DNA of 64,000 nucleotides, from assembly GCA_037501455.1 (NCBI GenBank), contig CM074858.1:76668501-76732500 (forward strand), written 5' to 3'. Under the pieces are notes generated by a model that did not search any database, was not told where the DNA came from, and worked only from the letters and a program-made list of their open reading frames with translations. Source of the stretch: Lantana camara (taxonomy: Eukaryota; Streptophyta; Magnoliopsida; Lamiales; Verbenaceae). The position numbers and the translations under genes were made by a program. Below are positions 1-64,000 of the stretch, one piece after another (the first letter of the stretch is position 1; every line of letters begins with the position of its first letter).

Positions 1-1
1 G

Positions 2-586
2 CGTTGGACTAAGGAAGGTGGTGTTAAACGAGCTAGATCTCCAAAGGTTATTGAAGAAGCCATTGAGAAAATCCAAATAATTCAACAACGTATGAAAGCG
101 GCCCAAGATCGTCAAAAGAGTTATGCCGATCGCCGGAGAAGACCCCTGGAATTCGAAGTCGGAGATAAGGTTTTCTTGAAAGCATCTCCAAGGAAAGGAT
201 TCAGCCGTATTGGTAAAGGTGGAAAGCTCAATCCCCGTTATCTTGGACCTTTTGAAATCCTCGAACGGGTTGGAGAAACTGCATACAGATTGAACTTACA
301 TCCGAACATGACCGGGATTCATAATGTATTCCATGTTTCACAGCTCCGGAAATATTATCCCGATGAATCAACTATTCTCCCAATTGAAGATGTACAGCTT
401 GAACCGGACCTAACCATCAAGAAGAAACCAGAGAGAATCATGGATCGAAAAATGCAAGAGTTAAGAAGTCGGCAAATACCAATGGTTAAAGTGTTATGGA
501 AAGATCAGAAGTCTGAAGAAGCCACTTGGGAAACTGAAGAAAAGATAAGGAAGCTGTATCCGGAATTATTCAGGTCAGACCAGTGA
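2..586 (+). CDS. Ty3/gypsy chromovirus pol, 3' end (element X)
   Basis: This is the C-terminal 194 codons of a gag-pol polyprotein; the 5' part lies outside the window and the frame is open from base 2. The first residues (WTKEGGVKRARSP) belong to the integrase C-terminal region, followed by the plant GPF/Y-type stretch (KVFLKASPRKG, then LNPRYLGPFEILERVGETAY and HNVFHVSQLRKY). The last 50 or so residues form a chromodomain (PERIMDRKM, VKVLWKD, EEATWETEEKIRKLYPELF). Integrase inserts the cDNA, and the chromodomain of this family is known to bias insertion towards heterochromatin. The family is Ty3/gypsy chromovirus, probably the Tekay/Del branch given the chromodomain and the 3-kb LTR. The frame has no stop or frameshift in this stretch. 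The TGA stop overlaps the start of the pre-PPT hairpin. Confidence 0.93.
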   Translation, partial: RWTKEGGVKRARSPKVIEEAIEKIQIIQQRMKAAQDRQKSYADRRRRPLEFEVGDKVFLKASPRKGFSRIGKGGKLNPRYLGPFEILERVGETAYRLNLHPNMTGIHNVFHVSQLRKYYPDESTILPIEDVQLEPDLTIKKKPERIMDRKMQELRSRQIPMVKVLWKDQKSEEATWETEEKIRKLYPELFRSDQ

Positions 587-619
587 ACCTGGGGACCAGG
601 TTCTTTTAAGGGGGGGAGG
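585..619 (+). promoter_or_regulatory. Pre-PPT hairpin and polypurine tract of X
   Basis: GAACCT (585-590) pairs with AGGTTC (598-603) around loop GGGGACC. It is followed by CTTTTAA and the purine run 608-619, which would prime plus-strand synthesis directly before the LTR at 621. The same hairpin position is seen in F, G, H, J, L and the TRIM. Confidence 0.8.
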
Positions 620-620
620 T

Positions 621-3600
621 TGTGACGCCCCGTTCATCTAAAGGTTTAGGTTAACAAGTGTTAGGGTCGTGGGAAGTTCAAACGAAGAATCCGATAGAAT
701 GAATGTAACCCTAGCAAGCTTGTTTCGGGATAACTACGTCAATAGATTGCTTTGAAGTTCCTTTGAATTAACCTAAGTTCGGGATGAGCTATGCGAGATC
801 CGTCTTTGCCATTTAATTTATTTTGATGTCTTGAGATAAATGACGTTAATTTCATAATTTTCGGAAACCGTTTGCTTACCCGACGCCCTAAAACCGGTCC
901 ACTTCGACCGGTTATCTCTTGGAGTTGAGCCTAGACCATTCACCTACTTGCTTCCACTTTTCCCTTCACGTTTAAGCAATGAGAGCAGACCTTAATTTCA
1001 GCCTCATCACCTACTTGCTTGCATTTTTCCCCACGTTTGAGCAAGTGGCAGCAGCTCCTCACTTCAAATGCATCATCACCTCCTTGCTTCCTTTCCTTCT
1101 CACCCTTCTCACGTTAAACCAAAAGAGCAGCAGCCATTCTACACTTAATTCTCTTCTTTTCTCCTCACGTTAAAGGGAGCAACAGCAGCACAACACCAAT
1201 TTTTTCCCTTTTCTTCCTTCACGTACAACCCTTTCTTTCTTGCAAAAGGTAAAGACTTCATTATAGACAAGGGAAGAAGCAATCCTCCATCTCCTTCCAT
1301 CTTCGGATTTCAGTCAAGGAAGGTAATAAATAGGTCCCTCATCATCTTTATCCTTCCATTTCAGCAAAGTTCAGCTTCTAAGTTGTGGCCATGGAGTTAT
1401 GAGTTCAGCTATGAGTAGGAATTTGTTAGAAATTTGAAGCTCTTGCATGTTTGCTGAAAGTTGATGACCTTTAAGTGATTTTACATTGTACAAACTGCAA
1501 GTACTTGCATAAACTGAAGTTTATTTGCAGCATGTTACCTTACATGAAATTATAGATTCTTTATGTATGATTTATGGACCTGATATTCAAGTTTTGAGGC
1601 CTGGAACAAGTAGGAACCGAAACCACAAGTGAATCCCCTGTTCTGCCCTGTTTCATAGTTTCTGCAGTGACTTTCTCGCATCTGTTACCCAAGCAAAACA
1701 TCTTAGAATTGCCTGAATTTGTAACCACTGAAACTTCGTTGAGTCTAGGACACTCTCCTTTTTACGGCTTGTCAAAATTCATTCTGGAGAGTGAGATATG
1801 CCCAATACAAAATGGTGTCGCCAGTCTGCCGAAATCCTGCGTTCAGCCAACTTTAAACAATAAACTGTTTTGATTCGCTTGGAATAAAAAATTGAGCCAT
1901 ATATTTTCAGAAAGATGTGTGTGTCTAGTTTCATTTCCAAAAAACGAAACTGAATTTGGACTTCTAAATTTTAAGATATTCTGATTTTCCTACAGCCTGG
2001 TCATTTTCAGAAAACTGCCAGCTTTTACTAGAATTGCAACCGAAGCCTCGTTTGAGCTTCTCTTCCGTTTCTTTCGTGATTTTTCCATACCGAACTTGTT
2101 CCTAACATGTTAAATTATGTAATTATGAACTGTTCAGATTATGGTGCTATGATACGAGGAGAAAATATGCTCCGTGATTTGCTTCCTCGTAGCCCGGCAT
2201 GCCTAAATGAAACCCTTGCTCAAGTGCAGTTCAATTCTTGCATTCCATTGCATTCATTTTTCACTGCCGTGCGTCTAAGTGGTTCATGATCGAGTCTTTG
2301 TCATGTTTTGCTCTTTGTTTGTTCAGAGGTGTTCCCAGGAGAGTTCGAAACGGAGGGTTAGTCTCATTTCCGTGCCCGGTGTCGTTCTTTGGAACTCTTT
2401 TGTCAAAGGTGAGGTTAGGTGTGTTTTAGTTATGCCCTAATACCCTTATATGATTGTTTCCGGCCTGAATAGCTATGTATTAAGGTTATATATGTACGTA
2501 TACTTCTGATATTTGCACTCTTGAAGGTTTTATTTGATACGTGTATAATTTTGGGCCTAGGTATGCCTTGATCTTGAGAAGTGGTAACTCTTGAAAGTGA
2601 TAAAATGTGATATCTGTACTATTGCGAGATAAGCCATTGAAAGATATGGCAAGTGCGTTCCTGATACTTGTGTATAATTCGTGCATTGGGCCCGGAGGCT
2701 ATGGGTAAGGGAGCCTGGAACGGTATTGGGCCGTCAGGACCGTGCCCTGTGCATAGTCTTCATTTGAGATTACTTGCTTGTTTCCAGGAGGTTTGGTACA
2801 TGTCAGTTATCTTGAGCCGGTGGTAACCCCATCGAAGGAGCGGGTAGGAGTCATGAGCCACCGTCTCGATGTGTATACGTGTTTCTGAAAGGATTGGGGT
2901 GCACTCCCTTCCTTTCCATGGCGTGATGGTGGGATTGTGTTTTGATTTCTGTTTTTTCCTGTATTTTTGAGGCGTGTTGACGGATGTGGTTTGAAAGCTC
3001 GTACTCGCCGAGCTCTGTTCTATTTTGAGTTGTGAAACAAGGATGGAATGAATAGGATTTTAATTTCTTTTGTATACGTATGTATCTTTTGGCTTTTAGA
3101 AAATGTTTTGGTATGCAAAAACCATCCTTGGGTTCATGAACATTCGAATTTTGGTACGTGCTCTGCTCTGTTATATCTATAGCGTGCGTGGGTTAACCCC
3201 TCACTCAGTCGTGGACTGATTCCTTGCTTTTCCATCTTTTAGTTTCGCAGGTACAGGTATGCTTTGGTCGAGCTAGACGGAGCATTGAGTAGTTCATGTT
3301 CGTCTAAGTCGAGTCTTTGGGTTGCACTTGCATACACTCTACATTTTGTTCATGTACATATTGTGGCCTTACCAGCATAGATGTTAAGTTTTAAATTGCC
3401 ACTGTCGGGCTGGAACTTTTGGAATAAACTTGGTATATGTTGGATATTTGCTCAGTTATAACCTGTGATGGGCTCGTGTGTGTAAATCGTTTTGAAATAT
3501 TACGCTTCCGCATGTGTTTGTAATTTGATACTTGAATGTACATTTCGTAAGGGTTAGAATCCGCCTAGCTTAGGAGTGTTTGTCTGTCTCCCGTTCGCTT

Positions 3601-3691
3601 TGACTTATGCATGTATACGGATTTCCCATTTCGTATATGTGTCGGGTCAGAGTGCGGGGGATGTGGTGACCCTACGCTCCGGGGTGCTACA
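621..3691 (+). repeat. 3' LTR of element X (3,071 bp)
   Basis: The LTR runs from TGTGACGCCCCG after the purine tract to GGGGTGCTACA. GAGAC at 3692-3696 is the expected right copy of the target duplication; the left copy is outside the window. Sequence signals suggest a spliced leader: a donor GGAAG|GTAATA at 1323, an internal exon 2327-2408 (GTTCAG| ... CAAAG|GTGAGG), and a final acceptor TTTCGCAG ending at 3250. The end module (CCCGTTCGCT, CCATTTCGT, TGCGGGGGATGTGGTG) is shared with every other long LTR in the window. X inserted into the palindromic part of LTR D. Short ORFs here are not convincing genes. Confidence 0.88.
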
Positions 3692-3782
3692 GAGACACCC
3701 CCGTGTCTCGGTACAGAAGAAACAGACCCTCGTGCACCCCCGTTACAAGCTGAGAAGGCACAGATTGACACCCCTGTGTCAA
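3692..3782. repeat. GC-rich palindrome pair in LTR D
   Basis: Two short hairpins with C-rich loops: GAGACAC-CCCC-GTGTCTC (3692-3709) and TTGACAC-CCCT-GTGTCAA (3765-3782). The outer stem bases differ but pairing is kept in both. Element X integrated exactly at the left edge of the first palindrome. Confidence 0.75.
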
Positions 3783-5161
3783 GAACGTAACAACAACAAA
3801 TAAAACGCAGACTTATGCCCTGTTTTTCTTGCTTCCAACACTGCAACAACTCAAGCAACAATTAGGCAATATATCCAACAACTAAGGGCATGAAATGCAA
3901 CAACAACTCAGGCCTAACAATATATAAAACTGACAGCAACAAGAACAAGAAGACGCAGCAGCTGACAGCAACAATTTCAGTCCAAAAAACGGGGCAAAAT
4001 CCCACGAAAAACAGAGCATATTGATCTCATTAATCCCCAACATGTTCAGGTAAGCTAAGCCATCAAAAATACAGCGAAATAACTCCAAATTAACATACAA
4101 GTCAGCCCCAAGGAAGCTCAGACGTGAGTCGCAGGCACACACGACCATTTTATGAAATTTTCTCAAAGTCTCAGAAATGATATCTCATGAATACTCTTAC
4201 TACCTGGTAATCAATGATCATAAATGAAAAGAGGATGTCAAAACAATCAGTTTCAAGGTTCAAATCACTCAAATCCATCAAGAAATGAAAGAGATCATCA
4301 AATTGGTCCCAAACCTCTTATTTTCGAGTTCTTGCAGAAACCTCATGAAACCATGATCAAAATTAGGGATGAATGAATGAAAATGACTCATATTGAATGT
4401 ACATAACATATCCAAGCTTACCTTGTGGATTAATGGAGGTTTGGAAGGAGATTTGAGCTTGAATCTCAAGGTAGGGCTTGAGCTACGGGAAAAACTGGGA
4501 AGCAGGAGATGTTTGGGATATTTTCAGCAAGTGGGAAGGGTTGGTTCGGTTTGGGGGGTGTATGGCTGAATAAAGGGTTGATTTAGGGTTCCATAGAGTC
4601 TAACCATGGTTAATTTGGTCAACAAATGAATAAGTTATGGTCATTTTAGTGCAGCAAGGTCAGTTTCGTCGCCGTTTCATTTATCGGTTGGATTTCGGAG
4701 GTTCAAACGGTATTAGAAAAATATAAGGCTCAGTTTAATAAACTCGAATTTTCATTACGAGTTCAGCGAAGTTGACGGATCTTGAATCCGAGTTCCCGAG
4801 CTCAAGATATTAAATACGAAACCAAGGGTGCACTAATTGCTCGTTAGCCCCCGACTTGGATCCCAAAATTCAAATTAAATCCGAAACACATGCAAATGAA
4901 TTCGAAAATACGAAACGAACATATATTCCTATACAAGACACGTATAAGTTCAACATAATAAATTTGCACGAAATTCCGGTATCAATTCAAATAGAAACGA
5001 AGCACGTAAAAGTCACTCATACACAAAGTAACAATAAAATTCATAATATTAACAAATAATATAACATCACATACGTATATATATAATTTATAATACATGC
5101 ATGCATATATAATTTATAAATATCAAAATGCATGCATAGTTATATTCATGCACACGTACAC

Positions 5162-5165
<4 letters not shown>

Positions 5166-5220
<55 letters not shown>
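5166..5220. repeat. (TA)n microsatellite in LTR D
   Basis: Almost pure TA dinucleotide run with one interruption near the right end. It lies in the AT-rich U3 part of the LTR, at the position of the TA runs in the G LTRs. Confidence 0.95.
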
Positions 5221-5223
<3 letters not shown>

Positions 5224-5513
5224 TATATAAATATATATTAATATTAATAACATTAAATAAAATAATTAACATTTAATATAAATAAAATTAAATTAAATAT
5301 ATAAACACGTAGAAATAATTATTTCGCGCAACTAAGGAGCACAAAAGTTATTCACATAAATTCAAATTCAAATATTGCATATATTTCAATTAATCACTTA
5401 TTTAACAATTAAACAATAAAATTTAATTAGAGAAAACACTAAAAACCAATTAATTTGCGCAAATTAGTAAACACATATGTCATTTTAAAATACTGAAAAG
5501 TTGGGGCGTTATA

Positions 5514-6218
5514 ATGTGTGATAACCTAATAATTAATACTCATGGTTACCAAGCTGTATATTGGAGATTATGCACGCCCACTCGTTGGGGCCATGAATAT
5601 CCTTATGAATGAACGAACGAATATGATAGTTGTAATCCCATTGATGCTTTTCATTGTTTTACTCACTTGGGATATTGCTGTAAAACTTCCTACGAGATTA
5701 TGGCTTGCATGTATATGTTTAAATTCTGCATTAATTATACTTATGCCCTGTTTTATACCCACTAGTCTCCTTTAGACTGAATCCGGTTTGTTTTCAGTTT
5801 TGTTGTGCAGGTTTAGGGAGTGCTAGGCGGGAATACGAGTCACGTAGGTCTTGCATTTGGGTCTAGTACTTTCTTTTACACTCATATTTTTGTTTTGCAT
5901 TCAGATTATGACTATGTTGGGCGCTTAGTGATTTTGTAGGCTGTGTGGGCCGTTGATACTTGTACATTGGATATCTTGTTAATTTGGAGCTTGAAAGCTT
6001 ATCGTATATATATATGCTATGATTTGCTTCCACATTAATGTCTTCAATCTGATTTATTACTTCTTGTTCTTGACTGGTTTAAGGGTTAGCTCCCACATAG
6101 CATAGCGTGTGTGTTGTGTCCCCGTTCACCGTGATTTGGCACATGTATTGACCTTCCATTTCATATGCGGGTCGGGTCTCAGTACGGGGGATGTGGTGCC
6201 TTCCGCTCCGGTGCTACA
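5514..6218 (+). repeat. LTR E, 3' part, interrupted by D
   Basis: It shows the last 705 bp of a plus-strand LTR: the TTGGAGATTATGCACGCCCA module, a splice-acceptor-like TTGTTGTGCAG ending at 5810, the CCCGTTCACCGTG module and the end GATGTGGTGCC...GGTGCTACA. The 5' half should lie left of the window, beyond D and X. It is more diverged from the G and L LTRs than those are from each other. Confidence 0.78.
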
Positions 6219-7710
6219 GTTCATACTTTCAACTGTATAACAACGCCATCAAGATACGTATTTCGCACTTATTTATACATGTGGATTATAAGTCGCATGC
6301 ATTCAAATCGAACACGTTGCATTAGGGTTTAACTATATTCTAACCTCACCTTATCCCAAACGAAGCCGAAGACAAAGTGTTTGATTCACCCCGGAATCAA
6401 CTAGCCGACAAAACACCACCCCGGGTGCACCTAGACAAACTGAAGGCAAAAGACAAGACTTCAAAATGAACCACGTAGACGCACGACAAATTCATGAATG
6501 TTATAACTCGTATGGTGCATGGTTCCAAATTACACAACTTCACGTAGTCAAAGCATGCACATGCATATCATAACAATCAAGTCAGTGCATAACATAAAAC
6601 AATCATAAATCATGTTGGGGAGCATGCTTAGGGTGGGAAAGAACTAACAAAGCTGAAAGAAACGAGAGCAAAGCCCGAAAAACAAATGAAGCAACGCGTC
6701 GAGGCCACGCCTAAAAGCGTCGGGCCGCGCCGCAACAATAGAAATGAAACTGGACAAGTGTCACGGCCGCGCCCAAAAGCGTCACGCCCGCGAAGCTCTT
6801 CCAGTAAGAGACATACACAAATTGGTCGAGCCCGCAATGCTTATCCAGACGCCCAACAAAATAAGGTGTCGCACCCACAACGCAAAATGTATGTATTTCG
6901 GTAGCGCCCATGACCGAGCTCTGGACAGAGCAGTCATGGCGACAAGCAAGCGGCAACCAAAAACCCGAGCTCCACACTATAACATCGAATAGCATACATA
7001 GATCACATTAGTACACAAATCGAGCTCCGAAACGAGCCCGAACACACCAAAACCCGAAACCCACACTATTCACTATCTTCCCCAAATAGGCACATAAACA
7101 CAAAATCATGTTGTGAAAAGCATTTAGAAACGAAGCACGTAACGAGAAGAATATAAATCTTACCTTGGATCATTGATCGGACAAACGGGGTCGGGGTTTT
7201 TGAGCTTGAAAGGGCCGGGTGGGTTTTCTCTTCTCCTCCTTCATCTCTCTTGGGGACCAATCAATATGGGAGAGAAAAGGGGATCCGGTCCCTTTTCTTA
7301 GGGATAAGAAATGGGTCGGGAAAAATGGGTAGGGTCAAACGATATTTTGCCTATTCGGATCAGATTTTAAAACGGTAGGGCTATCAAATGGCTTTAGAAA
7401 AATACAAAGTTAATTTCATCAAATCCAAATCGTCGAAACAAACTCAATGGAGGGGTCAAAATTGGAATTCGAATTCCCGAGCACAAGATAGCCACGAAGG
7501 CCGAAAACACCCTAATTACAATTAGGTCCTTAATCTTTCAAATGGAGGACATTCGAGCCCAAACAAATTTAATTACATCTAAAGCGCATATAACATAAAT
7601 AAGTTACACGTTGACAGTGAAAGCATGAGGATTTACATAAATCACGAAATTACTGAATTAAACTCTCTCTTGACGCCCTACCTGGAATGCCTAAGAGACG
7701 GGGCGTTATA
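6219..7710 (-). repeat. 3' LTR of element F, 5' part
   Basis: On the minus strand the LTR starts at 7710 as TATAACGCCCC directly after a purine tract and runs left until E interrupts it at 6219. A strong donor-like ATCCAAG|GTAAGATTT sits at 7162-7163. A GC-rich stretch (6684-6850) occupies the place where other LTRs carry palindromes. The AATTCGAATTCCCGAGC motif (7460-7490) matches the upstream hairpin of the L and G families. Confidence 0.82.
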
Positions 7711-7892
7711 ATCTCTCCCCCTTAAAAAGGACCTGCCCTCAGGTCCTACTCCTCGAGTTAGAACTACGAGAAACTCTCCCGTATTCACCTAAGTTGGAGG
7801 TTCATGACGTCTCGATCAGGGTTAGCTCGAGAAAGGTCTTCCAGCATAAAGGGGTTCTATACTTCACTTCAAGCTTAACATAACACGATCCC
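7711..7892 (-). other. F internal 3' tail: purine tract and pre-PPT hairpin
   Basis: On the minus strand, hairpin GGACCT-GAGGGC-AGGTCC (7729-7746) is followed by TTTTTAAGGGGGAGAGAT and the LTR. No coding sequence is recognised. The segment is cut at 7892 by G and resumes at 23408. ATCCC at 7888-7892 is the left copy of the G target duplication. Confidence 0.8.
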
Positions 7893-9748
7893 TGTAACAC
7901 CCCAGTTTTTTTTTTTATAGTACAACATGACGTATGAAATTATGATATATATATATTTAATTATGATTTAATTTGTTTTAAATTTTAGAATTTAATTGTG
8001 ATCTATTTTATGTTAATTAATTTCCGAACATGACTTGAATGTTTCTATTTGCCTAATTTCTAAGTGTAAACATGTTATGCTACTATGTAATATATTCTTT
8101 ATTTGAAATTCTTGAATCAAGTTGATTTAAATGTGAAGATTATGTATGTGAGTGATTCTAAATGATTCTTGTAATGAATGAAATGAACGTTTATACGTCT
8201 TTAAGACTTTAATAGTGCACATGAACGTGTTCATTACATTATAGCATCTTTTCTTCATTCATATCATGATCATTACTTAGCCGTGCGTCTTACATGGTTC
8301 AATTGGAGTCTCGAGTCTCACGAACACGTCTTGTTGTCTCTTGTACAGTTCATCTCCAGGGCGGAGAAATCTTGATCAACTAGGCACTCGGTAACTTGTA
8401 TCCTTGTATCACTATGTTCCAGGTGAGGGTGGTTTGGTTCTAGTTACATATTAAACCCTACAACTTTATGTGACAAGTTTGGCCAAAACCTTATGTATAT
8501 ATATATGTTATTTGCAAAGTAGAGTCATCGAGTAAATTATGATCGAGTAAACCTTTTCTCATGAATTATGAAATATGTTATGTTTCTTATGAATCAAATA
8601 TTTTTGGCGAGAATATGATTATGAACATGATTATGAATGCACGGGCCCAGGGACTTAGTGCAAGTGGCTATCCGGGGAGACAAGGGACTTGTACTAGTCC
8701 CACCACATTTACGGTGATACCGGCCCTCGCTAGGAGGTTTAGCGGGGAATGGGAGCTGAGTGCCCTTGGGGGATTCATGTACCCCCATTGGCCTGTGTAT
8801 GGACCGGTGGTCGGGTCTTGCTAACCCGTCCACCACCCGGAGGTAGAAGGTTGAAACTTATTTTATGATTATGATTATGTTATAACTGATATGCACCGTG
8901 CGGGAAGGCCGGGACACGGATTGCCCAAACGACTATGTCTTATGATATGATATATGATCTGTGTGTATTATGATATATTGCATGATCACCTAATTAATGT
9001 ATTAATGATATTTGTCGTACACGGTCGGAGTTTGGTTGGAGATAATGCACGCTCACTCACCGAGCCTTTAAGTTTATGTATAAATTATGAACTTAATGAA
9101 CTTAAAATGATCGGTCGTAAAGTCCGAGCATTGCTTAGTTATTCTCTTGCCCTTTTGGGAACTAATTTTAAATAAAACCTTGCTCGGGGTTTATGACTTG
9201 CATGTGCATGTTTTATATATACGTATATCGCTCTTGCTCACTCAGTCTTTTAGAGACTGACCCTCTCCCTCCCCAATCTTTTAGTGCACAGGTTTGGCTT
9301 TGGAGTTTCGAGCTAGGCGGTTTTGTGTTGAGTCTTTGAGTCGGTCAGGTTAATCTAGAAGAGTCTTTGCCCTCGCTTATGTATTTAAATTGTATATGAT
9401 TCGGCTTTGTAAACTTATGAACTTGAATTTTTATATATTTGATATTAAATTGCTTTGCCGGACTTCGATATAAATTAAAAGAGGCCTGAGGTGCCCAAGC
9501 CTGCGTGTGGTTGGTGTGTTTAATTTCTGTAGGCCCGTGGCCAATGCATGTGATCGGATTTTGTGTTCCGTTGCATTATGCTTTGTTAGTTGGTTATAAG
9601 TGCAGGGTCTAAGTTCCGCCTAGCTTAGGAGGTTTGTTTTTTTTGTCTCCCGTTCGCTATGGTTTGATACAGGTGTGGACTACCCATTTCGTTACTCGTA
9701 TTGAGCCATAGTGCGGGGGATGTGGTGCCTCACGTGCGGGGTGCTACA
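7893..9748 (+). repeat. G LTR1, with 1.8-kb internal deletion
   Basis: The LTR has intact ends (TGTAACACCCC...GGGGTGCTACA), but at about 7936-7944 it jumps from ACGTATG to the second TA-rich stretch. It lacks the segment found in LTR2 between about 12968 and 14806, so it is 1,856 bp instead of about 3,660. The missing part holds the upstream hairpin, the putative first exon with its donor, and the palindrome cluster. The internal exon (8349-8422) and final acceptor (AG at 9290-9291) remain. The hairpin at 8806-8834 is intact. Confidence 0.87.
8806..8834 (+). promoter_or_regulatory. Conserved LTR stem-loop (CTTGCTA loop), G LTR1
   Basis: GGTGGTCGGGT pairs with ACCCGTCCACC (one T-T mismatch) around loop CTTGCTA. 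Counterparts occur at 30533-30561 (L), 58715-58743 (C), 26172-26199 (H) and near 43118-43150 (K), with paired changes in the stem. Confidence 0.75.
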
Positions 9749-9756
9749 TCCTTAAG

Positions 9757-9835
9757 TGGTATCAGAGCCCGGTTGCAAAACCGGTGTTCTGGAGTCGTGT
9801 TTGAGTCAGTCTAGGTCGTACGGCTTAGGAACTAC
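9757..9835 (+). promoter_or_regulatory. Primer binding site and leader block of G internal 1
   Basis: TGGTATCAGAGCC (9757-9769) is complementary to the 3' end of plant initiator-Met tRNA. It overlaps a hairpin CCGGTT-GCAA-AACCGG (9769-9784). Next comes a block ending TAGGTCGTACGGCTTAGG that is shared with L, H, F and J and could serve RNA packaging or dimerisation (inference). Confidence 0.9.
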
Positions 9836-12677
9836 GTGACAATATGTGTATTGCATCGATCTTAAATATGAAATTTGGATGTCCTTTCGAATTTTGTTGA
9901 ATTATCTGCTGCATTATTCTATGGTCCTTGCCTTTCATGTTGAATATATGCCATGAGCATGCACTAATCGCATGCATATATTCTTGAAATAAGTTATGAA
10001 TTACAGGTTATGAAGATACTATCAAACCACGGCCAAATATCACGCTAACAACGCCCTTTTACAAGTTTTTTTTTTTGGCATAGAAGATAGGAAGGATGCA
10101 ACGGGGATGATTATAGAGAATGGTAGATGCGTTGCTTCATAGATGGAGTTAGAGTAAGGGCTAGGAACCGGAATGGGAGGTTCGACTTTGAAAATGCGAG
10201 GGTAGAGGGACATTTGGTGACAATAAAAGTTAATCTTGGGATGGTTGTGACTCAGAAGATCAATTTATGTGAATCCACTACTTAGAGTGCTTTAATTGGA
10301 TTCAAGGGATTACTCAACCTGAGAGTGGAGTATATGAACGTTGAAGGTAAATTGGGTTCGGTGGGAATTAAGCACCCTGGGTTGTCAAGGAAGAGCTTCT
10401 AAATAATTTAGTAGTTAGAAATCGAGCTTGTAGAAGTCAAGATTGGGAAGAGTTTAGACTTGGGTACTCTGGATTTCGATTAAGATGGAAAACGAGTCGA
10501 AAGAGGATTAGAAGGAGTCAAATAACGTGGAAAATACAAAATTATGGAAGGTGACTATACCATGGACAGGATTTGAATTCATTTTCCAAATCCAAACTGA
10601 ATTGTCATGTTGTGAGGTTGAATTGGAAGATATGGAGCAACAAATGGAAACGGTAAAGAAAGGCAAAGACTCCTTGCAAGGAAATCATGCGCTCAAGTAT
10701 AAGCAATTGGAGGTGAATTAAATTCACAAAGGATAAGCGCGGGATTCTTGATCGAGGTGACGATTAGAAGTAAAGGTCAAATTTCGAGGAGAAGTTTGGA
10801 TGCTAACTCCGTGGATGTGGAAGAATTAGGGATCAAGAAATTGTAATTTCGGATCGTGGAAGACGCAAGTGAAGCACCAAGATTTATGGAAATTTGAAGA
10901 CCGTGGGAAAGACAAGGAATAATCAGCAAGACAAAGTAACCTCGTGATTGGAGAAACGAGGAAGAGATAGTGAGCTGCTGGCTGGCCATCTTGGTGAGAG
11001 GTTCCAGACATTCATAGCACGTGCATCATACTTTGCACCAACTATTTAATTTTTCTTATTTATATTTGTACGTGCACGTGCATTTCTATTTGATTTTATT
11101 GCTTAACGTGTTGCATATCAAATTGTTACAAGAGTGTCACGTGCATCGTCATTTTAACCCGACATGCATTTTAGTGCTTGTTTGATAGGAAGTTCTATCA
11201 TCTTATTTATCAAGTATTTCTTCGTTCGAGTCATATATGAGTTAAGAGGAAAGGAAATAACAGGACGGCACATGACAAGGAAGATGATTCGGGAAATACA
11301 GAACTTCCAGTAAAGGATAGATTGATGGAGAGGAACTCCGAAAAAAAAAAAAAAAAGCGAGGCTAGATTTGGCGTTGGGGTATTTGGGTCGAATAAGAAT
11401 AGGGAAGGGGATTTGGATTATCAAGAGAATTGGGAGGAAAGATAAGAGGATTTCAGTCAAGAAGAATCAATGGAGTTCAGTGTGTAGCGACAGAAAACTT
11501 TAAGGGGAAGAGCATGACCCAGAGGCAAAATTTAAACTTGAGATAGTGATTGAAGGAATAATTAGTGGAAACAACGAAAAATGCAATTAAGAATGATCTG
11601 GGAATTTTATAATAGTGACCGACGAGGAATAAGACAACTTTAAGAGTTGATCATTAAAATGGGAGCTAAGCCACTAAATTCGGACTGAAGATTTTCACGA
11701 GGATTAGATGAAATAGTTTATTGGATGTTTCCACGTATGAAAATTCGACTTGAAGATAAAGGAGTTATGAAGAAATTAAGGAAACTCTCTAGTTGAATTG
11801 TCGAGAGGGAATCGATTCAAATTAGCATAGAAAGGGATGCTAATAAAAAAAAAAAAAAAAAAAATTTGATTCCCTGAATTTGAAAAGAGATTCAAGAAGA
11901 GACAAAAGCGGCAGGGATGATCATTGGGAAACCTAAATGAAACTTCAAGAATTATTAAGAACGTTCTATCTTTGACTCAAGGAATATGGGACCAAATACT
12001 GAATATAACCTTAAGGGGGGTCAAAGAAAATTAACGGAAGATGGGAAATGATTCGTGTTGAGAGAGACCATAAGGATAAACATCTTAAGGTCGGGATTGA
12101 ACCATCAGGGTTGTCCAGAGTGGTTATCCTCGGGGATATATTAGACTTCGATATGGCAAAGGTAATAACTATGGACCTGAGTTCGGGACAGACAATTTAA
12201 GGGTATTCAGGGAGGTCAAGCTCGGTCAATTAAAAAGAATTGGTTGGTCGAACGAAGATTGTGGAAATGGTGAAGACTGGAAACAATACAAGTCAGAAGG
12301 GATCCAAGAGTATAATCCTTAAAGGATTCATCAATTGCTTCACCGGGGTACCCTGAAGAGGTTAAAGACAAGTTGAGCACTAAGTTTATCTTCTGGACAG
12401 ATCATACATCGAACAACGACAACTCACAATTTTAAATTTCGCAACTACGGTGGACGGTACTTATAGCACCCATGATACATGCATCCATGCAAATTTAACT
12501 TAAATAATTTTTATATTAGGTGCTTTGATATCTTACCATGTTAAATTACTTGGATTAATTGATAACCAACGTGGGCGATGTCTGTTACTTGCTTTGGGGT
12601 GTCTTACCTGGTTTTAATTATGGTTTCACGTGTGTGGCTTGGGAGTATTGGAGACTTCCTTGCTTTTATTTTTGTTT

Positions 12678-12864
12678 GAGAGACGGGGTGCTCTCATTGT
12701 TTGTAAGAGACGGGGATGCTCTCATTGTTGTTGGAGAGACGGGGTGCTCTCTTTGCTTGCGAGAGATGGGGTTCTCTCATTGTTGTTGGAGAGACGGGGT
12801 TCTCTCACTGCTGCTCGAGAGACGGGGATCTCTCCTTGTTGTTTGTGAGGAACGGGGTTCCTTC
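12678..12864 (+). repeat. Stem-loop array, G internal 1
   Basis: Seven consecutive units of the type GAGAGA-CGGGGT-TCTCTC, about 30 bp apart, with T-rich spacers. The last unit is GAGGAACGGGGTTCCTTC, in which both arms have changed. The 117-codon frame across this array (12559-12912) is a translation of the repeat and is not called as a gene. Confidence 0.88.
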
Positions 12865-12888
12865 ATTAATTGTTTTCAGACAGATAGT

Positions 12889-12922
12889 GAATTCGAGGAC
12901 GGATTCTTTTAAGGGGGAGAGG
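12889..12922 (+). promoter_or_regulatory. Pre-PPT hairpin and polypurine tract, G internal 1
   Basis: GAATTC-GAGGAC-GGATTC (one mismatch) at 12889-12906, then TTTT and the purine tract AAGGGGGAGAGG (12911-12922) before LTR2. Confidence 0.85.
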
Positions 12923-13073
12923 TTGTAACACCCCAGTTTTTTTTTGTAGTACAACATGACGTATGTGTTTACCAAATTGCGCGAAATAATTATTTATAAG
13001 TGTTTATATATTTAATTTTTATTTAATTATATTAAATGTTAATTACTTTATTTAATTTTATTAATATCAAATG

Positions 13074-13077
<4 letters not shown>

Positions 13078-13128
<51 letters not shown>
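13078..13128. repeat. (TA)n microsatellite, G LTR2
   Basis: Uninterrupted AT/TA run. The copy in LTR3 (about 19918-19957) is shorter and interrupted. A second run in LTR2 lies at 14757-14808 and its LTR3 counterpart at about 21583-21613. Confidence 0.95.
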
Positions 13129-13131
<3 letters not shown>

Positions 13132-14382
13132 AATTGTGTACTTGTGCATGAATTTGTAATGCATGCATTTTACAATTTTAAATTAATTATGCATGCATGT
13201 ATTATAAATTATATATATACATACGTATGCATGCATTAATATATATATAATATATTATATATGAATTTAATTGCATATTTTGTAAATATTATGATTTCTT
13301 TTGATACATTGCGTATGAGTGACATTTACGTGCTTCGTTTCTATATGAATTGATACCGAAATTTCATGCAAATTTAATATGTTGAACTTATACGTGTCTT
13401 GTATATGAATATTTGTTCGTTTCGTATTTTAGGATTCATTTGCATATGTTTCGAATTTAATTTGAATTTTGGAATCCAAGTCGGGGGCTAACTCGCACTT
13501 AGCGCACCCTTGGTTCCGTATTTAACATCTTGACCTCGGGAACTCGGAATCGAGTTCCGTCAACTTCGTTGAACTCATAACGAAAATTTGGGTTCAATAA
13601 ACTTAACCTCATATTTTTCTAGGACCATTTGAAACCCCCGAAATTCAACCGAAAAACGAAACTAGAGCAAATCTGCCACAGTTTACCAAAATATTCATAT
13701 CTCACTCAAACCTTGACCAAATTAACTATGGTTTGATTTATTTGATCCCTAACTCAACCCTCTAACCAGCCTTAATCACCCCAAACCGAGATAACCCTCA
13801 TTACTTGGAGAAAATTCAGCCAAAACCTTCTGCTCTCCAGTTTTCCCGTAGCTCAAGCCAACCCTTGGAGATTCAAGCTCAAATCTCTTCCAAACCTCCA
13901 TTAATCCACAAGGTAAGCTTGGATATGTTATGTACATTCAATATGAGTCATTTTAATTCATTTATCCCTAAATTTGAGCATGGTTTCATGAGTTTTGGCT
14001 GAGATGGTTATATATTTAGGTTTTGAGCATTTTGGTTGATCTCTTTCAATTCTTGAGCTTTTTGAATTATTCCAAGCATGAAAATGATTGTTTTTATCTC
14101 CTCTCTACATTTATGGTGATGTATTAGCTGGTAGTTGAGGCATTCATGAGCTACCATTAATGAAACCTTGAGATTATTTCATGAAAAGAGCACCCTTGCC
14201 TTCATCTCACGTATGATCCTTCATGGGACTGGATTGCATGTTGTTTTGGAGTATTTTTGATGCATAATTGTTGCCTTGCCTTACCTGATCTTGTTGGGTT
14301 GAAGTTGATTTGTTGATGCTCTGTTTTTCTCCTGTTTTTGCGCCATTTTCTGCTGCAACGCATAGGGTCGCGGGCATGAAAA

Positions 14383-14507
14383 TCAGTCGCGCCCGCGACT
14401 GATATTTGAGCTACTCACGTATTCGGTGAAATTGGATCAAAAATTCGGAAAATTATGGGTAGCGGCCGCTACCATTTCATGAAGAAAATGGGTCGCGGCC
14501 GCGACCC
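14383..14507. repeat. Palindrome cluster, G LTR2
   Basis: Three GC-rich palindromes in an AT-rich setting: CAGTCGCG-CC-CGCGACTG (14384-14401), GGTAGCGGCCGCTACC (14458-14473) and GGGTCGCGGCCGCGACCC (14490-14507). The same three are in LTR3 at 21209-21333. They fall in the putative first LTR intron. Confidence 0.85.
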
Positions 14508-14754
14508 CTGTTCATTTCTGCAAAAATTCAGTTTTTCAAACTCTGTTAAATGGTTTAAATTTAGCTCTAATTCTTCTTCCTTACCTGCATGCATGCATTT
14601 GGACGTATATAAATATATATACATGCATGATGTTGTGTAAATTGTTTGGTTTTAATATGTGCATGCTTTGATTTTTTTAATTAGTTGATTTAATATGTGC
14701 ATGCATGTTTACGTGTATTATTATATGTATATGTATATTAATATTAAATCTATG

Positions 14755-14810
<56 letters not shown>

Positions 14811-15199
14811 ATTATGATTTAATTTGTTTTAAATTTTAGAATTTAATTGTGATCTATTTTATGTTAATTAATTTCCGAACATGACTTGAATATTTCTATT
14901 TGCCTAATTTCTAAGTGTAAACATGTTATGCTACTATGTAATATATTCGTTATTTGAAATTCTTGAATCAAGTCGATTTAAATGTGAAGATTATGTATGT
15001 GAGTGATTTTAAATGATTCTTGTAATGAATGAAATGAACGTTTATACGTCTTTAAGACTTTAATAGTGCACATGAACGTGTTCATTACATTATAGCATCT
15101 TTTCTTCATTCATATCATGATCATTACTTAGCCGTGCGTCTTATATGGTTCAATTGGAGTCTCGAGTCTCACGAACACGTCTTGTTGTCTCTTGTACAG

Positions 15200-15273
15200 T
15201 TCATCTCCAGGGCGGAGAAATCTTGATCAACTAGGCACTTGGTAACTTGTATCCTTGTATCACCATGTTCCAG
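15200..15273 (+). other. Putative internal LTR exon, G LTR2
   Basis: 74 nt bounded by a pyrimidine-rich acceptor TTGTCTCTTGTACAG and a donor CCAG|GTGAGG. The equivalents in LTR1 (8349-8422), LTR3 (22006-22079), L (30094-30167, 37055-37128) and C (59121-59194) are also exactly 74 nt. Transcription is not shown by the sequence. Confidence 0.55.
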
Positions 15274-18200
15274 GTGAGGGTGGTTTCGTTCTAGTTACAT
15301 ATTAAACCCTACAACTTTATGTGACAAGTTTGGCCAAAACCTTATGTATATATATATGTTATTTGCAAAGTAGAGTCATCGAGTAAATTATGATCGAGTA
15401 AACCTTTTCTCATGAATTATGAAATATGTTATGTTTCTTATAAATCAAATATTTTTGGCGAGAATATGATTATGAACATGATTATGAATGCACGGGCCCA
15501 GGGACTTAGTGCAAGTGGCTATCCGGGGAGGCAAGTGCCGACGGTGATCCCTTGTACTAGTCCCACCACATTTACGGTGATACCGGCCCTCGCTAGGAGG
15601 TTTAGCGGGGAATGGGAGCTGAGTGCCCTTGGGGGATTCATGTGCCCCCATTGGCCTGTGTATGGACCGGTGGTCGGGTCTTGCTAACCCGTCCACCACA
15701 CGGAGGAAGAAGGTTGGAACTTATTTTATGATTATGATTATGTTATAACTGATATGCACCGTGCGGGAAGGCCGGGATACGGATTGCCCAAACGACTATG
15801 TCTTATGATATGATATATGATCTGTGTGTATTATGATATATTGCATGATCACCTAATTAATGTATTAATGATATTTGTCGTACACGGTCGGAGTTTGGTT
15901 GGAGATAATGCACGCTCACTCGCCGAGCCTTTATGTTTATGTATGAATTATGAACTTAATGAACTTAAAATGATCGGTCATAAAGTCCGAGCATTGCTTA
16001 GTTATTCTCTTGCCCTTTTGGGAAGTAATTTTAAATAAAACCTTGCTCGGGGTTTATGACTTGCATGTGCATGTTTTATATATACGTATATTGCTCCTGC
16101 TCACTCAGTCTTTTAGAGACTGACCCTCTCCCTCCCCAATCTTTTAGTGCGCAGGTTTGGCTTTGGAGTTTCGAGCTAGGCGGTTTTGTGTTGAGTCTTT
16201 GAGTCGGTTAGGTTAATCTAGAAGAGTCTTTGCACTCGCATATGTATTTGAATTGTATATGATTCGGCTTTGTAAACTTATGAACTTGAATCTTTATATA
16301 TTTGATATTAAATTGCTTTGCCGGACTTCGATATAAATTAAAAGAGGCCTGAGGTGCCCAAGCCTGCGTGTGGTTGGTGTGTTTAATTTCTGCAGGCCCG
16401 TGGCCAATGCATGTGATCGGATTTTGTGTTCCGTTGCATTATGCTTTGTTAGTTGGTTATAAGTGCAGGGTCTAAGTTCCGCCTAGCTTAGGAGGTTTGT
16501 TTTGTTTGTCTCCCGTTCGCTATGGTTTGATACAGGTGCGGACTACCCATTTCGTTATTCGTATTGAGCCATAGTGCGGGGGATGTGGTGCCTCACGTGC
16601 GGGGTGCTACATCCTTAAGTGGTATTAGAGCCCGGTTGCAACACCGGTGTTCTGGAGTCGTGTTTGAGTCAGTCTAGGTCGTACGGCTTAGGAACTACGT
16701 GACAATGTGTGCATTGCATCGATCTTAAATATGAAATTTGGATGTCCTTTCGAATTTTGTTGAATTATCTGCTGCATTATTCTATGATCCTTGCCTTTCA
16801 TGTTGAATATGTGCCATGAGAATGCACTAATCGCATGCATATATTCTTGAAATAAGTTATGAATTACAGGTTATGAAGACACTATCAAACCACGGCCAAA
16901 TATCACGCTAACAACGCCCTTTTACAAGTTTTTTTTTAGGCCTAGAAGATAGGAAGGATGCAACGGGGATGAATATAGAGAATGCTAGATGCGTGGCTTC
17001 ATAGATGGAGTTAGAGTAAGGGCTAGGAACCGGAATGGGAGGTTCGACTTTGAAAATGCGAGCGTAGAGGGACATTTGGTGACAATAAAGGTTAATCGTG
17101 GGATGGTTGTGACTCAGAAGATCAATTTATGTGAATCCACTACTTAGAGTGCTTTAATTGGATTCAAGGGATTGCTCAACCTAAGAGTGGAGTATATGAA
17201 CCTTGAAGGTAAATTGGGTTCGGTGGGAATTAAACACCCTGGGTTGTCAAGGAAGAGCTTCTAAATAATTTAGTAGTTAGAAATCGAGCTTGTAGAAGTC
17301 AAGATTGGGAAGAGTTTAGACTTGGGTACTCTGGATTTCGATTAAGATGGAAAACGAGTCGGAAGAGGATTAGAAGGAGTCAAATAACGTGGAAAATACA
17401 AAATTATGGAAGGTGACGAATTCATTTTCCAAATCCAAACTGAATTGTCATATTGTGAGGTTGAATTGGAAGATATGGAGCAACAAATGGAAACGGTAAA
17501 GAAAAGCAAAGACTCCTTGCAAGGAAATCGTGCGCTCAAGTATAAGCAATTGGAGGTGAATTAAATTCACAAAGGATAAGCACGGGATTCTTGATCGAGG
17601 TGACGATTAGAACTAAAGGTCAAATTTCGAGGAGAAGTTTGGATGCTAACTCCGTGGACGTGGAAGAATTAGGGATCAAGAAATTGCAATTTCGGATCGT
17701 GGAAGACGCAAGTGAAGCACCAAGATTTATGGAAATTTGAAGACCGTGGGAAAGACAAGGAATAATCAGCAAGTCAAAGTAACCTCGTGATTGGAGAAAC
17801 GAGGAAGAGATAGTGAGCTGCTGGCTGGCCATCTTGGTGACAGGTTCCAGATATTCATAGCACGTGCATCATACTTTGCACCAACTATTTAATTTTTCTT
17901 ATTTATATTTGTACGTGCGCGTGCATTTCTATTTGATTTTATTGCTTAACGTGTTGCATATCAAATTGTTACAAGAGTGTCACGTGCATCGGCATTTTAA
18001 CCCGACATGCATTTTAGTGCTTGTTTGATAGGAAGTTCTATCATCTTATTTATCAAGTATTTCTTCGTTCAAGCCATATCTGAGTTAAGAGGAAAGGAAA
18101 CAACAGGACGACACATGACAAGGAAGATGATTCGGGAAATACAGAACTTCCAGTAAAGGATGGATTGATGGAGAGGAACTCCGGAAAAAAAAAAAAAAAA

Positions 18201-19522
18201 GCGAGGCTAGATTTGGCGTTGGGGTATTTGGGTCGAATAAGAATAGGGAAGGGGATTTGGATTATCAAGAGAATTGGGAGGAAAGATAAGAGGATTTCGG
18301 TCAAGAAGAATCAATGGAGTTCAGTGTGTAGCGACAGAAAACTTTAAGGGGAAGAGCATGACCCAGAGGCAAAATTTAAACTTGAGATAGTGGTTGAAGG
18401 AATAATTAGTGGAAACAATGAAAAATGCAATTAAGAATGATCTGGGAATTTTATAATGGTGACCGACGAGGAATAAGACAACTTTAAGAGTTGATCATTA
18501 AAATGGGAGCTAAGCCACTAAATTCGGACTGAAGATTTTCACGAGGATTAGAGGAAATAGTTTATTGGATGTTTCCACGTATGAAAATTCGACTTGAAGA
18601 TAAAGGAGTTATGAAGAAATTAAGGAAACTCTCTAGTTGAATTGTCGAGAGGGAATCGATTCAAATTAGGATAGAAAGGGATGTTATCAAAAAAAAAAAA
18701 AAAAAAAAATTTGATTCCCTGAATTTGAAAAGAGATTCAAGAAGAGACAAAAGCGGCAGGGATGATCATTGGGAAACCTAAATGAAACTTCAAGAATTAT
18801 CAAGAACGTTCTATCTTTGACTCAAGGAATATGGGGCCAAATACTGAATATAACCTTAAGGGGGGTCAAAGAAAATGAACGGAAGATGGGAAATGATTCG
18901 TGTTGAGAGAGACCATAAGGATAAACATCTTAAGGGCGGGATTGAATCATCAGGGTTGTCCAGAGTGGTTATCCTTGGGGATATATTAGACTTCGATATG
19001 GTAAAGGTAATAACTATGGACCTGAGTTCGGGACAGACAATTTAAGGGTATTCGGGGAGGTCAAGCTCGGTCAATTAAAAAGAATTGGTTGGTCGAACGA
19101 AGTTTGTGGAAATGGTGAAGACTGGAAACAGTACAAGTCAGAAGGGATCCAGGAGTATAATCCTTAAAGGATTCATCAATTGCTTCACCGGGGTACCCTG
19201 AAGAGGTTAAAGACAAGTTGAGCACTAAGTTTATCTTCTGGACAGATCATACATCGAACAACGACAACTAACAATTTTAAATTTCGCAACTACGGTGAAC
19301 GGCACTTATAGCACCCATGATACATGCATCCATGCAAATTTAACTTAAATAATTTTTATATTAGGTGCTTTGATATCTTACCATGTTAAATTACTTGGAT
19401 TAATTGATAACCAACGTGGGCGATGTCTGTTACTTGCTTTGGCGTGTCTTACCTGGTTTTAATTATGGTTTCACGTGTGTGGCTTGGGAGTATTGGAGAC
19501 TTCCTTGCTTTTATTTTTGTTT

Positions 19523-19709
19523 GAGAGACGGGGTGCTCTCGTTGTTTGTAAGAGACGGGGATGCTCTCATTGTTGTTGGAGAGACGGGGTGCTCTCTTTG
19601 CTTGCGAGAGACGGGGTTCTCTCATTGTTGTTGGAGAGACGGGGTTCTCTCACTGCTGCTCGAGAGACGGGGCTCTCTCCTTGTTGTTTGTGAGGAACGG
19701 GGTTCCTTC
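19523..19709 (+). repeat. Stem-loop array, G internal 2
   Basis: The same seven units as in internal 1 with a few substitutions; the last (19692-19709) again has the GAGGAAC/GTTCCTTC stem. Confidence 0.88.
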
Positions 19710-19733
19710 ATTAATTGTTTTCAGACAGATAGT

Positions 19734-19767
19734 GAATTCGAGGACGGATTCTTTTAATGGGGAGAGG
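19734..19767 (+). promoter_or_regulatory. Pre-PPT hairpin and mutated purine tract, G internal 2
   Basis: GAATTC-GAGGAC-GGATTC at 19734-19751. The purine tract carries a T in place of the third purine. Confidence 0.8.
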
Positions 19768-19768
19768 T

Positions 19769-19924
19769 TGTAACACCCCAGTTTTTTTTTATAGTACAAC
19801 ATGACGTATGTGTTTACCAAATTGCGTGAAATAATTATTTATAAGTGTTTATATATTTAATTTTTATTTAATTATATTAAATGTTAATTACTTTATTTAA
19901 TTTATTAATATCAAATGTATATAT

Positions 19925-19956
<32 letters not shown>

Positions 19957-21580
19957 TGTAATTGTGTACTTGTGCATGAATTTGTAATACATGCATTTTA
20001 CAATTTTAAATTAATTATGCATGCATGTATTATAAAGTATATATATATACGTATGCATGCATTAATATATATATAATATGTTATATATGAATTTAATTGC
20101 ATATATTGTAAATATTATGATTTCTTTTGATACATTGCGTATGAGTGACATTTACGTGCTTCGTTTCTATATGAATTGATACCGAAATTTCATGAAAATT
20201 TAATATGTTGAACTTATACGTGTCTTGTATATGAATATTTGTTCGTTTCGTATTTTAGGATTCATTTGCATATGTTTCGAATTTAATTTGAATTTTGGAA
20301 TCCAAGTCGGGGGCTAACTCGCACTTAGCGCACCCTTGGTTCCGTATTTAACATCTTGACCTCGGGAACTCGGAATCGAGTTCCGTCAACTTCGTTGAAC
20401 TCATAACGAAAATTTGGGTTCAATAAACTTAACCTCATATTTTTCTAGGACCATTTGAAACCCCCGAAATTCAACCGAAAAACGAAACTAGAGCAAATCT
20501 GCCACAGTTTACCAAAATATTCATATCTCACTCAAACCTTGACCAAATTAACTATGGTTTGATTTATTTGAACCCTAACTCAACCCTCTAACCAGCCTTA
20601 ATCACCCCAAACCGAGATAACCCTCATTACTTGGAGAAAATTCAGCCAAAACCTTCTGCTCTCCAGTTTTCCCGTAGCTCAAGCCAACCCTTGGAGATTC
20701 AAGCTCAAATCTCTTCCAAACCTCCATTAATCCACAAGGTAAGATTGGATATGTTATGTACATTCAATATGAGTCATTTTCATTCATTTATCCCTAAATT
20801 TGAGCATGGTTTCATGAGTTTTGGCTGAGATGGTTATATATTTAGGTTTTGAGCATTTTGGTTGATCTCTTTCAATTCTTGAGTTTTTTGAATGATTCCA
20901 AGCATGAAAATGATTGTTTTTATCTCCTCTCTACATTTATGGTGATGTATTAGCTGGTAGTTGAGGCATTCATGAGCTACCATTAATGAAACCTTGAGAT
21001 TATTTCATGAAAAGAGCACCCTTGCCTTCATCTCACGTATGATCCTTCATGGGACTGGATTGCATGTTGTTTTGGAGTATTTTTGATGCATAATTGTTGC
21101 CTTGCCTTACCTGATCTTGTTGGGTTGAAGTTGATTTGTTGATGCTCTGTTTTTCTCCTGTTTTTGCGCCATTTTCTGCTGCAACGCATAGGGTCGCGGG
21201 CATGAAAATCAGTCGCGCCCGCGACTGATATTTGAGCTACTCACGTATTCGGTGAAATTGGATCAAAAATTCTGAAAATTATGGGTAGCGGCCGCTACCA
21301 TTTCATGAAGAAAATGGGTCGCGGCCGCGACCCCTGTTCATTTCTGCAAAAATTCAGTTTTTCAAACTCTGTTAAATGGTTTAAATTTAGCTCTAATTCT
21401 TCTTCCTTATCTGCATGCATGCATTCGGACGTATATAAATATATATACATGCATGATGTTGTGTAAATTGTTTGGTTTTAATATGTGCATGCTTTTATTT
21501 TTTTAATTAGTTGATTTAATATGTGCATGCATGTTTACGTGTATTATTATATGTATATGTATATTAATATTAAATCTATG

Positions 21581-21613
<33 letters not shown>

Positions 21614-23402
21614 TTAATTATGATTTAATTTGTTTTAAATTTTAGAATTTAATTGTGATCTATTTTATGTTAATTAATTTCCGAACATGACTTGAATGTT
21701 TCTATTTGCCTAATTTCTAAGTGTAAACATGTTATGCTACTATGTAATATATTCGTTATTTGAAATTCTTGAATCAAGTTGATTTAAATGTGAAGATTAT
21801 GTATGTGAGTGATTTTAAATGATTCTTGTAATGAATGAAATGAACGTTTATACGTCTTTAAGACTTTAATAGTGCACATGAACGTGTTTATTACATTATA
21901 GCATCTTTTCTTCATTCATATCATGATCATTACTTAGCCGTGCGTCTTATATGGTTCAATTGGAGTCTCGAGTCTCACGAACACGTCTTGTTGTCTCTTG
22001 TACAGTTCATCTCCAGGGCGGAGAAATCTTGATCAACTAGGCACTCGGTAACTTGTATCCTTGTATCACCATGTTCCAGGTGAGGGTGGTTTCGTTCTAG
22101 TTACATATTAAACCCTACAACTTTATGTGACAAGTTTGGCCAAAACCTTATGTATATATATATGTTATTTGCAAAGTAGAGTCATCGAGTAAACCTTTTC
22201 TCATGAATTATGAAATATGTTATGTTTCTTATGAATCAAATATTTTTGGCGAGAATATGATTATGAACATGATTATGAATGCACGGGCCCAGGGACTTAG
22301 TGCAAGTGGCTATCCGGGGAGGCAAGGGCCGACGGTGACCCCTTGTACTAGTCCCACCACATTTACGGTGATACAGGCCCTCGCTAGGAGGTTTAGCGGG
22401 GAATGGGAGCTGAGTGCCCTTGGGGGATTCATGTACCCCCATTGGCCTGTGTATGGACCGGCGGTCGGGTCTTGCTAACCCGTCCACCACCCGGAGGAAG
22501 AAGGTTGGAACTTATTTTATGATTATGATTATGTTATAACTGATATGCACCGTGCGGGAAGGCCGGGACACGGATTGCCCAAACGACTATGTCTTATGAT
22601 ATGATATATGATCTTTGTGTATTATGATATATTGCATGATCACCTAATTAATGTATTAATGATATTTGTCGTATACGGTCGGAGTTTGGTTGGAGATAAT
22701 GCACGCTCACTCGCCGAGCCTTTATGTTTATGTATGAATTATGAACTTAATGAACTTAAAATGATCGGTCGTAAAGCCCAAGCATTGCTTAGTTATTCTC
22801 TTGCCCTTTGGGGAACTTATTTTAAATAAAACCTTGCTCGGGGTTTATGACTTGCATGTGCATGTTTTATATATACGTATATCGCTCCTGCTCACTCAGT
22901 CTTTTAGAGACTGACCCTCTCCCTCCCCAATCTTTTAGTGCACAGGTTTGGCTTTGGAGTTTCGAGCTAAGCGGTTTTGTGTTGAGTCTTTGAGTCGGTC
23001 AGGTTAATCTAGAAGAGTCTTTGCACTCGCTTATGTATTTGAATTGTATATGATTCGGCTTTGTAAACTGATGAACTTGAATCTTTATATATTTGATATT
23101 AAATTGCTTTGCCGGACTTCGATATAAATTAAAAGAGGCCTGAGGTGCCCAAGCCTGCGTGTGGTTGGTGTGTTTAATTTCTGCAGGCCCGTGGCCAATG
23201 CATGTGATCGGATTTTGTGTTCCGTTGCATTATGCTTTGTTAGTTGGTTATAAGTGCAGGGTCTAAGTTCCGCCTAGCTTAGGAGGTTTGTTTTGTTTGT
23301 CTCCCGTTCGCTATGGTTTGATACAGGTGCGGACTACCCATTTCGTTACTCGTATTGAGCCATAGTGCGGGGGATGTGGTGCCTCACGTGCGGGGTGCTA
23401 CA
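19769..23402 (+). repeat. G LTR3 (3,634 bp)
   Basis: Same modules as LTR2: upstream hairpin 20365-20384, donor GT at 20739-20740, palindromes 21209-21333, exon-like segment 22006-22079, acceptor AG at 22944-22945, and end GGGGTGCTACA at 23402. It is followed by the right TSD copy ATCCC. Together with LTR1 it forms the outer pair of the original insertion. Confidence 0.9.
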
Positions 23403-23407
23403 ATCCC

Positions 23408-24724
23408 CGTCTAGGAGTAGTTCGGACATTTTCGCACGATAGGAGGGCCTAAAGTGATTCAAATCCCACCGTTTGAATCCATCCAAACCACCCACAATTC
23501 GGAATCACGAATGGGGTCGTTAAAGAACTTCCACCACTCGTTCTCCAACCCAAATGGGCCTTCTAACACCACTTTAACTCGTGGCTCGAAGTTGAGTTCC
23601 CAAGCATTGGCCTCCAGGAACGCGATGTAAGATCTGTTGCAAAGACCAACCCTCAACTAACGGCGAAGCAAAAGCACTCGCACCCTCAAAACTACCCCGA
23701 AAGGTCACTAACAACAAACACACACAAACAAGCCTAAAAGATGCATATCAGGTTAAAAGTGCAATTGGAATGCATCATATAGTCACCAATCGAGCACATA
23801 ATAGCACAAGTAGTCAATAAAATTAATAGCACAAGTACCTCAATTCTCGGTTTCATGTAGGTCTCCAATTTGAAATCTTGTGCTCGGTTGATCCGCAAGC
23901 ATAACACCTATTCAGCCTATCCCAGCACGCGCCGTAGGCATGGTTGATTCCTCCGCAATGGGAACACGGTTGGAGCTCTTTCCTTGGCTTTGCAGGGTTC
24001 CCGATCTTATGTTTCTTCCCATGAATCTTCTTAGTTCGATTCCCGGATTGGTGAGATCATCCCTTCACTTGTAGATGGGAGCATAAACTCGATTCAAGTC
24101 TAGGCTCCAATTCATCCTTTTTTTTTATCTTTTTCCATAATCCACGTTTCACTTTTAAAGCCCTCTTTGTGGCTTTATCCCACATACTCGTATCCTTCGC
24201 AATTAATGCTTCCTTCATTTGATCCCGAAGACCTTCTACAAAATACCTAGCCTTCATCTCGTCATTGCTTGTAATGTGGGGCACATACACACCCAATCTC
24301 TCAAATTCGTCTAAGTACTCCATAACCGTTTTACCTCTTTGTTTTAACGCGAGGAATTCTTCGAGTCTTCGTCCTTGTAAGACGACCAGTGCGAACCTTT
24401 TCCTAAATTCACGAACAAACACATTCAACGTCAACTCTTCGTTTGATGCCTTTAATTGTTGGGCAACTTCTTTCCACCGTTGTCTTGATTGACCTTGTTG
24501 AAGTTGTATTGCAAGACGGGCCATGTCTTGAGAATTGCACGGCCATATTTCAAATATGCTCTCTATCTTCGAGAGCCATTCCTCAGCCTTTATTTCGTTT
24601 CCTTCTCGGAATTGGGGTACATCATTGCCATCGGATTCATAGGTGGTACTTCGGTTGACGACTGCCCTTGATTGTACGGATGTTGATGAGAAGGTTGATC
24701 GGAGTGTTGCCGACGTGGTGGCAT
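23408..24724 (-). pseudogene. gag remnant of element F
   Basis: Read on the minus strand, a start MPPRRQHSDQPSHQ lies at about 24724. After a frame change, FREGNEIKAEEWLSKIESIF leads into the gag core (residues ARLAIQLQQG, NVFVREFRKRFA, LEEFLALKQRGKTVMEYLDEF, ARYFVEGLRDQM). A stop at 24057-24059 interrupts the frame. Beyond it, in frame, is a CCHC zinc knuckle CSHCGGINHAYGAC (23925-23966) and a second, degenerate one. Gag would form the virus-like particle and bind RNA. There is no protease, RT or integrase, and the remaining stretch to the purine tract is only about 0.5 kb, so F is a gag-only, non-autonomous copy. The stop and frameshift show decay. Confidence 0.82.
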
Positions 24725-24909
24725 CCCGAAAATGTCAACAACTACAATAGAGGTATATGCATGTCGATTAGTAAGTGCATATGTCACGTAATTGTATCAA
24801 TCAAGAGCAATTAGGAGGTGCAATGCATTGCGTAATATAAAATCAACCAAGTAATAGAATTTTCGTATGCAAATCATACCAAATCGTGATGCAAACGTGC
24901 ACATAGCAA

Positions 24910-24987
24910 ATTGTCCTATCTCGTACGACCTAAACAGTCACAACACAACTCTGAACCCCGGTTTTGCAACCTAGTTCTCTGATACCA
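24910..24987 (-). promoter_or_regulatory. Primer binding site and leader block of F
   Basis: On the minus strand TGGTATCAGAG (24977-24987) follows the LTR after a short CTTAAG spacer. GGTT-GCAA-AACC and the conserved block with TAGGTCGTACGAGATAGG come next, as in G, L and H. Confidence 0.82.
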
Positions 24988-24994
24988 CTTAAGA

Positions 24995-25454
24995 TGCAGC
25001 ATCCCAAGCAGTGGGCACCACATCCCCGCACTATCACTCGACACGTGTAACAAAACAAAGACTCCGCAAACGTACCAAGCCATAGCGAATGGGAGACAAA
25101 CAAAACTAAACCTAAGCTAGGAAGAACATAGACCCTGAACTTCACCGTACAAATAAAAATTATGCGAAAGCGTGAACTTGCTATACCAAATTCAAAACCA
25201 AACAAACAGGTGACGGGTTCCACTAACATATATTCATCTATATAAAACTATTTTGAAACCTACCTATTATTTGATTTACTCCTTATACATATTATTATAC
25301 AATATCAATCTTTACGAGGAGCACACTTTTACGTCGGAATCAGGATCTTACCCAGACATTGTATACTTTACTCCTACTATTACTAAGAACTGATTCCCGA
25401 CAAAACAAGCAAAATACTTTATCATTATTATTATGGGCCTTGGCGCTTAAACCG
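24995..25454 (-). repeat. 5' LTR of element F, 3' part
   Basis: The LTR end reads GGGATGCTGCA on the minus strand (24995). The conserved end module (CCCATTCGCTATGGCTTGG, GTGCGGGGATGTGGTGCC) is present. The sequence continues to 25454, where H interrupts it. AACCG (25450-25454) is the expected left TSD copy for H. Confidence 0.8.
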
Positions 25455-27596
25455 TGTAGCACCCCTATAAGTAGAGATGGCACACCCCCGCACTATAAGT
25501 CGATCCACATACAAAATGGATAGTTCGTACATGAATCAACCTATAGCGAACGGGTAACAAAAGAAAAGACAACACTAGCTAGGTGGGACTAACCCTCAAA
25601 ATATATCACCATGCATAGGCCAAAAAAACGAAAACATAATACTTTACATACATACATACATTATCAATCTATGAGTCCATAGTCAACCTTTCAATATTTA
25701 CAACCCAATTCTCAAGAGCAAAACATAATAACATAAGTATCCAGAATATACATGAAATGAAAATGACAAGTGCTAGACCCAAAACAATAAAAGACTTGAC
25801 TCGATCCCACCTAGCACTCAATCCTGCAAAAACTGAAAATGTGAGGTGTCAGTCTACGAAAGACTGAGTGAGGGGTTTAAATAAATATTAGCACACGTAT
25901 CCTGCAAGTTATAGTCTCGGGTAAGGTTTTATAAAAGAAACACTATAAGTTCAATATTAGAATAGATCTCGCCCGAGATTACAACTAATTCATTTAACAA
26001 TATAATCATTATCACTTCAATTCAATCAGTGGCCCGGCGAATGAGGGCAATTCTCCAACCTTTACTCCTTTAGTGATCATTACCATGATTAACTTATTAA
26101 TAGGTTAAGTGATCATGCAATCAATTGAGGTGCGCAAGTAGCAATTTCACGATCTCCTTCTCCCTCCGGGTGATGGTGGGATTGCAAGGTCCCACCACCC
26201 AAGCACGGTGAGCATAGGGTTCATGAGTCCCTATACCCGGAACTCCTTCCTCCACTAATCTCCAAGTGGATTCAGGGGTTATCCCAAGAATGTGAGGGGA
26301 GTGCAGAGTTACCCGTCAGCCCATGCTTTCCCGGTTGGCTCATACACTGACCCTCGGGCCCAAGTGAACATGCTTTACTCGCCAAAACATGAACAATACA
26401 CGATATCACGATATATATATATATAAGTTTTGGCCCAAAAGTCACATAGGGTTGTACGGGTTCTGTATAACTAGAATTAAACCTCACCTTTACTTTACCA
26501 ACCAAAAGAAGCAAGGAAACACCCTGAGGAGCGTGCTCCTCGTCACCGGGAACGTGATCTGTATAACAAGGACACGTGTACGTGAGACTCGACTCATATG
26601 AACCATTTAAGACGAACGGCAAAGTCATGTGATGTTAATCATGCCTTTACAATCAATAAATATCATGAAAGTGTCTAAATTCCCAATTAAAGTATCAATA
26701 AGTGTCAAATAGGAGCATAATTATCAATAAATTAATCATATAATTCATATAAATCACATACGGGAGCTAAGGAAGTGAAAGGAATGCAATAAGAGAGGTT
26801 TCGGAGAAGTTTGGCAAAAGTCGACAATTTTTGGAAATGCGTAGGCTGTAGGAAAACTGGAATATATTCAGTTGTAGAAGTTGGAATTGAGTTTTGTTTG
26901 TTGGATATAAAACTAGACACATATACCTTTCCAAGGATATATGACTCGTATTCTAGTTCAAAGTGAGGATAAAATGGCGTAAGCTTGAAGTTAGGCGAGT
27001 GAAGTTTTCTGAGAAAGTGGCGACACCAAAAAGAATTGATTATATCTCACAAATTGGAAAATATATTGAGGTGATTCTAATTGGAGGTTTTTCTAAACTT
27101 CAATAGGTTTCTGTGAGTTCAAAATTCAGGTCAGTCGGAGTTCGTATGAGGGAGAAACGCCCGTTTGAAAAATGGTCTGAAAGCAGAAACGGGCGTTTAG
27201 AAGCACACGGGTGATGCAATAGGTTCCCACACGGGCGTTTGGTGTTATAACTAAGGGACCAAACGCCCGTTTCGAAGCAATCTGGGCGAAAAACAGGGTA
27301 TAGGCACGGGATTTGGCTCCCAAGCCAATCCAACACAAAATCAAGACAAAAATCAACTCCAACCTATCATATATCATGTATATGTCTCATATATAGCAAT
27401 TAGGCACCATTTAAACCAAGAAACATGCTTTGGTTCATCAAGAAATCATCACCCAACCCCATATAATTTCATACCATCCAACCTTCATATCCATCAAGAA
27501 TCCATGCAAGTTTCCATGTCTAAAGATCATAATCATGCTTCTAATCACTTATAAACAAGAAAGCATCACATAATTAACAAACCCTAATTCATATAT
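25455..27596 (-). repeat. H 3' LTR, 3' part
   Basis: On the minus strand it ends GGGGTGCTACA at 25455. It holds the acceptor TTTTTGCAG (CAG at 25824-25826), a 71-nt exon-like segment (26488-26558, TTATACAG| ... AAAG|GTGAGG), the conserved stem-loop (26172-26199, loop CCTTGCAA, stem GGTGGTGGGA) and a palindrome group (27155-27272). It is cut at 27596 by L. Confidence 0.85.
27155..27272. repeat. AAACGCCCGTTT palindrome group in H LTR
   Basis: AAACGCCCGTTT at 27155-27166, its complement form AAACGGGCGTTT at 27187-27198, ACACGGGCGTTT near 27229-27240, and AAACGCCCGTTT again at 27261-27272. They occupy the same relative place as the G palindromes, with a different sequence. Confidence 0.8.
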
Positions 27597-30500
27597 TGTA
27601 ACGCCCCGGTTTTTCATTTTAACTAATGTGTCGTTTTGTTTATAAATTGTGCAATTTAATTATTTAATTGTATGATTAATTGTTTGTAAATGTTTATATT
27701 TGTCTTAAACTATAGATTGTTGTTGTCTTAATGTATTTCATTTTATTTTAATTTGATATCTAGTGTTTAACTTCTTAATTAATGTTTCATGTTACCTTAA
27801 CTATTTCGGTAATTTCGTTAATTAATTTCAACATGTTATTAGTTGGTTTTAATTTAATTAATATGGAATTTATGTTTTAGTAATTAAATTATAACGTTAT
27901 GAATTTATTATTGCGCATGAGTGTTCTATTTGGGCTTCGTTCCTATATGTAATGATATCGGAATGGTATGTAAATTTAGTATGTCGTAAATATGAGTGTT
28001 ATGAACATGCCTATATACTCGGTTTATATTTTCGGATTCATTTGACGTGTTAACGAATTTAATTTTGTTTGTGGAACCAAATCGGGGGCTAACGAGCAAT
28101 TAGCGCACCCTTGGTTCCCTCTGTGATATCTTGAGCTCGGGAATTCGGATTCGAATTCCGTCACCTCCGTTGCCTTCGTATTGACGATTCGGAGACAATG
28201 GAACAATCCTCATACCTTTTTGAAATCATTAAGACCTTCAAAATCCAACCGTAACGGACAACTCGTGCAAGAAGAGCTCCTTTTGTGACTAGTCTTCATG
28301 GTGGGACCCTTAACACTCCTCTAACCTAACCATACCTTAAACCATGACTTTTGTACCTTGCTTTAAGCCCTTTCTCTTCCCCTTTAGCTCTGAAAACCGA
28401 TCCAAACATTCCCCATTTCTGCTGGAACTGATCGAGAGAGAGGGAGAGAAGAAAGGAAGAAAACCCTTGGCCATTCTTGTGATTTTGAGCTCAAATCACC
28501 CCCTTTCTTCTTCTAATCTTCAAGGTATGAATATTTATGTCTCCTCTACTCTGTTATTCTTGATTTCATCTACTTACTACATGATATGGATCAGATTTGA
28601 TTAGGGTTTGAGTGATGAGTTTGGTATGAACTTTTAGGGATTTTGTTCTTGAGACCTATTTGCTTGTGTGGCTGATTTTCTTGCTTATACATGATTATAT
28701 GAGCTTGTTTCTTGGACTATTTCTTTCCTAACTGATAGTATATGGTGTTAGGAGGATTTTATCTCTTGACCCTTTTATGAAATTATGAGATATGGAGCTC
28801 CAAACTTGATGATCAAACTGCTTCCCCTGTTTTTCGATCTGCTGCTGCTCATTTTGCTTTGTTGCTTGATCAAATGATCTTCTTTTCGTGTGAATTTGCA
28901 TGGATATTATTTACACTCATTGCTCTATATGTTAACATTCATGTTTCAAGTATTTGGATCCATTTTAAGCCTCAAAACCGAAAGACATGGCCTGTTCTTA
29001 TGCATGATCTATGACAGACTTGCTGCTGTTACAATTGTGTGGTTGTTGGTCACCCTAATGTGCTTTAATTCGTGCCATTTTGCATATATATGATGTACAT
29101 TAGTTGTTTAGTATGTTAGCATGCATTCCCCAAGGTTTCAGTTCCAAATTCAGCTCCTAAGTACTAGATCATAGCTTGATTGAAACAATAGGGCTCTTAT
29201 GTGTGATTTTGGCGACCCATCTTTGCCGCATGATTTAGATGCTGATAATGTGTGATTTAGCCTTTGACCTCCAAATGAAATATGTTCCTAACATGATAAA
29301 TATGTCGTATATTAAGTTTCATAGCATTTGGAGTTGATTTGGTATGCTTTTGGATTGAGTTTGTATGGGATCAGTTTTGCCGGTATAGCCTTGTGTGCAT
29401 GTTTTGGCTCTGTGCCGTGACACCCCCGTGTCTCATTTACACTGAAATGTGAGACACGGGCGTGTCACACCTTCTGGGCAGGTCTGTACTGAGCCACGGT
29501 CGTGGCTCAGTTTAGCTAAGGTGGGTGACACCCCCGTGTCCCTTCCCTTGCGTAGTCCTTGTTGCTTCCTTTTCGGTTTTTGATTTATTTCACCTCCTTA
29601 ATGACTTTATCTCCTTTTGTGTTGAACTATGAACTTGTTTTGCTATGTGTTAGGAGTATTGTGGTTTAATTTCATGGCATTTGGATGAGTTTTAGGCATG
29701 CTTTTACTTAATGTCGTTTATGTGTGTTTATATGTCGTTTATGAATCGCGTAACTCATTTTCTATATCATATGATTCCTTCTTGTTGTCAAACCTTGGAA
29801 ATATGCTATCTTATGTAATATGAGGTTTGTAGTAGTGTTTTGGGAAATCTTGAATATGTACTACGCTTCTATTTGAGTTCTTGAATTAATTTGATTGGAG
29901 ATATGAATTGAAGGAATGAATGAGTGAATGACTTGGTTATACGATTTAAATTCCTTAATAATGCGCATGAACATTTTCATGACATGATATCATCTTTTAT
30001 GCATTCATATCATGCTTGAGCATTTCCGTGCGTCATATATGGTTCATTTAGAGTCTTGAGTCTCACGAACACGTCATGTTGTCTTTTGTACAGTTTATCT
30101 CCAGGGTGGAGAGATCTTGGTCCTTCGGGCACTTGGTAACTCGTATCATTGTTTCGTCTTGTACCAGGTGAGGGTGTTTTCGTTTTAGCTACGTATTAAA
30201 CCCTACAACCATATGTGGCAAGCTTTGGCCAAAAACCTAATATAGTTATATATGGTTTTTAAATGAACATACCGAGTAACTATTGATCGAGTAAATCCTT
30301 TTCAAATCATTTATGAAATATGTTATGTTCTTATGAATTGAAATGTTTGGCGAGACACATTTATGATTTATGATTGTATGGGCCCCGGGACTTAGTATAT
30401 GTGGCTAACCGAGGAAGCAAGGGCTGACGGGGATCCCATATACTAGTCCCAACCAATTATGGCGAAACGGACTTCGTCAATCTAACTGGGCTTTGAGGCC

Positions 30501-31452
30501 TCATGAACCTCATAGCCACATTGATATGATTGGGTGGTCGGGCCTTGCAAACCCGTCCACCACCCGGAGGAAGAAGGTTGGAACTGATTTATGATTTATG
30601 ATTATGTTATGTTATGATTTGATTATACACCGTGCGGGAAGGCCGGGACACGGATTGCCCAAACGATATGTTTTATGATATGATATATGGTCTGCATGTA
30701 TTATGATATATTGCATGAACACCTAATCAACATATTAATGATATTTGTCGTACACGGTCGGAGTTTGGTTGGAGATTGTGCACGCTCACTCGCCGAGTCT
30801 TATGTTTATGTATGATTTATGAAAGTAATGAATTAATATGATTAGTCATAAAATCCGGGCATTGATTACTCATTCTCTTTCCCTTTTAGGGAACTAATTT
30901 CAAATAAAATCTTGTTCGGAATTTATGACTTGCATGTGTATGTTTTTATATATGTATGTCGCTCCTGCTCACTCAGTCTTCTAGAGACTGACCCTCTCCC
31001 TCCCCAACCTTTTAGTGTGCAGGTTTGACTTTGGAGTTTCGAGCTAGGTGGAGGTGGTTGGAGTCTTTAAGTTGGTCAAGTTAGGTTAAGAGAGTCTCTG
31101 CACTCACATATGTATTGGAATTATGCATGATTCGATTCCATAGTATCATGAACTTGAATATTTATGTAATTGTTATTGAATTGTTTTTTTTTTTTCTGGG
31201 TTTGGCTATGGATTAAAAGAGGCCTGAAGAGCCCAATTCTGGTTATGGTTTGTATGTTTGAACTTTAGCTTTGCGTTGCATTATACTTTGTTGATTGGTT
31301 ATCATTGCAGGGTCTAGCTCCGCCTGGCTTAGGAAGGTTTTTATGTTTGTCTCCCGTTCGCTATGGTTTGATATGGGTGCGGATTTACTGTTTTGTTACT
31401 CGTGTTGAGCCATAGTGCGGGGGATGTGGTGCCTCACGTGCGGGGCGCTACA
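27597..31452 (+). repeat. L 5' LTR (3,856 bp)
   Basis: Begins TGTAACGCCCCGG and ends GGGGCGCTACA. Upstream hairpin GGAATTCG-GATT-CGAATTCC at 28140-28159; CT/GA-rich putative first exon ending TTCAAG|GTATGA (GT 28525-28526); palindromes 29417-29541; exon-like segment 30094-30167; CTTGCAA-loop stem 30533-30561; acceptor TTTTAGTGTGCAG ending at 31022. Relative to the 3' LTR it lacks about 21 bp near 30481. Confidence 0.9.
29417..29541. repeat. Palindrome cluster, L 5' LTR
   Basis: A long imperfect hairpin spans 29417-29468 (outer GTGACAC/GTGTCAC, then CCCGTGTCTC...GAGACACGGG with a small bulge). TGAGCCACGGTCGTGGCTCA follows at 29490-29509 and a further GTGACACCCCCGTGTC at about 29525-29540. The 3' LTR has the same cluster (36378-36500), and solo LTR C has it in reverse (59760-59883). 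Confidence 0.87.
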
Positions 31453-31460
31453 TCCTTAAG

Positions 31461-31510
31461 TGGTATCAGAGCCCGGTTGCAAAACCGGTGTTCTTGAGTC
31501 ATGTTTGAGT
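31461..31510 (+). promoter_or_regulatory. Primer binding site and leader hairpin of L
   Basis: TGGTATCAGAGCC at 31461-31473, followed by CCGGTT-GCAA-AACCGG, identical to G internal 1. Confidence 0.92.
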
Positions 31511-34281
31511 CAGTTAGGTCGCACGGCATAGGAACAACTTGTTAATGTGTACATTGCATCGATTTGGCATGAATATTTGATACTAATTGTTGGAAATTGC
31601 TTAATACATGTATACGATCTATTCTCTCATTTAGTTGCTTTAAATGTTGCATTTTGCATTCTATGTGCATTGATTCATTTAACTACGTGCCATAAGCATA
31701 CACTAATCTTCATGCATCCATATTTGAGTTGATCTTTCTTATATAGGCTACTATCATGCAAACAAAGCTACCATTCACACCAACTACAATTGACAAAGTA
31801 ACTTGAAGGTCGAGTGTTCAAATTCCACGGCTTGCACAATGGAACTACCTATCATGGCTCGTATCAGGAGAGGAAGCTTGGATCACGGGAAGGTTCATCA
31901 ATCATGCCCCACCTACAAGCCTTGAAGGTTCTCAACATACAAGAATTGCAAAGACTCAAGTTCTAACTTGAGGGATGCGTGAGACAACGAGAGGGGTGTG
32001 GAACTCTTCACCACCCCGATTTTGAAGACATTTAATACAAGATTAAATGCTCTAAGGTTCACCGTTGAAGCTCCGAGTTTGGAATGGTTGGGTGATTGGA
32101 AGACCAAATTGGGAAGCTTCAAGGGATCGGATGCAAGATGTGTTAAAAAGGTTCGACTCAACACAAATGCAAGGATTGGGAGCCGGTAATCATAAAGCTC
32201 ACTATGGGGTCAAATATGGAAGCTCACTTGATACGAATATAAGCGTGGGACAACAAATGGACGCAAGGCAAAGAGACTTAAGAGCATCGAGGAATACAAA
32301 TCGCGTCGTCTTCTTGGAACCTTGGAACATGGAGACATCAAGAAGCAAGCAAGAATGGAAAGCGTTATCACGGGTGAATTATGCGCGTAGATCGGAAACA
32401 AAGGATAAGCTAAAGGAACTTTAACCGGAGAGGACATTAAGATGAAGATTCCGACGACCTTTGGAGGTCGATGCTTGGGAGTACGTTGAGGTGTAAACTC
32501 CATTGACAAAGAAGACCTTGGGTTCAAGAATAGCACGTTCGGGCCATGGGATATACAAATGGATGCAAGAAGATTAGGGAGATTCGAAAACCATGGAAAG
32601 CTAAGGAATTATCAATGTCTCCAAAGAAAGTTACAATTATGGGAATGAGGAACACGTCATCAAGCTAAAAGCTTACCACCTCGGTGACAGGTTCTGCATA
32701 TTCATGGCATGAGCATCATGCATCGATTTAAATTAATTGTTTTCTTTATCTATATGTACGTTTATGTTTAATTAATATAATTGCTCCAACGTGTTGCATC
32801 GTTGCATCTTTAATTGTTTACTATGTGCATTGGCATGTTAATCCAACATGCATGGCTTAGTGTTTAATTGATAGGGAATGGCTACACCTTGTCCATCAAG
32901 CGATTCTTTGATCAAGGCTTACTCGAATCAAGACGAGAAGAATAGTTGGGTTATATTTTGGGAGTTCCGGGCATATAGCTTAGCTAGCACAATCTACACC
33001 GAAGAAACTAAGTTGAAGAGTTTTGGAGAAACCTTAATCTCAGAGGCGAAGTAACGATTTCAACTAAAATTTCCAAATAAGGGAGCATTGATTAGGAAAT
33101 AATGTAAGTCCTTTTTGATCCTTGAAAGGATTACCTTTAGTTAAAGAATGGAAATACAACAGGGGATTAAATTGGTCTAGATTTCAAGAAGAGTAAGAAA
33201 GAGAAAAGTTGGTGATTGGAAGGAAGTAATTATTGAAGGGTTTGAATTGAACCTTAGGAGTGAATTAAAGAAACAGAAGTGGCTCATCAAAAATTTCAAT
33301 GAAAGAAGGATTCATGGAGTTGGACATGTAAGAGCGAAAAATTTTAAGGGGAGAGCACGACTGAGAGGTGAATTGGAGGATAGGAGTGGTGCTCGAATGA
33401 ATATGTTAGGAGTAATGACGGGGATGCAAATTAAGGAGAATCTGGGAGTCCTAAGGGTGGTGATTAGGAATGAATAAGACGGCGGTTATGGTTAACCTGT
33501 TAAGAGAGAAGCTACGTATGGAATTCTGATCGGGAGGTGATGGAATCATAAGAGAGTTTCTATGAACTTCTAAGTTAGAATTAACAAGGGAAAACCGAAT
33601 CAAGCTATCATATAAGGGGATGGTGTCGATCAAGATTTATTCAATGAAATATGAAGGGGTCCAAGATAATATTATCGAGTTATTAGTTATATCAACAGTA
33701 ATCCAGAAGGAAGCTTAAGTAGAGACCAAATAGAAAAGGACGATAATTGGAGGATTGGCTTCAAGCTTCAAGAATCATCAAGAACCTTCTGTCTTCGGTT
33801 AAGGAAATATGGGACCAGTTATCGAATATAACATTGAGGGGGAAAAAGGGAATGAACGGACAATAGGAACGAAAGGTGGGAAAAGATTTGTGTTGAGAGA
33901 ACCATAAGAATAATTATCGTAAGGTCGGGATCGAATCATCAAGTTTGCCCAGAGTGGTTATCCTCGGGGATATGTTTAGCACCGATTTGGATAAGGATTG
34001 AAGAAGTTGGGTAGCAGTACAAGTTAGAAAGGATATAAGAATATACTCCTTAAAGAATTCAGCAATCGCTTCACCGGGGAACCCTGAAGCGGTTCAAGAC
34101 AAGCTGGGCACTGAGTTACATATTAGGTGCTTTGATCTTGTACTGTGTTAAATTACTTGGAGTAATTGAAATCAATGTGGGCGACATTTACTACTTGCTT
34201 TGGGTGCCTTACGTGATTTTAAATTTGGTTTTGCGTGAGTTGCTTAGGAGTATTGGAGACTTTCTTATTTTATTTTCGGTT

Positions 34282-34499
34282 GAGAGACGGGGTGATCTCT
34301 TTGTTTGCAAGAGACGGGGATTCTCTTATTTTATTTGAGAGATGGGGTACTCCCTTTACCTGCGAGAGACGGGGTTCTCTCATTGCTGCTCGAGAGACGG
34401 GGCTCTCTCCTTGTTGCTTGCGAGAGACGGGGTTCTCTCATTGCTGCTCGAGAGACGGGGCTCTCTCCTTGTCGCTTGTGAGAGATGGGGAATCTCTCA
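34282..34499 (+). repeat. Stem-loop array, L
   Basis: Eight units of GAGAGA-CGGGGT-TCTCTC type. Four central units form a recent tandem duplication of an about 58-bp two-unit block. Frames across the array (for example 34235-34588) are repeat translations, not genes. Confidence 0.88.
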
Positions 34500-34522
34500 T
34501 TGTTTGTTTTCAGGAGTGTTGT

Positions 34523-34557
34523 GAATCCGAGGACGGATTCTTTTTAAGGGGGAGAGA
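34523..34557 (+). promoter_or_regulatory. Pre-PPT hairpin and polypurine tract of L
   Basis: Perfect stem GAATCC-GAGGAC-GGATTC at 34523-34540, then TTTTTAAGGGGGAGAGAT before the 3' LTR. Confidence 0.88.
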
Positions 34558-34558
34558 T

Positions 34559-37500
34559 TGTAAATCCCCGGTTTTTCATTTTAACTAATGTGTCGTTTTG
34601 TTTATAAATTGCGCAATTTAATTATTTAATTATATGATTAATTGTTTGTAAATGTTTATATTTGTCTTAAACTATAGATTGTTGTTGTCCTAATGTAATT
34701 CATTTTATTTTAATTTGATATCTAGTGTTTAACTTCTTAATTAATGTTTCATGTTACCTTAACTATTTTGGTAATTTCGTTAATTAATTTCAACATGTTA
34801 TTAGTTGGTTTTAATTTAATTAATATGGAATTTAAGTTTTAGTAATTAAATTATAACGTTATGAATTCATTATTGCGCATGAGTGTTCTATTTGGGCTTC
34901 GTTCCTATATGTAATGATATCGGAATGGTATGGAAATTTAGTATGTCGTAAATATGTGTGTTATGAACATGCCTATATGCTTGGTTTATATTTTCGGATT
35001 CATTTGACGTGTTAACGAATTTAATTTTGTTTGTGGAACCAAATCGAGGGCTAACGAGCAATTAGCGCACCCTTGGTTCCGTCCGTGATATCTTGAGCTC
35101 GGGAATTCGGATTCGAATTCCGTCACCTCCGTTGCCTTCGTATCGACGATTTGGAGACAATGGAACAAGCCTCATACCTTTTTGAAATCATTAAGACCTT
35201 CGAAATCCAACCGTAACGGACAACTCGTGCAAGAAGAGCTCCTTTTGTTGACTAGTCTTCATGGTGGGACCCTTAACACTCCTCTAACCTAACCATACCT
35301 TAAACCATGACTTTTGTACGTTGATTTAAGCCCTTTCTCTTCCACTTAGCTCTGAAAACCGATCCAAACATTCCCCTTTTCTGCTGGAGCTGATCGAGAG
35401 AGAGGGAGAGAAGAAAGGAAGAAAACCCTTGGCCATTCTTGTGATTTTGAGCTCAAATCACTCCCCTTCTTCTTCTAATCTTCAAGGTATGAATATTTAT
35501 GTCTCCTCTACTCTGTTATGCTTGATTTCATCTACTTACTACATGATTTGGATCAGATTTGATTAGGGTTTGAGTGATGAGTTTGGTATGAACTTTTAGG
35601 GATTTTGTTCTTGAGACCTATTTGCTTGTGTGGCTGATTTTCTTGCTTATAAATGATTATATGAGCTTTTTTCTTGGCCTATTTCTTTCCTAACTGATAG
35701 TATATGGTGTTAGGAGGAGTTTATCTCTTGACCCTTTTATGAAATTATGAGATATGGAGCGCCAAACTTGATGATCAAACTGCTTCTCCTGTTTTTCGAT
35801 CTGCTGCTGCTCATTTTGCTTTGTTGCTTGATCAAATGATCTTCTTTTCGTGTGAATTTGCATGGATATTATTTACACTCATTGCTCTATATGTTAACAT
35901 TCATGTTTCAAGTATTTGGATCCATTTTAAGCCTCAAAACCGAAAGACATGGCCTGTTCTTATGCATGATCTATGACAGACTTGCTGCTGTTACAATTGT
36001 GTGGTTGTTGGTCACCCTAATGTGCTTTAATTCGTGCCATTTTGCATATATATGATGTAAATTAGTTTTTTAGTATGTTAGCATGCATTCCCCAAGGTTT
36101 CAGTTCCAAATTCAGCTCCTAAGTACTTGATCATAGCTTGATTGAAACAATAGGGCTCTTATGTGTTATTTTGGCGACCCAGTTTAGCCGCATGATTTAG
36201 ATGCTGATAATGTGTGATTTAGCCTTGCACTCTAAATTAAATATGTTCCTAACATGCTAAATATGTTGTATATTAAGTTTCGTAGCATTTGGAGTTGATT
36301 TGGTATGCTTTTGGATTGAGTTTGTATGGGATCAGTTTTGCCGGTATAGCCTTGTGTGCATGTTTTGGCTCTGTGCCGTGACACCCCCGTGTCTCATTTG
36401 CACTGAAATGTGAGACACGGGCGTGTCACACCTTCTGGGCAGGTCTTTACTAAGCCACGGTCGTGGCTCAGTTTAGCTAAGGTGGGTGACACCCCCGTGT
36501 CCCTTCCCTTGCGTTGTCCTTGTTGCTTCCTTTTCGGTTTTTGATTTATTTCACCTCCTTAATGACTTTATCTCCTTTTGTGTTGAACTATGAACTTGTT
36601 TTGCTATGTGTTAGGAGTATTGTGGTTTAATTTGATGGCATTTGGATGAGTTGTAGGCATGCTTTTGCTTAATGCCGTTTATGTGTGTTTATATGTCGTT
36701 TATGAATCGCGTAACTCATTTTCTATGTCATATGATTCCTTCTTGTTGTCAAACCTTGGAAATATGCTATCTTATGTAATATGAGGTATGTAGTAGCATT
36801 TTGGGAAAGCTTGAATATGTACTACGCTCCTATTTGAGTTCTTGAATTAATTTGATTGGAGATATGAATTGAAGGAATGAATGAGTGCATGACTTGGTTA
36901 TACGATTTAAATTCCTTAATAATGCGCATGAACATTTTCATGACATGATATCATCTTTTATGCATTCATATCATGCTTGAGCATTGTCGTGCGTCATATA
37001 TGGTTCATTTAGAGTCTTGAGTCTCACGAACACGTCATGTTGTCTTTTGTACAGTTTATCTCCAGGGTGGAGAGATCTTGGTCCTTCGGGCACTTGGTAA
37101 CTCGTATCCTTGTTTCGTCTTATACCAGGTGAGGGTGTTTTCGTTTTAGCTACGTATTAAACCCTACAACCATATGTGGCAAGCTTTGGCCAAAAACCTA
37201 ATATAGTTATATATTGTTTTTAAATGAACATACCGAGTAACTATTGATCGAGTAAATCATTTTCAAATGATTTATGAAATATGTTATGTTCTTATGAATT
37301 GAAATGTTTGGCGAGACACATTTATGATTTATGATTGTACGGGCCCCGGGACTTAGTATATGTGGCTAACCGAGGAAGCAAGGACTGACGGGGATCCCAT
37401 ATACTAGTCCCAACCAATTATGGCGAAACGGACTTCGTCAAGGAGTTTTTGACGGGGAAACGCTAACTGGGCTTTGAGGCCTCATGAACCTCATAGCCGC

Positions 37501-38435
37501 ATTGATATGATTGGGTGGTCGGGCCTTACAAACTCGTCCACCACCCGGAGGAAGAAGGTTGGAACTGATTTATGATTTATGATTATGTTATGTTATGATT
37601 TGATTATGCACCGTGCGGGAAGGCCGGGACACAGATTGCCCAAACGAATATGTTTTATGATATGATATATGGTCTGCATGCATTATGATATATTGCATGA
37701 ACACCTAATCAACATATTAATGATATTTGTCGTACACGGTCGGAGTTTGGTTGGAGATTGTGCACGCTCACTCGCCGAGCCTTATGTTTATGTATGATTT
37801 ATGAAAGTAATGAATTAATATGATTAGTCATAAAATCCGAGCATTGATTAATCATTCTCTTGCCCTTTTAGGGAACTAATTTCAAATAAAATCTTGTTCG
37901 GAATTTATGACTTGCATGTGTATGTTTTTATATATGTATGTCGCTCCTGCTCACTCAGTCTTCTAGAGACTGACCCTCTCCCTCCCCAACCTTTTAGTGT
38001 GCAGGTTTGACTTTGGAGTTTTGAGCTAGGCGGAGGTGGTTGGAGTCTTTAAGTTGGTCAAGTTAGGTTAAGAGAGTCTCTGCACTCACATATGTATTGG
38101 AATTATGCATGATTCGATTCCATAGTATCATGAACTTGAATATTTATGTAATTGTTATTGAATTGTTTTTTTTTTTTTCTGGGTTTGGCTATGGATTAAA
38201 AAAGGCCTGAAGAGCCCAATTCTGGTTATGGTTTGTATGTTTGAACTTTAGCTTTGCATTGCATTATACTTTGTTGATTGGTTATCATTGCAGGGTCTAG
38301 CTCCGCCTGGCTTAGGAAGGTTTTTATGTTTGTCTCCCGTTCGCTATGGTTTGATATGGGTGCGAATTTACTGTTTCGTTACTCGTGTTGAGCCATACTG
38401 CGGGAGATGTGGTGCCTCACGTGCGGGGTGCTACA
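34559..38435 (+). repeat. L 3' LTR (3,877 bp)
   Basis: Begins TGTAAATCCCCGG (two changes from the 5' LTR start) and ends GGGGTGCTACA. It repeats all modules of the 5' LTR: upstream hairpin 35102-35121, donor GT 35487-35488, palindromes 36378-36500, exon-like 37055-37128, acceptor AG 38003-38004. The two LTRs are nearly identical by eye, so this insertion is young relative to its host H. Confidence 0.9.
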
Positions 38436-38440
38436 TATAT

Positions 38441-39032
38441 GATTCATGAAATCCATGCTACTTCATAATATACCTTGAGATAAGAAAGAAATGGATGAAA
38501 TGATGATTGTGGTGATGATGATCCAATTTATACAACTCTCTTCCTTGAATTCTAGCTTGAAAATTATGAAATCTCCTCCTTCTCTTCCTTTGGTGTTTTG
38601 ATCATGTGTTAGTGTGTGTGTGTGAGGTTTTTTTTTTTTTTTGATGAAATAAAATGAAATGTAATTGGGAGAGATAAATGTAATATTATATATTATGTAT
38701 GTAACGTATAGATATATACAAAAGTCTTCCACTAACTCCTATGACTCACCATAATTTGCATACAAGTCCCAAAGCCATTTGAATGCAAGCTAACAAGTTT
38801 AGTTCCATGGAAAATGATCATTTAACTCCAATTCGTGTTATGCAATTAAGTCATCAAGTTTATCAAATGGCCAAATAAGGTCACATAATATCAATTCAAC
38901 ACGTTATCAATTAATTCACGTAAATTCCACGTTAACGATAATTCAGAGAATTACATATGAATATATTACATATAATGTTATGAAATTTAATATAATGTCA
39001 CTTAATATATGAATGAAAATCGGGGCGTTACA
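38441..39032 (-). repeat. H 3' LTR, 5' part
   Basis: On the minus strand it starts TGTAACGCCCCG at 39032. The donor-like CTCAAG|GTATAT lies at 38472-38473, close to the point where L is inserted. It rejoins the segment ending at 27596 once L is removed. Confidence 0.85.
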
Positions 39033-39069
39033 ATTCTCCCCCCCTTAAAAGGACCTGGTCCCCAGGTCC
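39033..39069 (-). promoter_or_regulatory. Polypurine tract and pre-PPT hairpin of H
   Basis: On the minus strand GGACCT-GGGGACC-AGGTCC (39051-39069) precedes TTTTAAGGGGGGGAGAAT and the LTR. The loop equals that of X. Confidence 0.87.
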
Positions 39070-39101
39070 ACTGTCGAGTTTTAAAATGATGCACAAGTAA
39101 T

Positions 39102-39236
39102 AAGAGAGCCCGGTTCTTAGACAAGCCATGAGAGAGCACCGTTTCTCAAACAAGTAGAGAAAGAGCCCCGTCACTCTAACGCGAAATGAGAGCACCCCGT
39201 CTCTCTAACACGCAACGAGAGAACCGCGTCGCTCAA
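39102..39236 (-). repeat. Stem-loop array, H
   Basis: Five units on the minus strand, including GTTAGAGAGACGGGGTGCTCTC-like and AGAGTGACGGGGCTCTTTCT-like forms. Some stems are partly decayed. It lies at the same place, before the purine tract, as in G, L and J. Confidence 0.78.
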
Positions 39237-39469
39237 ACACACGCCAAAACAACGATTCAAGAAAGCAAATTGTAGAAACATTCACGTATATGTCACATAA
39301 GGCAAGTAGCATCACGTTAATCACATAACTAATGCTTACATACAACCAAAATTGCAACTAACAAGAATTAAATACAATAACAATAAAATCCATGATGCAC
39401 GTGATATGCATGGTTAGGTGTATCGTTCACCGTTGATTGAGCCATTCATGCAATTGATACCTTCTGCTA
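39237..39469 (-). other. H non-coding segment between gag and array
   Basis: No gene seen. On the minus strand the segment with ACGGTGAACGATAC and CATGCATATCACGTGCATC (about 39370-39440) resembles blocks at 12449 in G and 53162 in J. Confidence 0.6.
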
Positions 39470-39648
39470 TCACTTCGGATTCACGTTTACATCCCGCACC
39501 TCTGTGTCTAGCGCATACGCACGAGCCCGAATAAGCGGTCTCTGATCTCCGGTAGCTAACTCTCGTCGCTTCTGGCATGTGTCTACTTGGTGTTCATCAC
39601 TCCCGTATCGTAAGCATAAGCCCAAGTGTCGTCTACAACTGTCGTAAG

Positions 39649-40841
39649 TGTTGGTGTAGTGGGCCCGAGGCAGAGTGACGGTACAGTAGAATATTTTAAA
39701 AAATTTCGCCATAAATTCGTTATCAAAATATTTCAAAAAATATTTTAATAAAGCAGCGGAATAAATCGGGCAGCATAACTCAAATATATGCAGGCATTGA
39801 TAACATAATTTTAAATCATCTAGCATACAATCCCAATAAGCAAATATTAATTTGGGCAGCATAACGGTATTACCGTACTGCAAATTAGCTATCAACGGCA
39901 CTTTTCCAGCACCTCGATATTTTCTCGTGAAACCGGTAGAGCTTCCCCGCAATATCGCCGATTAAGAAATTGGAGTGTGGGCTCCGGCAGTATTTCGCTA
40001 AATACTTTGAGAAAATATTTTTCAGAAAAACCCTTTTTTCGAAAAACTGAAAATCCCTATTTTCTAATAATTAAGTGGATTATATATTAATTATATAACC
40101 ACCTAATTAAGTAATTAATTAATCTAATTAAAGATTAATTAATCAAGTATAGAGAGAGAGTTTCGGGAGCTGAATATTGAAAGCCAAAAATTGTTTTGTA
40201 AATGAAATGGATGCACAGCCTATTTATAGGCACAGATTGAGGGGTAAAATGGCCAATTCGAAGGAAAAACGGTTGCCGTGCATCTTTAGCCGCCAAGTTC
40301 ATGAAATCCGAGGACATCACGTCGTAGCACGTATCGCCACGAGTCCAATGCAGCGCGGCACACGCCGAACGGGCCCCGCACGCCCCCACACGCGCCGCCC
40401 ATGAGGCGGCTGTGTGTTCGCGCATGTGAACCACACGCTGGCACGAGCATGTGCCACGTGTCCGGTTCGGCCGGTCCGACCGGCGGTCTATCGGTTCAGA
40501 CCGGTTCACCCTTGTGACGAAGTTCGATGTTTCCAATCTCATTGAAAATCATCAATGTGTTATAATTGGAAACTTCATTTCCCTGTGACGAAAGACTAAT
40601 CATCTTATATAACACATTATAGTCTCGATAAGAACATTTTCTTATCATACCAACTAGAACTTTAATGAGACGTGATTTCTGGTTTTTTAAGTCTTTTCCT
40701 ATGAAACACATTTCATATAACAATACCATCACACGTCATTAATTATGAAATTCGTAAAATACTCATAACTTGTGAAATTTCAGTTTTATTAATCCAAAAT
40801 ATTTACAATATAATTGGATTTTCAGGGCATTAATCCCAAAA
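39649..40841 (-). mobile_element. Ty1/copia-type solo LTR (1,193 bp)
   Basis: The insertion is flanked by GTAAG (39644-39648 and 40842-40846). Ends are TGTTGG...CCAAAA on the plus strand, one change from perfect TGTTGG/CCAACA inverted ends. A TATA box CCTATAAATAGG on the minus strand (40219-40230) sets the orientation. The TSD and the interruption of recognisable gag make this a clear solo LTR; the copia assignment rests on termini and TATA placement. Confidence 0.85.
40219..40230 (-). promoter_or_regulatory. TATA box of the copia solo LTR
   Basis: CCTATAAATAGG on the minus strand, followed by a CTCTCTCT-rich leader around 40150. Confidence 0.7.
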
Positions 40842-41949
40842 GTAAGTATGGGTGTCTCTTCCGTAATACGTGCAAAGAGGCTTCCCCGAAGGTGATGTTG
40901 AAGCCGAGTTATGTCAAACTCCCAAACCCGATCCGGTGGTTCGGTTCTTCTTCTTCTGAGATCTTTCTTGAGATGACGATGTATGGTAAGAAATGGGCCT
41001 CTTCCCATTATTAAAATCCGATCCGGAATTAGATATAAGTCTCCTTGTATTTACCGAATCCTCCACTTTTAAAGCTTTTGAAGTAGCCTTCCTCCAAGTG
41101 CTAGTATTGACAGCTTCAATTGCTGCTTGTATGTCCGACCTCAAACCCTGCACGAATTACATGGCCTTATGAAAATCATCGCTCGCGATATTGGGTGCAT
41201 ACTTAGACAATCTCTGAAACTCTGTTATGTAGTCGGCAACTGATTTACCCCCTTGCTTGAGCTCCGTGAATTCCTTGAGCCTTTTAGTGCGAGATGAAGG
41301 AGGAATGAACTTGTTCTTAAATTCTCTAACGAAAATCTCCCATGTCACTTCCTCCTCGGCGGCATCCAAGACAATCTTTGTGCTTTCCCACCACGAATAA
41401 GCTTCTCCTTGAACAAGAGTAAGAGTGCATCAGGCCTTCTCTTGAGACTCGCAAGGAATAAGCTTCCGCACCCTCTCCACTTCCTTGAGCCACTGCTCGG
41501 CTTGAATGTCATTCCCTTTGAAGAACTTTGGGGGTTGTTGGTTCTGAAATTCCCGAAGTATAGCCGAAATCGGTGCTGGTTGTGGTGGAGCTTAAGCCAG
41601 TGGTTCTGGCGGAATATAGTCCCTTATTCTTTGATCAACTAGAAGAACAATGGAATTATGAAAATCTAGTGGTTGAGCCTGAGGGGGTGGATGTTGAGGA
41701 ACCCTAGGGGATCGATCACGGTGATGTCTCCGTTGACCTGGAGACTGTCCACGGCGAGGACGACCTCGAGGCATCCTGTAATCAAGACATTAGATATGCA
41801 AGTTGGATTAGTGGATGCAAATTATTACAATTAAGGTCATAAGATGCAAATAAAACATATAATTCAATTAATTCAAAGAATTCAAGTGAGGTCAAATAAG
41901 TGCAAGTAAGTTCAATTAAGATGCGAGACTCTCAAATTAGCAAATAATC

Positions 41950-42020
41950 CTATGCCGTACGACTTAGACTCAAAAGACACGACACTAGAACCGTGGTTTT
42001 GCAACCGGGCTCTGATACCA
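41950..42020 (-). promoter_or_regulatory. Primer binding site and leader block of H
   Basis: On the minus strand TGGTATCAGAGCC (42008-42020), GGTT-GCAA-AACC, then a block with AAGTCGTACGGCATAGG shared with G, L, F and J. Confidence 0.88.
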
Positions 42021-42027
42021 CTTAAGA

Positions 42028-42180
42028 TGTAGCACCCCTATACGTAGAGATGCCACACCCCCGCACTATAAGTCGATCCACACAGAATATGGATAGTCCG
42101 TATATGAATCAACCTATAGCGAACGGGTGACAAAAGAAAAGACAACACTAGCTAGGTGGGACTAACCCTCAAAATATACC
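42028..42180 (-). repeat. H 5' LTR, visible 3' end
   Basis: It matches the end of the H 3' LTR at 25455 on almost every base (CACCCCTATA, CCCGCACTATAAGTCGATCC). J interrupts it after ATACC (42176-42180); the rest is lost to the right-hand deletion. Confidence 0.85.
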
Positions 42181-45100
42181 TGTAACATCCCGCTCGTCCG
42201 ATTTATAAGGTACGCCACGTTTCAGCCTTTTTATGTGTTTAATTATGTGATTTTATGTTTTTCGTGGCCCTATTATGAACTCTTTTAGAGTTTAGGGGCC
42301 CCTTTGTAATTTTCTCTTTTAGTGGTTGTAGCACCCGAGCGCAAGGTACAACATCCCCCGCACCGAGACCCGACCTGAATATGAAATGGACAATCCATAC
42401 CCGAGCTAGATCACGGTGAACGGGGACATACACACTCGCTAAGCTAGGCGGGAACTAACCTTCGCAACCAAAGAGACAGTAAAATAGAAAGAATACCAAT
42501 GCGGAAGCAATGTACATACATATATAACAAGATAAGCCAAGAGCAACGGGTTCAACTAGCATAGGTACCTAATCCCGAAAATCAATAAAATCATAAAACT
42601 TCAAATCCAGATTCTTTCTATTCCGGTCAGCTTATCCTGATTTCACGATAATAGTAATGATCAATACAATCATACATTCTCTATAGCTTAAACAAATCAT
42701 GATTTGTTATGAACATGGACCGACTCTAACCTATTTAAACGACCGAACAAACAAGACTTCCCGCCTAGCACTCCATACCTGCAAGAACACTGAAAACAAT
42801 CCAGGTTCAGTTTATACGAGACTGGTGGGTATAAAATGAGGCATAAATAGCATATACAACAATATTTAACATTCACATGCAAGTTATAATCCCAAATGAG
42901 GTTTTTCTTTTTGAGCATTTCCCAAGTGGGTAAAATAAAGAAGTCATCAAAAGGGATTATGATGTTCATTTTCATTCTTTAGGTCTTTTGTGGCCCGGCG
43001 AGAGGGCGTGCATTATCTCCAACCAACACCTGTGTAGTTCATTAAACATTCATTCATTCATTCTTTCGTTCATGCATTACATTCTTTTGTGCACATTCAT
43101 GAACATTTACACCTTCTTCCTCCGGGTGATGGCCGGGTGATCGGCCCGAACCATCCATTCATTGACCAAAAGGGGAACATGACTCTCCAGATGGCACTCA
43201 GCTTCCATTCCTCGCTAACTCCTAACGAGGTCCGGTTACGCCGTTCATTGGTGGGACTAGTTTGAGGGTTCACCGTCAGCCCTTGCCTCCTCGGGTCACC
43301 ACTCACACCAAGTCCCTGGGCCCCATTCTGTGCATTCACTCATTCATTTCTCGCCAAAACATTTGCTAGGTTCATAAAAGAAGGGCTTTACTTTAAAATC
43401 ATTTACTCTTTAAAACGACTTTATATACATATACTAAGCTTTGGCCGAAAACTTTACACGTTGGGAGGATATAGGGTCATTTAACTAGATAGTAGAGAAA
43501 CCCACGTGTACGCCTCTTACCCACAATACCAAGAAGAAAAGGAGACTCGAAAGTGTCCTATGAACCCGGTATCTCCGCCCTGGAGAAAACTGTACAAAAG
43601 AAAGACATAATGTGTACTCGTGAGAAACGACTCAATATGAAACCAATTAGGACGTACGACATTAACATGAGGTGTTCGTGAAATGCTATGTCATGTTTCA
43701 ATATACAATAGATCATAAGATGTCATGAGTTGGTGTGATTCATGTTCATACACACCAATAAAGCCATTTAGACACATACATGTTTTAATCATTCAATTCA
43801 TAATATATTATAATACATGTTAACAATTCATAAGGATCAATTAGGCATGTATATAATGCATATAAGTCACATAAGGGGTGGAGGAAGGGCAAGAAAGGCA
43901 ATAGAACTAGTTTTGGCAAAGTTTAGCAAAAGTTAGGAAAAGTTGACAATTTTCGGAAATGCGCAAGCTGTAGAAAAATGGGAATATCTTGAGTTTTAGA
44001 AATTGGAATTAAGTTTTGCTTGTTGGAGGTGAAACTAGACACATAGATGTTTTCAAGGATATGTGGCACGAATCATGGTTCAAAGCGAGGTGAAAATGGC
44101 GTAGGTTTGAAGTTTGGGCCAATGCAGAAGTTCGACGAAGTGGCGACACAATTTTGAAACAATCACAACTCAGAATTGAGGAAAGATATCGAGTTGATTA
44201 CAAGTGGAGGATGTTATAGACTTCAAGGTTTTTCGATGGGTTAAAAAATCAGGTCAATCCGAGTTCGTATGAGAGTAAACGGGACAAAACAATCTCAGTC
44301 AGAAAAAAGGGGAGGATCCAAAGTTTCTGCCTCAAATCCACCCACGCGGATTTAGGTCAATGGCGAAAAACACACAACAAGCAGGGGGAAAAACTCATGC
44401 TAGACCATATAAACATCAAATTAACACACATAGGTAAGTTAAGGTAGCAAGAATTCATGCATTACAAGCCATATAAACGTCCAAAGATGCAACGATTCAT
44501 GCAAGGAATGAAATGGGAACAAAATCATACAATCTCTTCAATTTCTTAAATGGCAAAGTCATGAATCCTAATCCAATACCTAAAACAATTTCATACATAT
44601 CACAAATGACATCTTAGGAGCAATATACATACTTCATACCAAAAGAATCCATAAGGAAGCAAGCTAGAATCATCAATTTCTCCCAAACCCTCACTATTCA
44701 CCCCATATGCCAATACATGCTCATCACTTGGAGAAATCATGCAAAACTTAACTCAAAATGACTATGAGGAGATGTAAAACACAATTATGGTCTTACCTTT
44801 AATTTGGAGGAGAAATGGAGGGGGTATGAGCTCAAATACCCAAGGGTTGAATAGTTCTCCTTCTTCTTTCTTCTTTCCTTCTTTCTTCTTCTTTCTCTCT
44901 CCATTTTGGCTGAATTTGGTGAGTGAGAGGGGGTTTGGTTCGGTGGGGGGGCTGATATGGGGGAGAGAGAGAGTGTGCAAGTGGGTATAGGTCAATGGTT
45001 AGGGTCTAGGTACGTTAGGATAGGTCCGTGAACGTGAAATAACTATTATTTGTCATTTTTGGCGCAAGGGACTTGTTTCGGTTAAAATTTGGCAATCCAA

Positions 45101-48100
45101 TTAATCTTATAAAAATATGAGGCTAGTCCCATTGTCTCCAATTCGTCGATCCGGATCCAATGGAGGTGACGGAACTCGATTCCGAGTTCCCGAGCTCAAG
45201 ATATGCCACCCGGAACACAAGGTGCGCTAAATGCTCTTTAGCCCCCTTTTCGGTTCCGATCACACAAACGAATCCAAAACACACACATACGAGAATAAAA
45301 TCATGCGACGAGCTTATAAACATAATTATAAGTCACATATTTCACTCATGCCAAGTTTTCACGAAAAACAGAAATCAACCGAATAGCAACGACATCAAAC
45401 ATAAACACACATGCTCAAACGTCACAAGAATTCACGATAAATTAATAAAATCAATAATGAAGCATATATCATTAATTAAATTACACATATTGGTAAACAA
45501 ATACGTCATGCTCAAACCTATGAAAAAACTGGGGCGTCACAGTGGTTTTTCGGTCATTTATCATTCGAACGAGATTTTGACCATTTTGACCCCTTCAACG
45601 CGTTCGGGGCATCGAGACGAGTCCGTAGACTCTAAGTTTACCCAATTCTGACGTCGTTTGCCCCTTCTACCGTTCATTTCTCACGCAAGGACCTGGGATA
45701 AAACACCCGAATCCTCGTTTAACGTGCCATAACGCAGTAGACCTCAGTCTCTCCCTCTCTCCCGTGATTTTTCACTTTACACACACACCCAAGGTGTGAT
45801 TTCACACACATGTCCAACTCGCTCGTTTCTCGACAGAATTCGACGATCCAATAGTCTATTTCGATTATCTCGACGAGACGGTCACAACCGTACCAAGAAC
45901 TCGACCAACCGACGACCGATGGCGGAGATATCACCGATTTTCAGATGGGGCAGGAGGAGGGTGGCTGAGCCGCCACTTCGCCGCCTATTCGCGGCGGCTT
46001 CCGGCCACTTTCCGGTGACACGCGCTCCACACCCAGGAAGTGGGGTCTCCGGCGCATCGGATGGCGTTGGCGGCGCGGCCATCGGGGCGACGACGGCGGG
46101 GCCTGTCATTGTAGCGACGACGTTTTTGCCGCTCCGGCGATCTTTTTCGACGAAGGTTGGTGTTTCCTACCCTTTTTTCGACCCCCTGAGTTCATTTCCG
46201 GCATCGATTTCACCCAATTTTGGCCGTAGGTGGTGGTTCCAGCGATGGGAGTGGTGGCACAAACTTTGGTGGCCAACGGGGGCCTTTTCCGGTCATCTTT
46301 TGACTTGGGGCCCTTCACGAAAGTTGTTCGGAACGACGACAACTAGTGGCCTTTGATCACACGACTCCTGATTCGGCCAATTGGAGGCGGATCGCGGCGG
46401 CACAGTGGCGGTGCAGCGGCGGCGCAACCTCCGGGGATTTTTCCTGGAAGAAAGCTTAGGGCTTTCGTAAAGCTCATCACGGGTAAGCCGATGCCTCTTT
46501 CGGATCTCATTTTGGTTCACCGGTTTGAAAGTAATTGAAATTTAACGATTTTAGGGTTTTCGTGTTCTTGGATTTTAAATTGGAGACAATTGTCTTGGAA
46601 TTTGGAGAAATTGATCGAGGAATTGGATTGAGCACGACGAATCCTTGCACGGGTGATTTTTCGAGATTTTTCCGGCACGCTCTGTCGGCGGCCGAGCGGC
46701 GGGCCGCCACTGTTCCGGCGGCTCCGGTGGCGGCAATCCGGCGGGCTTCGGATAGAATGTTCGTCTCGTTATGGTGAGTCTGTTGCCGCTTTCCGCTCGT
46801 TAATCGGACACTCGGTTTATTTTCTGTGAATTTATATGTATAATTGTGAATATTTAATTATTTGTTCTAATTGTAATTTAATTACGATTTGCTTGACTTA
46901 TTGATTTATATGAACTCCGATGTATAGGAAATCTTACCTTTAATGAAATGTGGTATGCATTGGCGCTTTGAATTGTAAATTGAACCCCGTTATGTCAAAA
47001 TTGTATTAGTTGTTAATTGTTTAAAATTTAATTCGTACTTGTATGTTCGATAAATTGATGAATATGCATTGCTCGGTATTTGAAAATATGTAATGAATTA
47101 TGAATGTATAAACTTATGAATTGTTGTTGATATTAGTTTCGTTTCATGCCATTTGGGTATAATTCTTGTACAAGGGGTGTTTATGTAATTTAAAAAAAAA
47201 TACAAATTTGTATAACTTGAATTAATTGAACCTTATCATTTGAAAACGATTAAGCTAATTTTGATTTAAGTAAAAGTTGAATTAGCATGCCTTAGATGAT
47301 TAATTTGAGACTTTTGCAATTAAAATTTAATAACCTAAATCGAATTTGGATCTAATATGTAATGCATGAATTGAATATGTAAAATATGAATTGTATGAAT
47401 TGAGTAGGGTTAGAATTTGATTTGTAACCTCGTGAAATTTGTATGAATTAGGAAGCATGCTATTATGATTTATTTGATTTATTAATATGTGACAATTGAT
47501 ATGAAAGGTGTTACGTGAATTTGCATGAAATGAATTAAATAAACGTTTTTAATTAAATTTGTTATACAATCCATGAATTGTTTGTGTGATAAATGAATAA
47601 TATGATTTGCCTTGCCTTTCAGTTTCCCTAATTTGCATTAATTGTGCATATGAACATGCCTTAATGTTTTGTTTTGCATAGAATTAATATGAAATTGAAA
47701 CCTGCTTATGTGATTACATTTCATAAGTGCTTGAGCATTGCCGTGCGTCTCTGTGTGGTTGTCTGAGTTTGAGTTTGAGCCCTGTGTTGTGTTTGTGTGT
47801 TCAGTTGGTTCAGGTGCACCCGGGGTGTTGACAAGTGAGTCGTGCAGGTTCCGAGGTGGACCTTCTGCTTTGTGTTCGGCTGTGTTTGGTACCAGGTGAG
47901 GTAAGGATATAGTTATACCCTATTGCAACGTGCCCGTTTTCGAATGCATGCGGTTTATAAGCCTTATGTATATGTAGATATGTGCGAAGTACGTATTTTG
48001 CTGGTTTTGTCATATGATTTGATTTGAAAAGTACGAATCGCTATGTATAAGCCTATGTATGCTTTGTCTCAGTTCTGTTATGATTTCGAGGTCAGTCTGC

Positions 48101-49340
48101 GTGATATGTACGTACGATATGATAAGTGCGATATACATGAGATATGTCTGTCTGTCTGTCTGTGTGTGGCAAGTTAAGTTTTCGGTATATGTCTGTTTAT
48201 CTGTGTGATGGCCCCCGGAGATTGTGGGTAAGGGAGACCCGGGACGAATATGGGGTCGCTGGTTACGACCCCTGTGCACTTCTCCACCAACGGGAGACTT
48301 AGTTCTCCTATGCCGACGGAGCGCATTTTGGCTGGCCGTCGAAGGAACCGGGCGGGATCCTCCGGTTCAGATGTTTCGTTCTGTGGTGGGTTGAGAGGGG
48401 CACCTCTCTTCCCCAATGGTGTGCATGTGGGATTGTTTTATGAGTTTTTGTTTTGGTATGAGTAAGTGTGTTCTGTCTGTTGGTCTGTCATAAGTTCGTG
48501 AAACGGGGGTAGATTCTTAAAATAAGATAAAAATTGATATACTTGTAAGCTAATAAGATATGCTCCGATATGTGTGTTAAGTCTGCATGAATCTGAGTTG
48601 TGCCTTAAGAAACTTTTGATTTAAGATTTGTTTGGTCTGTTTGATAAGTCTCCCTATATGTATATTATCACGGGAAAATGTTTTGGCGTGCAAAAACTAA
48701 CCCCGGGTTCACGAACGTCGCTTCTTCTTTGTGCTGTGCTCTATATATATATGTATAGTGTGCGTGTGTCAGCCCCTCGCTGAGTCTTTCGACTGACCCC
48801 TCCCCGTTATGTTTTTAGTGTGCATGTTTAGCAACGGGTTCGCCTTGGAGTTCGTGCTAGGCGGCTGTGTGTCCAGTCTGTGTCTGTCTGTTTAAGTTTG
48901 TCCGGTTTTAGTTCTATTTATGAATTGTAAATATTATATAAGATATGTTTGTGCAGGTTTGCACTTATGATTTGAATGTATGGAATTCGGGACAGGTTAG
49001 GACAGGTGCTTGGATTAGTTGAACCCATTTTGATGTGTAATTATTCGGGACAGGATAGGACAGGTTGCTGAACTAGTTGAACCCGTATATTTGATTCTGA
49101 TGTATGTACTACGTTGTATGCTTGATGTGCTATGTTGTTGAAAGTTGGCATTTCGTACTACTTCCGCTGTCATGTTTTGCATTCTTTCTTTCGTACAGGG
49201 TTAGACACCGCCTAACTAGTGGGTGAGGTTTTCGTTAGTCACCCGTTCATTATGACTTGGTGCGTGTGCGGACTCTCCATTTCGTACACGTATCGGGTCA
49301 TAGTGCGGGGGTGTGATGCCCCACCACTTGGGGTGTTACA
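42181..49340 (+). repeat. J 5' LTR, interrupted by solo LTR K
   Basis: Starts TGTAACATCCCGC and ends GGGTGTTACA. K sits at 42327-45541. The part 45900-46780 is unusually GC-rich and includes a putative first exon ending CACGG|GTAAGC (GT 46483-46484). An exon-like segment lies at 47805-47895 (GTGTTCAG| ... CCAG|GTGAGG). The final acceptor appears mutated (TTTTTAGTGTGCAT, about 48825). ORFs of up to 186 codons here (45796-46356) are not supported: the J 3' LTR copy does not keep them. Confidence 0.87.
42327..45541 (-). mobile_element. Solo LTR K (3,215 bp)
   Basis: Flanked by GTGGT (42322-42326 and 45542-45546) inside the J LTR, whose uninterrupted paralogue is at 54005 on. On the minus strand it starts TGTGACGCCCC and ends GGGTGCTACA. 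It has the upstream hairpin GGAACTCG-GAAT-CGAGTTCC (45171-45190), donor AAAG|GTAAGA (44795-44796), a palindrome AAATCC...GGATTT (44334-44353), an exon-like segment 43521-43589, the conserved stem-loop near 43118-43150, and acceptor CTTGCAG (near 42780). There is no interior, so LTR-LTR recombination removed it. Confidence 0.9.
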
Positions 49341-49494
49341 TCTTGAGTGGTATCAGAGCTACCAGGTTCAGAACCGGTGCTCTGGAGTCGTGTCGCGTCA
49401 GTCTAGGTCGTACGGCATAGGGATATGTGCGCATTGCATCCGTTTGGCATGTAATTTTGCTTCCTTAGTTTGAATTGTATTGAGTTTGTGACTA
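49341..49494 (+). other. J leader: primer site and conserved block
   Basis: TGGTATCAGAGC (49348-49359), hairpin GGTT-CAG-AACC, then TAGGTCGTACGGCATAGG as in the other families. GACTA (49490-49494) is the left TSD copy of M. Confidence 0.85.
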
Positions 49495-49965
49495 TGATGT
49501 GAATCATGATGAACCGCAGCCATATCTTGTCCCAAATGAAGAGCTGGACCGATCCACAACTCAAGAAGATAGCATAGAAAAGGAACAAAGTTATGGTGGT
49601 CCAATTACAAGAGCTCGGGACAAAATTATCCAAGAGGAAGTTGGAAATCTCTTAAACCAATTTGCTCAAACTGGACTCCAACCTTCAAGATGAGCTGCTG
49701 AACCAAATTCAGAATACTTCATTGTTTTTATGTCCAATTCCTAAAGTCCAAAGTGTGGAAATGATGTAATTCGGGCCTAAGCCTATTATAGTATTATTTG
49801 GGCCTTTATTTTATCATTATTTATCTGCATATTAGTTTATTTAAGCCCACTTTTGTAAGCCTTCATGGCAAGTGGCGGGAATAGCTTGTGTCCTTTAGTA
49901 TTCTAGTGTCTCTTAGGTTTCCATGCATGCATCTTTATATTCAGCATTGTAACTTGTTTTTCTTT
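49495..49965 (+). repeat. Left inverted arm of M (partial LTR)
   Basis: Inverted copy of 52473-52943. It contains a 64-codon frame ending PITRARDKIIQEEVGNLLNQF, the typical C-terminus of a plant gypsy polyprotein, followed by U3/R sequence. Similarity ends at 49965 within a T/C-rich run shared with the end of protease (GTTTTTCTTT). Confidence 0.88.
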
Positions 49966-50650
49966 TTCTTTTTCACATTCTTTCTCACTATTACAATCAC
50001 TTTGTTTTGAAGAAGCTGAAATGGATTTCTTAATTTGGCACTGTTCTTCATACACTTGGCTTGGTGGTAAAGGTGCTAAGGTGATGTTTCGTCCATCCTT
50101 GGTAAAACTATATCGATTCTTGTAGCCATCAAGAACTGTTCGTCTATCAAATTGCCATGGTCTTCCAAGCAATATATGGCCAGCTTGCATTGGTACGACA
50201 TCACAAAGAATCTCATCCATGTATTTGCCAATTGAAAAGGAGATAAGAACTTGTTTTGTTACCTTCATTTCACCATGTTCATTCAACCATTGGAGCTTAT
50301 AAGGTCTCGGGTGCTTCAAGGTTTTAAGGCCGAGCCTTTCGACCATCAATTTACTAGCCACGTTCACGCAACTCCCGCTGTCAATGATCAGCCCACACAC
50401 TCCCTCCTTAACATGACACCGTGTGTAAAAGATGTTTTCCCTTTGTTGTTCATCTTTGTCCTCAAGAGCTTGGATGTGTAAAGCTCTTAGAACCACCAAA
50501 CTTTGCCCCACAACCGCATGCTCAACATGACTTGCCTCATCCGATGTTTCAAGGCCTCCATTATCACCCTCACTTTCGGTTTCAAGTTCTCCATTGTCTA
50601 ACAAGATCATGGCTCTTTTGTTTGGACATTGAGACATTATATGGCCTGCT

Positions 50651-50682
<32 letters not shown>

Positions 50683-51681
50683 GCGATGTGTAGAGGTGTT
50701 ACCTTTCTCAAACGAACCTTTTGTTGTAGGTGGATCCTCCTTTGGTTTTGAAGGCTTTTCGGCTGTTTTTGGAGAAGAATTCCACTTTGGTTTAGAGGTA
50801 TTTGAATCATCACGCCTAACCACAGTCCGTCCTTTCTTAAATTGTCTCTCCACCTTGATAGCCATATGGACCACTTCCTCAAGTTCAACATAGTGATGAA
50901 GTTCCACTACATTGGCGATCTCTCGGTTGCGACCACATATGAACCGAGCCATGGTTGCCTCTCGATCCTCCTCAATATTTGCTCGAATCATTGCCATCTC
51001 CATTTCTTTGTAGTATTCCTCTACCGTTTTGAACCCTTGCCTCAAACTTTGCAACTTAAGGTGTAGGTCCCGATAGTAGTGAGGAGGTACGAACCTCTTC
51101 CTCATAACCACCTTCATCTCTTCCCAAGTTTCAATAGGGTACTCACCACTTCTGCGTCTACTTATCACCACTTGATCCCACCATACAATAGCATAGTCCG
51201 TAAAGGATACGGCTGCAAGTTTTACCTTTTTCCCTTCCGAATAGTTGTGGCAGTCATAAATTAACTCCACCTTTCGTTCCCATTCAATGTAAGCTTCCGG
51301 GTCATTTTGTCCTTTGAAGGAAGGAATAGAAAGCTTGATAGATCCGAGGTTATTGTCAATTACCCCTCTTCCTCTTCGTTGTTGTTGGTATCTTGGACGT
51401 CTATGATCTCTCCTTGAAGAGGCATTTGATGCAGCCTCATCCAAGTCATCTTCCTCATCATCAAATCCATCACGAGGATTGATACCCAAATCGGCTGGTC
51501 GTCGGTTTGGTCTCCTAGCCGGGAGAGCATTTTGTTGTAATTCAGTCGCCCGTTCATCATTTTGATCCAATCGATCCCGGATCTCACCAAATTGTACGTT
51601 CAACCTATCAAATTGTTGTTGCATTGCACGGAAGACAAAGTTAACGTCCATTGGAGGCTGTTCATTTCGTTCTTCCGTCAT
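49903..51681 (-). CDS. gag-protease of element M
   Basis: 592 codons, uninterrupted. Residues 1-115 are polar, with an acidic stretch (about 74-84) and a basic RRPRYQQQRRGRG region. Residues about 120-285 are the retrotransposon gag core (SIPSFKGQNDPEAYIEWE, RFVPPHYYRDLHLKLQSL, VEEYYKEMEMAMIRANIEED). A CCHC knuckle CFKCQGAGHIMSQC is at 339-352. A retropepsin-type protease starts at about 430 with LIIDSGSCVNVAS (catalytic DSG 434-436) and includes GHILLGRPWQFDRR. Gag forms the particle and protease processes it. The last 20 or so residues are encoded by the inverted LTR arm, so the true frame was cut before RT. The open frame suggests a recent insertion. Confidence 0.92.
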
Positions 51682-52172
51682 GTTTTAAACCTGCAAGAAA
51701 AATCGTTAGTAAAAATTACCTCACAACACTCCCTCACGTGTTTGCCCTCGTTTAGAGTCACTCACGCTCGTGTATCACTCAAAAATATGGCTTTTTCCCT
51801 CTTTTGTGCTCACAACTCAAGCCTTTTACCACTCTTTTATCTCAATTCTTGAAGAAAGACACAAGGAATTTCAGATCCCTCAACCAAATAATCCCTTAAG
51901 ATGAATGAATCAATAAGGGTGCTAAAATTGTTACAAACGAACTGTTACAACTAAAAAGATACAAACAAACAAATCCACATGACTTATGATTTGAGATTAC
52001 AAAGAAAATGACTAAAACAATGCTGCTCTCTTTTTTTTTCTTTTTTTTTTTTTCGTTTTTTTTTTTTTTTTTTTGCCTTTTTCAATTTTTTTCTGCAGCA
52101 ATATAACAATAATGAAAAGAAATTATACAAAAGATAAAAGATACGGATACGTAACCTTGGATGGAAACCTAA

Positions 52173-52185
52173 GCTCTAGATACCA
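52173..52185 (-). promoter_or_regulatory. Primer binding site-like sequence of M
   Basis: TGGTATCTAGAGC on the minus strand, three bases after the LTR end GTATCA. It resembles the initiator-Met site with an extra T. Confidence 0.7.
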
Positions 52186-52188
52186 AAA

Positions 52189-52943
52189 TGATACGAAATC
52201 CACGTACTTGTCGTGAAACCCTATATCAATACTTGGAGTTCTTGAATCTGATCGTCCAATTCAAGGTTGAAAATAAGAGGAGTGTGACCCCGTTTGCTAT
52301 AATGAGCAAAGAACCAACACTATCAGATTGTAAGTAACACACCCCGTCGACTATAAGGAGTCGAGAAATAACGTTATCCGGGAAAGGGGTTTGAATCCCT
52401 AATGTCGTTCAGCAAAGAACTTGAGAGAAAATCTCACTTGAATGAAAATTCAATAATTTTACTTCTTGATTGAAAGAAAAACAAGTTACAATGCTGAATA
52501 TAAAGATGCATGCATGGAAAACTAAGAGACACTAGAATACTAAAGGACACAAGCTATTCCCGCCACTTGCCATGAAGGCTTACAAAAGTGGGCTTAAATA
52601 AACTAATATGCAGCTAAATAATGATAAAATAAAGGCCCAAATAACACTATAATACGCTTAGGGCCGAATTACATCATTTCCACACTTTGGACTTTAGGAA
52701 TTGGACATAAAAACATTGAAGTATTCTGAATTTTGTTCAGCAGCCCATCTTGAAGGTTGGAGTCTAGTTTGAGCAAATTGGTTTAAGAGATTTCCAACTT
52801 CCTCTTGGATAATTTTGGCCCGAGCTCTTGTAATTGGACCACCATAACTTTGTTCCTTTTGTATGCTATCTTCTTGAGTTATGGATCGGTCCAGCTCTTC
52901 ATTTGGGACAAGATATGACCGCGGTTCATCATGATTCACATCA
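52189..52943 (-). repeat. Complete LTR of M (755 bp)
   Basis: On the minus strand it starts TGATGTGAATC and ends CGTATCA, followed by the primer site. The first 250 bp include the pol C-terminal frame (VPNEELDR, GPITRARAKIIQEEV); the rest is typical U3-R-U5. The GACTCCTTATAGTCGACGG-type repeats near 52270-52370 are in the 3' part. This is the only full LTR of M. Confidence 0.85.
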
Positions 52944-53302
52944 GACTAAGTGCGCAATATGATTACGATTGTGCAACATTTTATCAATGTGCCCTTAATT
53001 GCTTTTATTGTTGTGCTTACATGACTTAAGTGCCCCATTTTACTTGCACATCTAACCCTCATGCACCAACTCTAGTGTTTTAATTACAGGGTTGCAATAC
53101 CAACAATTTAGCCAACTTCCATGACATCATTGCAACATTATAGTCAATATTTCAAACACCACGGTAAACGGTACATTAAGCATTCATGACACGAGCATAC
53201 ATGCATCATTTACTTAATTAATTCTTGTTGTTACGTGATATATTTGCTAAGTATGCTATGTGTTAACTGTTGTGATATCCTAATTCTGCTTTCGTGCTTG
53301 AG

Positions 53303-53690
53303 TGAGAGAGATTTGATTCTCTCTATTTATGTGATAGGGGGATGTTGATTCTTCCTACTTGTGTGTTAGAGAGATGCTGGATTCTCTCTATATTACGTGA
53401 CAGAAAGATGCTGGAGTCTTTCTGAGTTCTGTGCACGAGAGATACTGGATTCTCTTATACTTAGGTATTCGAGGGATGCTGGATTCCCTTGGATTTAGGG
53501 TTTGAGAAATGCCGGTTTTTCCCAAACTAGATTGTCTGAGAGATGTGGAATCAATCAGACTTAGGTTGAGAGACGGGGTTCTCTCGATGCTGTGTTTGAG
53601 AGACAGGGTTCTCTCTTTTGTGTGTTGAGAAACGGGGTTTTCTCTTTTGTGTGCCGAGGGACGGGGTTCCTTCGCTTGCGTGTCGAGAGA
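53303..53690 (+). repeat. Stem-loop array, J (most diverse)
   Basis: Twelve or thirteen consecutive stem-loops, about 30 bp apart. Stems include TAGAGAGA/TCTCTCTA (53367 on), CAGAAAGA/TCTTTCTG (53401-53424), CGAGGGA/TCCCTTG (53470 on), GTTTGaGAAA/TTTCcCAAAC (53510 on), GTCTGA/TCAGAC (53534-53560), GAGAGA/TCTCTC twice and GAGAAA/TTTCTC. Loops are TGCTGGAT-like in the first half and CGGGGT-like in the second. Stem sequences change with pairing kept. Confidence 0.88.
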
Positions 53691-53968
53691 TTGCGGTTGC
53701 GTTACTTCTGGCCAGACGACAGTTTGCAAGCAACAAGGATGTGATACTATCGAGCTTCAGGTGCAGTGGCCTAGTGGTGATCGAAGGAGATAAAGTGACC
53801 AACGGTCAAGTGCTCAGTGGAACTTCAGTGACAACGAGTCACCATGAAGGGAGTTGATGTCAGTCAAGGGAGAAGTATCCTGCAGAGATTGCAGTTCGCC
53901 TAGATCAGAGTTGCGTAGCGGAAGCTTGAAGTGGAATTCGTTTCAGAGTCGTTCAAGATCCTGCTTTT

Positions 53969-54002
53969 GGACATGAGGACAGGTCCTTTTGAAGGAGGGG
54001 AG
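53969..54002 (+). promoter_or_regulatory. Pre-PPT hairpin and polypurine tract of J
   Basis: GGACAT-GAGGAC-AGGTCC (one mismatch) at 53969-53986, then TTTT and GAAGGAGGGGAG (53991-54002) before the LTR. Confidence 0.83.
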
Positions 54003-54004
54003 TT

Positions 54005-55134
54005 TGTAACATCCCGCTCGTCCGATTTATAAGGTACGCCACGTTTCAACCTTTTTATGTGTTTAATTATGTGATTTTATGTTTTTCGTGGCCCTATTAT
54101 GAACTCTTTTAGAGTTTAGAGGCCCCTTCGTAATTTTCTCTTTTAGGTGTTTTTTGGTCATTTATCGTTCGAACGAGATTTTGACTATTTTGACCACTCC
54201 AACGCATTCGGGATATCGAGACGAGTCCGTAAACTCTAAGTTTACCCAATTCTGACATCGTTTGCCCCTTCTACCGTTCGTTTCTCACGCGAGGACCCGG
54301 GACAAAATACCCGGATCCTCGTTTAACGTGCCATAATGCAGCAGACCTCAGTCTCTCCCTCTCTCCAGCGTTTTTTCACTGTACACACACACCTAAGGTG
54401 TGATTTCACACACATGCCCAACTCGCTCGTTTCTCGACGGAATTCGACGATCCAATAGTCTATTTCGATTATCTCGACGACGCGGTCACAACCGTACCAA
54501 GAACTCAACCAACCGACAACCGATGGTGGAGATATCACCGATTTTCAGATAGGGCAGGAGGAGGGTAGCTGAGCCGCCACTTCGCCGCCTATTCGCGGGG
54601 CTTCCGGCCACTTTCCGGCGACACGCGCTCCACACCCAGGAAGCAGGGTCTCCGGCGCATTGGATAGCGTTGGTGGCGCGGCCATCGGGGCAGCGATGGC
54701 GGCGCCTGTCACTGTAGCGGCGGCGTTTTCGCCGCTCCGGTGATCTTTTTCAACGAAGGTTGGTGTTTCCTACCCTTTTTTTGACCCCCTGAGTTCATTT
54801 CCGGCATCGATTTCACCCAATTTTGGCCGTAGGTGGTGGTTCCGGCGATGGGAGTGGCGACGGAAACTTTGGTGGCCAACGGGGGCCTTTTTCGGTCATC
54901 TTTTGGCCTCGGGGCCTTCACGAAAGTTGTTCGGAACGACAAGAACTAGTGGCCTTTGATCACACGACTCCTGATTCGGCCAATTAGCGGTGCAGCGGCG
55001 GCGCCACCTCCGGGAATTTTTCCGGCAAGAAAGCTTAGGGCTTTCGTAAAGCTTGTCATGGGTAAGCCGATGCCTCTTTCGGATCTCATTTTGGTTCACC
55101 GGTTTGAAAGTAATTGAAGTTTAAAGATTTTAGG
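54005..55134 (+). repeat. J 3' LTR, 5' part, truncated
   Basis: Matches the J 5' LTR (without K) to GATTTTAGGG, including donor ATGG|GTAAGC (55062-55063), then switches to TRIM sequence. The switch point carries a GGTT overlap between both sides (microhomology). About 2.8 kb of LTR is missing. Confidence 0.85.
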
Positions 55135-55847
55135 GTTGGGAAGGAGAACGAAATCCTCCTTATAAGGGGGATGGAAACCTGTCCTTGCAGACGCGTTTTC
55201 CTGGTGGCCCAACCCATCAGGAAGAACAAATGCGTGAGGCCGTTTCGATTTAGGGCATGCAAAGCGGACAATATCTGCATACTGGGTCGGTCTTGTACTG
55301 TTACAAATGGTATCAGAGCCGGTGCCAGGAAGCTGATGTGTTAGGTCCTCAGCGAGGACGCTGAGCTCCTCTTAAGGGGGGTGGAGGTGCGCCCATCCCA
55401 CATCGGTTGGGAAGGAAAACGAAATCCTCCTTATAAGGGGGATGGTAACCTGTCCTTGCAGACGCGTTTTCCTGGTGGCCCAACCCATCAGGAAGAACAA
55501 ATCCGTGAGGCTGTTTCGATTCAGGGCATGCAAAGCGGACAATATCTGCATACTGGGTCGGTCCTGTACTGTTACAAATGGTATCAGAGCCGGTGCCAGG
55601 AAGCTGATGTGTTATGTCCTCAGCGAGGACGCTGAGCTCCTCTTAGGGGGGGTAGATGTGCGCCCATCCCACATCGGTTGGGAAGGAAAACGAAATCCTC
55701 CTTATAAGGGGGATGGAAACCTTTCCTTGCAGACGCGTTTTCCTGGTGGCCCAACCCATCAGGAAGAACAAATCCGTGAGGCCGTTTCGATTCAGGGCGT
55801 ACAAAGCGGACAATATCTGCATACTGGGTCGGTCCTGTACTTTTACA
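55135..55847 (+). mobile_element. Tandem TRIM (LTR-internal-LTR-internal-LTR)
   Basis: Three direct LTR copies: 55135-55305 (first 18 or so bp missing), 55388-55576 and 55659-55847 (189 bp each), separated by two 82-bp interiors. Full LTRs start TGCGCCCATCCCACATCGG and end in TTACA; each has a CCTTATAAGG TATA-like box (for example 55429-55438). Interiors carry TGGTATCAGAGCC (55308-55320, 55579-55591), the hairpin CTCAGC-GAGGAC-GCTGAG (55348-55365, 55619-55636) and a G-rich purine tract. Size and signals match terminal-repeat retrotransposons in miniature. No 5S-like box is seen, so it is not Cassandra. The 147-codon frame (55442-55885) is a translation of the repeat. Confidence 0.88.
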
Positions 55848-56606
55848 GAAAGACAAGACTCTCAATAAGACCCCACCTAGCTTGACTCCAAAAGTAACTT
55901 GCGGACACAAAAGGTAAAGAAGATCAACTCAAAAGGAACCGGTGAGGAGATGTATACATATTATAAGTGATATAAGAGGGATCAATGCATGCTCAGAATA
56001 AGGGCGTTCATGGTCCAAATTAGTTTTCAAAAACAATGCAAGCTTTATAAAATACGAATCATGAATCACACACATAACCGGCTTGACAAGAACGAGCACT
56101 CCACCTGAACTTCCCAAACCAAGAAACAAATCAAACCATTGATCACACCATTGATATCGAGGGTGTACGACCCCCAATCATCCATATCATAGAGAATTCG
56201 GTCCATAAAACCTAGCTCTCTCCAAGAAAACCTCAACCCCGAAACCTCCTTGGAGTCTTAGTAGTCTTGTCCATAGTGGGAACTTTGTATGAGGACATCC
56301 GTCATCCCTTGCCTTCCCGGAATATCACTCACCTCCACCCCCGAGCTCAATTAAAGGATTCCCCAAGCAAGCGTCCTTGCAAGGTACATCATAACCTGGC
56401 TACACAACTCGTACGTATATAATATTCAACAAAAGTTCCAAAAGCATTTTGGGTACCTTCCCATATACCAACACAATTTTTACTTGTAAACTGTTTTCCA
56501 TAAGCAAATATCCATAATATGAGCAAAGCTCACAAAACTTGGCTTCTAAAGCCTACATATACATTTTGAAAACTGGAGTTTAAACCATCAAACATGATAG
56601 GCTATA
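55848..56606 (-). repeat. LTR A, 3' part (interrupted by B, adjoining the TRIM)
   Basis: Minus-strand LTR of the same family as B. Near 55895 it has the GTGTCCGCA acceptor region (AG changed to AA) and GAGTCAAGCTAGGTGGGGTC. Its 3' terminus is missing at the TRIM boundary. CTATA at 56602-56606 is the left TSD of B. Confidence 0.82.
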
Positions 56607-57889
56607 TGTGATGCCCCGTTTCTTGATCAAGGTAAGTTTTGTTACGAGAGTGAACGATTTACCTTTTTATGAATGAATTATGTGAGATTATGCCTTAAAT
56701 GATAACCGTTTCATGTTTGTGTGAAATATATGATTTTTATGAAATACATGATCATTTAACATGTTAATTATGTGCTCGTATTGTTCTTATTGAGCTTTGA
56801 TAACATGCTTCACGATTAATCGAAACTATGTGCTTATTTGGACATTAAAGCATAGTTTAGGGACTAAATGGTAAATTTATTTTCTAAGCCTGGAACTAGA
56901 TATAACTTAATGGAATTTATTAGATAATTCGATTACGAGTCCGTGGGTTCTTGAATCTCTCGATTTGGAGTTCGGACGAAGAAAGTATGACCATTTTACG
57001 AAAATCAACCATTTAAGAAGACTTGTGACCCAATTTCGAATTTAACCCAAATTTGAGACCCAATTTCACTTATAACCCGCTCCAATGGACCTGGTTCGTG
57101 ACCCATATGACTGACCCAAATTACTAAATCAGATTTTAACACTCTCAAACCATATTACGTTATTTTGCAAGATTCAAACCTTTCTCCCTCACTCTTCTCT
57201 CCAACCTATTCATATTCTCTCAAGAATACCTTCAACCATTTTCAAGAGACAAGATTAGAGATTGAAGCTAGAGATTCAAGGTTGAAGAACTCGACTTTCT
57301 CTTCGATTTCGAGCTCTTAAGGTAAAGTTTATGTGCTTCTTTGATGGGTTTATGTTCTTGAAGCTTTTGAACTTGGATTTGAACTAGGGTTCTTATGTGT
57401 TGGATTGAATTCGAATTTCTTGTTGGAAATGTGCTTATTTCGATGTTGGGAACATTTTTGTATGAGAATTTCTTTCTTTTATGCTCTTATGTGAAATCCA
57501 CCATTGTTGACCTTTGAAGCTTTTTGGAGAATTCTTGCATGTTCATGTTCTTTTATGTTTTTGCTTGATTTCGTGTTAGATTCTTGTTCCTTGAGCAATT
57601 TTATGAAGAATGTGATTAATTTCCTTAAGTTTCTTGCATGATTGAAGATTTCACCATTGTTGAGCTTGAAGCTTGAATGTGTGAAGAAGATGAAGTTCAT
57701 GTTTGTAATTTGTTGGAATTTTGATGCATATTTATTCCTAAATGTTCATAACATGATATTTGATGTTTAAATTCGTTTATACATATTGCATTAGCTTTGG
57801 AGCATGATTTAGGAGTACTTGGGACTTAATTTTCACCATTTTCAAGCATATGTTCGTAAATCCAATTTGCAACAGTAGCATGCCAAACG

Positions 57890-60800
57890 TGTAGCACCCC
57901 GCACGTGAGGCACCACATCCCCCGCACTATGGCTCAACACGAGTGACGAAATAGTAAATCCGCACCCGTATCAAACCATAGCGAACGGGAGACAAACATA
58001 AAAAAAAACATTCCTAAGCTAGGCAGAACTAGACCCTGCAATGAAAACCAATTAACAAAATATAATGCATCGCAAAGCCAAAGTTCAACATACAAACCAT
58101 AACCAGAATTGGGCTCTTCAGGCCTCTTTTAATTCATGGCAAAACCCAGTAAAAGCAATTCAATAACAATTACATAAATATTCAAGTTCATGATACTATA
58201 GAAACGAATCATACATAATTCTAATACATATGTGAGTGCAGAGACTCTCCTAACCTAACTTGACCAACTTAAGACTCCAAACACCTCCGCCTAGCTCGAA
58301 ACTCCGAAGCCAATCCTGCACACTAAAAGTTGGGGAGGGAGAGGGTCAGTCTCTAGAAGACTGAGTGAGCAGGAGCGATATACATATATAAAAACATGCA
58401 CATGCAAGTCATAAATTCCGAACAAGGTTTTGTTTGAAATTAGTTCCCAAATGGGCAAGAGAATGATTAATCAATGCTCGGATTTTATGACTAATCATTT
58501 TAATTCATTACATTTCTAAATCATACATAAACATAAGGCTCGACGAGTGAGCGTGCACAATCTCCAACCAAACTCCGACCGTGTACGACAAATATCATTG
58601 ATATGATAATTAGGCGATCATGCAATATATCATAATACACACAGACCATAAATCATATCATAAACATATTTATAAGCATAATCATAAATCATAACCAACC
58701 TTCTTCCTCCGGGTGGTGGACGGGCTTGCAAGACCCGGCCACCTAACATATCAATGTGGCAATGAGGTTCATGAGGCCTCAAAGCCCGGTTAGCGTTTCC
58801 CCGTCAAGAACCTCCCTTGACGAAGTCCGTTTCGCCATAAGTTGGAACTAGTATATGGGATCCCCGTCAGCCCTTGCTTCCTCGGTTACCCATATATACT
58901 AAGTCTCGGGGCCCGTGCAATCATAATCATGTCTCGCAAAATATATCAATTCATAAGAAACATAACATATTCATAATTCATTTGAAAAGGGTTTACTCGA
59001 TCAATATTTACTCGATACAATTCATTTGAAAACCATATATAACTATATTAGGTTTTTGGCCAAAGCTTGTCACATACGGTTGTAGGGTTTAATACGTAAC
59101 TAAAACGAAAACACCCTCACCTGGTACAAGACGAAACAAGGATACGAGTTACCGAGTGCCCGAAGGATCAAGATCTCTCCACCCTGGAGATAAACTGTAC
59201 AAAAGACAACATGACGTGTTTGTGAGACTCGAGACTCTAAATGAACCATATATGACGCACGGCAATGCTCAAGCATGATATGAGTGCATAAGGATGATAT
59301 TATGTCATGAAAATGTTCATGTGTATCAAAGGCATTTAAATCGTATAACCAAGTCATTCACTCATTCATTCCTTTTCATTCAAATTCATTAATTCATATC
59401 TCCAGTCGAATTAATTCAAGAATTCAAATAGGAGCATAGTACATATTCAAGCTTTCCCAAAACGCTACTACATAACTCATATTACATAAGATAGCATATT
59501 TCCAAGGTTTGACAACAAGAAGGAATCATATGATATAGAAAATGAGTTACGCGATTCATAAACGACATATAAACACACATAAACGGCATTAAGCAAAAGC
59601 ATGCCTAAAACTCATCCAAATGCCATGAAATTAAACCAAAATACTCCTAACACATACAAAAACAAGTTCATAGTTCAACACAAAAGGAGATAAAGTCATT
59701 AAGGAGGTGAAATAAATCAAAAACCGAAAAGGAAGCAACAAGGACTGCGCAGGGGAAGGGACACGGGGGTGTCACCCTCCTTAGCTAAACTGAGCCACGA
59801 CCGTGGCTCAGTACAGACCTTCCCAGAAGGTGTGACACGCCCGTGTCTCACATTTCAGTGCAAATGAGACACGGGGGTGTCACGGCACAGAGCCAAGACA
59901 TGCACACAAGGCTATACCGGTAAAACTGATCCCATACAAACTCATTCCAAAAGCATACCAAATCAACTCCAAATGCTATGAAACTTAATATAAAAAATAT
60001 TTGGCATGTAAGGAACGTATTTCATTTAGAGTGCAAAGGCTAAATCACACATTATGAACATCTAAATCATGCAGCAAAACTGGGTCGCCAAAATGGCACA
60101 TATGAGCCCTATGGATTCAATCAAGCCATGATCAAGTACTTAGGGGTTGAATTTGGATCTGAAACCTTGGGGAATGCATGCTAACATACTACACAACTAA
60201 TATACTTCATATATATGCAAAATGGTACGAATTAAAGCACATTAGAATGACCAACAAGTCACACAATTGCAACAACAACAAGTCTGTCAGGTAGCATGCA
60301 TAAAAACAGGCCATGTCTTTCGGTTTTGAGGCTTAAAATGGATCCAAATACTTGAAACATGAATGTTAACATATAGAGAAATGAGTTTACATAATATCCA
60401 TGGAAATTCATACTGAAAGAAGATCATTTGATCAAGCAACAAAGCAAAATGAGCAGCAGCAGTTCGAAAAACAGGGGAAGCACTTTGATCATCAAGTTTG
60501 GAGCTCCATATCTCATAATTTCATAAAAGGGTCAAGAGATGAAATCCTCCTAACACCATATACTATCAGTTAGGAAAGAAATAGGCCAATAAAAAAGCTC
60601 ATATACTCATGTATAAGCAAGAAAATCAGCCACACAAGCAAATAGGTCTCAAGAACAAAATCCCTAAAAGTTCATACCAAACTCATCACTCAAACCCTAA
60701 TCAAATCTGATCCAAATCAAGTTTTAAGTAGAATAAATCAAGCATAATAGAGTAGAGAAGACAAAAATATTCATACCTTGAAGGTTTGGGAGAGAAAGGT

Positions 60801-61704
60801 GGCGGTTTGAGCTCCAAAACCACAAAAGGGGCAAAGTTCTCTCTCCTTTCTCGTCTCCTTCTTTCTCGATCAGATGTAGCAGCAATGAGGGAGGTTGGGT
60901 TCGTTTTTTGCTGCTAAAATGGGGAAGAAAGGGTTAACTCAAGGTACATAAGTCATGGTTAAGCTTTGGTTAGGTTAAGGAGGTGTTAAGGGGTCCCACC
61001 ATGAAGACTAGTCAACAAAAGGAGCTCTTCTTGCACAAGTTGTCTGTTACGGTTAGATTTCGAAGGTCTTAATGATTTCAAAAAGGTATGAGGCTTGTTC
61101 CATTGTCTCCGAATCATCGATACGAAGGCAACGGAGGTGACGGAATTCAAATCCGAATTCCCGAGCTCAAGATATCACGTACGGAACCAAGGGTGCGCTA
61201 ATTGCTCGTTAGCCCCCGACTTGGTTCCACAAATCAAATTAAATTCGTTAACACGTCAAATGAATCCGAAAACATAAACCGAGCATATAGGCATGTTCAT
61301 AACACACACATTCACGACATACTAAATTTCCATACCATTCCGATATCATTACATATAAGAACGAAGCTCAAGTAGAACACTTATACGCGATAATGAATTC
61401 ATAACGCTATAATTTAATTACTAAAACCTAAATTTCCATTTTAAATAAATTAAACAAACTAATAACATGTTGAAATTAATTAACGAAATTACCGAAATAG
61501 TTAAGGTAAATGAAACATAAATTAAGAAGTTAAACACTAAATATCAAGTTGAAATAAAATGAATTAAATTAAAATAACAACAGTCTATAGTTTAAAACAT
61601 ATATAACACATTTAAAACAATTAATCATATAATTAAATGATTAAATTGCGCAATTCATAAACAAATACGCCACATTAGTTTAACTGAAAAACCGGGGCGT
61701 TACA
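57890..61704 (-). mobile_element. Solo LTR C (3,815 bp, L family)
   Basis: TSD AAACG (57885-57889, 61705-61709). On the minus strand it starts TGTAACGCCCCGG and ends GGGGTGCTACA, and it matches the L LTRs in all modules: upstream hairpin (61142-61161), donor CAAG|GTATGA (60775-60776), palindromes (59760-59883), 74-nt exon-like segment (59121-59194), stem-loop (58715-58743, stem GGTGG.CGGG, loop CTTGCAA), acceptor TTTTAGTGTGCAG (58316-58317). It inserted at the edge of a palindromic motif in B. Confidence 0.9.
59760..59883. repeat. Palindrome cluster, solo LTR C
   Basis: Reverse-complement of the L cluster: GACACGGGGGTGTCAC-type repeats, TGAGCCACGACCGTGGCTCA (59791-59810), and the long hairpin 59832-59883. 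Confidence 0.85.
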
Positions 61705-61824
61705 AAACGCCCGTGTGGAAATTGCATTGAAACACCAAACCCCCGTGTGAGAACCTACTGTTACGAATTTTTAGGGCTAAACGCCCGTTTGCATTTCCTT
61801 CACCAACACCAAACGCCCGTTTGG
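61705..61824. repeat. Palindrome group, solo LTR B
   Basis: AAACGCCCGTGT (61705-61716), CCCCCGTGTGAG (61741 on), AAACGCCCGTTT (61780-61791), CCAAACG-CC-CGTTTGG (61809-61824). The same core motif as in H, although B and H LTRs are otherwise diverged. Confidence 0.8.
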
Positions 61825-62277
61825 GTGCTCTCGGGTCTAATTTTTTAGTTTTTGTGATCTTGATCGTTTTGCTTCGTTTTCACTTCCTTTACACTTCTTA
61901 CACCCCTAATATGATATATATGACTTGGAATTATGTTTATGTGCACTTTAATGTCTTGTATACCTCGATTATGTGTAAGAATATGCTAAGTATGATTCAC
62001 ATGTTGAAATTTGCATGTCTTATGGCTTGAAAGCTTGTTATATGACTCGTATGACTTCATTTGATTATAATTGCTAAGTTATGCCATCCTTGGACATTCA
62101 TTGAACATCATGGACATATTTACATTCTTTTAAGCCGTGGATCGTCTTATTTTGTGTTGAGTCGAATCTTACCTTTGTTAGTACGTTTGTCTTGTTAGGT
62201 AGTGAGTCTCCGCCCGAGTAGCTTGTTGCTCGTGGTTGGCCTTCGAAGTTCTTGGTGAAGGTGGGGAGTTATACATA

Positions 62278-62693
62278 CTAGTAACTTTGCACATTCTATG
62301 CATGTGCAAATAAAAATAATTATTATATAAATATATTAAAATTAAAAAGTTTTTATTAAATATATACTCTATAGTTATTTTTAATATAATCATTAATTTA
62401 TGATAAATAAATAAATAAGTAAGATAAGATAAGGTTATATTAATAATTATAAAAATTTATAATATAAGTAAAAAGTGATAAAAATTATAATTAAAAAAAA
62501 ATGAAGAAAAAAATGCAAGTGATAAGAAAGAAAAGTGAAATTAAGAAGAGAAGTGATGAAACAGAAAAGAGAAATTAATAAAACGTGGAAGAGATAAAGT
62601 CGGATAAAATCAATCAATAAATAAATAAAAAAGAAATTATTTTTAGAGTCCAAGAGACCAAACCTGGGTCTCTCGCTTAATAGATAGTATAGA
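62278..62693 (-). mobile_element. Short non-autonomous Helitron (416 bp)
   Basis: On the minus strand it begins TCTATACTATCTATTAAG (62693) and ends with hairpin TTGCACA...TGTGCAA, then AGTTACTAG (CTAG at 62278-62281), between host A and T. There is no target duplication, as expected for Helitrons. The related LTR A (63700-63740, minus strand) has the uninterrupted site GGAGTTATGATATAAAATG, which confirms the boundaries. The interior is AT-rich and non-coding. Confidence 0.87.
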
Positions 62694-63689
62694 TAAGATG
62701 TTTTCAAAACTGTGGACACATATGGCCTATCATATTTGATGATTTAAGCTTCCGTTTTCAAAACGTATATGTAGGCTTTCTAAGCCGAGTTTTGTGAGCT
62801 TTTCTCAAGTTATGGATATTTGTTATGGGAAACGGTTTACAAGTAAAACTTGAGTTTTGGTATATAGGATAGATACCCGAAATGGTTTCGGAACTTTATT
62901 TGAATATTATGTATGTGTGAGTTGTGTAGCTAGGTTATGATGTACCTTGCAAGGACGCTTGCTTGGGGAATTCTTATGTGAGCTCGGGGATGGAGGTGAG
63001 TGATATTCCGGGAAGGCAAGGGCCGACGGATGTCCTCATACAAAGTTCCCACTGTGGACAAGTTTACTCCGAGGAGGTTTCGGGGTTGAAGTCTTCTTGG
63101 AGAGAGATAGGTTTCATGGACCGAATTCTCTATGTTATGGATGATTGGGGGTCGTACACCCTCATCATCAACGGTGTAGACTTCTCATCACCGGTTCTTT
63201 TTGAGCTGACTCCCTTTACCCTTCGTGTCCGCAGGTTGCATTTTGGAGTCGAGCTAAGCGGGGTCTTTTAGAGTCTTGTTTACTCGTCTTGTTAGTACTC
63301 GTTATGCTTGTGGCATACTTTGACACTTATGGTTTATGTTATGTTTCGGGATTTATGGGTTTATTATGTATGATGTTTGCTATGCTAGTTTGGACCTTGG
63401 TGGTTACTAGGTTGATTTTACATTTCGTACATTGGGCATTTTGTGCTGGACCGTGATGGTCACTTAACTATTGAATGAATGAACCTATGCACATGTAATG
63501 TTTTGATTTAAGCTTCCGCATACTTGTGTTTGTTTACTCGCTTTGTGAGTCTAGTACCGCCTAGCTAGGTTGTCCGTTTGTCACCGCCTGCTTCGGTCCC
63601 GGCGGGTATATGGATAGCAATTCTATGTACAAGCTAGGCCCGTAGTGCGGGATAGGCGTGGGATGCCCTCGTCGTGGCGTTACACTATA

Positions 63690-64000
63690 GGTGCCCACAG
63701 TTTTGAAAACATTTTATATCATAACTCCTTACCTTTACCAAGAACTCCAAAGGCCAACCATGAGCAAGCAAGCTATTCGTTCGGAGACTCACCACCAAAC
63801 AAGACAAACGTACTAACAATGGTAAGACCCGACTCGAAACCAATTAAGACGACGCATGGCTTCAAAGTGAATGAAAATATGATAATGATGTGCAATGAAT
63901 GTCCAAAGATAGCATAAGTTTAGGAATTACAATCAAACAACATCATATGAGTCATATAACAAACTTTCAAGTCATAAGATATGCAAATAATAACATGTGA
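63690..64000 (-). repeat. LTR A, part right of B
   Basis: Continues LTR A beyond B. On the minus strand it has the exon-like region with donor TAAAG|GTAAGG (about 63730-63736), but the upstream acceptor reads TTTGG instead of TTAGG. It runs off the window end. No gene seen. Confidence 0.8.

Follow-up and report, generated by a model that had tools for sequence, protein, structure and literature searches.

Arrays of short hairpins lie upstream of the polypurine tract in long terminal repeat (LTR) elements of Lantana camara, and at the genomic sites compared they are a property of elements that lack a coding end. At least two perfect hairpins were found at 50 of 55 sites that lack a match to a chromodomain or integrase end and at none of 45 sites that have one, where "coding" denotes such a match within about 600 bases upstream and nothing more. 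This suggests that the hairpins help gene-less elements to use the machinery of their relatives. Gene-less LTR elements can fill plant genomes, and the array is a concrete candidate for the signal by which helpers recognise them. The reading we favour, with a probability of roughly 0.4, is that the arrays are a cis-acting RNA module whose G-rich loops are shown to helper Gag, allowing packaging in trans.

Hairpin arrays in the window

The sequence analysed is a stretch of 64,000 nucleotides (the window). It holds five arrays, in four elements designated G, L, H and J.

12678–12864, plus strand: array in the first internal region of G, 7 loop-anchored units of RGAGA-CGGGGN-TCTC type
19523–19709, plus strand: array in the second internal region of G
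34282–34499, plus strand: array of L, 8 loop-anchored units
39102–39236, minus strand: array of H, 5 units, decayed in the window copy
53303–53690, plus strand: array of J, 12 loop-anchored units and a decayed thirteenth, two loop classes

All five stand where a preliminary description of the window had placed them, upstream of the purine tract and with units 28–34 bp apart. Each unit consists of a purine-rich 5' arm (89% purine over 42 distinct units), a loop, a pyrimidine-rich 3' arm and then a T-rich spacer. There are 5–12 hairpins per array and the loops mostly contain GGGG, those of J also TGCTGGAT. Read 5' to 3', the order is hairpin array, a separate hairpin, and the purine tract itself. 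The stems quoted in the preliminary description were located (GAGAGA/TCTCTC; GAGAAA/TTTCTC at 53627; CAGAAAGA/TCTTTCTG at 53401; CGAGGGA/TCCCTTG at 53470; GTCTGA/TCAGAC near 53536), as were both of its loop classes; J is the source of four of these five stems.

Perfect stems of at least 6 bp were counted and compared with 2,000 dinucleotide shuffles of each array. The first and second G arrays hold three such stems each, and L and J six each; every one of these counts was reached in 0 of 2,000 shuffles, in agreement with the stem-loops originally reported. The window copy of H has no stem of at least 6 bp and a single one of at least 5 bp, a count matched by 765 of 2,000 shuffles. Sixteen H relatives, fetched from 40 places listed, possess five mostly clean units, and we therefore regard the window copy as decayed. 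For G and L, 30 loci each were fetched, window copies included; because relatives of all four elements were fetched by array similarity, the presence of an array in them is by construction. The commonest differences among the G and L loci are C-to-T and G-to-A, a pattern that resembles decaying copies which were presumably methylated. Copies of J differ in array length by gain or loss of whole units, and in G and L individual units have been swapped for copies of their neighbours (for example at loci L032, L051 and L063).

Elements that carry the arrays

The landmarks of the carriers, and of a chromovirus stretch at the start of the window, are as follows.

92–586, plus strand: entry inside the chromovirus stretch at 1–620
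9757–9768, plus strand: primer binding site of G, TGGTATCAGAGC, after the first G LTR
12911–12921, plus strand: polypurine tract of G, AAGGGGGAGAG; next LTR from 12924
12924–16611, plus strand: middle LTR of G, TGTAACACCCC ... GGGGTGCTACA
31461–31472, plus strand: primer binding site of L
34546–34556, plus strand: polypurine tract of L; 3' LTR from 34559
39036–39046, minus strand: polypurine tract of H; 3' LTR from 39032 (minus)
41052–41426, minus strand: gag relic of H, 43% identical to a gag fragment at 24057–24524
53991–54002, plus strand: polypurine tract of J; 3' LTR from 54005

Element G (7893–23402) is a three-LTR tandem of the form LTR–internal–LTR–internal–LTR, with LTRs starting at 7893 (shortened), 12924 and 19769 and two internal regions of about 3.2 kb each. 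In L, LTRs of 3.86 kb starting at 27597 and 34559 enclose 3.1 kb, and in J the upstream LTR copy is read as interrupted. The LTRs of G, L and H start with TGTAACRCCC, the exception being the window 3' LTR of L, and end with GGGGYGCTACA. Eight bases beyond the LTR end all three have TGGTATCAGAGC, which differs by one base in the second G copy; we take it to be a primer binding site for initiator-Met tRNA.

The internal region of L has no open reading frame (ORF) longer than 132 amino acids from stop to stop, and that of G none of at least 120 amino acids with a start codon. Reverse transcriptase and integrase were not found in G or L, and H has only the gag relic. There are two ORFs in H (160 and 135 amino acids), of which the longer gives a weak Pfam match (E 0.04); two L ORFs and one J ORF gave no Pfam match. 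The part read of a further array element, L201, comprises its LTR, the primer binding site at 2688 and the greater part of the internal region, and no ORF there exceeds 115 amino acids.

Elements known as LARDs possess LTRs, a primer binding site and a purine tract, and their internal region is non-coding and of kilobase size. The array carriers fit that layout: G and L show all of these features, L201 shows them over most of its length, and H is less clean, with its gag relic and ORFs of 135–160 amino acids. No hairpin array is described for LARDs among the matches listed in our literature search. At the LTR start, Del/Tekay elements have a U3 att of TGTAACACCC type, with bases 3, 6, 9 and 10 conserved, and at the U5 end an att of type A (GGG at −8 to −10) or type B (TTC), according to the available part of PMC4029996. 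The U3 form is present in G (TGTAACACCC), in L at 27597 and H (TGTAACGCCC) and in J (TGTAACATCC); the window 3' LTR of L starts with TGTAAATCCC, in which base 6 is changed. At the U5 end G, L and H have GGGGYGCTACA, which is of type A, and J has ACTGTTACA, which matches neither type at an LTR end that is itself a prediction. Judged by these sequence features the array carriers are probably Ty3/gypsy elements of a non-autonomous, LARD-like kind, and the LTR ends of G, L and H are of Del/Tekay type. The LTR starts and purine-tract hairpin types of the array elements are those of coding elements.

Several observations on these elements may be recorded here. The G LTR contains three perfect GC-rich palindromes within about 130 bp (AGTCGC-GCCC-GCGACT, GGTAGC-GGCC-GCTACC and GGTCGC-GGCC-GCGACC, at 14383–14509 and 21209–21335), which recall the palindromic motifs of Sirevirus LTRs. 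Elsewhere in the genome several copies of G, H and J are spaced about 4.4–7.5 kb apart, so that whole-element tandems seem to be frequent. On the minus strand at 24057–25000 a gag fragment directly adjoins, on the internal side, the end of an LTR with its primer binding site; it seems to be a gag-carrying relative cut short beside G. ARAGORN predicts a tRNA-Met at 40350–40440 on the minus strand, possibly spuriously.

A separate hairpin next to the purine tract

A single hairpin, distinct from the array and missed by the preliminary description, directly precedes the purine tract in G, L, H, J and the chromovirus at 1–620.

585–603, plus strand: chromovirus hairpin, GAACCTGG-GGA-CCAGGTTC, overlapping the stop codon; no array
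12889–12906, plus strand: G hairpin, first copy, GAATTCG-AGGA-CGGATTC
19734–19751, plus strand: G hairpin, second copy
34523–34540, plus strand: L hairpin, GAATCCG-AGGA-CGGATTC
39051–39069, minus strand: H hairpin, GGACCTGG-GGA-CCAGGTCC
53969–53986, plus strand: J hairpin, one stem base changed in the window copy

Of 20 fetched J relatives, 14 have this hairpin with Watson-Crick pairs throughout. A half-site pattern composed of the loop end, the 3' arm and TTTTAAGGGGG was counted across the genome (1.27 Gb in 378 contigs). It occurs 6,753 times (3,306 + 3,447) and its reversed control twice (1 + 1). At 100 of these sites the hairpin was read out: it pairs at every position in 79, and the stems GAATCCG (31 sites), GGACCTGG (29), GAATCTGG (14) and GAACCTGG (2) each occur with their own complement, while J contributes a further stem, GGACCTG. 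Where pairing fails, A-C (29 cells) outnumbers G-U (9 cells), as in decayed copies. The commonest distance from the end of a coding match to the motif is 9 bases (19 of 45 coding sites). We infer that this hairpin belongs to purine-tract handling and is common to the helpers. Its 6,753 exact half-sites in one genome also make it a practical marker by which coding elements and their non-coding partners can be located jointly.

Arrays and coding ends at 100 sites

The census comprises the first 100 listed of the 6,753 half-sites, all of them on one contig (C1, 1.7–35.2 Mb); 40 were picked by hand for variant types and the remaining 60 of the 100 listed were then added. The J backbone lies outside it. 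The contrast between 0 of 45 sites with a chromodomain end and 50 of 55 without is highly significant (Fisher 7e-23), and 44 of the 55 have at least three hairpins. Counting loop-anchored units instead, at least two are found at 1 of 45 coding sites and at 50 of 55 others. Five sites without a coding match fall below the hairpin threshold (L172, L181, L187, L191 and L200), of which L181 and L187 nonetheless hold four and three loop-anchored units; conversely, L129 has two hairpins and no loop-anchored unit. Finding hairpins by their loop is partly circular, and the loop tally was accordingly made on hairpins found by pairing alone: a GGGG loop is present in 178 of 203 such hairpins at the 55 non-coding sites and in none of the 14 found at the 45 coding sites.

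The carriers examined are non-autonomous, as had been claimed, and the limit to elements without a coding end is much sharper than that claim. Single linkage by upstream homology nevertheless joins 43 of the 55 non-coding sites with G, L and H in one lineage, with J separate; since most array elements form one lineage and J a second, a single origin, or two, may underlie the exclusion.

The census also bears on the part the array might play at the purine tract. We considered the array as a standard part of purine-tract function and rejected it: none of the 45 coding sites carries one, so the tract cannot need it. A general role in plus-strand priming, among the functions offered in the preliminary description, is disfavoured because coding relatives with a similar purine-tract hairpin lack the array.

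Pairing of the arms

If stems change while remaining paired, each 5' arm should fit its own 3' arm better than those of other units. We permuted arms within each copy, matching every 5' arm to 3' arms that belong to other units, and used 21 copies of J, 31 each of G and L (each set including a window copy twice) and 16 of H, from which the window copy, with too few anchored units, was dropped. In J the true partner was best in each of the 21 copies, with a mean of −9.4 kcal/mol against −6.3 (p≤0.01). That level was reached by 0 of 31 G, 0 of 31 L and 1 of 16 H copies, and p≤0.05 by 13, 1 and 8, respectively; stems in these three families are near-uniform, and arm permutation yields little there. 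A further 46 loci, being the census sites with at least four anchored units, gave −7.62 against −6.64 kcal/mol when their 247 units were pooled, and 0 of 500 permutations did as well; taken singly, the true partner wins at 40 loci, 16 of them at p≤0.05 and 6 at p≤0.01. The paired change claimed at the outset is therefore strong in J, significant in the pooled loci, weak in G and H, and absent in L.

The association can also be read position by position. Five core pairs could be tested among 261 distinct units, which are related to one another. At four of them A or G on the 5' side predicts T or C on the 3' side, namely at pairs 2, 3, 4 and 6 (odds ratios 9–25, p from 1e-5 to 2e-14), with pair 5 unassociated. 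Sliding the arms by one or two bases gave weaker and mixed signals, some at p<0.05. For the J family the covariation figures overstate certainty, because of the relatedness of the sequences and because well-paired copies served to define the stems: both-sided changes occur in 6 of 77 pairs (13 cells), and in 2,000 column shuffles the paired fraction and the 13 cells were reached by none, the 6 pairs by 93 and the number of extra pair types, which is thus not above shuffles, by 439; when substitutions were re-dealt on the tree in 400 runs, the paired fraction of 0.966 exceeded all simulations and both-sided change was modest (6 pairs reached by 40 runs, 13 cells by 13).

Folding of the whole region as RNA, put forward earlier as a check, divided the three families folded: J beats its shuffles (z −4.40, 0 of 100), but L, at z −0.59 (52 of 200), and G, at z −0.61 (60 of 200), do no better than theirs. 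All arms cross-complement, and units could therefore mispair. An excess of G-U over A-C pairs was not significant in the pooled data (shared 19:9, p 0.087; private 24:17, p 0.35). By family, J has 30 G-U against 10 A-C, and G, L and H together 13 against 16; over pairs 1–6 of the 261 distinct units, A-C (100) is nearly as frequent as G-U (130). Changes per column in J are 0.77 for stems, 0.91 for loops, 0.96 downstream and 1.12 for spacers, and J loops are by this measure no better conserved than stems. The proposal that selection on structure, rather than drift, maintains the stems is thus borne out in part: pairing outlasts stem change in J and in the pooled loci, but the comparison of G-U with A-C is not significant and palindrome correction is not separated from selection.

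Template switching within imperfect palindromes corrects arms toward complementarity. The main rival to a packaging module builds on this process. According to it, one old non-autonomous lineage carries a neutral minisatellite in its 3' region, which is free of genes; slippage or strand transfer in the course of reverse transcription multiplies the units, and template switching keeps the arms complementary without any function. It is the strongest of the rivals, yet we consider it somewhat unlikely. The gain and loss of whole units in J, the replacement of G and L units by neighbours' copies, the linkage of the array elements into one lineage, the failure of G and L to fold above shuffles, and the small margin by which J loops vary less than spacers (0.91 and 1.12) all agree with it; tandem repeats before the 3' LTR are, moreover, common in plant elements, and a strand-transfer origin has been proposed for them (available parts of PMC7004042 and PMC11963269). 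However, palindrome correction would tend to remove the G-U pairs found in the stems, and it leaves unexplained the GGGG loop of the 178 pairing-only hairpins, for which common descent of the units could account. The same loop is carried by the G/L/H and J backbones, which upstream homology does not link.

Those G-U pairs also weigh against a function at the level of DNA, in which the arms would form cruciforms or repeated protein sites beside the LTR, for example in transcription. Sirevirus LTRs do have palindromic repeated motifs that are thought to be regulatory (available part of PMC2829016), but G-U pairs are mismatches in DNA and a stem of variable sequence makes a poor protein site. We judge such a function highly improbable.

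Comparison with known elements

The closest likeness in position is to the 3' repeats of Ogre/Retand (Tat) elements and the minisatellites of soybean Gmr9, which are short tandem repeats of variable unit number between the internal region and the 3' LTR (PMC11963269, PMC7004042, PMC3305785, as far as available). Those repeats are described downstream of gag-pol, unlike the arrays, and at the 45 chromodomain-end sites no repeats accompany the coding region. The words "hairpin", "stem" and "secondary structure" are absent from PMC11963269 and PMC3305785, and "hairpin" from PMC7004042; the available parts of these sources describe no exclusion from coding elements.

Sireviruses, too, combine purine-rich motifs that recur close to the 3' LTR with a stem-loop at the terminal tract. 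They are Ty1/copia elements, however, whose motifs are identical octamers, in contrast to hairpins with changing stems, and their terminal inverted repeat extends into the LTR (available part of PMC2829016). Multiple identical tracts of this kind were not found in the elements checked: the tract motif occurs once in the first G copy and in L, as the tract itself, and once in J, inside the array.

This comparison raises the possibility that the 5' arms (GAGAGACGGGG) act as repeated purine tracts and so provide extra plus-strand primers, a role that has been suggested for the multiple tracts of Sireviruses. The arms are 89% purine, the purine tract of yeast Ty3 is GAGAGAGAGGAAGA (available part of PMC11381356), and the linker of Sireviruses, close to the 3' LTR, contains four tracts on average. 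Yet coding relatives with a similar purine tract manage without an array, the tract motif is unrepeated inside the arrays of the first G copy and L and occurs once inside that of J (the three checked), and the upstream tracts of Sireviruses are free of inverted repeats in the available part of PMC2829016, whereas the arms of the present arrays are tied up in hairpins. An array of extra primers is in our estimation improbable.

Among the matches listed, no title or abstract opening named hairpin arrays before the purine tract of a plant element, in a search that covered few subscription journals. An exact array unit had no match in viral_contigs and three in genome_contigs, in bacterial genome bins, which we take as chance. 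Eleven stretches in viral_contigs fitted the chromodomain protein pattern, none of them confirmed, and the purine-tract pattern matched there once, in DNA that is phage-like judging by its sequence. These searches thus yielded no related sequence from another genome. A protein search with the chromodomain fragment returned many plant relatives.

A candidate module for packaging in trans

Under the favoured reading the module would act within the genomic RNA, where repeated G-rich loops would form a high-avidity site for the nucleocapsid part of helper Gag, and an RNA that translates nothing would thereby be packaged in trans. Gene-less elements share a need for service in trans, and hairpins of variable stem that present a loop would suit a protein that reads loops; the Gag nucleocapsid is for these reasons a natural candidate. 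A parallel is found in the packaging signals of the retrovirus MMTV, whose Gag binds hairpin-exposed single-stranded purines, including GGAG (ssPurines); these signals are near the 5' end, and the likeness is one of analogy, with no sequence homology claimed (available part of PMC8096270). One may tentatively go further and regard the array as a tag exclusive to gene-less elements that outcompetes the helpers' own RNA for helper Gag, its stems drifting freely as long as the loop is presented.

Yeast Ty3 depends on POL and on the two UTRs for the localisation and packaging of its RNA. The known dimer and packaging signals of Ty3-type RNA are mainly at the 5' end, a position that counts against the module (available part of PMC11381356). 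Also counting against it are the single linked lineage, the folding of G and L, the cross-complementary arms, the modest both-sided change and the number of extra pair types in J, the comparison of G-U with A-C (in the purine-tract hairpins as well) and the ORFs of H. The rate of change in J loops counts against it too, and roughly offsets the support from the loop tally made by pairing alone.

Retroviral transport elements sit between the genes and the 3' LTR. A role of the 3' region in nuclear export, RNA stability or as a small-RNA decoy would accordingly fit both the position in the RNA and the gene-free carriers, but no specific signature of it was found, and a comparison of the 64-kb window with Rfam gave nothing at or above gathering score. 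We regard it as decidedly improbable.

Other features around element J

At 55134–55847 there is a 271-bp tandem repeat of 2.6 copies, within which the primer binding site next to the LTR end of J occurs twice (55308 and 55579). Two inverted repeats of 471 bp, 97% complementary, at 49495–49965 and 52473–52943 flank and partly overlap an open gag-protease ORF of 592 amino acids (49903–51681, minus strand), which seems to be nested inside J.
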